Assembly: GCA_032821775.1 (NCBI GenBank)
Contig: JAVLRN010000001.1
Location: 806,001-870,000, forward strand
Direction: 5' to 3'
DNA from: Sanguinoderma infundibulare
Taxonomy: Eukaryota > Basidiomycota > Agaricomycetes > Polyporales > Polyporaceae
Length of the DNA stretch: 64,000 nucleotides
Positions 1 to 64,000 of this stretch are shown here, piece after piece; the stretch's first letter is position 1; every line of letters begins with the position of its first letter. The notes beneath the pieces were generated by a model. That model had not been told where the DNA came from. It did no database searches and saw nothing but the letters and a program-made list of their open reading frames with translations. The position numbers and the translations under genes were made by a program.

Positions 1-1466
1 TAAGACATTGGACCAGGAGCCAGGTAGGCTAAAAGTCACCATATAAACTGTGATGCAGACCTGTTCAAAGTTCAAAAAAAAAGTGGAGGGAGATGGTAGT
101 CTCTAACACTCTGACAAAAAAAATAGGAACAGAATCTGATATTACATGAGTAAGGACTGTAAAATACATATGGGATGCGTACCTGATATTGTGTGAGTAA
201 GGACTAAAGAAGTGATATCAGGTTGCAGGAGGTATATATAATGTGTGTATGTAATCAGGCCCAATACCAAGTAAGGATGTAATCTTTTCATGCACATTGC
301 ATAATGTCTGGTATGGAGTTCCAGTGTTGAATTGTAGGTTCTTTTGTGTCAGTCTTAGAAGTCCTAATTATTGGCAGTTGATAGCTCTGCCAACAATCTA
401 AGCATGTACACATTTAGTGCCTGCACTCTGGACATATAGAAAAGAATTTTGGGGTTCTTTATTGGTCTGAAGGACCCTGTTAAACTGGTGTCTTTCCTAT
501 TAAACCCCATTATGGTATACTCCTCATGTCGTGCTTCCATGTCTCTCAAATGGGTGCTCTATTGATTGTATCTGTTCTTCTGCTCCCAGTACATCATTGA
601 CAAGCTGCTGTTTGCTTCTTCATTTCTCTTGAACCCCTCATTGACATCATGATGCTTCTTGCCCCTGGCTGCTGTCTGCCTTGCAGGCATATGATTTTCT
701 CTGCTTATGCTGCATCGTTAGCATCCTATTGACTCCTTGCACTATCACTATATTTATACTAACACTTTTGTAATATAGTACTACATCCATGCCACAGGCA
801 AGCATACTTTAAGAAGATGGGCTGAGATGATGACTGATGCCACATGGCCCTCCAGATCATCACTGACAAGTCCTGTAATTATTACACCAAGCATGTTTCA
901 GCTATAGCAGAGGATGACATGCAAAACAATGTCAAGGTGAAGGGGAAGACTGCACCAAAGAATTCGACAGGCAAGGTCCATGAATAGGTGCATTTAGAGC
1001 ATGTTCCATATTACTTCATTTGCCCTATCTTGACCACACACCTTCCTCTCCCTCTCCATCTCCTGCTGAACCTGTTAGTGCCCACATTAGTATTCAATCT
1101 TACGATTCCTCCAATGCATTTTAGCTCTCATATCTGTAGAATGGTGCTGCCCCTGTTCCTTCTGAAACCACATCCACAGAGATGCAGACTACTCCTGCCA
1201 CAGACAAAGGCCACGGAAATGCTATGACACTTTTGCAGTACTGGACTGTAGTTGAGGTTGTACCCACCAACTGTCTGCAACACATCTACATTTTGAATGA
1301 TGAGATATAGATGTGTTTTCAAAGAACCATCTGTGTAGAAAGACCTGTGGCAGTGATCTGCATACACAGGTTGCTTCCTGTTTCTACTTACCCCTTCCTG
1401 TCCTGTGTTTAATTCTCAGAACTGATAACCACTCTGCAGGCTGCCAATGACAACATCTTCGATGCC
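1..1466. other. AT-rich region, no gene recognised
   Basis: No reading frame here looks like a real gene: the open stretches are short, start at arbitrary points and show no familiar motif. The base composition is clearly more AT-rich than the gypsy elements to the right. It is probably old, decayed repeat or intergenic DNA. Confidence 0.5.
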
Positions 1467-1882
1467 TAAGGCTAAATATAGGTCCAGGTTATGTCACAGG
1501 TAACCTAGACCTGACCTGCAGTATTGCCTATAGGTTAATAACTTGTAGGTTTAGATACTACATCATGAATCAGCTACAAATCTAAATCAGTCATTTTATA
1601 AGAGACTACAGGTTAGGTTTTAGATCACCTGCAAAGTGACCTGTATTTTTGCTTATTTGTAAATATTTATTAGGCTTTTTAACATCCTTTTTCACTATTT
1701 CTAGTCTGTTTGCAACTATTTAATAAAATAAATAATATAACCTATGATTCATAGGTCTTTGATTTGTAAGTTTAGGTTAAAAATTGATTTGATTAATACA
1801 GTTCCCAATCAAGGTCTCAAAGGCTGATAAACTCACAGGTTCAGATCTGAATCAACTATAAGTTAACCTATGTTCAGCCTTA
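1467..1882. mobile_element. Decayed hAT-like MITE, copy 1
   Basis: This 416-bp non-coding element matches the 417-bp element at 22594-23010 along its whole length. It starts TAAGGCTAAATATAGGT and ends with the near-complement ACCTATGTTCAGCCTTA. The flanking octamers TCGATGCC (1459-1466) and TTGATGCC (1883-1890) differ at one base, which fits an old 8-bp target duplication. An 8-bp duplication and short inverted ends point to a non-autonomous hAT-type element. It has more changes in its ends than the 22.6-kb copy, so it is probably older. Confidence 0.85.
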
Positions 1883-3018
1883 TTGATGCCCTAGAGTCTC
1901 TTACATCTGACACCATAGAGGTCCATGACAAGCTCAAGTAGTATCTCAGCACTGAGGTTGAGCCCATTGATGATCCAAGATGGGGCCTAAGCATGTAGGA
2001 TGTACTCTGGGGGAAGGCAGGGTGCTGAAGGTAAAGGGAGCAAGGAAGTCTCAGGTCTTGTGCCTGCTGAACGGTCAACTAACCAAAGCAGAGGGCCCCC
2101 AAATGGATAGGAGAGTCTGTGAGGAGGGTTTGATGCAGTGTGGGTTTGAACCTGAATAGGAGAGGATTGGACCAAATCAATAATGGTTGGAGGGGTCTGA
2201 AGTGAGTTGTGAACAAGAATAGGTGAGGGAGGGTAGAGTCGAGTGACACTCAAAGCTCAGCTAGAGAAATCACTAGAGCTAGATGGGCTAGATGGGCTAG
2301 AAGCTAGATGCTGGAGGACTAGAAGCTAGATGTTGATGCTGCCCAAGAGTGCAGAATATAAGGAGCAGTCGCAGCAGACAGTTGAAATGAACTCTGAACT
2401 GTGGAGAGGCAAAAGCTGTCTATCCTGAAGTGTACTGGTGACTATATACATACTGCTACTCTATATCTGAAGTGGGCCCAGCCACTCCCAGTCATAATCT
2501 CAGAGGAGTAACCTCTCAAATCTGCTATGCACATCCTATGTGATCTGAAAGGCATGTAGCTGCACTATCAAATGAGTACTGTCACTGAGTCAGTAATGTC
2601 ATGTGGTTGTGTCCTGTCATCAAGTTCTATCACACCCCATCTATCACCTCTGATATTATAGTCTAAGAGCTAAGCATCTCTTGTGAAGGCTAGTATCCAA
2701 TGCAGTAATAGCCCAATGATTGTCCAATGGTCACCTATACAGAGTGTGCTTTATGTGTTTCATCTGCCTAATTCCATCGATGGCACTAGTCCCAGTCCCA
2801 TCACTTCCTTCCCACTGAAATCTGAACCATCCTCAGTCCTGCTGCTGCTGTTCAATGGGTGGCACTTGATGTATGAATATTACAGGTAATATTGCTGCAG
2901 CTGTGTTTCATGCAAAAATTGATGAACATCATCAGCGCTGTCATTACTGAGGACACAGTTTAAAGAGGACGATCAAGGGTGTCGCAAGGAGCCCCATCAG
3001 TTCTTCCTTCCTCACACC
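1883..3018. other. No gene recognised
   Basis: The open frames here are short and overlap on both strands without recognisable motifs. The only structure seen is the short imperfect tandem repeat at about 2274-2334. Confidence 0.45.
2274..2334. repeat. Short imperfect tandem repeat (GCTAGATG-type)
   Basis: Repeated words GCTAGATGG and GCTAGAAGCTAGATG follow one another for about 60 bp. It is a simple-sequence stretch with no evident function. Confidence 0.7.
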
Positions 3019-3775
3019 ATGGCCTTCCTCCCTCCTGCTGGCAGCATCACTCTCAACACTGAAAATGTCTTCTATGAAATTGAGTTCCTCACAAAGCAGC
3101 TATCCCCTCTTCATGTAGAATACATTAAGGGTCTCATCTTCGAGCTCAAACATGCTGTGCTCAACTCTGAGTCTACCAAGGCTAAGCTCTGCTATTGCAT
3201 GTGAGGTTTGGTCTCTGACATTGTGCATATCTCTTTGCTTTATACTATCTGGTTACTGAACACTTGCTTTACAGAATATCCGCATCATTTTGTCAGACCA
3301 GCTGTCACTCCTTCTACTTGATTGGTACTGCCAAATCATGGATGTGATCACCATTACCCCATGGCAGATGTGCCTGGACAAGGAGTTTGTATCATGCTTT
3401 CACAGTCTGCACAATGAGAGCAAGGAGGTGGAGCTCACCACTTGGATCTCACATGCTTTTAAAGCTATTCTGCATGCTGACTGTCTTCATATGATGTGGC
3501 AGCATTCAGGTCTTGCTGATTCTGTGCTCATTATATGTCTTGACAAAGTTGAGTGCATCATGAAGAAGGAATGAAATAAGGCCCATTACAAAAAGACCAG
3601 CTTTCAGAGTTACTGCATGTATCAGTCAGAGCATGACTAAGCCATTGAGGAAGAGTATCATTGTGTCATGGTGGAAGAAGATGATGGTGAGAGAAACAGT
3701 GAGGATAAATTGATGCTAGAGGAGGGGGAGTATGACCCACATACTTGGTCTGAGACTATATACAAAAACTTATAA
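3019..3775 (+). pseudogene. Decayed hypothetical gene, unit 1
   Basis: An ATG-started segment (MAFLPPAGS...) runs to about 3204. A GTGAGG...TTTACAG stretch at about 3202-3274 could be an intron, but the exon phases do not join cleanly. A second open segment (about 3275-3571) encodes a mostly helical peptide. The same frame continues after a TGA at 3572 and a TAA near 3641 into an acidic tail ending near 3773. Two stops inside an otherwise open frame point to a broken gene. I do not recognise the family. The region at 3956 has a similar overall plan. Confidence 0.4.
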
Positions 3776-3955
3776 ATTGGCTGTGTAGCAAGCAATGTTA
3801 GTTTGAAACTCAAATTCAGCCCTCTGTGTCATTGAGGCTGATGTTGTCATTGAGGCTGATGTTTGCTTGTGCACACAATTCTCTAAGCTCCTTTAGCTGT
3901 CATTCAATTTACATAAAAGTCTGTGCATTGTACTTTTATCCTCCATATCCTCCTC

Positions 3956-4457
3956 ATGGCTGCACCCATCTGCCACCCATATACTGAAGCTATCACCACC
4001 TTCAAGCTCCAGTTGCTTAGTCACATACTCTCTGATGCCCTGCTGACACAGTATTGTGACCATCTCAGCCATATCTGCAGTGCTCTGAATGAAGCAGTCA
4101 GTGAAGCCCCATTGAAGGAGTTGTTCTATGAGACTGTCTGTAACATCATGAGTAGCTCTTCAATGTCTGCCCAATTTGTTGAGTCACATTTAACATCTCT
4201 CCTAGACTGTATACTGTCTCATTTCCCTTGATTACCAGCATGCTGACATGTGTTACACCAATCTATACATCTGGACCCACCATGCACCCAGGGGTTACAG
4301 CATTGTAGTGTTCATCATGAACCTCATTTACCAGGCCTGGCATATTGTGTCCAGTGATCACATCATATCCTTTGAGCAAGATGCTGTCTGTCAAACTGCT
4401 CATGCTTGTACTGTGCACAATATGTTGTATTGGATTGAGGATCCCTATATAGTTTGA
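3956..4457 (+). pseudogene. Decayed hypothetical gene, unit 2
   Basis: An ATG-started open frame (MAAPICHPY...) of about 90 codons ends at 4231. It is followed after a possible acceptor by another open segment (about 4248-4457, with NLYIW and HNMLYWIEDPY). The plan, a helical first segment followed by a second coding stretch, resembles the unit at 3019. The function is unknown, and the real exon borders cannot be fixed from one sequence. Confidence 0.35.
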
Positions 4458-4713
4458 AGCACCCATGTCTTCAATCTGGTGAAGTACACTTTAAAGGTGG
4501 AGAAGGGGGCAATTGAAATCCATCGAACATTTTTCCAGAGTGCTGCTGGAGGTGGTGCCATGATCAGTACTAGTTTGCTGTCTAGAATCGGGGAGCTGTC
4601 AGAGTGAAGAGGGGGTCCATAGTACTGCCAGTTGCTGCTGTAAAAGCCTTCTGAATGCGACATTTTGCCAATGGTCCTTCATCTCCATTTATCTGTTTCC
4701 ATCCTCTCCTCCC

Positions 4714-4799
4714 ATGTACTGGCTTGGGCCTCCTCTCAAGCTTTGTCCATGGCAGTTGTCTAATGAAAACATCTATGATGAACTCAAGTTCCTTCATGA
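4714..4799 (+). pseudogene. 5' part of an old open frame split by LTR elements
   Basis: The frame reads MYWLGPPLKL... and is cut at 4799 by a solo LTR. If the solo LTR, element B and element C are taken out with one copy of each target duplication, the same frame continues at 49840-49926 and then at 57721 until a TGA near 57732. Continuity across three independent junctions suggests a genuine pre-insertion reading frame, although the protein is not recognised. Confidence 0.35.
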
Positions 4800-5806
4800 T
4801 GTAGGGTCCCCTACGTGCCCTGTGCCCAGAATCTTCGCATTCCACATGGTTCCCTCTCGTACTGATTGGTCACCACCGCATGCACCATATATGACTTGGG
4901 TCCTCGGCCTTCCACATCGTGCAGGCTCTTCGGCTATCACACATATCTACTGTGCAGTTACCATGCATTGTGTGTGTCCCCCTTCGACTGCGTGGTTCCT
5001 CTTCTTCGCAGCCCGATTACACACATGGATTATGGGTGCCCTCGCACTCGGGGATCATTTGGTGCATCCTCAATCGTATGCATGTCTCATTATGTGCCAC
5101 AGGATGTGCAGTGGCATTGCACGGTTCCTTATGGCTAGGCCTCTGATCGGTTTAGTACAATGCGTGGCTATCTTTGACACAGTCACAATGTGTCAATCAT
5201 GATCACGTGTTGTACCCAGCATGTACAGGTTTCTTTGGCTCTTTTACAATGCTGCATGTTTCAGCTCACAGTTGTTAGGTAGTTCTGTCGCAGGTGTCTC
5301 TTGGACTCTCTTTTAGGTTACAGTATGGTTCCACATGGTCTCTGTAGCTACATTTTAGAGCTGTAGTAGCTTAGTGGTGTTTGTACCACTGCGCAGTATG
5401 CACAGTGTGTCCCCTTTGTACTTAGTTTTGGATTGGTGTATGGATCCCGCAGGTGACCCCGGGGCCTCAGATCTCTGGTCTCTCGTACCTGCATGTGTAT
5501 GACTCCCTTCAGGCTCCGAGTAGCCTCTCCGCATTGGCTTCAAGACTTTCTTCATTAGTACATTGTGCGATTGCATGTACTCCGTGTTGTTCTTCCTCCG
5601 TAGTGCCCGTGTGCACCGATCGTATCCGCATCATATACTACTGTGTGGTAGTAGGTCTATGTGACCACACCGTAGTTGAGTCTCCCCCTTTCCCTACTGT
5701 TCGGTGGCCTTTAGGCTTGCAGCACACCTGTACCACCTCGCATCTTTCCATCACAGCTTGTCCTTTCTCTACATTGATCCTCCGGTTCTATGCGCAGGTT
5801 CTCCAT
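4800..5806 (+). mobile_element. Solo LTR of family B (main part)
   Basis: This starts TGTAGGGTCCCCTA and matches B's own LTRs over about 1 kb. Element B interrupts it 10 bp before its end; the last bases lie at 49826-49835. Together the two parts make about 1017 bp. The outer flanks carry ATGA at 4796-4799 and ATGA at 49836-49839, which fits a 4-bp target duplication. No matching internal region or second LTR borders it, so it is a solo LTR left by recombination. Open frames inside it are LTR shadows, not genes. Confidence 0.85.
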
Positions 5807-6618
5807 TGTAGGGTCCCCTACGTGCCCTGTGCCCAGAATCTTTGCATTCCACGTGGTTCTCTCTCACACCGATCGGTCACCACCGTATGCACCATACACG
5901 ACTTGGGTCCTCAGCCTTCTGCATCATGCAGGCTCTTCGGCTACCACACATATCTACCGTGTGGTTACCACGCATCGTGCATGTCCCCCTTCGACTGTGC
6001 AGCTCCTCTTCCTTGCGGCCCGGTTACGTATATGGATTACGAGTGCCCTCACACTCGGGGATCGTTCGGTATGTCCTCGATCGTATGCACGTCTCATTAC
6101 ATATCACAGGACGTGCGGTGGCATGGCACAGTGCCTTGCGGCTAGGCCTCCGATCAGTTTAGTACGATGCACGGTTATCTTCGACACAGTCACAATGCGT
6201 TGATCATGGTCATGTGTTGTACCCAGCATATACAGGATTCCTTGGCTCTTTTACAATACTGCACGTTTCAGCTCACAGTTGATAGGTAGTTCTGTCGCAG
6301 GTGTTTCTCGGACTCTCTTTTAGGTTACAGTACGGTTCCACATGGGCTCTGTAGCTATGTTTCAGAGCTGTGATAGGCTAGTGGTGTTTGTGCCACTGCG
6401 CGGTATGCACAGTGTGTCCCCTTTGTACTTAGTTTTGAATTGGTGTATGGATTCCACAGGCTACCCCTGGGCCTCAGATCTCTGGTCTCTCGTACCTGCA
6501 TGCGTACGACTCCCTTTGGGGCTCCGAGTAGCCTCTCCACATCGACTTCGAGCCTCTTTTCGCCAGTACATTGTGTGATTGCACGTACTCCGCATCGTTC
6601 TTCCTCCATAGTGCCCGT
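5807..6618 (+). mobile_element. B 5' LTR, first part
   Basis: This begins TGTAGGG directly after the interrupted solo LTR. It aligns with the 3' LTR at 48831 and with the solo LTR at 4800. It stops at the CCGT target duplication of element A (6615-6618) and resumes at 17943. The two parts total 1019 bp. The 3' LTR is 991 bp, and the difference is a single 28-bp deletion there. Confidence 0.9.
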
Positions 6619-7569
6619 TGATGCGCACCCGATGCTTCCATTCGCAGAAGTCGGCGCGACTACCCCTTTTAGACAGCGACCGCGACTTCGCACCACGCGA
6701 TGTCGTGGGAGTTCCCGAGTCGCCGACGGCATCAGCGGTCACGTGACGCACTGACCCTTTGGCATGAGGCAAAGGCCTAGAACGTTGGCGATCTCTGTCG
6801 CCGGTGCAAAGCTCCCGATCGGCCCGAACTGGCGACCACAGCGACCCAGCCCACCCGTCTGCGTCTCGCGCATGGCAGCATAGCGGCGGGCCACAAGTTA
6901 AGTCGTACAGCATCTTTACAGTCGCGTCGCGCGACGGTCTGCGAGTCGTCTCTCACTAGTTGGTCTTGGTGACAGGTATCGGTCATGACCCCCGACTGCG
7001 ATCGCCGACGACCAGCGACATCGCGCGACCAGGCGACGACAAAGCGAGCCGACCCCAAGTCGCACGACCGGTCGCGGCCTTGTGACGGTCGCTGATGTTC
7101 CGATGGGTTTCCGACATGAGTTGTCGCGGGCACTCATCGCTGCGAGGCAGGCTAGACTATAGTTGTCGCGCGTAGTTACAGGCTTGATGTACTTAACCCA
7201 GTCGACAGCTGTTTGGGCACACAATCTTGGATCCCCCCACCTTTCACCTCTCATTTCTCTGGCGAGTGACCGTGACTCGACATCGTCCTCCTCTGGATAT
7301 AGCTAGCGACTGCGATTGCGACTTGTGACAGCGACAGCGACCCCCGACTGCGACCTTGTGGCAGCGACTTGTCGCGCGACTTATACTGCGACTTTCGTCC
7401 TCCAGCTTCGTTTGACTTTTTCCCCCCCCCCTCCCCGGCACTTGTTGCGATCGCGACCAAAGGGAACTCGAGACCGTACTCGCCCTCCACACCGGTGACA
7501 TCACCCCAACCTCGCCTCCCTCAGCCCTCGGTCGTCCCGACTGTTCACAGGCCCTGGGATAGTGTATCA
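6619..7569 (+). mobile_element. A 5' LTR
   Basis: This starts TGATGCGCACCCGA and ends GTGTATCA, so the ends TGAT/ATCA are inverted. It has the same length (951 bp) as the copy at 16988. It contains a C-rich run (about 7427-7437) present in both copies. The open frames across it on both strands are shadows. Confidence 0.9.
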
Positions 7570-7572
7570 TTT

Positions 7573-7591
7573 TGGAGCCCACCGCGAGGGG
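7573..7591 (+). promoter_or_regulatory. A primer-binding-like site
   Basis: Three bases after the LTR comes TGGAGCCCACCGCGAGGGG, which begins with the TGG expected opposite a tRNA CCA end. Element B has almost the same sequence at the same place. I cannot say which tRNA it would pair with. Confidence 0.55.
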
Positions 7592-8059
7592 GAGTATAGA
7601 TCTTGCCTCCGCCTTTGGTGCGACCCCGTAACTTTCATACAGTGCCACGCTGACACCTCCCACTCCTTTGCATTCGTCGCTCGCACGCATAGGATCACCG
7701 ACCTTGAACTTCAGCTCGGCTACAAGGCCCGATACAGTCACATCCTCAATTCCCTCTCTCACGTCCTCGATCGCGGCATTGACGCACTTGACAACCGCCC
7801 CTCTTCTTCCGACTTGTCGTCCGCGACATCTTCCACGACGGTTAGGTCTAGAGCGAGATGCGCAACGCCGAGCGCGATTCCCGGCGAATTTCCCCTCCCA
7901 CCGTCGCCAGAACCCTGGGAAGACGTTCCACTTCCTCCTTCACCCGATTACTGGACAGATGTTCCCCTCCCGCCATCGCCGGATATCGCTGCGACACCCT
8001 CGACAGCGTCACTACAAGTTTCCCTGTTCACCCCACTCAGCGAGCTCTCGTCGCTCGCG
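7592..8059 (+). other. A leader, open in the gag frame
   Basis: The gag frame is open from inside the LTR to the first ATG at 8060, but contains no ATG. It includes three repeats of a PLPPSP-type motif (about 7900-7990). It may be a translated extension started at a non-ATG codon, or simply open by chance in GC-rich sequence. Confidence 0.4.
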
Positions 8060-10339
8060 ATGGATCCCCCCGATCTTCAAGCGCCGCAGCCAGCAGCGCA
8101 TCCGCCACCCGCGATGCCCGCGCGCAACCACACGACTGCGCCGGTATTCGACCCCGAGCGACCAAGAACCTTGCGCGGCTTTTGGCAAGACCTCGACGCA
8201 CTCTTCGACCAGTGCCAGGTCGCCGCCGGCTGACCGCGCAAACGATGGGCGATTCGCTATCTCAAGGTCGAGGTCGCCGACTTGTGGGAGTCGCTTTCCT
8301 TGTATGAGGACGCGTACACGTTTGAACAGTGGAAGACGAGCGTGGCAGAGCTATACCCGGGTGCGGACGAGGCCCGCAAGTATTCGGTCGCTGACGTGGA
8401 TAACCTGGTCGCGGGTCGCGCAGCAACGCCGATCACGATGCTCGGTGAACTCTCCAGTTTTCATCGGGACTTCCTCGTGATGACTATCTATTTGATCCAG
8501 CACCAGCGACTGTCGGTACTGGAACAGTCGCGACTTTTCGCGCGTGGCATCCGACCGCCCTTATGGGACCAGGTAGCCCAGCGACTCCAGATCAAGTTTG
8601 TTGACCACCATCCTGACGACCCCTACACCCTCCGAGACGTTCTTGAGGCTGCACGGTTCGTGCTTCACGGAACGCCGACAACAGCGGTTATGACACCGAC
8701 CGCACCTGCAGCGGCGATGGCGACAGCGGCGGCGACGGCAATGGCGGCGGCAACAGCGATGGTGGCGGCAATGGCGACTGGTGTCAAGCTGGAAGATATC
8801 GAGCCCTTCTTCCGAATGATGGCGCAGGCGATACGTGACAACGGCGCCGGGGCGGGTGCCGCGGGGCCACCACAGCGCACCGACTATGGGCAACCATCAC
8901 CAATGGGTTTCTGCCACTACTGCGGCGACGCGGGCTGCCAGGTTTGCACCTGTCGGTTCGTCGACGAGGACATCAATGCGGGCCGTATCGCACGGAACAA
9001 CGACGGGAAGGTCGTTTTGCCCAACGGGCAATTCGTACCGCGCAATCTACCCGGCCTGACCATGCACGACCGCGCCTACGAGTGGCATCGGCACAATGCA
9101 ACTGCGCCGGTAGGCCAGCTCCTTTTCCAGGTCACACTAACGGCCCCAGCCACTGATGCGACCAGCGATCGCATCGCCCAGCTCGAGCACGAGATCTTCG
9201 CCCTCCGACAAGGAAGGGAGAAGTTCGACGCAGTCGAGATCACGACCGTTCCCCGGCGACCGCGACCTGCAGCAAGAGTCGAGGAAGTTCCTGACGGGGG
9301 CCCCACGATAGCGACCGCCAGTGGTTCTGGAATGAAGGTGTCGGCCCCAGCCGCGACCAAGGCAACCATGGCGGCCGCGCCAGCGCGGCCCGTCACCATC
9401 CTGTGACCACCGACTCCAGCCACACGACAAGGAGCGGCGCCCGAGCACCCATTTGTGGGAGCCCATGACGTGACTTACACCCCGCCATGGACGACCAATG
9501 TCGGCGCAACACCGCGACCGGCGAGCGGTAAAGAGCGTGATCCAGCCTACCGCAACACGGTCCCGGTCTACCAGCCCAAGTTGATCGACGAGGTCTACTC
9601 GCGCGCAATGAAGACACCGGCGATCACGCTCTCTGTCGAGGAGCTCCTCTGCATCGCGCCCGACATGCGTGCTAAGTTCCGCGAGGCGATCACCCCAAAG
9701 CGCGTACCAACCGAGCCGCGCACAGTCACCTTCGCCGATGCGGCCAGTGACAACGAACTTGCGACCGCGCGGTCCTGTCATGGCGAACCCCTGGAGCCGG
9801 GCACGCTAGTAGTCCCTGACCCGTACGACGTCTACCTCTCGCGACTCGGCCCCGGCCAAGAGCTGCAGCCGCTCGTGGTCGCAAAGGAGTCGTATGCACT
9901 GCGCTCGATTGTCGGCTGTCTCGATGGTAAGATTGACGTCGAGGGAACTTTGGATGGTGGTGCGCAAATCGTCTCGATCTCCGAGGGTCTCTGCCACCAC
10001 GCGGCGCTCTCCTACGACCTGATGGTGCAGCTGTACATGCAGTCAGCGAACGGGGCGGTCGACCCGTCGCTAGGTATCATTCGCAATGTGCCCTTCCTGG
10101 TCAGTGGTATTACGCTCTACCTACAGGTTCATGTCATTCGCAACGCGCCTTACGACTTACTCCTCGGCTGCCCCTTCGACGTCCTGACGCGGAGCGTCAT
10201 CAAGAACTTCGACAACGAAGACCAGACGATCACGCTTGAGTGTCCGAACATGCAACAAGTTGTGACCATCCCGACGCGACCGCGAGGCCAGCCGACCTTT
10301 CGGTTTCGCATCGACAACAAGCGTGCCGAACCTGTTTGA
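8060..10339 (+). pseudogene. gag: Element A Gag-protease
   Basis: The first ATG begins MDPPDLQ. The capsid-like part contains WQDLDALFDQ and WESLSLYEDAY, followed by an Ala/Met-rich stretch, a cysteine knuckle (CHYCGDAGCQVC, not the standard CCHC) and a retroviral-type aspartic protease region near 9890-10240. There the usual Asp-Ser/Thr-Gly reads L-D-G-G-A, so activity is doubtful; FLVSGITLYLQV and LLLGCPFD match the same domain in element B. TGA codons at 8231-8233 and 9404-9406 interrupt one continuous frame. The frame ends at 10339, overlapping pol by 17 bp in another frame. Confidence 0.82.
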
Positions 10340-13300
10340 GGACGGGTCGCCCGACGGCGACTACGCCCTCGTCATCGACGACACTCCAGGGGGCCCCATT
10401 ATCTCTGCCTATACCCGCATCGCTGATGACTCTATTCCTATTCCAGCTCTCTATTTATCGGCCTGCGACCAACTACACGATCGCGTGACCGTCTATTTCT
10501 CAACTAATCTCACAACTACTAGCGAAAAATGTCGTGCGACAAGCGCGATGACCTCGGCGACATCGCCGACCACTGCGACCTCGGACTCTTTCTCTCTCTT
10601 CGCGTCCCCAGTTTCTCCTGCGTCTCCCTCTCTCGACATCGCTCTCTCTCTCTCCTTTATGCGCCCCTGTTCCTCCTCACCTTCTTTCGTATTTTCCTTC
10701 CCGACCAAAAATGGTCGTGGCTACTTCATGCCGCGATCGCAAGATACCCCTGCAAATGTTTTCCTCACCACACGCGATCCCGTTACGAAAGGCCTCGTCA
10801 CCAAGAAGAAGTACAAGCCAGTCGCGCGCAAGGTGCGACCGGTCCTAGGCTCGTGCCCCAAACAGTTTCGCGTTGTGCGCAACATCACCGGCGACCCACT
10901 CGCGAACATGCCGATCCTCCCCGACCATCCACCCGACTTCGTCCCGACCGGTCGCTACACCCGCGAATGCATGGAGGCCCTCGACAAGAAGCTGCGACCC
11001 GATTTCCTTTGGCCCGAAGAGTGCAAGCTCCTCCACTACTTCATGTGCGTCCACAACGCGGCGTTCGCGTGGACCGACGAGGAGCGCGGCTGCTTCAAGC
11101 CCGAGTTCTTTCCGCCGGTCAATTTTCCGGTCGTGCCGCACACGCCTTGGGTCCAGAAGAACATCCCGATCCCACCGGGTCTCTACAAGGAGGTCTGCGA
11201 CATCATCAAGCACAAAATCGCCGCTGGCGTGTATGAGCCGTCGAATTCGTCGTATCGCGGTCGCTGGTTCTGCGTCGCGAAAAAGGACGGGAAGCCGCGC
11301 ATCGTCCACAGTCTCGAGCCGCTCAACAAGGTCACGATCGCGCACTCGGGAGTAACCCCGACCCCCGACTACCTCGCCGAGCAGTTTGGCGGGTGACCAT
11401 GCGGCTCGATGTATGACCTCTATGTCGGCTACGACGAGTGACTGATCGCAAAATCGTCACGCGACCTCATGACCTTCCAGACCCCGTTCGGCGTGTTGCG
11501 ACACTATACCCTCCCGATGGGGTGGTGCAACTCGGTACCTATCTTTCACGACGATGTCACTTACATCTTGCAGCCCGAGATCCCGGAGTGGACGGTACCA
11601 TATATCGACGACGTCCCTGGCAAGGGCCCGAAGTCCGGCTATCGTGACCGCAACGGCAAGTACGAGACCATCCCGCGCAACCCCGGCATTCGTCGCTTCG
11701 TCAAGGAGCACTTCGACAACCAGAATTGCATCATCACACGCATGAGCCATGCCGGCGGCACCTACTCCGGGCCGAAGTCAATGCCCATCGACATTGAGAA
11801 CATCGTCATTGGCCAGCGATGCACCCCGATCGGGCGACAACCCGAACAGTCGCGCGTCGCCCTCATCGTCAACTGGGGACCGTGCGGGAACATATCGGAG
11901 ATCTGCGTGTTCATAGGCACGGTCGGCGTCCTGCGACTTTTCATTCGAAACTTCGTGAAGCGCGCCTGGCCACTCGTGAAGCTCACGCGGAAGGACATCC
12001 CCTTCGAGTTCGGCGATGAGCAACTCCGTGCGCAGGAGGACCTCAAAAAGGTGGTCATCGAGTCGCCGGCGCTCCGCGCGATCGACTACGAGTCGGGCGC
12101 GGCCGTCATCCTCACCGTCGACACTTCCTACATCACGGTCAGCTTCCACCTCTGCCAGTGCGACATCGACAATCCGCACAAGCGGTACTACAGTCGCTTC
12201 GGATCAATAATGCTCAACGACAGGGAGGCGCGATTCTCGCAACCAAAGCTCGAGATCTACGGCCTCTATCGTGCCCTGCGGAACCTCAAGGTCTACTTGA
12301 TCGGTGTTCAAAACCTCGTCGTCGAAGTCGACGCGCGATACATTCAGAGCATGCTCCAGAACCCTGACATTTCTCCGAGCACTAGCATTAACTGTTGGAT
12401 CGTCACGATACTGATGTTTCACTTCACTCTAGTGCACGTCCCGGGAACGTCGCACGGACCCGACGGGTTGTCGCGGCGACCACCACAACCAGGCGACGAG
12501 CCACGCGATGACGATGACGGCTTCGAGGACTGGATCGACAAAGTCCATGGCTTCCTGCACCAGATGCTGCCGATGCGACTGCGGCAATGCGCCTCTCCCC
12601 TGCAACTTTTCACGATCGCGTCTCTGACCGGGGATGGTCAGGATTTCAGTGAGGGGGAGGGATCGACCGACCAGGAGCTGATAAGCGACACTGCGACCAC
12701 AACGAGCGACATCCCGACCTCTGACTTCACGCAACGAGCGAACGAGCGACTCAACAAGGTCAAGAGGTGGCTCCGCAACCTCCGACAGCCGGGTGACATC
12801 TCCGACAAGGCGTATCTGCAGTTCATCAAGTACTGCCAGCAGCACTTCATCGATGGCGACCGGCTATGGCGGAAGGACTCCCATGGCGCACACAAGCTCG
12901 TAGTCGGCCTTGGCCAGTGACTCGCGATCCTCCGACAAGCGCACGATGACATAGGGCATCACGGCAATTATGCGACATTGCAGTTCATCGTGGAGCGATT
13001 CTGGTGGCCGTCCCTTCGTGAGGACGTCACTTGGTACGTTCGCACTTGCCATCTCTGTCAGACGAGACAGATGCGACAGGTCCTTATCCCGCCGACGGTC
13101 GCGACACCCGCACCATTGTTCGTGCGAGTCCACATCGACACCATGCACATGCCCGCCTCCGGCGGCTTCAAGTACATCGTCCAGGTGCGCTGCGTGATCT
13201 CGCACTACCCGGAGTGGCGCATGCTCCGCGTCAAAACCGAGAAGACCCTCGGCGACTGGCTGTTCCAAGACGTCATCTGTCACTGGGGCGGCCTCGCGGA

Positions 13301-14138
13301 GATCGTCACCGACAACGGCGCGGCTTTCGTCAAAGCGGCTGGCTACCTCGCACGCAAGTATCACCTCCGACATATCTGAATCAGCGGCTACAACTCGCGG
13401 GCGAACGGCATCGTCGAGCGACCCCACTTCAACGTGCGACAGGTTCTGTTCAAGGCCACTGACGGCGACGAGACCAAGTGGTCGCAAGTCGCTCATTTTG
13501 CCTTCTGGGCAGAAAGGGTAACTACACGACGTCGCATGGGCTGCTCATCATACTTCGCGGCTACAGGTTGTCATCCGATCCTGCCATTCGACATCGGTGA
13601 AGCGACCTATCTGCTCCCACCGCCCGACTCGATCCTGTCGATGACCGATCTCATCACGCAATGCGCGACAGCGCTCCAGAAGCGGCAAGACCAGATCACC
13701 AACCTCCAGTCCGACATCTACCGAGCGCGACTTCGAGCAGCATACAAGTTCGAGCGCAACCACGCGACGACCATCCGTGACTTCGACTTCAAACGCGGTG
13801 ACCTTGTTCTCCTCCGACACACGCAGATCGAGAAGGCCCTCAACCGCAAGATGCGACCGCGATACCTCGGGCTGCTTGTTGTCCTCGCCCGCAACCACGG
13901 AGGAGCATACGTCGTCTGTGAACTTGACGGGACGGTCTTTCACCGACCGGTCGCGGCCTTCCGACTCCTCCCCTACCTTGCGCGACAATCGATCAACATC
14001 ACCGATGAGCTTCTCGACATCTCGCAAAAGCGGTTCGAGGACATGAAGAACACCGACGACGTGGGTGTTGAGGACGATCGTCCAACTGGCGATGCGATAT
14101 CGCCGAGTGACAGCGACGGGGTGGGTGACACGGACTAG
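10323..14138 (+). pseudogene. pol: Element A Pol (reverse transcriptase, RNase H, integrase)
   Basis: One frame runs from 10323 to TAG at 14136-14138 but carries TGA at 11394, 11439, 12918 and 13377. The reverse transcriptase spans about 10800-11650 and keeps its YIDD catalytic motif (VPYIDDVPG). An RNase H region follows to about 12450 (ending GPDGLSRRP). The integrase has an H-H-C-C zinc domain (HDDIGHHG ... CHLCQ, about 12940-13070) and an Asp-rich core with TDNGAAF. It ends in a GPY-like module (RYLGLLVV) and has no chromodomain. The TGA at 11439 aligns with a CGA in element B, so C-to-T decay is the simplest explanation. Confidence 0.88.
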
Positions 14139-14690
14139 TCGAGCTGAGTATCTGTTTTCATTTGTGATCCGCTTCCATATCTCCCATATTGCGCTCTTTC
14201 TATCTTTTGCATACTCCCAATCGCCACTTCATAGTCTCTCGTTTATATTCTTTGCGACCTCGGATGCACCTTTGCGACTGATTTTTCCATCGCGACTTTG
14301 TCGTGATGGCGAGGGTTTTTGGCGATGAAGGACTTCACGCTGAGCCTTTCCCTCGGGAAACCTATCTTAGAACACACAGGCGTTCAAACCGAGATCAGAT
14401 AGTATTATTGACTGGTGTATAATATAGGACTACTACAACCGAGGCGACACTGCGACACTGCGACACTGCGACTGCAACCAAGACTGCGACTGCGACAAGA
14501 AATAGACCGCAACAGCGACTGCGACAAGAAGACAACACGATGGCGACTGCGACTGGAATCATACAAGCCCTGAGGCGACACTATCTACACTACAATCCGG
14601 GACAAGACCAGAACAGGATGAGATGACAAGAAAACCACAAGAAGAAAAGGGGCAAGAAGAAGTCACGACCGCGACGCGACAAGATGCGAC
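14139..14690. repeat. Region between pol and antisense gene, GCGAC-rich
   Basis: No gene is seen. From about 14433 to 14565 the sequence is an irregular run of CTGCGACTGCGAC-type words. The pol transcript and the opposite-strand gene converge on this stretch, so it may hold 3' ends for both. Confidence 0.6.
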
Positions 14691-16639
14691 TTACTCCTCC
14701 ATAGCTGCGGGCAAAGTCGTGGGGCCCCCCTCGCGGTCGTCCTCGCGGTCGTCCTCACCCTCTGCATCCTCCGAGCCAGAGTCGGCCGACGACTCCCGGT
14801 ACTCTGTGTCATTGTCGTCGGTGGGCTCGGGGGTCCAAGGCGATGGCTCCTGACCGAGCGCGACCAACTCGTGCACTTGAGTGTCCTCGATGAGCTCGAG
14901 GAGGACCTCGGCCTGGGTAACAAGGGCCGAGCGGGTCGTGCGGAGACCATGGATGTAAGCGCACCGCTCTGGCGACAAGTCGAGGAGGTCGAGGTCGTCG
15001 CCACCATCGCCAGTGGTGGCGTTCCCTTGACCGGTGATGCGGGTATTGAGGGCGATGGCGATGGTGGGGAGGCCTTCCGCATGAAGAGCGCGGCAGAAGT
15101 CACCGACCGGCGATGGGAGCCGGAGGGTGGTGGTGCGGGCGAAGGTGAGGTCGGCAAGTGGGTCGGGAACAGAGGAGGGGCCAGCAACCGGAGGCGCGAC
15201 ACCGCGCGGGCCGCCGCGGCCAGGGACAGCGCGTGCCGGGCAGAACTCCGTGGGTGGGGGCGTCGCGCGACGCGTCCGACGAGCTCGGGTGTGGGGCGGC
15301 ATCACCTGCACGACCGAGCCCCACTCATTCACCTTCCAGCGTGGGGCTTGGCCGTCCTCGACGACGTGGTGGGGAGGCTGGGTCGCGATCCCGCCTGTGA
15401 CAAAAAGGGTCAGCGACAGTGACGAGGGGAAGGAGGAGGCGCGACTTACCGCGCTCAAAGCCGTGCCGATCGAACCAGGTTGCATATTGCTCCGAGCCGA
15501 CCAAGCAGCCCTTCCGCGCCCCCGTGCACTTCATGCACTTGGCGCGACCAGGCAGCAGGACGCAAGCAGTCTCGCGCAGCTTGCCACAGTAGTCGCACTG
15601 CGCGAAAGGGTTAGTCGCGACGCGAGACAGGAAGAGCGATGCGACTTACCGAGTACAGACTGAGGTCGATGGTGGGCTCGTCCACCGACTCCTCAGCCTC
15701 CTCCCCCTCCTCGTCCCCCACGACCGCCGGCGGGGGTTGCACGACGGTCGCCAACTTGGCCTGGACCCGCTCGCGGCGCGCCGGCAAAGGAACGGTGGCG
15801 GCCGGTCACACCTTCTTGGCTGGCATGGGCTTGTCGCAGGCACCCTCGCCAACGACCTCCACTGACCCCAACGAGGAGCGGGGGGTCCGACGACGCTTCT
15901 TGCGCTGGCCAGGGGCAGTGGGCGGTGGCGTAGACGGCGGCGACGATCGAACGGCAGGAGCAGCGACCATGGTGGGGGCGACGGCGACGACGGTGGCGAC
16001 AGCCGCGGCGGTGGCGACCGCGCCAGCGATGGACGTGCCAGAAACATTCCGCGATGTCGGGTGCGACGTTGTGGGATCGACGGTGGGAGGCGGCGGGGAG
16101 ATGGCGAGGCCTGCAATGGCGGTGGCGACATCGGATACAGAAGTTGGCGTGGGAGGAGCAGGCGCAACGGTGGCAGGTGTGGCCGAGGGCTTGGCGCGCG
16201 ACCTGGCAAGGAGTCGCGCAACCCGGGCGGCACGCGAGGCCTCCGCGGCCTGGGCCTGCACCAGGCGGTTGTAAGCACCGAGGAGGTGCAGACCGGCCCA
16301 CGCAGGCCACGCGGCAGCCACTGTGCTCCAGTACGCGGGGTACTCGAGGATAACGCGGTCGGCGACCCGATGCACGTCCTCGGCAGCGGCGCCGGTGTCC
16401 ACCCAGACCCCCTGTGAACAAAGGAAGTCAGTGGCGACCCGAGTCGACAGCGCACGACTTACAATTAGGTCGGCGATCGTCTCCCGCCAGTCTTGTTGCA
16501 CCTCCTCCGACTGGCCGGGGCTGTTGAAGGGGTCGGCGAGGATGGCCTTGACGTCGTCGCGCACCTTGTCGAGGGCGGCCTGGCGGAGGTCGTCGGTGGT
16601 CACGCGAGTCTTCCCCTTGGAGGCGGAGTTGGCGGACAT
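14691..16639 (-). pseudogene. Element A antisense accessory gene with six-Cys zinc-cluster motif
   Basis: Transcribed against gag-pol, this gene starts MSANSASKG at 16639. Three GT-AG introns (16412-16462, 15598-15649, 15395-15449; 51-55 bp) join exons of 177, 762, 148 and 704 nt exactly in frame, giving 596 codons with one TGA (15806-15808). The order is a helical N-terminal part, a long Ala/Pro/Ser-rich linker ending in a basic patch (RKKRRRT), an acidic stretch, then a cysteine cluster with spacing C-x2-C-x7-C-x8-C-x2-C-x6-C (CDYCGKL...CMKC...GC). The tail is acidic. The spacing resembles fungal Zn2Cys6 DNA-binding clusters, but homology is not proven. A GTAAGT at the apparent stop could mark a further intron. 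Element B has an analogous gene in the same place. Confidence 0.7.
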
Positions 16640-16976
16640 GGCGAGGAGCGGGCGATGAAGGAAGCAAGCAAGCAAGGGCGAGGGAAGGAGGAGCGACGGT
16701 GGCCCCCCCCGGCGACTGGGCTTTTATGCGGCACGGCGACTTGGGCGACTTCTCGCGCCGGGCCCTCATCATGGAGCTGGAAGCGTGGGGTCACCTGTTT
16801 AAGGCCGCCCTTTGTCGCGCGACAGGCTGAAGAACTCCCATATCTATGAAGAAGCACGAGAAGATGTCCGACTTAGGTCACCGCCTATCGAGCTGTCAAG
16901 AAGAGAAGGCGGCACAGCAACGGCACTGCTGCCTCAAGGCGTTTCACCCGGCGACCGAGGACGGTCGAGATCACAG
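16640..16976. promoter_or_regulatory. Upstream region of the A antisense gene
   Basis: This 340-bp stretch lies between the antisense gene start and the 3' polypurine tract. It should contain the antisense promoter, although no TATA box is obvious. The LTR immediately beyond could also act as a promoter in the reverse direction. Confidence 0.35.
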
Positions 16977-16987
16977 TGAGGGGGAGG
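16977..16987 (+). promoter_or_regulatory. A polypurine tract
   Basis: TGAGGGGGAGG lies directly before the 3' LTR start (TGATGCACACC). This is the expected position of the plus-strand primer of an LTR retrotransposon. Confidence 0.75.
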
Positions 16988-17938
16988 TGATGCACACCCG
17001 ACGCTTCCGTTTGCAGAAGTCAGCGCGACTACCCCTTTCAGACAGCGACCGCGACTTCGCACCACGCGATGTCGCGGGAGTTCCCGAGTCGCCGACGGCA
17101 TCAGCGGTCGCGTGACGCACCGACCCTTTGGCACGAGGCAAAGGCCTAGAACGTTGGCGATCTCCGTCGCCGGTGTGAAGCTCCCAATCAGCCCGAACTG
17201 GCGACCACAGCGACCCGGCCCGCCCGTCTGCGTCTCGCGCATGGCAGCATAGCGGCAGGCCACAAGTTAAGTCGTTCAGCATCTTTACAGTCGCATCGCA
17301 CGACGGTCTGCGAGTCGTCTCTCACTAGTTGGTCTTGGTGACAGGTATCGGTCATGACCCCCGACTGCGATCGCCGACGACCAGCGACATCGCGCGACCA
17401 GGCGACGACAAAGCGAGCCGACCCCAAGTCGCACGACCGGTCGCAGCCTTGTGACGGTCGCTGATGTTCCGATGGGTTTCCGACATGAGTTGTCGCGGGC
17501 GCTCATCGCTGCGAGGCAGGCTAGACTATAGTTGTCGCGCGTAGTTACAGGCTCGATGTACTTAACCCAGTCGATGGCTGTTTGGGCACACAATCTTGGA
17601 TCTCCCCACCTTTCACCTCTCATTTCTCTGGCGAGCGACCGCGACTCGACATCGTCCTCCTCTGGGTATAGCTAGCGACTGCGATTGCGACTTGCGACAG
17701 CGACGGTGACCCCCGACTGCGACCTTGCGGCAGCGACTCGTCGCGCGACTTATACCGCAACTTTCGTCCTCCAGCTTCGTTTGACTTTTTCCCCCCCCCC
17801 TCCCCGGCACTTGTTGCGATCGCGACCAAAGGGAACTCGAGACCGTACTCACCCTCCACACCGGCGATGTCACCCTGACCTCACCTCCCTCAGCCCTCGG
17901 TCATCCCGACTGTTCACAGGCCCTGGGATAGTGTATCA
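16988..17938 (+). mobile_element. A 3' LTR
   Basis: This 951-bp copy of 6619-7569 has no visible length difference from it and ends GTGTATCA. It is followed by CCGT (17939-17942), the duplicated target, after which B's interrupted 5' LTR continues. Confidence 0.9.
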
Positions 17939-17942
17939 CCGT

Positions 17943-18149
17943 GCACACCGATCATACCTGCCTCGTATACTACCGCGTGGTAGTTGGCCTACGTGGCTGC
18001 ACTGTAGTTAAGTCTCCCCCCTTTCCCTACCATTCGGTGGCCTTTAGGCTTGCAGCACACCTGTACCACCTTGCATCTTTCCGTCATGGCCTGTCCTTTC
18101 CCCGTGTTGATCCTCTGGTTCTATGTGCAGGTTCCCCGTGCATGTTACA
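17943..18149 (+). mobile_element. B 5' LTR, second part
   Basis: This continues B's LTR after element A and ends CATGTTACA. It matches 49626-49821 in the 3' LTR, which ends CACGTTACA. Confidence 0.88.
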
Positions 18150-18152
18150 TTT

Positions 18153-18171
18153 TGAAGCCCACCGCAAGGGG
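18153..18171 (+). promoter_or_regulatory. B primer-binding-like site
   Basis: TGAAGCCCACCGCAAGGGG lies three bases after the LTR and differs from element A's site by two G-to-A changes. The shared site suggests that A and B use the same primer. Confidence 0.5.
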
Positions 18172-18696
18172 ACTTCAGGTGCCGTCTGTAGGTCCAAGGT
18201 GTCCCTGACGACACTCTCTCAAGACCCAGGGTTCCTACACAACCTTGTGGTTCTTCACGCTCTAGCGAGAGCAAACCCGCCGTCTCTGACCTACATCATT
18301 TCCGATCCGTACCATCCACATTTGCTCCAAATGCACTCGTGCCCCGAATACCGCACCGAACCGTACCATGCGTCCCGTGCAAGAGCCGCTTCACTCGACG
18401 CATCAACGGCTCCCAAGCCAGTCTGCAATGTCTGTGACCTTAAGGGTCTCGGAATCGACAGCTCAAACCTCAAATCCGTCCTCTCCGAACCACGTACATC
18501 CCATAGACGTGCTCCCACCACGCAAACTCCGTATTCTACCGCTCCAAACACGCCGAACCCTCCTGTACTGAGTGGTTCATCTCGAATCCCGCAGCCAATC
18601 ACTCCGTCCTGTTTCCCCCGTGCTCAGTCATCACAGACTCAGCAGCCCCCCCCATCTACGACGCAGAATCCACTGACAAGTGTCGACACCACCACA
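18172..18696 (+). other. B leader, open in the gag frame
   Basis: The gag frame is open throughout, with in-frame ATGs at the LTR/primer-site junction and near 18330. I place the Gag start at MAAKGAK (18697) because similarity to element A's Gag begins just after it. The earlier ATGs could give an N-terminal extension. Confidence 0.4.
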
Positions 18697-21210
18697 ATGG
18701 CAGCAAAGGGTGCAAAGGCTATGCCCCTCCGCGGCGAGCAGACCTGTCTGAAATTCGACCCAGCACAAATGCGCGGTATCATATCCTACTTCGAGGATCT
18801 TAGGCAATTGTTCGACCGTCACGAGCTAGACAATGAAGAGGGGCAGAAGGACTTCGCGATCCACTACATCATGCCGACAGTTGCAGAAGCGTGGAAGTAC
18901 ATGCCCTCCTATATCAACAAGGTGGCCAAGTACAGTGAGTTCGAGAAGGAGGTGCTCGAGCTTTACCCCAACATGAATGAGAAGCAGATCTGGACGATTC
19001 AGAACCTCGACGCGGTCATGGGCAAACGTGATCATCTTGGCCCTGTTACCACACATGCAGAGTACCTCGAACATCACATCGAAGTCTTTCCGATTGTCAT
19101 GTACCTGAAGAAGGAAGGCCGGATCACAGAGGAGGTCGTGGGCGACGCGCTCCTCAAGGCACTTGCTGTGCCTATCCGGGTGTGGGTTATAGCATGCCTC
19201 GATGCAACAAATCTGAATGTGATTGGTGATGCGCCATGGCCGTTCGCGGAGATCCACGCTGCAATTCAGCACATCATTCAGCGTCCCTGCACGTATGCAG
19301 CTGATCTCGCGCCACACGTCGCCTTTACTGAGCCACCCACTCGGTACTACACCCCGAGTGCACCGACCGGGTACCCCGCGCAGACGCACACGCCGAATCC
19401 TGCTCCAGCGGTCAAGGCAGAGCCGTCCGTTGAAATGTTCCAGGCCATCCTAGATGGCATCGACCGACTTAACAAGAACATCATGTCGAGCCGTGGCCCG
19501 CCTCATCCCCCGACTCTGCCAGCTGGTCGTTACGACGGCACGGGCTGTTAGGACAACACAGGGCAAAGGAACAACGTGGGCATGGGACAAGGCCAGAACG
19601 CTCGTCAAGATGGCTGCTTCTACTGTGGCGGTCCAGACTGTAGCACGCGTAACTGTCGGGCAATTCACGACAACATGGCTGTGGGCAAGATTCGTCATGA
19701 CATGAGTGGTCGCATTGTGCTGGCTGACTATTTGCCCGTCCCCGAAACACTGCGCAGTCTCACAATCCAGGAGCGTGTCAACATCGCATTAGACGCACAC
19801 CGTGCTAATCAGCAAACCACGCAGAACACTCCTCAGAACGTGCCGCAGAATGCCGCTCAGATGACCCTGGTGTTGGAAGGACTGGATGAAGGGGACCAGA
19901 TTGACGTGGAAATCTTCGAGCTGTCCACCAAGGCTACGACGCGTAAAGTCGCGCCTGGCAGACAGATCATGGACTACATGCTCATCCCCCTGGGTCGTAA
20001 GCCCATGTACAAGTCGACCGACTGCACGCCTCCTGCTTCGCAGAACACATTGAGCTCCACATCACCTAGTGCCCCTGATCAGCCGCCAGTTGACAAGGGA
20101 AAGCACGTCGCGATGTACGGTGATGACACGTGTGATCAGTGGGCCGGTCCTATTCATCCTTTTGCAAGCGCACACGATGCCACAAACGTGGTCCTCCCAG
20201 CAAAGGAGCCTCAGCCTGCAAACAGCGTGGGCGACGCACTCCCGAAGACAGGACCTGCGTTCAAGGCCATTGCCATGCAGCCACACGAGCCTGCCTATAG
20301 AATGATGTTCCCCGAGCTTGATGCAGATGCAGAAGAACGTGTCGCTCAGCATTTGCTCTCTGGAGGTTTGGAGATCTCATCGAAGGAGCTGCTTAGCATC
20401 GTGCCTGGTGTGCAACGTCGCGTCCATAACATCACAGCCGCACGCCATTTGGCGAGCGCACAGAAAGACAAGCCTTCAAACGTCGCGTTGACACCCAGTT
20501 CATCTAGTGTGACTACCACACGGTTACAGATGCAGGAGGACCGTCGTCCTTTGCAAGCATATATCGAGGAAGTAGACGATGAAGACGCTCCGAACCACAC
20601 AAAGGAAGCACACGTTCTCAATCTATCAGCAGCTGATGCCTCCAAGGATGGCCCTCTCGAGCTCACGAATTTGACGGCAGATGACGAGCTACCACGCAGT
20701 ATACTTCGCCTTTCTGGAGACTCGGTGGAGGGCATTGACCCCGCCCGGTCTGCTATGTCACGCATCCGCTTGCGCACACTCTGGGCGATTGTCGGTGCCT
20801 CTTTGGTCACCGAATGCATCATCGACTGTGACTGTCAGTTCATCTCCATAAGCGAGGAGTGCTGTCTCAAGGCAGGCATCGTGTACGATCCGAACGTCAA
20901 CCTTTGTGCAGTTGCAGCGAATGGCTCGGTTGACCAGGTTCTAGGCATCACGCAAAACGTCCCTATTACCGTCAGTCGTGACATGACTGCATACTTCCAG
21001 ATCTTCATCATTCACAATGCATCATACGATGTTCTCCTCAGTCGCCCCTTCGACGCAATCTTCAATGTGAAGTTTGAGAACCTGCTGAGAGAAAACCATG
21101 TTGTCACCCTGACCTGTCTGACAACAGACGTGGTCCTGGTTATCCCCACCTATCTGCATGGTGAATGTCCACCTCCATCGCCAGCTCAGGTGCTGGGTTT
21201 TCAAGGGTAG
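18697..21210 (+). pseudogene. gag: Element B Gag-protease
   Basis: The start is MAAKGAK. The capsid-like part has FEDLRQLFDRH and FEKEVLELYPNMN, which parallel element A's Gag. A TAG (19549-19551) interrupts just before a cysteine knuckle (CFYCGGPDCSTRNC). An acidic linker follows, then a protease-like domain near 20780-21130 (IIDCDCQFISIS ... YDVLLSRPFDAIF). The expected D-S/T-G reads D-C-D, so the protease is probably inactive. Gag and protease share one frame, which ends at 21210 overlapping the start of the pol frame. Confidence 0.82.
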
Positions 21211-22593
21211 AGGAGTTAATACCAGACAACGAGGGAGCGACTGCTTTCATCGTAGAGTATGATCGAAATTGTGGTACCGCTTCCTTCACCTCGTATACCC
21301 CGATTCCAAGTCTGGACAGCTCCTCTATTTGTTCTGCGTATCTTTTGTCATGCGATCAGAAGGTTTTACCTCCCGATAAGTCTACCGTTTTTGCTTCTCA
21401 GTTTCGTTATGATATATGTCTTCCGGACACAGAAAATGGTTTACCGCATGATGCCTTTTCTACACCACGGGGTCCACATCGTTCTGCTGAATCTTTCACA
21501 TATGATATCGACTCTACTATACAAAATGATACAACGCCGTCCGATTCCTTCATCGAAGTTCCAATTGCGCCCCTTTATGCACGCTCTTCAACTCCGTCTC
21601 TGATATACCCTGAAGTTTCATTTCTGCTCGCTGCTAATCTGTATGAACTAGGTTACAACACGCTGCAACAGCACAACTCTCTAGCGGCCGACGATGTGGC
21701 TGAGATCTTCCTCTCTCTCAAGAAGAAGTACAAGCCTGCTGCATTAAAGGCTTGCCCGCTCCAGACGGAGCTCCCCGACCGTTTCCGCATCGTTCGGTGC
21801 ATTGTAGGTGACCCCCTCGCAGACATGCCCGAACTCGACCCGAATCCCCCTCCGTTTACGCCTGGTGTTCACTACACAATGGAACAATGCGACGCGATGC
21901 GAAAGGCCCATTCCCACCTCCTCAACGACGCGGAGCTCGATGTTCTCGATGATCTCATCAAGAAACAGGAGCTGGGCATCGCTTGGAATGACTCCGAGTG
22001 TGGTCAGTTTTGACGTGACTTCTTTCCTCCAATCGAGATCCCCACCGTACCGCACAAGCCTTGGGTTCTCAAGAACTTCCCGATACCACCTGGTCTGTAC
22101 AAGGAGGTCTGTGGAATCATCCGGAAGAAGATCAACAGTGGGGTTTACGAACCGTCGAACTCATCCTACCGCTCAAACTGGTTCTGCATGCTCAAGAAGG
22201 ATGGGAAGAGTCTCCGCATCGTGCATAGTCTCGAGCTGCTCAACGCAGTCACCATACAACACTCCGGCATTCCACCTCTCCCTGAACACCTCGCCGAACA
22301 ATTCGCTGGTTGACTGTGCCTAGCTCTCCTCGATCTCTATGTCGGTTACGACGAGCGAGAAATAGCAGAGTCGTCGTGCGATTTGACCACCTTCCAGATC
22401 CCCTATGGCGTGCACCACCTGGTAACACTGCCCATGGGCTGGTCTAACTCTGTTCCCATCTTCCACGATGACGTTACATTCATACTCCAGGAAGAAATTC
22501 CCCACCGCACAATTCCATATGTCGATGATGTACCCGTTAAGGGACCTGAGAGCAACTATCGCTTGGCAGACGGCTCTTACGAGATGATCAAGG
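21165..22593 (+). pseudogene. pol: Element B Pol, part 1 (reverse transcriptase)
   Basis: The frame runs from about 21165 into the MITE target duplication at 22586-22593. It holds the linker and the reverse transcriptase fingers and palm (PHKPWVLKNFPIPPGLYKEV, LLDLYVGYDER), with the catalytic YVDD kept (PYVDDVPVKG). TGA codons stand at 22011-22013 and 22311-22313; the second occupies the same homologous codon as element A's TGA at 11394. The MITE then interrupts it. Confidence 0.85.
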
Positions 22594-23010
22594 TAAGGCT
22601 GAGCATAGGTCCAGGTTATGTCACAGGTAACCTAGACCTGACCTGCAGAATTACCTATAGGTTAATAACTTGTAGGTTCAGATACCTACATCATGAATCA
22701 GCTGCAAATCTGAATCAGCCATTTTATAAGAGATCACAGGTTAGGTTTTAGATCACCTACAAAGTGACCTATATTTCTATTTATCTGTAAATATTTATTC
22801 AGCTCTTTAACATCTTTGTTCACTATTTCTAGTCTGTTTGAAACTATTTGGTAAAATCAATAATGTTACCTATGATTTATAGGTCTTTGATTTGTAAGTT
22901 TAGGTTAAAAATTGACTTGATTCATACAGTTCCCAATCAAAGTCTCAAAAGCTGACAAACTCACAGGTTCAGATCTGAATCAACTATAGGTTAACCTATG
23001 CTCAGCCTTA
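22594..23010. mobile_element. hAT-like MITE, copy 2 (in B reverse transcriptase)
   Basis: This 417-bp element has perfect 17-bp inverted ends: TAAGGCTGAGCATAGGT at the left and its exact complement at the right. GATCAAGG occurs at 22586-22593 and 23011-23018, a perfect 8-bp target duplication. Taking out the element and one duplication (425 bp) puts the upstream and downstream pol frames back in register. It has no coding capacity and the signature of a non-autonomous hAT element. Confidence 0.95.
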
Positions 23011-23018
23011 GATCAAGG

Positions 23019-24626
23019 TGAACCCCAAAGTGCGACATTTCGTATACGAGCACTTTGGCAACCTTATGCAGATCCAACAACGTATCACGTACTCCGGTGG
23101 GACGTTCTCAGGTCCAAAGTACGTCACATTCGTTCTCGATGGCATGGTAATCAGCCACCGCTGCACACCGATCGGTCAACTGCCGGACACCAACCGCGTC
23201 CACGTGGTTACTGCTTGGGGGCCATGCCGTGACCTTTCAGACGTTCGTGCCTTCCTAGGGACTATCGGTGTCACGCGCATTTTCATCCTCAACTTCGTAA
23301 AGCTCGCGCATCCTCTCGTGCAGCTGATCCACAAGGACATCAAGTTTGAGTGGGGCACCGCACAGGACGAAGCGATGGCCGCGTTGAAGCAGGCGCTGAT
23401 GGACTCCCCTGTGCTTCATGTGCTCGACTACAAGTCGGACACTCCTGTCATCCTAGGTGTCAATACGTCTTGGATGGCAGTCGGATTCCTTCTGTGCCAA
23501 CAGGACCCAAAGAAGCCCTCTGTATGGTACTACAACCGCTTCGGCTCAATCACGCTCAACACGTGCGAGCAGCATTTCTCGCAACCGAAATTGAAGATCT
23601 ATGGTCTTTACCGCACGTTAGGCGCTCTTCGCCTGTGGCTGGTTGGTGTTCGACACTTCATCATTGAGGTCGATGTGCGGTACATCCAAGGGATGCTCTC
23701 GAACCCTGACATCATCCCATCCGCATCCGTTAACCGGTGGATCATGTCCATCCTAATGTTCCACTTCGAGCTCGTGCATGTACTGGGCGAGCGCCATGCG
23801 CCGGATGGTCTTTCGCATCGTCCCCCACAAGAAGGGGATCCTCCGTCAGAAGACAACGACTTCGAAGAGTGGGTCAACAAGCTCTACAGTTTCACTGCAG
23901 AAGTAATCCGGCCTCCTCGCCTCGGCGATGCCCCATTGTGCTCCAAGGAGGAACTCCCATGCCCTGTGGAACCACGCGTTTCTGTGCCATTGCAGATTCT
24001 GATGCAGACGCTCGATACCACGCGTGATGCTCATCCGGAGAATGAGCCAGACCACACCCTGTCATATAATGCATTTTCCCGTAGACCCTCTGCGCTCGAG
24101 GCAGAGAAGCAGGTCCTCACGGTTACAAGGTTCTTATGCAACCCGCAGTGTCCGACAGGTCTCGATGAGTGACAATTCGAGGGCTTCTACAAGTTCGCTC
24201 TTCAGTTTGCTCTCGACGAGCGCGGTTTCTTGTGGAAGCAACATGCGGAGGGTGTGCACCGTAAGGTAATCCCTCCCACGCGCTGACCTGAGATCCTCCG
24301 TGACTTGCACGACCATATTGGACACCATGGATACTTCACTACATGCGCATTCATCTGTGACTGCTTCTGGTGGCTGGACATGATCTCTGACATCAAGTGG
24401 TATGTTCGGACGTGCCATCTCTGTCAAGTGCGTCAGACAACAAAGATCATCATCCCTGCGACTGTCTCGTACCCCGCTGCTCCAATGATCAAGGTCCACG
24501 TTGACTCCGCGCAAATGCCTGGACCACACAAGTTCCTCGTTCACGTGCGGTGCGCGACTACATCTTGGCTGGAAGCTCGCGCCGTAACCTCTGAGGGCAC
24601 GCGCGTGCTCGGCGAGTTCCTTTTCC
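23019..24626 (+). pseudogene. pol: Element B Pol, part 2 (thumb, RNase H, integrase start)
   Basis: After the MITE the frame continues through the reverse transcriptase thumb (VRAFLGTIGVTRIF), an RNase H region (QPKLKIYGLYRTL ... HAPDGLSHRPP), and the integrase zinc domain (HDHIGHHG ... CHLCQVRQ) into the integrase core. TGA codons lie at 24170-24172 and 24284-24286; the latter is homologous to A's TGA at 12918. At 24620-24626 the frame reaches CTTTTCC, the target duplication of the 19.6-kb transposon. Confidence 0.85.
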
Positions 24627-24686
24627 CAGAAGATGTATTCCATTTGGATAATCTAAATACATTAACTCATGTACATCCTGGATAAT
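24627..24686 (+). repeat. Left terminal inverted repeat of the KDZ element
   Basis: This runs from CAGAAG to about 24686. It shares TTGG-TAATC-AAATACATTAAC and ATCCTGGATTA-like blocks with the inverted right end at 44177-44236. Confidence 0.85.
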
Positions 24687-24949
24687 CGTCCTCGATCGGA
24701 TTAACAACGCAGTAATTCAGTCGGTTTGACACACAATATAAAGTGTGATATTATCCCATCTAAACAAGCATTATCTGAAGGATGATCCGCTCGATTATCC
24801 TCAGGATCATCCACTATCTATCCTATGAAACACGACCATTATCGCATTTGTATGTGCGGATTAGCTACAAAGTCTCACAAGGATTATCCTACAGATTCAG
24901 ATGGATTATCCTACATGATGACAGATACACGGATTATCCGGTCTACAAT
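24687..24949. promoter_or_regulatory. Left subterminal motif cluster
   Basis: This stretch is dense with GGATTATCC, GGATAATC, GGATGATCC and GGATTAGC words in both orientations. The same words recur at the right end and I did not notice them inside the element. They are likely transposase binding sites. No gene lies here; the 750-aa gene on the minus strand ends at 24950. Confidence 0.65.
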
Positions 24950-27460
24950 CTACACTTTCTTACCTGCCCTCGCCCGCGTCTGCCGCTGATTCTTCAGAGC
25001 CTCATCAGCAGGGCTTCCGAGAGGGGCAGGCTTGGGGCACGTGGGGCGTCGAGACACGGCCGAAATGCTTTCAGGTTCGGCCTCGGCCGTCGACACCTTC
25101 TTCAGGCGTTTGGCTGCAGGCGCGCCCGAGCGGTGTTGCTTGCGCTTGCCAGTAGCCGACACCCCGCTAAGGTCTTCCTCTGCCGTGACCACGCTCGGAT
25201 CTCCATCTGCCTCACTGTGGTACTCTGGATGAGTATCAACCACCGCGGGGTGGGTGTTATTGCTCTCGACATGGGCATCCAGGTCCGCGTGACTGTCCGT
25301 GTTGCCTTTGTCGCGCGCGCAGTCCGCCTCGTCCGAGGTGCCTTCCTCGTGCGCACAGTCCGCCTCGATGTCCCGAGGCTCACCCGCTTCCACATTGATG
25401 CCTTGTGGCTCCGCCGCTGATGCATCCGTCATTGCACCGGCGTTCCCGCCCTCCCCACTGCCAGCGTTCCCCACACCAGCACCGCCACCCCCATGATCAG
25501 CTTGGCGATCATGATCGAGGAAAGGGTTCTCGATCGTCGCTTCGATGACGTCTTGCTCATCTTCGTCGGGGATTGTTGGCAGCGGCAGAGGAGGGCGAGG
25601 AAGGTGTTGCTTAGAAGGCGATGAGTGCACAGGGTAACGGCCTTGTGCGGGGCGTGGAGTTTTCGTAGGCGTTGTGTACACGGTTCGCATGATGGTGGTT
25701 GGGGTGGTCGGAGGAGGTCGGCTAAGGCGAGGAACACTGGACGACTGGGCAGTCGTCATCGAGACCCATCGAAAGGCGTCGTCTGTGCCTTGGGCTTCGA
25801 ACAGGTCGTGGTAGAGGATGAGGACGTGGTGGAAAGGACGCTCCGAGGGTTTGCCGCTGACGTCGCGGGTCCATCTTGATGGAATATATGGGGCGACAGC
25901 GGTCGCAAACTTGTTCCAGTCGAGGCCGTTCGGAAGCTCAATGCCGTGGTCGCCACAATACACTGTAGTACCCGATGTTAGCCGGACAAAATGGCGTGAA
26001 CCACGAGCACTTACGCCACATCGCCTCAAACCACACATCAAGCGTTGAACTTGCCTGACCGACAGTCCACTCCTCATTATAGGGCAGTAGGTTAGGAAGG
26101 CCGCTTTCGTCATAGTACAACTGCTCATCCTGGCGGACAGGATTCGGCGCTAGGAGGCGTCGTCAGCAAATATGCGAGACAACGTACAGGACGCCCTTAC
26201 GAAGATAGTCCTCATTAAAGCCACTCCACCGGCCTATCTCATCCTGCTTCGGCCCACCTTGATATGAATCGAACGACGGGGGATCTTCGACATCTTTCAT
26301 ACCGATCGTGTACCTGCGCGTAATCAACAAATGAAAGTACTGCGGAGTAATGTGAGAACTTACGATTTGTACACGATTTTTCCGTCCTCAGTTCGCATCG
26401 CAATGCGCAAGTGGGCGTGTGCAGCTCCGACTTGGTCTGGGCCAAAACCGAAGAAAGTCTGGAGGAGGTTGGCGAACATGAGCGGGAAGTCAACCTGGTT
26501 CCTGTAGGTACATGTTAGCTGTTCATGCTCTAGGTGAGGAGTGGGACTGACATACCTGTAGCATTGGCTCTCATCGTCAAGATTCTTCTGTTTTTTGTTC
26601 TCCGCTTTCTCCTCCCAGATCGCCTTCTCGCTTTCGGGGAGCACGTCGTAAAGTTCAGCGAGGGCGGTCTTGTGCGCGCCGATCCCGCCACCAAGTTTGT
26701 CCCTACACTGGTTGACGAGCTCCTTATTCTTGAGATACCACCAGCCGGAAGGACCACGCATGCGTTTCCGAAGGCTCTGCAGGAGGGGGGCGAGTGCGAG
26801 TTCAGTGGCAGAGGCTTGCGCCACAGAGCATGGTTCAGTAGACGGGATGGTGGCGGTAGGCTTGTCGCTGACCGCGTCGAGGCCCCGCTTCCCCTTCCAC
26901 TGTTGTTTGTGGTTTTTGAACCAATTGAAGAGGACCTAGAGGTAATGTCAGCGACATAAACAGGTGAAGTGTGGTATTCAATGTGCCTTGTCTTTGAAGT
27001 CCCTCGGCGTGTAACCCTCGAGTGGTCCCCACTTCTTGATAAACTTGTCCTTCGCCGCATCCCTCATCTTGCTTCATTCTTTTTCATCGACCGGGATCAT
27101 TTCGTCGAATGTCTTCTCGAGAAAGGCGAGCTGCTCGGGATAGTTGCCCCAGTTGAAGCGCTTCTTCTTCTCAGGCTTGTCAGTGGCTGGGTGTCCGGCG
27201 GGAAGCTTCGGCTTGGGTTTCTGGCCTCGCTTCTTATGGACCCGCTTCTTCTCTGTCTCCGAGTCTGTCGAGTCGGCGTCGGGGGCTTCATCCTCTGAGT
27301 CTACAGGGGCGGCTTCCTCCTCGGAGTTGGAGTGGTTGCCTGTGGCGGGAGTGGCAGAAGGGTCCGGCTCAGGTGTGGTGGCGGGGACGTAAACCTCGTC
27401 GCGCGCAGACTCGGAGTCGCTGGAATCGGGAATTCTGGGGAGCGCTGCACGGCGGGGCAT
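24950..27460 (-). pseudogene. KDZ cargo gene 1: 750-aa protein with homeodomain-like helix
   Basis: The start MPRRAALPR is at 27460. Five introns (26936-26986 with a GC donor, 26502-26555, 26314-26363, 26150-26200, 25963-26014) join six exons exactly in frame, giving 751 codons. One TGA (27074-27076, after VDEKE) interrupts exon 1. The order is a Ser/Asp-rich acidic N-terminus, a Lys-rich stretch, a W-x5-6-Y region with FNWFKNHKQQWKGK that resembles a homeodomain recognition helix (W-F-x-N), a helical segment (ELYDVLPESEKAIWEEKAE), a conserved-looking middle (CGDHGIELPNGLDW), and a long Pro/Asp/Glu-rich tail ending in basic patches. A DNA-binding role is inferred from the helix only. It sits next to the left end, transcribed toward it. 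Confidence 0.7.
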
Positions 27461-27941
27461 CGAGAACGTGAAGAAGAGGAGAGTGAGAGATGGGGGTTTG
27501 CAGTCAACGATGGTGGACAGAAGTGGACGCTTAACGGGACCATCTGTGCTGCGGCATATACTAATTAAGGCCAGAGTGGCGGAACAGGCGGGAGGTCGTG
27601 GCATACACAAAAGGAAGTACAATTACTGCAGACGCACAATACAGACCGAGACTGCATAAACACTATTGTATCCCCTCGGCAGTTATCAATGTGGCCGGTT
27701 CGAGCACGTTCGAGCGGCAAGTTCTTTTGGTTCGGCCAGAGGTACGGGAGCAGCAGCACCGTTAGCGGACATGGATAGCGCGCCATTTGGTCACCACGTC
27801 ATGCTCGTCCTCGTAGTCGATGAGTTCCTCATTGTCGTGAGCGCTCATTGTCGATGTCGGGTCGGACAAGCAAGAACGCAAATGCTAGGATGGACAAACG
27901 AGCATCGAAGCTACATGTATTACAGGGACATTCATAAACGA
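27461..27941. promoter_or_regulatory. Spacer between cargo genes 1 and 2
   Basis: This holds the 3' end of cargo gene 2 and the upstream region of cargo gene 1, both on the minus strand. No coding segment is convincing. I did not find the CCACAATTGTGG module of the other cargo promoters here. Confidence 0.45.
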
Positions 27942-29403
27942 CTACACGGTCAGGTCGATAACGTCGCCATCGGGGATCGCCCTGGCCTTGCCCTTACTCC
28001 GAGAACGCTGGACTTCATCCTCGGAATCCGAGATGTAGATGACATCACTCCGGGCCACCGGACCGCGCGCAATGTCTGTGTTCGAGGACAATTTGCCTGC
28101 TTTCTGAGGTCCAAAGTCGACATGCTCGTCGGCCTTCCGCTTGAGCGACTTATGAGAGGCGGTCGCGATGGGCGCATTGGCCTTGCTCGCGCGAGGCGTT
28201 GAGGGGCCCGCGCGCGCTACGGAGGGTGGCGAGCCACAGAAAATCTCCTCGAGTGTGTCCGATGGGTCCTCCCGCGCCCGGCCGACTGGGAAGCCGTGCA
28301 CATGATCGAGGAGGCTGCTAAGAGGTCGGACGCCTTTGGGATCGAAGGGAGGCTGGAGCAGTGGTTTCAGCATGTTGAGAGCAAGCATGCTACGAACTCC
28401 CGCGCGGCGAACCAAGACCGGCTGGCCACATGCGAGGACCTGATTGACAATGCAATCAGTCCATTCATCGAGGGCGGCGAGGTACATCTCGTAGCTGGGA
28501 CGGTTCCGGGCCGATAGGTCGAAGCCGAAGGCCTCGGCGACGGCAGGCTGCCAGAACCTGAATCGGACTTGCTTTTTTTTGGTTGTGTGCCCAACAGCAT
28601 TCGCTGAGATAGGAAGTTCCTCGTTCTGTCAAAGGTGTCAGCACGGTAATGGCGACCGGGAGAGAATTGGACTTACGTGATTGAAAGCATAGACCTTGAC
28701 TTCGACCTCAGGCCTCCGCGGGCGGCCCGGTCCCTTCAGGGAGCCTGTGCTGCCAGTGGTGGTTGGTGTCTTCATGGCGCGGGTCTTCAGTGTGGGGGTG
28801 CGAGGGCTGGGTGGACGGGCAAGGGGAGAGGATGGTGTAGAGGACAGACGCGAATCACTGCGGTTCAGTGTGAGACCCACGCGGTCCCATCGAGAAGGCG
28901 TCGGGGGAGGTTCGTGGACGGACCCCGCGCCGACGTCCCCAGTGAGCAGGATCCGCTCTCGGATCGAACGACAGAGGGCCACATTCGCCACGTCATGGTA
29001 GGGCGGCGGCTCGAGGTTCTCAAACTCCGAAAGTAGGTCTGCCCGTTTGTCTGCCATCATTTGGAGCGCGAGGGGCTTCCCGTGAAATCGGCAAGGTGGT
29101 TTGTGGGGACACTGGTGACAACATTAATAGAGCTGTTCGCAAAAAGGAAATGTCGATAGGACGTACGAATTCGAACACCAGCCCGATGTTGGCAAAGTCC
29201 TTTTGCCTGTAGCTTGCTTGAGCATGATGAAAGCAGCCCTGGGGGCAGTCGTGACGAGCGTACATCTGCATCAACTTAGACGGCAGGTAGGGCAGCGTCA
29301 GGTCACGAATTCGCATCTTCTCGGCCTCGGTAGGCTTAGGCATTTGGATGTAGAATGGAGGGGAGAGTGCAAAAAAGTGATTGCAGGACATGGGTTGGGT
29401 CAT
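27942..29403 (-). CDS. KDZ cargo gene 2: 451-aa protein with two SUMO-interacting motifs
   Basis: Three exons (29403-29167, 29111-28677, 28625-27942) joined by introns of 55 and 51 bp give 451 codons and a stop without interruption. The start is placed at MTQPMSCNHF; later ATGs, such as MPKPTEAEK at 29343, are possible. Residues about 50-90 hold a Cys/His-rich region (RHDCPQGCFHH ... CPHKPPCRFHGK) that could bind zinc. A Ser/Pro/Thr-rich linker and a folded-looking region (FRFWQPAVAEAFGFDLSARNRPSYEMY) follow. The C-terminus carries DVIYISDSEDE and ends in VIDLTV, both matching SUMO-interacting motifs (hydrophobic core beside acidic residues). This is one of the few genes in the window with no disabling change. 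Its function is unknown; binding to sumoylated proteins is inferred. Confidence 0.75.
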
Positions 29404-29557
29404 GTCTTTATACAGAGGCAGAGCCACAAAAGCACAAAAGAGCGTGGCCTGGGCTGCAGGGTCGCGCTTGGACCGAGGCCGTGCATTCCGGGACAAAGTG
29501 CTGGCGTGGAGAAAACCGGACCTCGAGGTCTGCAGCGACAATCGAGGCCCAGGGCAG

Positions 29558-32371
29558 CACCAGTACTTTCCACTCTGTTATTATAATTCCCCACAAGAGT
29601 GGGAAAAGGTCTGTGTATTATTAGGCCACAGTTTAATAAAACAATCTGTGGGCCAGTCTATAACAATCCAGCCAGCCCAGTCTGTTAATAAATTGTCTAC
29701 ACATTGTTATTGACCAGGGAGCCTTTCCCCAGGGCTGGGAACAGCATTTGTAGTTGTTTTATATTATTATGTCTGGGCCAGCTGTTGTGTTTGAATTGTT
29801 ATTGCTCTGCAGACTGGGTTTTGTTTATCTAATCAGTAGATAAGGACGACTTTTTGATATCTAATCTTAGCCTTATCTCTGTCCCCTTATCAGTCTGATA
29901 TGCTATGCCCTGCATCAATCTAATCTGCTGTGCTATTTTGGGCGCTTTTTTGCGATTTTGATGACCCAAAAGGGTAGGTGGGTGGGTGAGGCAGTAGGGG
30001 CACCAGGTAGGGGTACCTCCTGGGTCTATTGTGGGCTCAATATTGGGGCTATTGACTTGGTTCTTTTTGCAGTATGTTTGTATTGATAGGGCAAATCGAA
30101 TGACACCAAGATCATACTGATAGCTGCACTACACCTATTGATATGGCCTGTACAGTATTAAGGAAGAGAGGGTATTGCAGCTTGGTCAATTCTGGGGCTA
30201 TTCCCTTCATTCTTTTTGCATATGGTAGGTATGTGTTAGTAGATGTTGGGCATAGCATTCGTTTTGTGCAGTATCCCCTAGCAGTGCCTAGGAATGACCT
30301 GCACTGATCAGCCACTGGAATATTCCCAGGCCCATATCTTGGGACCCAGTGGGCCTATCACTGTCCCCTTGGTACTGTTGGAAAGAGGTGGATCAGGGCT
30401 TTCCAACGATATATAGCATGCCTTGGTCTGACCATTTGGAAATACCCCCACCTCCTTCCCCTCCTGCTCCAATATTGCCATCCACCCCCTGCCACAACCG
30501 TTAAGTGCCTTGACCTGAAACTTTGTATACATATACCAGGTATATATACAATGCTGTGTGTCAAATTTCATGGTCCACAGACTGTTCAAACCAATGGAAT
30601 AGCATTACCTTTCTGGAGCAGTCTTACCTACTATTGTTTCCTCAATATCTCCCCAGAAACTTCGTCTTTTTTCATGATCTTTTTTGTTCTATGTTACTGC
30701 TATATGGTAATATTCAGATCAAAAGAGAAATCCCTTATCAGGAGCCGCAACCCCTTGCAGCATTCTTATCAGTAGTTTTCCATCAATACCTACACTGTAT
30801 TATATTGCCTTCATGCACAAAGGATCAGACAGCGCCATTGAATAGAGCTTGAAAACGCCTTTCCAACGCATTTTAGATTATAAAATTCTGTCAACATTCA
30901 AGGGAGATATGGGGGAAAGGGTGCTAGAAGGCCAGTCAAGACACACAAGTACAGAGCTGTGCTGCCAATTCCGAGTGCAATCTTCTGCACCAACACCACA
31001 TATACCACCCTTTCCCCCATATCTCCCTTGAATGTTGACAGAATTTTATAATCTAAAATGCGTTGGAAAGGCGTTTTCAAGCTCTATTCAATGGCGCTGT
31101 CTGATCCTTTGTGCATGAAGGCAATATAATACAGTGTAGGTATTGATGGAAAACTACTGATAAGAATGCTGCAAGGGGTTGCGGCTCCTGATAAGGGATT
31201 TCTCTTTTGATCTGAATATTACCATATAGCAGTAACATAGAACAAAAAAGATCATGAAAAAAGACGAAGTTTCTGGGGAGATATTGAGGAAACAATAGTA
31301 GGTAAGACTGCTCCAGAAAGGTAATGCTATTCCATTGGTTTGAACAGTCTGTGGACCATGAAATTTGACACACAGCATTGTATATATACCTGGTATATGT
31401 ATACAAAGTTTCAGGTCAAGGCACTTAACGGTTGTGGCAGGGGGTGGATGGCAATATTGGAGCAGGAGGGGAAGGAGGTGGGGGTATTTCCAAATGGTCA
31501 GACCAAGGCATGCTATATATCGTTGGAAAGCCCTGATCCACCTCTTTCCAACAGTACCAAGGGGACAGTGATAGGCCCACTGGGTCCCAAGATATGGGCC
31601 TGGGAATATTCCAGTGGCTGATCAGTGCAGGTCATTCCTAGGCACTGCTAGGGGATACTGCACAAAACGAATGCTATGCCCAACATCTACTAACACATAC
31701 CTACCATATGCAAAAAGAATGAAGGGAATAGCCCCAGAATTGACCAAGCTGCAATACCCTCTCTTCCTTAATACTGTACAGGCCATATCAATAGGTGTAG
31801 TGCAGCTATCAGTATGATCTTGGTGTCATTCGATTTGCCCTATCAATACAAACATACTGCAAAAAGAACCAAGTCAATAGCCCCAATATTGAGCCCACAA
31901 TAGACCCAGGAGGTACCCCTACCTGGTGCCCCTACTGCCTCACCCACCCACCTACCCTTTTGGGTCATCAAAATCGCAAAAAAGCGCCCAAAATAGCACA
32001 GCAGATTAGATTGATGCAGGGCATAGCATATCAGACTGATAAGGGGACAGAGATAAGGCTAAGATTAGATATCAAAAAGTCGTCCTTATCTACTGATTAG
32101 ATAAACAAAACCCAGTCTGCAGAGCAATAACAATTCAAACACAACAGCTGGCCCAGACATAATAATATAAAACAACTACAAATGCTGTTCCCAGCCCTGG
32201 GGAAAGGCTCCCTGGTCAATAACAATGTGTAGACAATTTATTAACAGACTGGGCTGGCTGGATTGTTATAGACTGGCCCACAGATTGTTTTATTAAACTG
32301 TGGCCTAATAATACACAGACCTTTTCCCACTCTTGTGGGGAATTATAATAACAGAGTGGAAAGTACTGGTG
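29558..32371. repeat. 2.8-kb palindrome (foldback-like element)
   Basis: Two 1366-bp arms (29558-30923 and 31006-32371) are reverse complements around an 82-bp spacer (30924-31005). In every block compared I found no mismatch or gap; all mirrored positions sum to 61929. The ends read CACCAGTACTTTCC and its complement. AGTACT occurs on each side, so the insertion site may have been the palindrome CACCAGTACTGGTG with a 6-bp duplication. Open frames occur in mirrored pairs without known domains and are not called as genes. It could be a foldback transposon, a duplication copied by gene conversion, or an assembly artefact. Confidence 0.85.
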
Positions 32372-32404
32372 GGGGCAGAGCGTGAAGTTCTGTGTGGAGA
32401 CGAG

Positions 32405-32800
32405 GAACACCTGTTAAAAACGAGAGGGGAAAATGGCAAAGTCAGCGGACACATAGAGTTCGCAAATGCACTGGGGGAAGGCCGCTCCTTCAAGGTACTG
32501 AGTGAGGTACAGCTTGAGCGAACCAGCGAAGCTGTTCACTATCTGGCTGTAGAGATGGGAGTGTTAGGAGACTCAATGCAACGAGACAGAACCATCGCGC
32601 TTACGTCTGGGCAGCAGAACCGACACGCGACACGGAAATACCGACGTTGATGGCGGGACGGACACCGGGGAAGAAGAGCTCAGCCTCCAAGAAGATCTGA
32701 CTGTCGGTGCTACAGATGACGTTCGTCGGGATGTCGGCAGAGCGCGCGAGGAACTGGAGAGGAGCAGCGTTGGGTGTCGGGAAGGGGATTGAAGGCGACC
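32405..32800 (-). pseudogene. ATP1: Captured fragment of mitochondrial ATP synthase subunit alpha
   Basis: On the minus strand an exon encodes [20 protein letters not shown] followed by [12 protein letters not shown] and VSRVGSAAQ. This is the conserved block of the F1 alpha subunit around the IPTNVISITDGQIFLE and [17 protein letters not shown] motifs. A 58-bp GTAAGC...CTACAG intron (32547-32604) follows SAAQ, and the next exon starts with a matching but degraded segment (FAGSLKLYLTQY). The rest of the gene is absent: no nucleotide-binding Walker A motif, no N- or C-terminal domains. Because the intron is kept, capture was from genomic DNA. The fragment lies downstream of the leftward half of the promoter module at 32868. 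Confidence 0.85.
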
Positions 32801-32867
32801 AGAGGTACGAGCCAGGCATATGAAGGAGATTGACAGAGAGCAGGCTGCAAAGATCGGGCTGGGAGGG

Positions 32868-33071
32868 GACTGGAAACGACGAAGTCCACGCCTGACTTAC
32901 GCCTGCCACAATTGCCACAATTGGAGCGTCGGGGCGCAGCTGGCCCGGCCCACGTGGCAGTTGTGGCGGGCATGAGTCAAGTTGGCCGGGCCGGCTGTGC
33001 CCCGATGCTCCAATTGTGGCAATTGTGGCGGGTGTAAGTCAGGCGTGGACTTCATCGTTTCCAGTCGCCTC
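32868..33071. promoter_or_regulatory. Divergent promoter module (inverted repeat)
   Basis: About 70 bp at 32868-32937 recur inverted at about 32998-33071, separated by about 60 bp. Each arm has the order CAATTGTGGCAATTGTGG, then a GTAAGTCAGGCGTGGACTTC block, then TCGTTTCCAGTC, reading outward. One arm faces the ATP synthase fragment and the other the RING gene. A third copy precedes cargo gene 5 at 37099. The palindrome CCACAATTGTGG in that copy is a likely protein-binding site. The promoter role is inferred from position and repetition. Confidence 0.65.
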
Positions 33072-33594
33072 CCAGCAGCACAACTCCCGCCTTGGCTCTA
33101 CTCGTCATCTCGCCCGTCGTCCCGCCCGTCAACCCCGTACAACAGACCGCGCGGACCCACCCAACCGCAACCCTCATCAACTTCAAGTTCGGCTTCTGTC
33201 CCAAACAGGTACTTGCTCATTTGGTCTGGACGCGTTCGCGTTGTGTGCCCCGCCTATGCCCAGGATATGTCACACCCCGCTTGCTTGTGCGCTGACCATG
33301 ATTTTCATTGCTTTCAGGTGCATTCCTTGCCTACCAAGCAACATTCTTCGCGCTGACCGCGCACAACTTAGCTGGGTGCGTGCACGCTATCAGTCTTTCT
33401 TCGCTATTGACCTACACTAACTCACTTGCTCGCAGCCATCCATCAAGATCACCCATCCCCTCCCCCACATACTTCATCACGGCTCCAGTTTGTCGCTGCT
33501 GACCACTGGACGCTTGTGAACCCGATTTGACTTTGCGTCGATCGGTTTGCCTCCCTCCGCCTTGCCGGCCCCAAGTCTCTGCCGCAGCATTAGA
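33072..33594 (+). other. RING gene leader
   Basis: No coding segment is convincing. The sequence parallels 37168-37556 in front of cargo gene 5: both have an early GC-rich stretch, a GGTAC donor-like site, and a common block containing CTCCAGTTTGTCGCTGC and GATTTGACTTTGCGTCGATC. They look like duplicated 5' leaders, possibly with introns. Confidence 0.5.
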
Positions 33595-34947
33595 ATGTCC
33601 ACCACTCCGAGTCGTTGGCCGTCCCTTTCGTCTTCTGTTCCCAACTCATCGCCGTCAAACACCCCTTCATCGTCTCTTAACGCCATTATAGCACTCTGCC
33701 TATCCAAAACGCTATGCCCCCCGCTCATGTTACAGCGCACAAAAGCACTCATTGACCTGCACCGCGTGCCCATGTCGTCGCAGGGCCCTCCAATGTGAAT
33801 GCTGGCCATGTCGCGGTCGACAAAGATGACCCTTCTCGCCAGAGGCGGGCCGTCCAGCGCAACATGCGCCCCACTCGTACTTTGGCATGGAAAACCACTC
33901 ATCGAACTGCCCCGCATGCCCAGGTCGTCGCAGGGCCCTCCAGTGTGACTGCTGGCCATGTCGTGAACGATGAAGATGCCCCTTCTCGCCAGAGGCAGGC
34001 CGTCCAGCGCAACGCTCTCAGGCAGCGCTCAAATCAGAGGGCCAGAGGGCCGCCTCCATCCGAAATCATCGAGATCTCGTCGGACAATGAGCTGCCCCCA
34101 AGGCAGTCTACGGGCCCCGTTAATGCGATTGAGAAGCGATTGAAGGAGGTCGAGGACGTGCGTCGCTCTCCGCTTTATGCAACTTAGGATAAGTGGCTGA
34201 CATTGGCTATTCTCGGCACCCGTTTAGGAGAACCGGAAGTTGAAGGCGGATCTTGCGGCTTCCAGGCCTGTGAGTACAGGATTTCACTTATGCTCGTACC
34301 GTGGTGCCTTAACAGACGATGTCCCCAGACGCAACCACCTCCCGTACCAGAGGTGAAGGTCCCCACCCCAGCCCCAGATGTGGCGACCGAGAAGGTAAAT
34401 GTGTGTTCTCTTGGAACAGCATGCCTTTCTGACCCACCATACAGCTATTGTCCACCATCGGCGATCATGTCAGCTGTGGAATTTGTCACGAGAAGATGTG
34501 GAGCGCATACACGTACGTCCGACTGACTGGCTGCCACCCTAATGCAGAACTCACCAACTCCACACCCTTGCTCACAGGCTCGCGTGTGGCCACACCTTCT
34601 GCCGCGGATGCCTCCAACAGTATTTCCAGACTGCGTACATCGATTATATTGCTACCCACCCGACATACAATGTGCAGGCGTGGAATCGCCGTCATTGGCA
34701 GGTCGAGCTCGCTCGTGTCGATGCAATCACTACCACCTCCCACCCGCCATACTCATGCCCGGTGTGTCGGGTGCTCATCCGCGCCAAGCCGGCGGAGAAC
34801 TTTGTCGTCAAGCACATCGTCGAAACCGTCGCAGCTGCGCAGGGCGAAACCCCTCTGCAGGAGCCCACGCGCACCGTCCAGCAGGCTTTGGAGCGACCTT
34901 TTGATCGCTTTTTCCCCGTGACCTTGTACGATCCGAGTCCTGCGTGA
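33595..34947 (+). pseudogene. KDZ cargo gene 3: RING-finger protein with SUMO-interacting motif
   Basis: The downstream exons join exactly: introns 34158-34227, 34270-34328, 34395-34444 and 34513-34577 link a region with EIIEISSDNE (a SUMO-interacting motif) to a short coiled coil (RLKEVEDENRKLKADL), a Pro-rich linker and a C3HC4 RING. In the RING, CGIC, then CGHTFCRGC, then CPVC after a long insert supply eight ligands. The C-terminus is at 34947. The 5' part is doubtful: ATG 33595 opens a frame that must shift to reach the rest, ATG 33714 meets a TGA at 33753, and a clean start exists only further in (about 33862). A 150-bp unit is tandemly duplicated in frame (about 33735-34034). A RING plus SUMO-interacting motif suggests a SUMO-targeted ubiquitin ligase. 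Confidence 0.7.
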
Positions 34948-36176
34948 CTGGCCCGTGCCTCCGCTGTAAGTCGTCAACCAGGTTGTTTGATAATGTCTAA
35001 TCACCCGACCCTAACCCTATCGTGATTAGCTCTGTATGTCGCCGACAATCGTCTGGTGTCGTCTATCCCTGCATGTGTATCCTTGTGCTGCGCATTGCGC
35101 TCTCATAATGCTCGACCACATTACGCATCTTGTTGTATATTCGTCGTTGTGCATACCTTAATTTTTGCTTGCATACTTGACGTGCCATGCCTCCCTCCCC
35201 TTGGTGACGAATTCGGACCAGGGGCTTCTTGTAATCGAAGTGTGAGATTATTCTGTAAAGACCTGTGTACTCGTACAAGATATATTGCTTCAACGATGCA
35301 TTGATGAGCTTATGACACATGGCCGGATGATACCACCGGGTCGTGTGCGATCTTCACCTCTGAATGCAGATGGGTGCATGTTTGGCAGCCGATGACGGTC
35401 ACACTCCGCACTCGCAATACACTGAAAGCACAACGACGAAGAGGCATACATGATACTCATCCACGCAGGTGCTGTGCGTTCGTCGCGGTCGCAAAAGAGC
35501 GGGCGCTGAGGGTTAGGCGCCGTGGGTGTCCATGTCGAATGGGCATGACCGCGCCCGCCTCTCTGAGCCTCTTGAACTCTCTCTCCACTGATGACTCCTT
35601 TCACAGCGCGAATTTCATCAAGCAGACGATTTGAAGGCCACGACAGCCGTGAACGAAAGGTATGTAAGTCGGCCTGACCACGACCGCGATATGTCCGATT
35701 TTGCTGACATACCGCTCGACATATCCATAGCGTCCGCGTGCGCATTATGACACCACGGCCCGCACCCTCGACCCGTCGCACTTGTCCTTCCGAGGAACAG
35801 GGCTGCCATGACCGCAGGGTACCTGTGCCGTTTCACCACCGTTCGCGATATGTCGTATTCTGCCGACATTGCTTCTAAAACAGGCATATGTCTGCACAGC
35901 GATCAAACATGGACATAGACTGTTGCAACACAACTGGTACTCTATATATTGTATTGTATTGAATCCTATGAGTGCCTGCTGCTGTACATACCAGCACTGT
36001 GACATAGAGAAACATACCAGTCAACAAGTCTTAATCTCTCGCGATCACCACCCTCATTCCTGGGCCCAACTCTCTCACGCCCGCAGCAAACTTCCTAGGC
36101 GGCACCCACTCACTCCTCTGCTTCTTCCTGCTCTACCACCACCATCCATTATCTTCAGACCTCCCCCCATTCGAAT
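34948..36176. other. Intergenic region in the KDZ element
   Basis: No gene is recognised in 1.2 kb. The similar words CGATATGTCCGATTTTGCTG (near 35687) and CGATATGTCGTATTCTGCCG (near 35848) form an imperfect direct repeat about 160 bp apart. The part after 36040 is CT-rich and precedes cargo gene 4, as fungal promoters often are. Confidence 0.45.
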
Positions 36177-36819
36177 ATGCTTTGCAGCAAGCTTTCCCAG
36201 CTTCTCTCTCTCCTCTCCCTGTTCACCCTCTTCAGCGGTGGGACGCGTTCCACTCTGAAGCCCATTCTCGCGCTGCACACCTCCAAATTTGTGGTATGTA
36301 CTGCCTTTATGCCCACTATTCAAGTACTTACGCTCTGCAGCCCATCATGAGTGTTCTCGGAGGTGAAGGGTGGGCACGGCTCAACCTGTCCATGCGCGAC
36401 TTCCTCGCGGTGCGTGCTCCAGCCTCTAGCCTCCATCTGTGGCCCCACTAACTCGCTTTCAGGCCATGGCTGCGATTGGCTTCCGCCTCGTCGAGGACAA
36501 GCCAAACGTGGCCTTTTGGCTCATCAGGCTGGGCGAAAGCCTCAATGAGCGCAAGCACGCGCTCTATATGAAATGGCCGATCAATGACGACTTCGGCACG
36601 CACAAGACTGCCTAGTGAGTCTCCCTCTTTCTCCCTCGTCTTTCATGTGCAGTACTAACAGCGTGTTTGTGCAGCATCACGGACCGCGTCCGCGAGCTCT
36701 ATGGCTGGACGGTCTCGACGTTCCGCAAGATCCCCATGTCCGGCTTTGAGGACGACCTCTACCAGTTCGATTCAGACGAGGCGTACAAGACCTGGATCAA
36801 CTCCGACATTTTCGTCTAG
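36177..36819 (+). CDS. KDZ cargo gene 4: 160-aa hypothetical protein
   Basis: ATG 36177 begins MLCSKLSQLL. Three introns (36294-36340, 36410-36462, 36615-36674) join exons of 117, 69, 152 and 145 nt in frame to TAG at 36817, giving 160 residues without interruption. The first 20 residues are Leu/Ser-rich (LLSLLSLFTLF) and could be a signal or anchor segment. The rest is soluble-looking, with GFRLVEDKPNVAFW and ITDRVRELYGWTVSTFRK, and an acidic C-terminus (DDLYQFDSDEAYKTW). No known domain is recognised. Clean splicing in a neighbourhood full of broken genes suggests it is expressed or was until recently. Confidence 0.7.
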
Positions 36820-37098
36820 TGGAGTCGTCCTGTTGTTGCGGTCACCGCACACTTAGTTCTTGAGCTGTAAATACAATGTGGTCTCTGTTCCGCGACACAA
36901 TAAGCATGAATATTCTTTCAAACTCTATGTTTTCGCCAACATTTTGCGTTCAGTAGAACGTGACATTGTCTGTCACATTTTGTTGGCCTCAGAATGCAGA
37001 CCGAAATGTCAAAATTGGGCGCCTGGGGAACAGCGTGGTCTGGATTTACCCGTAGCCGGCCTGCCTGCCACAATTGTGGCATTGGGGCGCTGCCGGTC
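36820..37098. other. Spacer before cargo gene 5 promoter
   Basis: This holds the 3' flank of cargo gene 4, with ATAAGC and AATATTC words. From 37062 it leads into the promoter module, including a first CCACAATTGTGG palindrome at 37069-37080. Confidence 0.5.
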
Positions 37099-37167
37099 TG
37101 CCAATTGCCACAATTGTGGCGGGCGTGAGTCAGGCGTGGACTTCGTCGTTTCCAGTCACCTCCCGCC
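37099..37167 (+). promoter_or_regulatory. Third copy of the cargo promoter module
   Basis: CAATTGCCACAATTGTGG, a GTGAGTCAGGCGTGGACTTC block and TCGTTTCCAGTCACCTCCC match the rightward arm at 33010-33071. It lies about 400 bp before the ATG of cargo gene 5, the same arrangement as for the RING gene. Confidence 0.7.
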
Positions 37168-37556
37168 GAAACAACTACCGTTCATCGTCCCGCCCATTGT
37201 TCCCGCACTACAGCATCGACTCCGGCATCACGTTCGCCTTCGTCCTCTTCATACCCATACTTCATCATTCCTCAAGCTGACTCGACGTCGTCTCCAGGTA
37301 CGCATCTCTTTTACGGTATGCCCTCGTCACTGCTCGACTGAGTACGTGACCCTCCTCGCTATTGACAAATACTAAATACCATACTCACAGCCGCCCATCA
37401 AGATATCTCCCCTGTCCTTAATCACAGCTCCAGTTTGTCGCTGCAGACCACTGGACGCTCGTGATTCCGATTTGACTTTGCGTCGATCAGTTCGCCTCTA
37501 TTGGTCCTGCGTCCCCCGCTGTAATCTGAACAACTCGCCCTAATCTGGACAACTCC
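37168..37556 (+). other. Cargo gene 5 leader
   Basis: This is related to the RING gene leader (33072-33594). The shared block near 37425-37495 contains CTCCAGTTTGTCGCTGC and GATTTGACTTTGCGTCGATC. There is no coding evidence; an intron in the leader is possible. Confidence 0.5.
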
Positions 37557-39549
37557 ATGCCCCAGTTGCAAGTGCAAAACAAGGACACGTGTACGCTCCG
37601 TTGGAATGATGCGCTGGTCACCGGCAACACTGCGAACAACGAGTGGGCCATTAGCTCGCCCAACATGTCCTTCATTCCTGAGCCCCCCGTCGGCATTGTT
37701 GAAGTTGTGCTGCAGAAGGATTGTAGATATGGTTTTATAGACCCTATTCAATGGCCACAGACGTTCTCGCATGGTTTCGAATACCTCGCCGCTATTTTAC
37801 GGCGTGTACTGGACCATCACCCCCTTGCCCCAATCTGGTGGACTCCACGGGAGGATGATTTCGAGCTGATCGAGGGATCAGTTATCAAGTGCCTTGGTTT
37901 ATTGCGGCATGCAGCAGTCGAGCCGCTTGGTGCACTCGTCAACCGTCTTTCCGAGAGAGTCCGCGCGATTCCTCATCGCAACCAGCGGCTTACCCGGATG
38001 GAGATCCGCATGCGGCTTGCCCGGGACCGACTTTTATTGTTCCCGTGTACTTGGCGCGATGCCTGCCTGCAGGTCTCCCTGACGCAACGATTCTGGCTCA
38101 TGGCTCAGGCGTTCCTCGACTTCTACGCCATCTATCCTCCTTCCGGAGGACCTCGCCCTGTGGATCCCCGATTCATGGGCACTTTCACGACTGATCCGGA
38201 GGCCGTCCAGCAACTTTTCATGGCCGGTATCCCTGTGTGGTGGCTCCGTCTCGATCTCTCGATCCTCTCCGATACCTCGGTTTGCGCCATCGTGCCTCTC
38301 ACGCCATCTCATGTCATCTGCATGGATGTTGCCCCTGGTTACGGCGAGCGTTTATACAGGGGTCTCATCGGTGACAAGCACCTCGAAGTCATGTGTCGAG
38401 GAGGTCATACCTATCAGGATGTTTCTCGGACGATTCTCCTTGCTGTGCACTCCGATCACGGCTACCCTTCCTCCCCAAGTCAGAGGGATCACAAGGCCAA
38501 TGCCATTGAGAAAACTGCCCACCGCGGTCCATCAGCGTCATGAGGAGGAAAACCGTCCAAGCATCAACAAATCCCAAAGAAGCTTCCCTGTGAGTGTCGC
38601 TGGATTCATCGTGCTGGGTGATAATACTGACTTAACCTCTGCAGATGCGCGGCCGCACGGCACCCAAGTTCGCGGGGTCAACAAGTTCGAGACCTACAAA
38701 CACGAATGGATGCCTCCGCCAATCAATGTCTGGGAGCGCGTCATGTCGCACGTTGATCTTTCCAAGCCGGCCCGCCCTATGGCCGAGATCTGGAGGTATT
38801 GGATTCCCGAGCCCGCCATGTTCCTCCGCCCTGAGACCGTGGAGCGTCGGGAACGTTACATTTACAACTGGCTATGCATTCGACATGCTTGGCTGTACTT
38901 CCTGCGACTTCGCGAGGCACGCGCGATGCGCGTCGCTACGCAATGGTGGTGCGACTTCCTGTACGGCGACACTGGGTGGACAGAGATAAACCATCAAACA
39001 CGGAATGGGCAACGTCAGGACCAGATGGCGCATGTTTTCAGCATCGCCTTCTCGAAAACCGATTTCGATCCGACCAGTACGACCACACCCTTCTGGTTCG
39101 GTAGGCGCGTCACCACTGTGACCTCCGCTTGCTGCCCGAGGATCGTGTGGGAGATCTGCGAGCTTGGATTCTGGCATGAGCTCCTCGCGCTTGATCGCTT
39201 TCTGTTTACCGGCCGAACGGAGGGTTTCGATGAGGACCAGCGAGAGGATCTACTTGCGGGCGTTTTCTTCGACCACTCCCTGTTTTGTGTCCGTGACCTG
39301 CCTGACGCTCTGGTCGGGTTAGGCCACCCAACATGGTCATCTCGCGTTCCCTACCTGGATGCTTTTCGGCGCGTCATGCTGCGTTGGCCCCGTTGCCCAC
39401 CAACGTTCTTTGAAGACGGCCCCATCACGACAGCCCTGTCAGAGCAGGAGGTTCTGCGTCGCGAGGAGAAACTTGTGTCGTTCTATGTTAATACCTTTTT
39501 CGAACAGTCGGGACGGGCCCCGATCATCCCTTTTTGCTTCCCCATGTAA
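37557..39549 (+). pseudogene. KDZ cargo gene 5: 645-aa hypothetical protein
   Basis: ATG 37557 opens MPQLQVQNK. A 55-bp intron (38590-38644) joins exons of 1033 and 905 nt in frame, giving 646 codons, but a TGA at 38541-38543 interrupts near the end of exon 1. The protein is rich in Trp, Arg and Pro, with FGFIDP-like IDPIQWPQTF, RFMGTFTTDPEAVQQL, GIPVWWLR, and in exon 2 a Tyr/Trp-rich segment (YIYNWLCIRHAWLYFLRLREA). No catalytic motif is recognised. My impression is that similar proteins occur in agaricomycete genomes, but I cannot confirm this here. It shares its promoter and leader with the RING gene. Confidence 0.7.
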
Positions 39550-39970
39550 TCATCAACATGTAGTACCGCACTCTGGTGCATGGACGAATACTGTTTCTTG
39601 ACCCTGTTCATGTTCATTGTCTTCGAATGCACCGTCATCTGCCAGTGTCTCCGCGCCTTGACCGAGTTCCGCACTATGGCTGTAGCTCCCTCCCGCGTCT
39701 ATTGTAACAATGTTATGCCCAACGAACAATGAATGCCCTTGCTCTTTTGCCATCGGTACCCGCTTGACGGCCCCAAATGAATGAACTGTTTATTGTGCTG
39801 AACGCTTTGCCCTGCACAGCACCGATCATCTGATGCACATGCCCGATGACAATGCAGCGAGCCACCGACCTGGACGATGCGACCGTTGCCGCTCAAGCAC
39901 ACTGCAACGATTTTGTGGTTCGCATGTACTCTAACTTTTCCCATCTCGTCTCCCTCGCTCGTCCTGCTTC
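39550..39970. other. Spacer between cargo gene 5 and transposase
   Basis: No gene is recognised. The cargo promoter module is absent, so the transposase appears to have a different promoter from cargo genes 3 and 5. Confidence 0.5.
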
Positions 39971-42900
39971 ATGTCATCCTTTAGGATACCGAAACGCACC
40001 GCTCGCGGCGTTCGTGAAGGCGTCGACCTTCATCGTCCTCATGCTCACCATGTCAGCCATGTTTTGCATGGCAATGGGAAAGCCGAGGTCGTAAAGAAGA
40101 CTCTGGAATATCGATCGGGGCAGTCATTGCGGAAGCGTCTGCGTGCGACTTCTCCTGAACGCGACGGCATGGACGTTGACTGGGTCGACATACCCATGTT
40201 CGAGCCCTCCTCCAACCACAGATCAACTGCGACCCCTCCTGATCCCCCTGCATCGTCAATTGCTGAACTGAACGCAACCACGCCGATGGCCGCAGACGCG
40301 AACGCCTCCACGACGACTTCAGGACAACCTCCGATAGGCAAGAAAACCAAGGTACGCGTGTCTGCCATATGTTCTCCTCTTATCACGCTCAATGATCTTG
40401 GTAGTCTCGAACAGTCGCCGCACAGATCGAGCAGTGGCTCCCATCCGAAAGCAGCGTCCTACGCCGACTCTTCTCGCACGAGTACGCAAAGGACATCGGC
40501 ACCCCGTGTTCCTGTGGGCAAATGTCAGCCAAACGCAAATACCGTTGTCTGGATTGCTCCGCCGCCCCCTCCATGTGCCAGACCTGTATCGAGCAAATGC
40601 ATTGGCATCTCCACTTCCATTGGATCCAACGCTGGAACGGCAAATTCTTCGAGCGCATCGACCTCTGGCATCTCAACCACGCCATCTATCTCAGTCACCA
40701 CGATTCCCCTTGCCCCACAATCACCCCGGCGGCCTTGAAACCTTCCCAAATCGTCGTCGTCCATACCAACGGTGTCCATCGATGCCTCGTCCACTACTGT
40801 CATTGTGGTGAGGACGATGGCGAGGATTACGAGCAACTCATTGCCAGCGGGCTCTGGCCTGCAAGCAAGAGTCATCCGGAGACTGCATTCACGGAGGAAC
40901 TGATGAAGGAGTGGCACCTCATCTGGGACATCTCGCACGGCAGCGCGCAAGACTATTTTCGAGTGAAATGTCGCCTCGGGAACAACTCGAACCCAGAAGT
41001 GGTTGAGGTAACTTCTTTCATCTTGACATACAATCTGTTCAGCCACTAACCGCAGCCCCTTTAGGATCGTACTCGCGAGCTCAATGTCGCCGCTCGACTC
41101 TGGAGACACTACGCAATGGTCAAACGCTCTGGACGCCAACATGGTGTCGTCATTCCACATTACAATCCGCGTGCAATCACGCTACCTTGTGTTGCCTGTC
41201 CATGGCCTCACTTCAACCTCCCGCCCGATTGGCAAACCGCGACGCCCAATCATCTTAAGTATGTTTCGATCTTCGTAGCACATATACCACACTAATTGAC
41301 CAACCTTGCTAGGTATATCTACCGTATCATCATGGGTTGTGATGGCAACTTCAGCCTGCAGAAGAAGTCTAAGTGTGACGACCCCAACGATCGCAGTCTC
41401 GCGATGGGTGAAGGGTATTTTATCCACCCCGAAACAATGCGACCGTTGATGAAAAAAAAGTGGGCCTCCCACATGATCGTACGTGCCACCTAATTAATGC
41501 GTTTTTGGAGTCTAACCACCTGGACCAGGAGGAGACCTGTAGTGGCTTCAAGGTTGCGCGGTCCCAATGTCTCAATAAGTTCCATTTCACCGACTTCAGT
41601 GGCATCGTCGGTACCCTTTGCAAACATCTGGTTTTTCGGCCTCAGGCGGTCGTGAACACCCTTGGAGGGGAAGCGTGCGTCGTTGACTCCCCGTGTGACT
41701 GCGACCTTCGCTAACTACGACATTCACAGGTTAATATTCTCAGATGCGTCTATATATAGCGCACTGCAAGGGACAGAAGAACACCAACAGAGGGCGATGA
41801 GCTACGACGTTATTTGCATAATGATTCGACACATTCTCGAACGCTGGGCGGACTATTTTCCAGACGCGCTTGCGATGCTGGAGAACATGCTTATGATTTT
41901 GCTGAAGATGCACATGTACGCTCACAAAGACGTCTGTCAGGCCGTCTACTCTCTCGCGTATTCGGTAGGGTTCGGTCTTGACCACGGTGAAGGCGTCGAA
42001 ACCCCTTGGGCAGACTTCAACATTGCTGGGCTTTCCACATGGGAAATGAGTGGTGGCAGTCGTGAGGACGCCCTCAATTCTATCATCAACTATTGGAACT
42101 GGAAAAAGACCGTTGGAATGGGTGAGTAGTTATTAAATGTCGTCCGCCTTCCGTACTGATGCCATCAATCCCAGCTAACTATCTGGGACGCAAGCTGCCC
42201 GAGGCATATGCTGGTCAGCGCCGAACGACGAAGTACCTGGCTGGCCTTTCGGCCCTCGCTGGTCCGAAGAACGTTGCTTCGTGGCTTGCGCTCCCGTTCG
42301 ATCCCAATGCGCCAACGCCTATCACCTTCCGCACCAAGGAGCAGGCATTTGAGCAGAGTCCGTTTCTGGTGAATCAGTCACAGTGTACGTCCCGTTTCCG
42401 GGTTTTAGCGAGATAACGCAGCATGCTAAATTACCGACTCAGTGCCTTCTGCGAAGCAAGCGTACAACGCACTGGTCGAGGGTCACCGGGATGAGAGCGC
42501 GAAGACACATGTGTGCCGCGCTGTTGCTCACCTGCGCAAAGACCACGCCGACTTCTTGATCACTGGGCTGGAGCTTGAGGGCTGGATGTAAGTCGTCTTT
42601 CGGGCCCGTATTATAGCCGAATCGAGCCCTCAATGATGATAAATTTGGTCCAGGCTCGATCTACAAGAGCACGACAAGCAGAAGAAGAACGTCAGCGAAA
42701 ATGGCACGATCGTCGATGAGAATACGAACGCTCGGATGACATGGAGCGGCTGGCGTAGGAAGCTGGACAAGTGGCGCGTATTTCAAGCTAAGTATATGCC
42801 ATGTCTCGGAATCACCATCCCCTCGACTGCTCACAACCTCACGGACGATCCCTGCCACCGCCGTGGTTCCGGGCACAAACACGATTCGGAATCTGATTCT

Positions 42901-43983
42901 GATTCCGACAATGAAGATGAACCTAGTGTCCCTTCGACAACACCATCACCACCCGACGAAGAAGTCCTGGGCCTCCCATCCGACTTCAACAACGACGACC
43001 GCAAGCTGTACGAACTGAACCTTCTCGCTAAGTATGAGGCAAAACTCCGTGTCGGGCAGGCATTCGACCAGCTGGAGAAGCTTCGCGAGGCCGTCAAACA
43101 CCTATCCGCATTCATCAAAGATAAGAAGGTCAACGCCCATGCAGTCGCTGACAATGTCCGCAGCAACGACGTGAGCAAGTTCAGCGTCGCGTACTGTCAA
43201 AAATTGGCCAAACAGTACAACCACAACTTCGACCGCATCATCACCCTGCATGGCATGCCGGGCTCTCTCGCTCGCTCGGATCCGGCTTCTCGCCTGCAAC
43301 GCATCGACCTAGCAAATGACTTGAAGATCACGAATCTCAAGAAGGCGCGCGAGCAAGGTGATCACGCGTGGTCAGGATCCTGGATTTGGACTGTATTCGA
43401 AGATGTGATGGGTTGCACTGATCCCGACAGTGTCAAGGAAACAGGAAGCGCGCCCTCTGGCAAGGGGAAGGGAAAGGGCAAGAAGAAAATTGTGACCTCC
43501 GACATCTACACGTCATGGTGTAAGTGGTTCATCAATCAATCCTAAGAATGCGATTGACCAGATGCTACTAGTCAACCGCGCGCAATGGTTCCAGGCGTGG
43601 CAGGAGAAGATTCGTTACAACGAGGCGGTGAACAAGCTTTGTGCAGAGTTCCGAGCGACAGTTGCTGGATTCGCTGCTTGGGCAGAGTTATGGAAAGGCG
43701 CCGCCGAACGGGAGGACTTGGAACCGGGTGAGCGCGCGTATGCCTGGCAGCACCATGCCATGTTCGAGCGCATGAGCAGGGAGGCTCAAGCTGAGTACAA
43801 TCGCACTCGGAAGGCAGAGGTACCGGCAGAGCAGTTGGATCACACGCGGGTGCGTAACCAGCTACCTCCCCATGGCTATTTGCTGACCACTATGATTTTT
43901 AGTCGCTGCATTCCTCTCTCCAGAAGCAGGTCTCGGACATTAATGCATGGGAGGATATTCTCAAACGGCTCGAACACAATTGA
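39971..43983 (+). CDS. KDZ transposase (CxC2 type), 1153 aa
   Basis: Eleven exons join exactly in frame with no stop: introns are 40352-40404, 41008-41064, 41259-41312, 41479-41528, 41675-41729, 42122-42174, 42385-42442, 42588-42653, 43520-43571 and 43850-43902. The N-terminal part is basic and Ser/Thr-rich. The CxC2-like Cys/His cluster follows (CSCG, YRCLDC, MCQTCI, then HWIQRWNGKFFERIDL). The RNase H-fold core has YIYRIIMGCDGNF, MSYDVICIM and HGEGVETPWADFN, which supply the expected Asp, Asp and Glu, then YWNWKKTVGM. The C-terminal part is Lys-rich with acidic Ser repeats. The size fits KDZ transposases. It is the likely enzyme for this element's movement, and the element may still be autonomous. 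Confidence 0.92.
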
Positions 43984-44176
43984 GTAGTATTTGGATTATC
44001 CACTGTTGTTGTCCGATGATTATCCTGTAGTTAATCGCGCGTATCATCTTTTTTGACATCTCTAAAATCCATTGACCTTGGTGTGATAATACATGGATAA
44101 TCCGCCGGATTAGCTACATGATGAGGGGGGACTCTAGAGACCTCTCCAAAATTCCGACACTAATCCTGGATTAAGC
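43984..44176. promoter_or_regulatory. Right subterminal motif cluster
   Basis: GGATTATCC, GATTATCCTG, GGATAATCC, GGATTAGC and a TCCTGGATTA palindrome cluster here, mirroring the left end. These are candidate transposase binding sites. Confidence 0.65.
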
Positions 44177-44236
44177 GTAATCCAGGATTGACGTTAGTTA
44201 ATGTATTTGGATTAGCCAAATCTAATACAGTCCCTG
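44177..44236 (-). repeat. Right terminal inverted repeat of the KDZ element
   Basis: Read inward from 44236 it begins CAGGGACTGTATTAG and matches the left end as described. CTTTTCC, the duplicated target, follows at 44237-44243. Confidence 0.85.
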
Positions 44237-44243
44237 CTTTTCC

Positions 44244-45091
44244 AGGACATCATTGCACGGTGGAATGCAGTCAGCGAGATCGTCTCCGACAATGGTTCCC
44301 CATGGGTGAAGGCGCTCAAGTATCTCGTGTCCAAATACCATATAAACCACATCTGCATCTCTGGCTACAACTCGCGCATGAACAGCGTCGTTGAAAGCCC
44401 TCACCACCCGATGCATGACATTCTTTTCAAGGCGATGGACGGCAACGGCAAGAAGTGGGCAACCCAGCTCCACTCCATGCTGTGGGCTGACCGCGCGACC
44501 ATGTGTCGTAGGCTAGGCTGTTCCCCTTACTTTGCACTCACTGGCATGCACCTGGTGTTGCCACTCGACATTGTTGAAGCCACATACCTCGCTCCGACCA
44601 CCGACAGCATCCTTACAACAGAGGACCTGTTAGCTTGTTGCATGGTGACCTTGCAGAAGCATGAGCACCAGATCGCTCTCATCCGCTCGGTGGTCTACGA
44701 AGCAAGAGTGACTGCTGTCAAGCGGCTCGAGGAGCTGCACCACTGTACTGTGCATGATTACGACTGCAAGCCGAACACCTTGGTTCTTCTGCGCAACACG
44801 GCGATTGAGAAGTCCCTTAACAGGAAGATGCGTCTGCGCTACCTGGGGCCTTACCTCGTCGTCACCCACAACCGAGGAAAGGCGTACATCCTCTCTGAGC
44901 TCAATGGTGCTGTCTTTGACCGCCCTGTCACAGTGTTCCGGGTCATACCCTACCTTGCATGAACGGAGGCTATCGATGTACTGCATGATTGGTTAGACAC
45001 CGACACATGTCGTATACGTGACCTCGAAGTCTCTTTGGACAAGGGCGAGGGTGCTGATGACTTTGATGCCGATCTTGTGGATGACGTTTGA
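44244..45091 (+). pseudogene. pol: Element B Pol, part 3 (integrase core and C-terminus)
   Basis: This continues part 2 in the same frame once the 19.6-kb element is removed. It holds the second half of the integrase core (VSEIVSDNGSPW, ISGYNSRMNSVVESP) and a GPY-like module (RYLGPYLVV). A TGA at 44960-44962 stands where element A has CGA (PYLAR). The frame ends at TGA 45089-45091. There is no chromodomain. Confidence 0.85.
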
Positions 45092-45582
45092 GCTGCCCTG
45101 TTCTAGCCGTCTTGCTGAGCAGTCGACCGGGACAGTCGACGTTTCAGTGGGGGGGAGAGATAGGTGCTGGCTACTGCACGGTTGCGCATGGACTTTGGTT
45201 TCTTTGCTGCTTATATGACATAGACTCTATTTCTCCATCCCTCCTCTTTACTTACATGACAGACATGACTTCCTCTCACATGACGACATTTTTCTAGCAC
45301 ACAGCTATTTTATTTCTGCTACTATACTATATACGACAAGACATGATTTACGACGCGAAAGACACGACACGAGATGACACTATGGACGAGATATACGAAG
45401 GACAGAGAGATTACGGTGATATACAATACTATGACTGTTCAAGGACTTTTTATCAGTCTTTTTCTACTTTTCTGTGAGACGAGACTGAAGCGACAGGACG
45501 GGGCAGGGAACGCACCGCGCGGTGCAGATATCCTACACAACAGAACCACAGCGCGACCAAGAAAGGGACAGCAACGGCCCAT
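45092..45582. other. B region between pol and antisense gene
   Basis: No gene is seen. As in element A, the pol transcript and the opposite-strand gene converge here. Confidence 0.5.
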
Positions 45583-47618
45583 CTACTTGTGCGAAGATGA
45601 CGGCTCCTCGCTGCCCTGACGCGGCACCCACTCTGACTGGTACTGGCCGAACCGCAGCCCAGTTCGCTCTTCCTCTTCCTTCATGAGGAAGTCCATCACT
45701 GCGCGGTCAAGCTTCATGCGCAGACCAAGGTGGGTGAACTCCTTGCAGATGTGCAGGACCTCGCCGTCCAAGAGTGAGAGCCCGTCCTCGATGATGCCTG
45801 ACAACGTACTGGGAGCAACAGCATGAGAAGACGATGGTCCTGCAGCAGGCACAATGACAGGCCCAGCAGCCGCAACCATTCCCCCGCTCACAGGGGCCTC
45901 AGCAGGAGTGGGGTCCGACGAGATGGGCGGGAAGTTGAAGTCCATGGGGTCGTCAGCACGCAGGGTGATCTCGTCCTCTGCGGGGTTCTCTGTGGTGGTA
46001 GGAGCCTCATCGAAGCAGGGCGTGGCGCTGGATGATGACACAGCGAGGGTGACTGCCAGGGTTTGTGACGAGGAGGGCTCATCGAAGTCGTCGCACACTG
46101 GCTCCTCTGGGTCCAGGAGGGTCTCTTCGTTGTCCGGGACCGAGTGCAGCAGGTAGTTGAGCACATCGTCCGGCACCGCGGGCAGATCTCTGATGTCATA
46201 CCAGAAGGGAGTAGGGCCAGCGCGAGGAGGTTCGAACTTCGCCCGTTTGAGGCGGGCTTCCAGCAGGGATGCATCGTCAACCGTAAGGCGTCAGTCCGGG
46301 TGTACCTCGATGTGCCGAAGGATGGCCTTGACGACCGTGCGATCCTTGCCCTTGAGCGTCGAGGGAATTGAGTGACCAATGCCATTGAAGATGGCGATGA
46401 CGGCCGAGTTCCGGCAGATCTCCCCAGTGCAACTATGCATAATACAGCGGCACAAGATGTGCTTGCACACACATTTCACACAGCGGATCACCTCCGGGTG
46501 TGGCTCGCAGTCGCCATCTGGTTGGCACCCGTCGCACCACATGGTACCCCACAACACGAACGATACCTTGCTGCCACCGTGCTTGCACGTTTTCTTGGCG
46601 TTGGGAGGCATTTCCGGCTGCTCTGCGGCCTTGCACTTAGCGCCTATGGGATATGAGGCTGTGGACCCTTTTTGGCTGTGGATGATGTGGATGCACGCGG
46701 TGTGGCTGTCTTGGGCACGGTGTCTTCCTCGGACGAGTCAACTTCAATGGCCGCATCAACAGTGCCAGCATGGGCCTTCCCCTTTTTGCTGCCCGTGTTC
46801 ATCTTCTTCTGGCGGGGGGTGGGAGGAGGGAGCGCGCTGGGTTGGGTGGTGGTGCGTGACTGCGTGGAAGGATGAGAAATGACGGACGAGCTCCCAGTGG
46901 ACATTCGGGCATTGGGCCTTGCGACGAGAGGCTTTGGCACGATGGACGACGCAGCTGGCACACTGGCAGCTGGGTGCACGCTCGACGTGGATGTCCCTTC
47001 CTCTGCAAAGGCAGCTTGCTGCTCCTCGTCTGGAGAGCAGAGGTCAGCGAGTGTCTTCAAGCAGCGTCTGGGTGACTTACAATCGTGCATGGCCTGGGTC
47101 TCGACCTCACGGGTTTGTGTCAACTCCGTGAAGACTGTGTCGATGCGACTGTTGATCTCCTTCTTGGCAGCATGGCCTTCTTCTGCGGAAAGGTCCTCAT
47201 TTTTGACCTGCACTTGGACACCTTGACGCTCCGCGTGGAGGGCCGTGTGGTAGGTCTCAAGTTCCGCACATCGCGCGCACACCGCCTCGAGCATGCAGAG
47301 CCGCGTCCATTGGCCGTACAATAGGACAACGTGTTTGACCTCCTCCGGTGATGAGTGTGTCCGCATGAGGTCGTCAAACCGAGTAAAGTGTTCGTCCGGC
47401 AGCACCAGGTCGGGAAGTGCGGTGACCACCTCGAGAAACCGGTCGTGGAGCTCGCTCTGTGCAACAGTGTTGCGCGAGTCGCTGAGCGAGATGAGCTCGC
47501 TGATGAGGCGGACGAGCAGCGCGACATTGGTGGCCGGGTGGTCGAGCCAGGGCAAGATGTAGTGCATGTGCAGGTTTTGAAGCATGACCGCATGGAGTTC
47601 GGTGGAGGAGCAACTCAT
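45583..47618 (-). pseudogene. Element B antisense gene 1 with six-Cys zinc-cluster motif
   Basis: The start MSCSSTELH is at 47618. A 51-bp intron (47030-47080) joins two parts of a helical N-terminal region (LELETYHTAL-like coiled coil) to a Ser/Pro/Ala-rich linker with EVDSSEED. A frame change near 46640 is then needed to reach a cysteine region with spacing C-x2-C-x5-C-x8-C-x2-C-x6-C (CDGCQPDGDC ... CVKCVCKHILC). A TGA at 46291-46293 precedes an acidic, helical C-terminal part ending at 45583. The order matches element A's antisense gene: helical part, low-complexity linker, six-Cys cluster, acidic tail. Sequence similarity outside the cysteines is low. Confidence 0.6.
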
Positions 47619-48098
47619 GGCGGAGAGACAGGTGATGAGGGGTAGGCAAGTAAGTGGGTGCGCAAAAGAGGCGACAACTCCCAATGCTCAAGTCTATATG
47701 GCCGCCTTGGACGTCCTCTCTCTGCTTCTGCACGACTTCAGGAAGCATTCCTCAGGGTCCACACTATGCGAGCAGCACCGAGCGGTTGGCACGTCTGTTA
47801 CATCACACATCAAGCTTCTACCCATCTTCGGATTCCAAATCACAGCATGTGCATTTCGACTACCTAATCCATCCGGAAGCACTGCCTTTTTCCTCAATCA
47901 TTTCTAATCGTCCTCTATCGACCTCAAGTCACTTCGCTGATCACCGGATACCGTGCACGGCGGTTGCCAGGCTTCGACCGCGCTGTTGACAGCATTCATC
48001 TTATGTCAAGTTGTCAGCTTCCACCCGTCCGTGTTGGGATGCGTTGACTCACCACACTTTGCCGGACCGGTTGGAGAGCCCTTGTTCGGCTGCCGGCC
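47619..48098. other. Spacer between B antisense genes
   Basis: No gene is recognised. This is presumably the promoter region of antisense gene 1. Confidence 0.4.
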
Positions 48099-48683
48099 TC
48101 ATTCAACTTCTCGTAATGGCACTCCGTTGAAACTGGCGTACTCACAGTGCGTGTCTGCCTCGTTGCACATGGACCAATGGATGAACTCCTTGATGCGTGC
48201 TTGGTCTGCGGCACAGAGGTTCATTCCTGTGCACTCCAGAACATACCGGAACGAGAACGCCATATCCCGATATGTCTTTGCCGCTGCCCACTGCAACCGG
48301 AGCTCGCTTGTGAGCGCTTCGCGCTGTACTCGGTCAAATTCCACGTCGAAGTGCTGCAGGATTTCGGGCACGTTCCACATCTTGAGCATCAGCCTGACCT
48401 GGTTGGTGGCCGACAGGATGACGGTGGAATCCAAACAGATGCACAGCAGCACTCCCTGCACCGCACGGTGAGCATGAGGCCGATGGTTAATGATGCGAAG
48501 ACGTACAAGCCCTAGCACGAGGTGGTCCAGACACTTCTTCACATCTGCCTCGACGAATGCTTCCCTGTTCACAATGATTTGCAGCTCAGCTATCTGGCAC
48601 TCCACTGTATCTTTGGCCTTCGGCAGCAGGATCGTGCAGACCTCGTTGCAGTGCTGTTCCGTGTTGTTGAGCACGCTCATCAT
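48099..48683 (-). CDS. Element B antisense gene 2, hypothetical
   Basis: The start MMSVLNNTEQ is at 48683. A 51-bp GTACGT...GTGCAG intron is likely (48456-48506). The product is helical and Leu/Glu-rich (DSTVILSATNQVRLMLKMW, FDRVQREALTSELRLQWAA) with scattered Cys. No domain is recognised. It could be a separate gene or the 5' exons of antisense gene 1. No counterpart is seen in element A, where the antisense gene starts closer to the LTR. Confidence 0.45.
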   Translation of the reverse strand: MMSVLNNTEQHCNEVCTILLPKAKDTVECQIAELQIIVNREAFVEADVKKCLDHLVLGLVRLRIINHRPHAHRAVQGVLLCICLDSTVILSATNQVRLMLKMWNVPEILQHFDVEFDRVQREALTSELRLQWAAAKTYRDMAFSFRYVLECTGMNLCAADQARIKEFIHWSMCNEADTHCEYASFNGVPLREVE

Positions 48684-48818
48684 GTGTGGAGTAGGATGCG
48701 TCAGGCATGGTGTTCTTCTGCCCTATGATCTTTATCCTCAGTCCTCCGTGGCTCCCTCCCTTTCCGGTTTGTTGACCTCCGCACGGCGTTGACTGAACTG
48801 AGGACAGTTCAGAGGTCA

Positions 48819-48830
48819 GTGGGGGGGAGA
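48819..48830 (+). promoter_or_regulatory. B polypurine tract
   Basis: GTGGGGGGGAGA lies directly before the 3' LTR start TGTAGGG. Confidence 0.75.
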
Positions 48831-49821
48831 TGTAGGGTCCCCTACATGCCCTGTGCCCAGAATCTTCGCATTCCGCGTGGTTCCCTCTCGCACTGATCGG
48901 TCACCACCGTACGCACCATACACGACTCGGGTCCTCGGCCTTCTGCATCGTGCAGGCTCTTTGGCTACCATGCGTATCTACCGCGCAGTTACCATGCATC
49001 GTGCGTGTCCCCCTTCGACCGCGCAGCTCCTCTTCCTTACGGCCCGGTTATGCATATAGATTACAGGTGCCCTCGCACTCGGGGATCGTTCAGTACATCC
49101 TCGATCGTATGCACGTCTCATTATATACCACAGGACCTGCGGTGGCATGGCACGGTGCCTTGTGGCTAGGCCTCCGATTGGTTTAGTACGATGCGTCGAT
49201 CACGGTCACGTGTTGTACCCAGCATGTACAGGATTCCTTGGCTCTTTTACGATACTGCACATTTCAGCTCGCGGTTGATAGGTAGTTCTGTCGCAGGTGT
49301 CTCTCGGACTCTCTTTTAGGTTACAGTACAGTTCCACATGGGCTCTGTAGCTACGTTTCAGAGCTGTGGTAGGCTAGTGGTATTTGTGCCACTGCGCGGT
49401 ATACGCAGTGTGTCCCCTTTGTACTTAGTTTTGAATTGGTGTATGGATTCCACAGGCTACCCCTGGGCCTCAGATCTCTGGTCTCTCGTACCTGCATGCA
49501 TACGACTCCCTTTGGGGCTCCGAGTAGCCTCTCCGCATCGACTTCGAGCCTCTCTTCGTCAGTACGTTGTGCGATTGCACATACTCCGCATTGTTCTTCC
49601 TCCGTAGTGCCTGTGCGCACTGATCGTACCCACCTCGTATACTACCACATGGTAGTTGGCCTACGTGGCCGCACCATAGTTGAGTCTCCCCCCTTTCCCT
49701 ACCGTTTGGTGGCCTTTAGGCTTGCAGCACATCTGTACCACCTCGCATCTTTCTGTCACGGCCTGTCCTTTCCCCGCATTGATCCTCCAGTTCTACATGC
49801 AGGTTCCCCATGCACGTTACA
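48831..49821 (+). mobile_element. B 3' LTR
   Basis: 991 bp, TGTAGGG...GTTACA. It is 28 bp shorter than the split 5' LTR because of one deletion near 49191, and differs at about one base in ten. CCGT (49822-49825) follows as the target duplication. Confidence 0.9.
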
Positions 49822-49825
49822 CCGT

Positions 49826-49926
49826 GCACATTATAATGATGAGTTGGGCATTGCCTTATACTGTCAAATTCAAAACCATCTGGGTCAGTTGCATATTAGT
49901 CTTGAAGAGGAGGAGAGTGAGCCTCC
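49826..49926 (+). other. End of the solo LTR and continuation of the old open frame
   Basis: GCACATTATA (49826-49835) completes the solo LTR interrupted at 5806 (expected GCACGTTACA). ATGA (49836-49839) is its target duplication. From there the frame begun at 4714 continues through GIALYCQIQNHLGQLHISL to the acidic run EEEESEPP, where element C interrupts it. Confidence 0.5.
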
Positions 49927-50400
49927 TGTCATGGTTTTTCACACCACGTTTGGCAATGTTCCATTTCTGAAGGCCGGCACAGCCCGGGCAGCGTTTATCA
50001 TTATCTTATCTCTCAGGGCCAGTCCAGGAGGAGCCCGGTTCTGGCCCATCATTGGTCATTGTTATGTAAATAGGTTCCCTTATTGTTCTCCAGCCTCATG
50101 GCAGCCTCATGGTAGCCTCATTGTTCCCTCATGTATGTGCCAAACACGGCCACATAGAACATGGTCTGTGCACCCTTCTGTAATAGTATATAAGGGCTGT
50201 GAGGTGGGCTCAGAGACCTTAGATTCTGTCTCTTGTTCTCTTCCCCCTCCACTGTAGGCAGCTTAACAGCCCCTGCCACCACTTGTCTCCTCACCTAGAC
50301 AATCCATCCTCTTTGCCTCTGCCCACTCTACTGTGTGTCAGCCCACACCAGTAAGCTCTGTTTTTGTTTTTGTTTGTGGTGCAGTCGCTCGGCTGTGACA
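49927..50400 (+). mobile_element. C 5' LTR
   Basis: 474 bp with inverted ends TGTCA/TGACA. It holds a TATATAAGGG-like box near 50188 and a CT-rich stretch after it, as expected of an LTR promoter. Confidence 0.92.
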
Positions 50401-51214
50401 TTAGACAGAATCTTACATCCAGGCCCCTGGCTCAGTGCCCAAGTCACTAGCCAGCCGTCTTTCTTCCCCCCAGAAGTTTTATACACATTTATCATCCCCT
50501 TCCCCCACTCCCTCCCAGGAGCAAGACCTCCAGGAGTTTACCCATTGTCACCACAAGAGACACGGTCATCTCTCAGTCCAGGATCAGATATCCTGTGTGC
50601 TTGAGGACTTGAAAGAGGATCGTTTTCATTACCGTCCATGGAAACACACACCTCTAGTCCCACGCCACAAGAGTCTACCTGCACCCATCCCCTATGCCAG
50701 ACCTCTCCCTCCTACACCTCGCACCCAGGCTCCTACACCTGCCCCACCTCCTGTCCCAGCTGTCCCTTCCATCCCCCTTATACACCGAATCTCTGCCCAC
50801 CCGATCCCAGCCTTCAGCAGGGTCAACATCAATGACATCATTGCCATCGTCGAGTCCAAGGCCACAGCAGTCATCACCCGGTTTTAAGCCATCTTTGACC
50901 GTGTTGGTGACCTCAGGAACTCTGACCCTGACCGTTACTTTGCACTCCACCGCATTGCTGACCGTCTTGAGTGGTATCTTGACAACCTCAAGGCTCACGG
51001 AAACACCTGGACCCATCGTCAACACTGGGACATAGAGTGGTTTTTGCAGGGAGTTTGGAAAGATAAGGTTTCAGGGTTTAGGACAGAACTTTGCTTGGGT
51101 TGTGAACGCTATTACTGAGTTAGAGAAGTTTGGGTACCTAGACTGGATTGTTTTGTAGTTTCCCTATCCTTTGGAGTTTGAAATACACCCCACGGAGTTT
51201 AAGTTTTGCACAAC
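50401..51214 (+). other. C leader with decayed upstream frame
   Basis: The gag frame is open from about 50435 to a TAA at 50885-50887, continues to 51117 and meets further stops before the Gag ATG. It encodes a Pro-rich part (PPTPRTQAPTPAPP) and a helical part (RYFALHRIADRLEWYLDNL). It may be an N-terminal Gag extension or a separate small protein that has decayed. Confidence 0.45.
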
Positions 51215-52786
51215 ATGTCTCGCTATGCTGCCCTGGCCCCAGATGACTTTGAGCCAGATCCAGTAACCCCCCCTGGCCAGTCAAGCCAGATTGGGGATGA
51301 CACCACCCCTAGGTCTCTGTCCCACATCTCCACATGCCCACCATCACCGTCACCTGCCCTTGAACCCATGCATGAACCATCCAAATGGATGTTCAATGAG
51401 GAGGAGTACAGTACCCTGGAAGAGGCAGTCAAGGCAGCAGGAACACACTATTCGGTCCACCCCCAGTACACTGATTGGATGTTGGCGGTAATTAACGACA
51501 TGGTCAGAAAGGACCTCACAGTGGCATACAACCAGCTTGGCAACAAGATGTACGAGCATTGGAACATGGCAGTCCTTGAGCAGACCCAACTTGCTGAACA
51601 GCAAAAGGCCTTCGTCACTCGCTTGGCTCTCATCAAAGAGACAGATGACATTCAGGAATGGATCAATGACCTGAAGGAGGAAAACGAGCAACTCTGCAAG
51701 GACTTTGATGTGCTCGACAGCAACAATGCGGTCCTCGTCAATGTTGTCAAGCAGCTCAAGTCACAAGTGGCTGCCCTCGCTGCTGCTCCCCCTGTCACTG
51801 CTATCCCCTTCATGACCACGCCCACTGCACCTGCACCCACTCCAGCAGGTAGTACGCACCGTCCAAAGGTGGCTGACCCCCCCAAGTTTAAAGGCAAGAC
51901 CCCAGACCTCACAGTAGAGCAATGGCTTCAGAAACTCGGCATCTGGTTCCGATACCAGAACATCGTGAAGGAAGAGGACAAGATCACCACAGCTCTGATG
52001 TTTTTGAAAGGAGGAGCTCAGTTGTACATGGATGATGTTGCTCAGGCCGCGGCAGACCAGTTACCCCTTGGCACATGGCAGCACTTTGTTGACCGACTCA
52101 AGAGCGGCTACCGAGAGCTTGCACCTAAGAAGTCTGCCCAGCAGTCCTTGAATGAGCTCTGTGCCCGGTCTCACTCGTCCATTGCCTCGTTTGCGGAGAA
52201 CTTCCACCATTTTGCCATCAAGTCCAGCTACTCAGATGCTGAGCTCATTCACCGCATTGATGCACAGTGCAAAGGAGACATCCGCACCACCATGGTCACA
52301 CACCAGTCGATGCAGCCACATACTGTCCCGACCAAGTGGGAAAACTTCCTAGACTGGGCCCTTGCAATTGAGATGAACTACCGGAGCAACAAGTATCTGA
52401 AGGCCAGCTCATTGAGAACAACTAGGGACCCAGATGCCATGGACATTGATGCAGTGCGCAAACCGGAGAAGCTGTCAAAGGAACAGGAGGACTGGCTGTC
52501 GAAGAAGATGTGCTTCTGCTGTGGCAAACACCCATACAAGCCTCGCGAAAAGTGCCGCAACCTGGTATATAAGGGCTGGTATGAGCTCCCTGACACCAAA
52601 GGGAAGGCCCCAGCTACCAGGGTACGAACCATCGAGGAGGAAGGCAAGCCAGAAGACCAAGGCCGCATGGAGTTTGTCATCAATACCCTCAAAGAGTTTG
52701 ACTTGAAGAAGAGCAAGCCGGAGCCACAGGAGACCACCGCATGGATTGTCGAGGTTGCTGAGCAGGATTTTCTCGAGCGGATGTAA
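51215..52786 (+). CDS. gag: Element C Gag
   Basis: ATG 51215 opens MSRYAALAP; the frame runs uninterrupted to TAA at 52784-52786 (about 523 aa). There is an acidic Pro-rich N-terminus, a coiled coil (about residues 125-185), and a retrotransposon Gag core (LTVEQWLQKLGIWFRYQN ... WQHFVDRLKSGYRELAPKKSA ... YSDAELIHRI). A cysteine motif near residue 435 (CFCCGKHPYKPREKC) stands where the nucleic-acid knuckle is expected but is not the standard CX2CX4HX4C. This is the only intact gypsy gene in the window. Confidence 0.85.
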   Translation: MSRYAALAPDDFEPDPVTPPGQSSQIGDDTTPRSLSHISTCPPSPSPALEPMHEPSKWMFNEEEYSTLEEAVKAAGTHYSVHPQYTDWMLAVINDMVRKDLTVAYNQLGNKMYEHWNMAVLEQTQLAEQQKAFVTRLALIKETDDIQEWINDLKEENEQLCKDFDVLDSNNAVLVNVVKQLKSQVAALAAAPPVTAIPFMTTPTAPAPTPAGSTHRPKVADPPKFKGKTPDLTVEQWLQKLGIWFRYQNIVKEEDKITTALMFLKGGAQLYMDDVAQAAADQLPLGTWQHFVDRLKSGYRELAPKKSAQQSLNELCARSHSSIASFAENFHHFAIKSSYSDAELIHRIDAQCKGDIRTTMVTHQSMQPHTVPTKWENFLDWALAIEMNYRSNKYLKASSLRTTRDPDAMDIDAVRKPEKLSKEQEDWLSKKMCFCCGKHPYKPREKCRNLVYKGWYELPDTKGKAPATRVRTIEEEGKPEDQGRMEFVINTLKEFDLKKSKPEPQETTAWIVEVAEQDFLERM

Positions 52787-52800
52787 TGGACACTGGTCGT

Positions 52801-53617
52801 AACATCCACCTTTGTACTAGTAGCGTAAACCACCTAGAGGAGTCATTTGTACCCAGGTCAAACTATCTATACCTCGCTTCGTCTCGCAGACAGCGACAGT
52901 CGCTCGATCTTAAGCTTACCCTCAAACAAGGTATACGTGAAATCTAGTCAGAAGGGCTCACCGACTGTGGAGCCTATTCAAACTTTGCTCACTACCGGTT
53001 CATACAACAACACAGTTTGAAACTTCATCGTCTCTCACGGGAAATCCAAGTTTACAATGCTGATGCCACTGAGAACAAAAAAGGCCTCATCACTCACTAT
53101 GTTCAATGCCTTGTCACTATTGGCAATCACACCAGCTGGGAGTCCCTCCTTGTCACTGACATAGGCAACCGGGACATCATCATTGGCATGACATATCTGC
53201 AACAACACAACCCTGAAATTGACTGGAAGGCCAGCCGAGTGGAGTTTACCCGATGCCCCCATACTTGCAAGCCTAAGGCTGTTTTAGTGCAGGACAAAGA
53301 AATACAGGCAGTTCAAGAGCCACACCTAGAGGAGTTTGCACAGGATAGCTATGGACAGCTTAGCTCAGAACCATGGGGTGACCCTGATCAGTTTGTACAT
53401 TGGATGCAGTTTTCAGATGACCCCAACACACGCATCCTTCGTGCTCGAGTTGAGGAAAAGACAGAACAGGAACCATTGCCAGGAGAACAGAACAAGGACT
53501 ACTGGTCCAGTCATGTACCCTCACACTACCATCACTATGGTGATGTGTTCTCCAAAAAGGCCTCGGAATGAATGCCAACACGCAAGGCCTATGATCATGT
53601 CATCAAATTAGCAGAGG
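52801..53617 (+). pseudogene. pol: Element C Pol, part 1 (protease and linker)
   Basis: This lies in the -1 frame relative to gag. It includes VNHLEESFVPRSNYLYLA and an aspartic-protease core with LTDCGAYSNF (D-C-G for the usual D-S-G) and RDIIIGMTYLQQHNPEIDW. TAG at 52945-52947 and TGA at 53569-53571 (FSKKASE then MPTRK, where Arg is usual) interrupt it. The linker to the reverse transcriptase is cut by the MITE's target duplication at 53618-53625. Confidence 0.85.
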
Positions 53618-53625
53618 GTGCCCAT

Positions 53626-54296
53626 TAAGGCTGAACGTGGGTCACCTGTGGGTCGACCTGGACCTGTACCTGTGGGTATTAGAACCTCAGAGGGTTTGAC
53701 CTGGACCTGCACAGGTCAAGACCTGTACTGACCCATACCCACGGATCTTTGACCTGTACCCATGGGTTTACCCACATAAAGACCTGTACCTATGGATACC
53801 TGCAAGACCCATCAAAATACACACAAGTTAAAGCTGTTTTGTGTGAAATATTCACTCAATTATGTCCTTTGGGCAGGTATATCACTTTCTGCCACTCCTT
53901 AGACACAGGTTTAATTGTAAGAAGCTCTTTGATGGTCAGAAACTTGAACACCTTAAACTCCAGATCAGGTGCAAGGTTTGAGCACCTGCATAGGCTGAAG
54001 AGAAGGCTGAAGACAATACACCAAGTATCATAGTTCAATCAAAGAAACAGTTTCTACTGCATTTATTATAGGCAAATAGATTATATAGACCACTTATTGA
54101 AGACATACAGACTGCTTATCTTTTTGGAAAAACCTGTGGGTAACCTGGAGGTAACCCATGGCCTCAAAACCTCTGACCTGGATCTGTGCCTGACCCATGC
54201 ACCAGGTACTCATACCCACAAGACCCATACCCACAGGTCCAGATCCAGGTATATATGGGTATACCTGCAAGGAACCCATACCCACGTTCAGCCTTA
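53626..54296. mobile_element. hAT-like MITE, second family (in C pol)
   Basis: 671 bp with perfect inverted ends: TAAGGCTGAACGTGGGT at the left, its exact complement at the right. GTGCCCAT at 53618-53625 and 54297-54304 is a perfect 8-bp duplication. Removing 679 bp restores the pol frame. The ends share TAAGGCTGA with the 417-bp MITE, but the interior differs: it is full of ACCTGTACCCATGGGT-like words in both orientations near both ends. Confidence 0.95.
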
Positions 54297-54304
54297 GTGC
54301 CCAT

Positions 54305-57241
54305 CTACTCAAGCCTGCCAAGCTTTATCCGCTAAACCCTCAGGAGCATAACTCGCTAGATGGATGGATTGATGAGCAGGAAGCTAAGGGATACATTCGG
54401 AAGTCTAAAAGCCCTGCAGCGGCACCTGTCTTCTTTGTCAAGAAGAAGGATGGCAGTTTACATCTCGTGCAAGACTATCAAACCCTCAATACAGCAACCA
54501 AGAAAGACAAGTTTCCGATCCCTCGCATCCCTGACCTCATTGATCAACTCTCTCAGTCATCCATCTTCACCTCTCTAGACCTAAGGTGGGGATACAACAA
54601 TGTACGCATTCGAGAAGGTGATGAGGAGAAGGCAGCATTTATCACTCACCGAGGCCTATATGAGCCAACAGTTATGATGTTCGGCCTTTGCAATGCTCCA
54701 AGCACTTTTCAGGCCATGATGAACGAGATTCTCAAGGAGGAAATCACAACTGGCCATGTGGTAGTCTACATTGACAACATTCTCATCTTCATGGATGATC
54801 TCACTCTCCACCAGCAACTCACGGAAAGAGTACTGCAGAAGCTACAAGCCAACGACCTCTTCATCAAACCTGAAAAGTGCCATTTTGAACAGGCATCTGT
54901 AGAGTTTCTCGGCCTCATCATCTTGAAGGACTCAATCATGATGGACCCATCCAAGGTAGAGGGTGTCACAAACTGGCCAACACCAACAAAAGTCAAACAT
55001 GTGCAAGCCTTCCTCGGCCTTGCCAACTTCTACTGCTGTTTCATCAAGGACTTCTCAAAGCTCACTCGCCCTCTCACAATGCTCACCTGCAAGGATGCAC
55101 CTTGGCAATGGGGAGAAGCGTAGGAAATGGCTTTCCAAAGCCTCAAGACTGCATTTACCACAGCCCCGATCCTTCGAATTCCCAGCGACACTGCACCATT
55201 CTGTCTCGAGACTGACTCCTCGGACTTTGCAACTGGAGCAGTGCTTGAACAGCTAGGTGAGGATAACCTCTGGCACCCTGTAGCATTCTACTTCAAGTCC
55301 CTAAATGAGCATGAGCGAAACTATGAGATCTATGACAAGGAGCTGCTGGCGATTATACGAGCACTGAAGGAATATCGTCATTACTTGGAAGGACACCCTA
55401 TGCCAGTTGAGATCTGGTCAGACCATCTCAACCTCACCTACTTCCGCCAGGCCCAGAAGCTCACTCATCGTCAGGCTCGATGGAGTCTCTTCCTCACACA
55501 TTTCAACTTCACCCTGCTACACTGCCCTGGGAAGACAATACTCCGTGCGGATCCTCTGTCCAGGAGGCCAGATCATGAAAAGGGGGTAAGCAGCAATAAT
55601 GAAGGTCAGATGCTGCTGAAACCGGAGTTTTTCACCATCAAAGCAATCCAGCCGAGGCATGCCTCAGTTGTTGATGATGCCCAGTTACTTGAGAAAATCA
55701 AGAAGGCCCTCGAAGACGACAAGATGACCAAGGATTACAAGTCACTGCTCAACAGCAGTCCACAGGAGTTTGGAAAATCACTTCAGGAATGGAACTTCGA
55801 GAATGGTTTACTGCTACATAGGGGAAAAGTTTATGTTTCAAAGGACAGGGAGCTACGACTTGAGCTTCTCAAGCTTCACCATGACACAGTGCTCGCAGGA
55901 CACCCAGGTCGCTGGAAGACTCAAGAGCTCATCAGCCGTAACTACTGGTGGCCAGGAATGTCAGTCAATGTGAAGAAGTATGTCAAGGGATGTGACACTT
56001 GCCAAAGAAACAAAGCCTCACAACACCCTCCGTTTGACCTGCTACAGCCAAATGACGTCCCCGCTGGCCCTTGAGAAATCTGGAGCATTGACCTCATCAC
56101 CCAGCTTCCTCCATCAATCGACAAGCATGGCAATGTCTATACTGCTATAGTGGTGGTAGTGGACCAGTTAACCAAATGCTCCCATTTCTTTGCATGTGAC
56201 GACCACTTCTCAGCTGCCGATGCTGCAGACCTGATATACGAACAGATCTTGAAGCTCCATGGCATCCCCAGACAGATCATTTCGGACTGAGGAACACAGT
56301 TTGCAAGTGCAGCGTTTAAGGAGTTTTGCCGGAAACTAGGCATCCGAGCCTCAATGTCGACAGCATACCACCCTCAGACTGATGGGCAAACAGAACGGGT
56401 CAACCAGTCACTGGAACAGTACTTACGCATCTTCACTGAACACTGGCCAGATGACTGGGCCTCCCTCCTCTCCACTGCCGAGTTCTCCTATAACAATGCA
56501 GCACATGAGTCCACAGGGCTCTCCCCGTTCTTTGTGGAGTATGGTTATCACCCCAAAATGGCCCCAGATGTTCAAGGAGAGCTTGGTTTTCCGTCCCTAG
56601 AAGACATCTTCCAGTACCGTGCTGAAGCTCGAGAACAGGCACAAGCATCCATGACCCTTGCTGCAGAGCGAATAAAATGATACTATGATCAGCACAAGGA
56701 AGCTGTCCCATTCAAGGTTGGAGACAAGGTTATGCTCAAAGGGAAGGACCTCAAGATCAAACAGTCAGCAGCCAAGCTGTCTGCCAAGAACTTTGGTCCC
56801 TATGAGATTGTCGAACAAGTTGGTCCTGTCAACTTCCGTCTTCAGCTCCCCCCTAGCAACAAGGTACACCCTGTCTTCCATGCCTCCAAACTCATTCCCT
56901 ACCATGAGGATGAGATTGGCAACCGCAACCCATCAAAGCCAGGGCCAATAGAAGTGGAAGGACATGATGAGTTTGAGGTAGAGAAAATTCTCGACTCCAA
57001 GGTTGCCTATGGATACGTTCAGTACCTTGTGAAATGGCTTGGGTATGATGACAGTGAAGCCACATGGGAGCCTGTACAACATGTCAAACACTGCAAGGAG
57101 CTGGTCAACGAGTTCCATGCTGCACACCCCAATGCTGTCCAGCCTATCTCTCTCACCAATCCCCGGCCAGTACATGCACAGTTCAATCATCATATTTGGA
57201 ATGTCCACTTCACAGGAGCTCAGGTCTTGAAGAGGGGGTAG
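54305..57241 (+). pseudogene. pol: Element C Pol, part 2 (RT, RNase H, integrase, chromodomain)
   Basis: One frame to TAG 57239, broken by TAG 55121 and TGA 56072, 56288 and 56678. Reverse transcriptase spans about 54330-54900; the YxDD motif reads YIDN (VVVYIDNILIF), which would abolish catalysis. RNase H follows (about 55150-55560, DSSDFATGAVL ... DPLSRRP), then the integrase zinc domain (HHDTVLAGHPG ... CDTCQRNK), the core with D, D and E motifs (WSIDLITQLP, IISD-GTQFAS, HPQTDGQTERVNQ), a GPY module, and a chromodomain near 56960-57110 (YLVKWLGYDDSEATWEP). Chromodomain gypsy elements often target heterochromatin. Confidence 0.9.
57229..57241 (+). promoter_or_regulatory. C polypurine tract
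   Basis: GAAGAGGGGGTAG lies directly before the 3' LTR; it also codes the last residues of pol. Confidence 0.75.
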
Positions 57242-57715
57242 TGTCATGGTTTTTCGCACCACGTTTGGCAATGTTTCATTTCTGAAGGTCAGCACAGCCT
57301 GGGCAGTGTTTATCATTATCTTATCTCTCAGGGCCGGTCTGGGAGGAGCCCGGTTCTGACCCATCATTGGTCATTGTTATGTAAATAGGTTCCCTTATTG
57401 TTCTCCAGCCTCATGGCAGCCTCATGGTAGCCTCATTGTTCCCTCATGTATGTGCCAAACACGGCCACATAGAACATGGTCTGTGCACCCTTCTGTAATA
57501 GTATATAAGGGCTGTGAGGTGGGCTCAGAGACCTTAGATTCTGTCTCTTGTTCTCTTCCCCCTCCACTGTAGGCAGCTTAACAGCCCCTGCCACCACTTG
57601 TCTCCTCACCTAGACAATCCATCCTCTTTGCCTCTGCCCACTCTACTGTGTGTCAGCCCACACCAGTAAGCTCTGTTTTTGTTTTTGTTTGTGGTGCAGT
57701 CGCTCGGCTGTGACA
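57242..57715 (+). mobile_element. C 3' LTR
   Basis: 474 bp, almost identical to 49927-50400, followed by the CCTCC duplication at 57716-57720. Confidence 0.92.
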
Positions 57716-57720
57716 CCTCC

Positions 57721-58649
57721 CATGCAGGCTTGATTTATTGCTCTTGTACACAAGCTAGTGAGTTATAATTCAGACTGTTCTATGTGTCCCCACTCATATA
57801 GTTGTAGGGTCAGCTTGGCATGGTCCAACACTGATACAAGATATTGTGCTCTGTGTTATCAGAGCTCTCTCATCTAGCCATTGAGAAGGTGCCAGCCAGG
57901 TACAACATTTTAGCCGCTGTTGATCTCGTATTCCACAAGACAGTTGTTTTTATGCAATCCAACCAGCACTGAGTGTCTGCTGGTGAGAATGTAGATCTCA
58001 TCCCAGAATTGTAGAGGCTAGTTGAGCATTTGGCATTCTTAGAGATTGAGGACCTCAAGTTGATGGTTCACAAGTTTGTCGAGTCCCAGGCAGTAGTGGT
58101 GGTTAGAATGTTAGGTACAGCCCTTGATCTAGGAAGTGGAGCAGCCAGTGAGTAGAAGGCATGGTTAGGCTCAATAGTCAAATGTCAAGGCATATGATGT
58201 ATCAGGCCTGGGTCATCTCTCAAAGTCCTGTAATATTTTATTGTCTCCTATGACAGCCAAAACTGGTGCAATAATTGCCTATCATAGTGTTTGGTGTCCA
58301 ATTCCATGTGCTTGTGACTTATACCATGGGTATGGCACCTGCCATATGTACACATGATCACATGTGCACATTATACATTGTGTGATAGGGTGGGCTGGTG
58401 CTGTGCCAATCATGTTCAGACCCCTGATCACTCATAGTTGTGGACAGAGCTTCACTTGTCAGCACTTGGCAGCCACTGTTCACCTGTTGCAGATTATTAT
58501 TGATGTTTCAAAGCCTTGAGGTGAGGGGGACAATTTACAAGGTCACCACTTCATTAGTGCCCTAGTGTGCAATTGAGTGCTGATGTCGCCCTCACCTTCT
58601 GCTTCTGTGGTTCTTAAATGAGTGCTCTGTCAATTGCATCTGCCCATCT
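57721..58649. other. No gene recognised
   Basis: The first 12 bases (CATGCAGGCTTG...) close the old open frame that started at 4714. The rest is AT-rich with short frames only. Confidence 0.45.
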
Positions 58650-58657
58650 GTGCCCAG

Positions 58658-58925
58658 CATGTCAACATCTTCGAATGACAAGCTTCCAACTAACATTGAC
58701 TTCTTCGACCCTCTTTCTTTCGAGTCTTTTGTTGATGAGCAGATGCAGGTGTCCTCTCTTCTCAATCCACAAATGTGTGCTCTTGTTTCTGCAGGTATTG
58801 AAGGTTTTGCCACCTCTATCGAGAGTGGCAATTTTGATGAGAATGAGCTTTGCAAGAAGCTCAGAGCCATCTTCTATCACATTGTACATTGTTTTAGGTT
58901 TGTGGCCCAGTTTACTTTCATTTAG
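58658..58925 (+). CDS. Short hypothetical exon
   Basis: An ATG-started frame (MSTSSNDKLPTNIDF) of about 88 codons encodes an acidic, helical peptide (FESFVDEQMQVSSLL ... NFDENELCKKLRAIF). Donor- and acceptor-like sites follow (GTACAT near 58883, TTGCTAG near 58953), so it may be the first exon of a longer, decayed gene. Its plan recalls the exons at 3019 and 3956, but similarity is too weak to call a family. Confidence 0.35.
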
Positions 58926-59311
58926 AACTAAGGAATCCTCTGCACTTTGCTAGGAGACATTATGCCATATGTGCAGAATGACTGACAGCACTGAGCTGTG
59001 GTTTGATGCCCTCCATACTAAGGTCTGCACCATCCCAGGCATGATATGGTCAGTGGCAGACTAGCAATAAGCCTTAGACTGGAAGGGTGAATACCAACTC
59101 GAAGCTGAGGATCCCCCAGCTTCAAAGTGGCTGTATATATACTGCTGCAGCCTAAGGCTGACTAACCTAGCATGTGATACATGAGTAATACTAAGGAAGG
59201 TGCTGAAATGCCATAGAATGTTCAATCAGCATATGCTGAGTAATGAGTGACTAAAGGTAGATAGGTAAGCAGCCTGGTCATATGCACATGATATTCATAA
59301 TATTCGTAACA
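58926..59311 (-). other. Probable 3' LTR region of element D
   Basis: Read on the minus strand from 59311, TGTTACGAATATTATG follows a polypurine tract and leads into a segment with TATATATA near 59140. This is where D's 3' LTR should be. The outer LTR border and a target duplication were not found. Confidence 0.4.
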
Positions 59312-59329
59312 TTATCCCCCTCTTTAGCA
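59312..59329 (-). promoter_or_regulatory. Candidate polypurine tract of element D
   Basis: On the minus strand AAAGAGGGGGATAA lies just before a TGTTACG start. Position and composition fit an LTR-element polypurine tract. Confidence 0.5.
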
Positions 59330-59728
59330 TCAAGTCCTCTGGATGCATATGGAGTGAAAAGTAAAGCTGTAGTCGTTACTACCTAAGATTTCCTAGTAAT
59401 TCTAGTCATCAGATAATTAAGGTGAACTAAAATCCACCTGAAAAACTAAATGAGTGGACTGGAGGGCATAATTCCTTTACTGTTAGGGGTTTGTTTTGAG
59501 GAATGCCATTTCTCTAAAGTGATATAATATGGAGATCTCTGCATGAGATTTTCTCACATCTTCAATGACTATTAAAAAAATAGATATAGTAATTGATTAA
59601 TCAAGGGTCTGTGTACGAATATAGTGTAATGTATGACTTTTCTGTTCATTCATAGCAGTAGGATTCTTAGATTTTCATCTGTCATAGAGTTTGGTTCAAT
59701 AGTTTCAAGAGTCTATATTGTAAAGATA

Positions 59729-62700
59729 TCATCTATCATCTTTGTCCATAGCGGAGAGTATAAAATGAGTATGTATGTGTGGAGTGAACTTGTTGGCTGT
59801 GTAAAAAGCAGTAACAAACTTCTTAGCTTCATCCATGTAAAGTTCATCTGCATCTGATGGAACCCATTCTTGATCAGCATGTGTGAGTCCACACCATTGA
59901 ACTAGGTAATGAACTTTGCAAGCACAATTCAAACCCTTGTATAATCTTTGATTTCAGAACTGCTTCAACTTCTCATTCAGGCTCTAGAAGAGTAGGGACT
60001 TCTCAACTAGCCTTTGCTTGGTTTGGAAATTTGAGGTCATATGCAGAGGTCAAAAGAACTTTGTTAAACATGGGGTGTTTGAGCGTTCACTTGGGTGGTA
60101 ACTTTAAGTGATATGCACTAGCTCTGATCTTCTCAGCTATCTGGAAAGGACCGTAGTGCTTATCCTCTAGCTTCTTGTTTGGATGAGCAGTGGAGAAATC
60201 TCATGTATCTATGTACTTTATCACCTATCTTGTACTCCTATGCAGGTCATCAATGCTTATCATAATGCCACTTCATAGTGCCTTGCACTATCTCCAGCAC
60301 TTGTTCGGCCTGCTTCTCAATGCACTGCATTTGCTCAGTGAACTGCTTGGCAGACTCATTGATATCATCCTGCAATGTCTTGACTCTGGTATTGGGATGA
60401 TGACCATAAGTCATAAAGAAAGGGGACATCCCTGTGGACACTTGTACACAACATCGGTAGGCAAACTCAGCTAATGGTAACCATTCGATCTAATCATCTT
60501 GCCTATAGTTGAAGATTCATAGATATGTCTGGATCTCCTGATTCATGCACTCAGTTTGCCTGTCTATTTGGGGACGATAGGCTGTGCTAGGGTTGCCTTC
60601 TATCCCTAACTGATGATAGACTTCTTTGGTAAAAAATGACATGAGTGTAGGGCCTCAGTCTGACCATATGCACTTAGGCAGGCTGTGGGGAACAACTATA
60701 TATTTGATGAAAAGCCAAGCTTGTCCTTTCAAGTCTAATGTCTTTGAGCAGGGAATAGCAATGTAGTTCTTTGACTTTATATCAATGAAGACCAAGATAG
60801 CATCATATCCATTGCAGTTGAAAAGTCCAGTCATATAGTCCATGGTAATGAATTGCCAGTTCTGATTGGGAATAGGATTGAGATTGAGTGGTGTGGCACA
60901 TGGTTGATGATCAATCTTGATGTACTGACACATGTGGCATCTGGCAATGTACTTGATTACGTCTTTTCAAATGAAAGGCCACCAATAAGATTTGGAGATC
61001 AGATCTTGTGTCTTGACTACATCTGGATGTCCAGCTGCGATCAAATTGTGATGTGATGTGATAACATGTTTATGAAGTTTCAAGTGATTTGGAATGACCA
61101 TCTTCTCTCTCCTGTAGATTAAGCCATCCTCAGCTAATTTCCAATCATTGTCCTTTCCTACTTTCTCAATGACAGATCGGTCATAAAGTTTAATGTGTGT
61201 CAAACACATTTCCTTTATATTGTGTGTCCCATCTATTGTATAAGAAGCCACAAACCAGTGTTCTTTGAGCATAGTACAGTCTTTGACCATGGAACCTATC
61301 TTGTGATCCATGTATCTAGACAGTGCATCTACTTTGTCCATTGTACAACCTGGTTTGTAAATTAACTTGAAATGATAATTAGAGAGAATTGTTGATCAAT
61401 GCACTTGTCAAGTGTTTAGTTGTTGTGGTTTTTAAAAGTATTCGAGATTTTTGTGGTCATTATACATCTTAAATTTATGCACATTTTGAAGGAAATGATG
61501 CCACTCTGGAATTGCAGTAATAACCAACATCTCTCTATCTCAAATCTCATAGTTTTATTGTGCAGGTTGTAAGAAATGTGATAGGAAGACAATAGGTTTT
61601 CAAAATCCATCCTGCTTCTGCAAGAGCTCAGCTCTGATCATGAAGTTCGAGGCATCGCATTCTACCTTGAAGGGATCTGTGTCATTTGATATGGCAAGCA
61701 TGGGGGTGTGAGTGATCACGTATTTGATGAGCTGATGCTCGAGAGTCCAGGACTATTCATTAATACCCATGAGACAATTCAATGGTTCAGCAGTCTTTGA
61801 GAAGTCCTTAATAAACCATCTATAGAAGTTTGCAAATCTGAGAAAACCTTGTACATTATGTTTGCACATGGGGACTGGCCAATTAGTAATACCTTTAATC
61901 TTGCCCAGATCTATGCAGATTAATCCAGGGGTGATGATGTGACCTAAGTACTTAGTTTCTTGTGTTTTAAATTCACACTTCTGGGGTTTACATATAAGGT
62001 GATTGTCTCGAAGGATCTAAAGAACTTGTCAAACAATGTGTCTATGCTCTACCAAATCAGCTGTGCAGATGATGATATCGTTCAAATACACAATGACTTT
62101 TTCATGAAGAATCAGATCTTGAAAGATTGTGTTCATCATTGTTTGAAAAGTAGCAGGGGAATTTATTAAGCTGAAGAACATGACAAGAGGTTCGTATAAG
62201 CCACAATTTGTGATAAACACTGCTTTTTCCTCATTGCCATCGACTATTCGAATATTATTGTATCCCCAGCATATGTCAAACTTAGCATAGTATTTGACAC
62301 CTTTTAACTGATCTAAATTTTTTTGCATTAGAGGGAGGGGGTACACATTTTTCTTAGTCATAGTGTTCAGCTGCCAATAGTCCTGAACAGGATGCAGCTT
62401 CCCATCCTTTTTCTTGACAAAGAAGAACAGTGCTTCCCATGGAGATTTTAAATGACAAATTCAATCCATGGCAAGATTTTCCTCTAAGAAGATATCTAAG
62501 GCATTCTGTTCATCTTGGGTCATGGGGTATAATTTACCACAATAAGGTTTAGCACCTTCAACTACCTCAATGGTATAATCATAAGACCATCATTCAGAAA
62601 GAGTAAAGAACATCACTTCATCAAAAACTTCACAGAAATCTCGATACTGTTCTGGGGCCATTTTCTCAAATATGAATTCCTTCTTGACCTCATTCTGCTT

Positions 62701-62820
62701 GATCATGATTTCTATAGCTACAGAGATTTTGGTGTGAATCTGAACTGATTGGGCTTTAAGCCACAATCGTACATTAAGGGAGAATACTCATTCACTAGTG
62801 CTAACAATGTGTTGGCAAGT
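59729..62820 (-). pseudogene. pol: Element D Pol (decayed Ty3/gypsy, chromodomain type)
   Basis: Many frameshifts and stops, but the domains are in order on the minus strand. Reverse transcriptase is at 62361-62029 (KFDICWGYNNIRI, catalytic motif changed to YLND). RNase H and zinc domain remnants lie at 61610-60967 (VDALSRYMDH, HHNLIAAGHP, SKSYWWPF), the integrase core at 60933-60655 (NWQFITMDYMTGLFNC), the integrase C-terminal part at 60441-60250 and a chromodomain remnant at 59932-59729 (VHYLVQWCGLTHADQEWVPS). The copy is AT-rich and older than A, B and C. Confidence 0.85.
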
Positions 62821-62822
62821 AC

Positions 62823-63173
62823 TCAGACATTGGTTGAACTTGACTGTCTTATTCTTTCAATGTATTGATGGATTGTGGTGCTCAATCCAGTCATGTAAAT
62901 GTCCATCTTACCTAAATCAGTAATCAAGAGCGGGATGTGCTCAGCATGATTTTCAATTATGAGTTCTATGTCAACATAATATGTGATTTGGCCACCCATG
63001 TTGGAAGATCCATCAGCATTGAACACATCAATAGGATGTGGAAATGGCTTAGGCATCAAGCCTGCATGCTGAATGAAGTTTCTATTGATATAAAAACCAG
63101 TGCATCCTGTATCCATGAGAGCCTTGGTGTCATAAATCTGAAGAGTTTCCAAGTTTTTAATTATAATAAGCAT
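62823..63173 (-). pseudogene. pol: Element D protease region
   Basis: A 116-codon open segment with ALMDTGCTGFYINR, the D-T-G of a retroviral-type aspartic protease, then IPLLITDLGKMDIYMTGL. It sits directly upstream of D's reverse transcriptase in the transcribed direction. Confidence 0.8.
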
Positions 63174-64000
63174 GTCCAGTTGTTTGGTACTGGTGCCTCA
63201 TACTACCTTGAAGTACATGGAACCATAGGACATTACCTGAATGATGTTACTGGGTTTGGATTTTAACTTTGTCACATACACAGATTTTTTACATATTTTT
63301 GTATTTTTGGAAGAGAAATTAAGCATGGATTTCTGTCCACCATGCTGATCATTGCCTGTATGTTGGCCCCAATGATCAGACATCTCTTCGGTGAATATAA
63401 GGTTATATAGCTGGATATGGTGGGGAATAGTGGTTGAGTCTGGTGAATAAGTAGGCATATCTATAGCACAATCTGGAATGGGTATATCCAAATTCAAAAC
63501 AGAAAAATAATTATTGTACAGTGTTGAGCAAGATGTATGTGCACTCACATCTGCTCATAGGAAAAAAGTGATTCATCAATCTCATTCATGAACTGGGATC
63601 TGACATCTGCATATCTATCCTTATAGTGGTCCTGCTCCAGCTCGGTGTGGTATCCAGGTAACTCCAGCCCAGACATCTGCACAATGAAGTCCTTGAGGTT
63701 TTTGGCTGCAAACTGCTGAAGTTCCATTAAAAAGGGTTCCCAGTTGTCTCATTCTGCTCTGCTTTGCACTGCACTTCCAACATGGACATGCCCTGAGCTG
63801 ATTGATGTCCATTGGCTGACCTCTTTCACCATATGTAACATCAGTGCCAGTCTGCATATCTCCACATCATAGAAAGCAAAGGCAGTCTCACTGGTTGCAG
63901 ATAGAACTGAGGTTGTCAAGGGGCATAGTACAGTTGAATATAGCATGGTTGGTGCAGAAGATATTGTGGTGGTGGATACTGTGGGGCAGTATATTGTTGC
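63174..64000 (-). pseudogene. gag: Element D Gag C-terminal region, cut by window edge
   Basis: Short minus-strand frames (63198-63548, 63545-63727 and beyond) lie where Gag should be. No cysteine knuckle is clear. D's 5' half and 5' LTR must lie past 64000. Confidence 0.5.

What the first reader, a model, noticed from the sequence alone, without database searches (positions are those of the whole stretch)
24627..44236. A 19.6-kb cargo-carrying KDZ transposon with its exact insertion site
The ends, a 7-bp duplication and exact restoration of the interrupted integrase frame define the element to the base. The KDZ transposase joins 11 exons without a stop and keeps its Asp-Asp-Glu motifs, so the element may be autonomous. 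KDZ elements are known from agaricomycetes, but a transposon of this size with at least five other gene-like units is unusual. It resembles the cargo logic of Starship elements while using a DDE enzyme instead of a tyrosine recombinase.
Basis: partly seen in the sequence, partly recalled or inferred. Interest (0 to 1): 0.92.

Follow-up and report, generated by a model that had tools for sequence, protein, structure and literature searches.

The report
Large KDZ transposon with accessory genes
This is a real, precisely bounded 19.6-kb jumping gene of a known fungal class; its extra genes look more like parts of its own machinery than passengers that help the host.

Summary
Window 24627-44236 is a KDZ-superfamily DNA transposon inside a retrotransposon integrase, with a 7-bp duplication, CAG..CTG ends and imperfect ~50-bp inverted repeats. 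Two further full copies (C6, C4) share the ends and have their own 7-bp duplications; seven paralogous retrotransposon copies show the empty site. The 11-exon transposase (1,146 aa) is open and under purifying selection (dN/dS 0.14); each sister copy has one stop there.

Giant KDZ elements with accessory genes are in print, and this genome also holds a ~34-kb KDZ family. I support four other genes, not five. They occur in all three copies. One, without a PDB fold match, is linked to KDZ transposases in other polypores; another resembles an HNF1-type homeodomain. This favours element machinery over Starship-like cargo. Autonomy is doubtful: the homeodomain exon has a stop in this copy.

Best lead: GGATTA/TAATCC lies almost only near the ends (43 of 44 sites in three copies within 450 bp), and the homeodomain-like helix carries the Lys-Asn pair recalled for TAATCC-binding homeodomains.

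The parts
24627..44236 (+). whole KDZ element, CAG..CTG, 19,610 bp (transposase on + strand)
   Evidence: ends shared by 3 of 3 genomic copies, each with a 7-bp duplication; 7 paralogous empty sites
24620..24626 (.). left target-site duplication CTTTTCC
44237..44243 (.). right target-site duplication CTTTTCC
24634..24683 (+). left terminal inverted repeat core (the similarity begins at 24627)
   Evidence: 50 nt, 84%; 38 of 50 from the outermost base
44180..44229 (-). right terminal inverted repeat core
24627..25076 (.). left subterminal region with GGATTA/TAATCC sites
   Evidence: with the right side, 12 of the element's 13 sites
43787..44236 (.). right subterminal region with GGATTA/TAATCC sites
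24953..27460 (-). homeodomain-like plus HMG-like protein gene, multi-exon (approximate model); the homeodomain exon has an in-frame stop in this copy
   Evidence: Pfam homeodomain below cut-off; homeobox chains in PDB at E 0.036/0.063; HMG_box weak; two homologs in Ganoderma leucocontextum; stop seen
27942..29111 (-). gene 2: unknown protein ending in SIM-like motifs (VIYISDSEDE, VIDLTV; motif recalled); approximate model
   Evidence: open in C1 over 372 compared codons, dN/dS 0.29-0.41; in all three copies plus a rearranged relic at C4:957 kb; no Pfam match
29558..32371 (.). nested 2,814-bp near-perfect palindrome (arms 1,369 nt, loop 76 nt), CACC..GGTG, 7-bp duplication with one mismatch
   Evidence: absent from the C6 and C4 copies
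33864..34947 (+). RING-finger gene with coiled-coil-like stretch and SIM-like motif (EIIEISSDNE; motifs by eye); two inverted copies in C6 and C4, one here
   Evidence: PF13445 29.4 bits over cut-off 25.2; models; copy number
37557..39549 (+). accessory ORF (approximate model; exon joint near 38.5 kb uncertain), a polypore family without Pfam or Foldseek match
   Evidence: 36 homologs; dN/dS 0.21-0.45; model of homolog P0005 pLDDT 79.6, pTM 0.81, no Foldseek hit at E<=0.001
39971..43983 (+). KDZ transposase, 11 exons, 1,146 aa; D 41341-41343, D 41806-41808, E 41998-42000
   Evidence: PF18758 132 bits, PF18803 CxC2 74 bits; exons, splice sites, open frame; acidic residues

Best explanation
The element is a cut-and-paste DDE transposon of the KDZ superfamily. 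Shown: its transposase gene, matching ends and 7-bp duplications in three copies, an empty-site match in seven paralogous targets, and purifying selection on the transposase. Inferred: the transposase binds the inverted repeats and/or the subterminal GGATTA/TAATCC sites, cuts the element out whole and joins it to staggered target cuts 7 bp apart. Inferred: the accessory ORF, the homeodomain/HMG-like protein and probably gene 2 are element-encoded helpers (end recognition, complex assembly, or escape from host silencing) rather than host-benefit cargo. The RING/SIM protein may act on SUMO- or ubiquitin-linked silencing or stability (weakest inference). Copies then decay by CpG transitions, as expected of cytosine methylation. 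In the genes compared, no copy keeps all open: C1 has an open transposase but a stop in the homeodomain exon; C6 has an open homeodomain exon but a stop in the transposase; C4 has both stops. If the helper is required, movement would now depend on supply in trans.
For: KDZ and CxC2 domains far above cut-offs. Three full copies with shared ends and distinct 7-bp duplications. Seven unbroken paralogous empty sites and an open joined frame. Transposase dN/dS 0.14 for C1 vs C6 and vs C4 over 978 codons, bootstrap 0.11-0.19 against C6. Accessory ORF dN/dS 0.21-0.45 (bootstrap against C6 0.14-0.33 and 0.26-0.59 for its two parts); homeodomain/HMG exons 0.25-0.40 (0.14-0.88 and 0.26-0.65); gene 2 0.29-0.41 (0.26-0.68). 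12 of 21 own-genome loci of the accessory-ORF family lie within 10.4 kb of a KDZ match, five of them being this family's own copies and relic. GGATTA/TAATCC: 12/13, 10/10 and 21/21 within 450 bp of the ends (for C1 P about 1e-15 if placed evenly). C6 vs C4: 346 transitions, 297 at CpG, and 8 transversions in the outer blocks.
Against: No transposition was observed and no RNA evidence was available. Gene models other than the transposase are my own approximations; the start and intron of the homeodomain gene and the joint in the accessory ORF are uncertain. The RING gene shows dN/dS 0.94-1.15, so it gives no sign of being kept by selection and could be a passenger. Between C6 and C4 the ratios are high for several genes (transposase 0.66, second part of the accessory ORF 0.74, HMG exons 0.74). 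4 of 6 transposase hits, including the best (G. sinense, contig length 2,256,307), and 1 of 2 homeodomain hits share no contig length with a listed accessory-ORF hit, and the linkage in other species rests on that listing, not on DNA. Helper functions are unproven.
Confidence: 0.88

Rival explanations
1. Starship-like logic: a DDE element that picks up varied host genes as cargo that may benefit the host.
For: Several non-transposase genes are carried; the RING segment varies in copy number and orientation between copies and evolves near neutrality; relatives of the accessory ORF also occur far from KDZ matches (9 of 21 loci).
Against: All four genes are in 3 of 3 copies; the accessory ORF is linked with KDZ transposases in two other polypores; no metabolic, resistance or host-like gene was recognised by Pfam in the ORFs and models scanned.
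Confidence: 0.1
2. A composite of adjacent, independently mobile pieces (transposase unit beside separate elements) that only looks like one element.
For: Accessory-ORF relatives also lie away from KDZ matches; a nested palindromic element is inside.
Against: Three copies at unrelated sites have identical outer ends and one duplication each around the whole; C6 and C4 align over 19.3 kb at 96%.
Confidence: 0.03
3. A decayed, immobile element: all copies are relics and nothing moves today.
For: Stops in the transposase of C6 and C4 and in the homeodomain exon of C1 and C4; CpG-type decay.
Against: The C1 transposase is open over 11 exons with GT-AG introns and all three copies have exact duplications.
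Confidence: 0.35

Closest known systems
Kyakuja (KDZ) transposons of Agaricomycetes, Kojima 2025, PMC12730594 (text parts 1-4 of 7 and passages read)
   Same: KDZ transposase, 7-bp target-site duplications, 5'-CA..TG-3' termini, reported from Polyporales among other orders
   Different: The two Laccaria families described there have no TIRs and encode TET/JBP; this element has imperfect ~50-bp TIRs and no Tet_JBP match in its three copies
Giant KDZ elements of Ectocarpus, and the mobile 31.7-kb KDZ element of Chlamydomonas that the same paper cites, PMC12477816 (passages read)
   Same: KDZ elements well over 10 kb; the paper says of its giant families that many carry additional genes, most have nested insertions, and the transposase is frequently pseudogenised
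   Different: Algae; gene content not compared here
KDZ1-KDZ3 of Cryptococcus neoformans, PMC12810828 (passages read)
   Same: KDZ transposase with a CxC cysteine cluster and TIRs; mobility demonstrated there
   Different: 9.2-11 kb, TIRs of 139-241 bp, duplications of 8 bp (4-8 bp for KDZ2 and KDZ3), CxC1 rather than CxC2
~34-kb TET-linked KDZ family in the same genome (C2:4712246-4746099 and others)
   Same: KDZ transposase, large, subterminal repeats, target-site duplications
   Different: CACCCC..GGTG ends, 8-bp duplications in 5 of 6 copies with both ends seen, a Tet_JBP match about 19 kb from the KDZ match in five copies, other subterminal motif
Starship elements (recalled, not compared by sequence)
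   Same: Large, multi-gene, fungal
   Different: Starships use a tyrosine recombinase and carry variable cargo; here a KDZ DDE transposase and the same genes in every copy

Membership tests
KDZ superfamily | KDZ transposase domain | tested here: met
   PF18758 132 bits (cut-off 26.6), profile 1-217 of 217, plus CxC2 PF18803 74 bits
KDZ superfamily | D-D-E acidic residues | tested here: met
   D, D, E in CDGNFS, SYDVIC, GEGVET; that these are the catalytic ones is recalled, not derived from a call
KDZ superfamily | 7-8 bp target-site duplication | tested here: met
   7 bp in 3 of 3 copies
Kyakuja clade | 7-bp duplication and CA..TG termini (PMC12730594) | tested here: met
Kyakuja clade | no TIRs (stated for the two Laccaria families) | tested here: not met
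   imperfect TIRs, 38 of 50 from the outermost base; hence not filed as Kyakuja
Kyakuja clade | transposase groups with named Kyakuja sequences | not testable with these tools
   no named reference sequences at hand. In an own-genome tree of 105 residues it stands apart from seven loci that lie 2-3 kb from a Tet_JBP match (28-31% identity); 13 of 21 KDZ loci given entered that tree, seven gave no match to the query and one matched too short a stretch
TET+ KDZ | TET/JBP gene inside the element | tested here: not met
   PF12851: 29 matches in the genome, none inside the three copies; divergent (PE-type) TET could be missed
Starship | tyrosine-recombinase captain gene | tested here: not met
   the recombination gene is KDZ; Pfam scans of the ORFs and models given reported no tyrosine recombinase; other stretches were not scanned
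Starship | cargo that differs between related elements | tested here: not met
   same four genes in 3 of 3 copies; RING copy number, a central inversion and the nested palindrome differ
Homeodomain (HNF1/HMBOX1-like) | Pfam homeodomain above gathering score | tested here: not met
   20.3 and 15.8 bits vs 22.9 for two splice choices; no match for the pieces of P0037 and P0038
Homeodomain (HNF1/HMBOX1-like) | three helices with W48-F49-x-N51 in helix 3 (numbering recalled) | tested here: inconclusive
   aligned to HMBOX1 chains 4j19/2cuf at E 0.036/0.063 with WFKN under WFAN; three helices at block pLDDT 67-88 in homolog P0037; fold matches listed include no homeodomain

The most novel reading that the evidence does not exclude
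A two-component KDZ system: besides the transposase, the element encodes an HNF1-type homeodomain protein whose helix 3 carries Lys50-Asn51, the pair recalled for TAATCC-binding (Bicoid/Otx-type) homeodomains, and the element's ends are rich in exactly that site, GGATTA/TAATCC (43 of 44 sites in three copies lie within 450 bp of an end). The helper would mark the ends for the transposase or control its transcription. Together with the orphan-fold accessory ORF it would be a conserved multi-protein transposition module.
Probability: 0.25. Interest if true: 0.75.

Novelty: new member of a known kind. Interest (0 to 1): 0.5.

Why it matters
It is a KDZ family defined to the base, with copies, duplications and empty sites. 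That gives a usable reference for telling element-encoded helper genes from passengers in large fungal DNA transposons. If the homeodomain/subterminal-site match is real, it says how a transposon of this size marks its ends, and it can be tested in vitro.
Full report
What was checked. The window is G000:C1:806001-870000 of an unnamed fungal genome of 48.9 Mb in 87 contigs. The named protein relatives of the element's genes are mostly from Ganoderma and other polypores, so the host is probably a polypore close to Ganoderma; it was not identified further.

The boundaries. The sequence at 24627 begins CAGAAGATG and at 44236 ends ACAGTCCCTG, with CTTTTCC on both sides. A 50-nt inverted repeat at 84% lies just inside the ends; from the outermost base 38 of 50 positions match. 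The left 200 bp has six matches in the genome, the two ends of three elements. After fetching the other two, C6:790183-809348 (19,166 bp) and C4:1080337-1099636 (minus, 19,300 bp) proved to be full copies with their own 7-bp duplications, GTGAATC and CCGACAG. C6 and C4 align over 19.3 kb at 96%; C1 differs from them by 9-12% in the two outer blocks. I joined 340 bases of left flank with 317 of right flank, leaving out one duplication. The result reads through in one frame, in parallel with a neighbouring retrotransposon of the window. In the genome this joined stretch has 20 matches, of which 7 run from end to end at 83-92%; the window's own site appears as two half matches. These are paralogous empty sites. 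The left flank holds an integrase zinc-binding domain and the ORF before it an RNase H domain of reverse transcriptase; the right flank alone gave no Pfam match. That the retrotransposon is of gypsy type is my reading.

The transposase. The + strand gene 39971-43983 has 11 exons, 1,146 codons before the stop, no inner stop, and 10 GT-AG introns of 50-74 nt. The domain match is unambiguous: KDZ PF18758 132 bits and CxC2 PF18803 74 bits (made with an earlier reading of the first exons, the domain-bearing exons being the same). The acidic residues fall in CDGNFS, SYDVIC and GEGVET; that these are the catalytic ones is recalled. C1 against C6 or C4 gives dN/dS 0.14 over 978 codons (bootstrap 0.11-0.19 against C6), while C6 against C4 gives 0.66, and each of C6 and C4 has one in-frame stop.

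The other genes. (a) 37557-39549, + strand: 36 homologs among the 7,998 candidates scored, 57% identity at best, the named ones from polypores; no Pfam match. A model of homolog P0005 is confident (pLDDT 79.6, pTM 0.81) but finds no Foldseek match at E<=0.001 among solved structures. dN/dS is 0.21-0.23 for the first part and 0.40-0.45 for the second. In the own genome I counted 21 loci of this family, 12 within 10.4 kb of a KDZ match; five of the 12 belong to the three copies and to a rearranged relic at C4:936-958 kb, and 9 lie further away, up to megabases. It has a homeodomain-like part (Pfam 20.3 or 15.8 bits against a cut-off of 22.9; HMBOX1 chains at E 0.036 and 0.063) and a weak HMG-box-like part. 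dN/dS is 0.25-0.40 with wide bootstrap ranges (0.14-0.88 and 0.26-0.65). The homeodomain exon has an in-frame stop in C1 and C4 and is open in C6. (c) 27942-29111, - strand: no known domain, tail with two SIM-like motifs (recalled), present in all three copies and in the relic, dN/dS 0.29-0.41. (d) 33864-34947, + strand: RING finger over the Pfam cut-off with a SIM-like motif. C6 and C4 have two inverted copies, one of the C4 copies with a stop, and the segment beside lies the other way round in C1. dN/dS is 0.94-1.15, so nothing shows that it is kept by selection. That makes four genes besides the transposase.

The nested insertion. 29558-32371 is a 2,814-bp palindrome, arms 1,368 of 1,369 identical in C1, loop 76 nt, CACC..GGTG. 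It is absent from C6 and C4. A second copy at C9:2456773-2459586 is 99% identical and has a 7-bp duplication GGGTCTG; in C1 the duplication has one mismatch (AGGGCAG/GGGGCAG). The ORFs that look like extra genes at 30.3-31.6 kb are its two mirrored arms. Its CpG observed/expected ratio is 0.19, against 0.99 for the rest of the element.

Ends and a possible partner. GGATTA or TAATCC occurs 13, 10 and 21 times in the C1, C6 and C4 copies, and 12, 10 and 21 of these lie within 450 bp of an end (for C1 the chance is about 1e-15 if sites were placed evenly). Outside the element the window has 0.16 per kb. C4 has expanded one block into an array of 12-bp steps, which inflates its count. In the homeodomain-like piece, WFKN aligns under WFAN of HMBOX1, so the residue at the place of position 50 is Lys and is followed by Asn; P0037 and P0038 also have K-N there. 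That Lys50 homeodomains prefer TAATCC is recalled, not from a call. I give the reading that this protein binds the ends a probability of 0.25.

Decay. Between C6 and C4 there are 346 transitions, 297 of them at CpG, and 8 transversions in the outer blocks. This is the pattern expected of deamination of methylated CpG. It fits a host that methylates these copies, but methylation was not measured, and the copies are not depleted of CpG overall (observed/expected 0.99-1.05).

A larger relative. Search of the genome with KDZ and Tet_JBP profiles gave 87 and 29 matches. Many Tet_JBP matches lie 2-3 kb from a KDZ match; another set lies about 19-25 kb away or further. Following the second set, I found a family with ends CACCCCAGG..CTTAGGTG: C2:4712246-4746099 (33.9 kb), C10:350692-384929, C12:68987-102630, C18:186295-220886, and longer, interrupted copies on C3 and C6; a C4 copy showed only the right end. 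Duplications are 8 bp in C2, C10, C18, C3 and C6 and 7 bp in C12. The C6 copy of the window's element sits inside the C6 copy of this larger one. The 19.6-kb element is therefore not the largest KDZ here. The inner part of the larger element was read only in pieces of the C2 copy.

Comparison with what is known. Kojima 2025 (PMC12730594, parts 1-4 of 7 and passages read) reports 7-bp duplications and CA..TG ends without TIRs for two Laccaria Kyakuja families, and TET genes in several KDZ families. [quoted passage not shown] The Cryptococcus paper (PMC12810828, passages) shows mobile KDZ elements of 9.2-11 kb. A Marasmius paper (PMC9674265, passages) mentions elements of up to about 42 kb in its repeat library without naming the class in what I read. 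In searches that pair KDZ with cargo, Starship, Ganoderma, HMG, homeodomain or accessory genes I saw no description of this element or of a KDZ homeodomain partner in the listings and in the passages read; most listed papers were not opened and most subscription journals are not in that library.

Verdict. The element is a new family of a known kind, large KDZ transposons with accessory genes. The Starship comparison is not supported, because the gene set is constant among the three copies and at least the accessory ORF and the homeodomain-like protein have relatives in other polypores that appear linked to KDZ transposases or to each other. Autonomy is open: the transposase of this copy is open, a possible helper gene is not.

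Noticed in passing
G000 C2:4712246-4746099; C10:350692-384929; C12:68987-102630; C18:186295-220886; C3:3927561-3984419; C6:777513-865437: A ~34-kb TET-linked KDZ family, about 100% identical over the 3.1-kb right end in four copies, 8-bp duplications in 5 of 6 copies (7 bp in C12), CGACC-type repeat arrays near both ends.
   Followed up: partly
window 29558-32371 and G000 C9:2456773-2459586: 2,814-bp near-perfect palindromic element (arms 1,369 nt) with 7-bp duplication, CACC..GGTG ends and very low CpG (0.19 observed/expected); mostly one-armed relatives at 84-86% on C2, C3, C4, C6, C13, C14.
   Followed up: partly
G000 C4:936116-958304: Rearranged fourth relic of the window's family (accessory ORF in two pieces about 13 kb apart, gene 2 present), with another KDZ match between the pieces.
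   Followed up: no
window 35163-36900: Stretch conserved at 86% between C1 and C6/C4, inverted relative to them, for which no gene model was found.
   Followed up: partly
L012 (left subterminal region of the C4 copy): GGATTA/TAATCC sites spaced 12 bp apart from about offset 151 to 271 of that copy, an expanded array not seen in C1 or C6.
   Followed up: no
window 11.4-12.9 kb and 54.2-55.1 kb: Further retrotransposons: RNase H and reverse transcriptase domains; the right flank of the window has CpG observed/expected 0.50 against 0.98 on the left.
   Followed up: no
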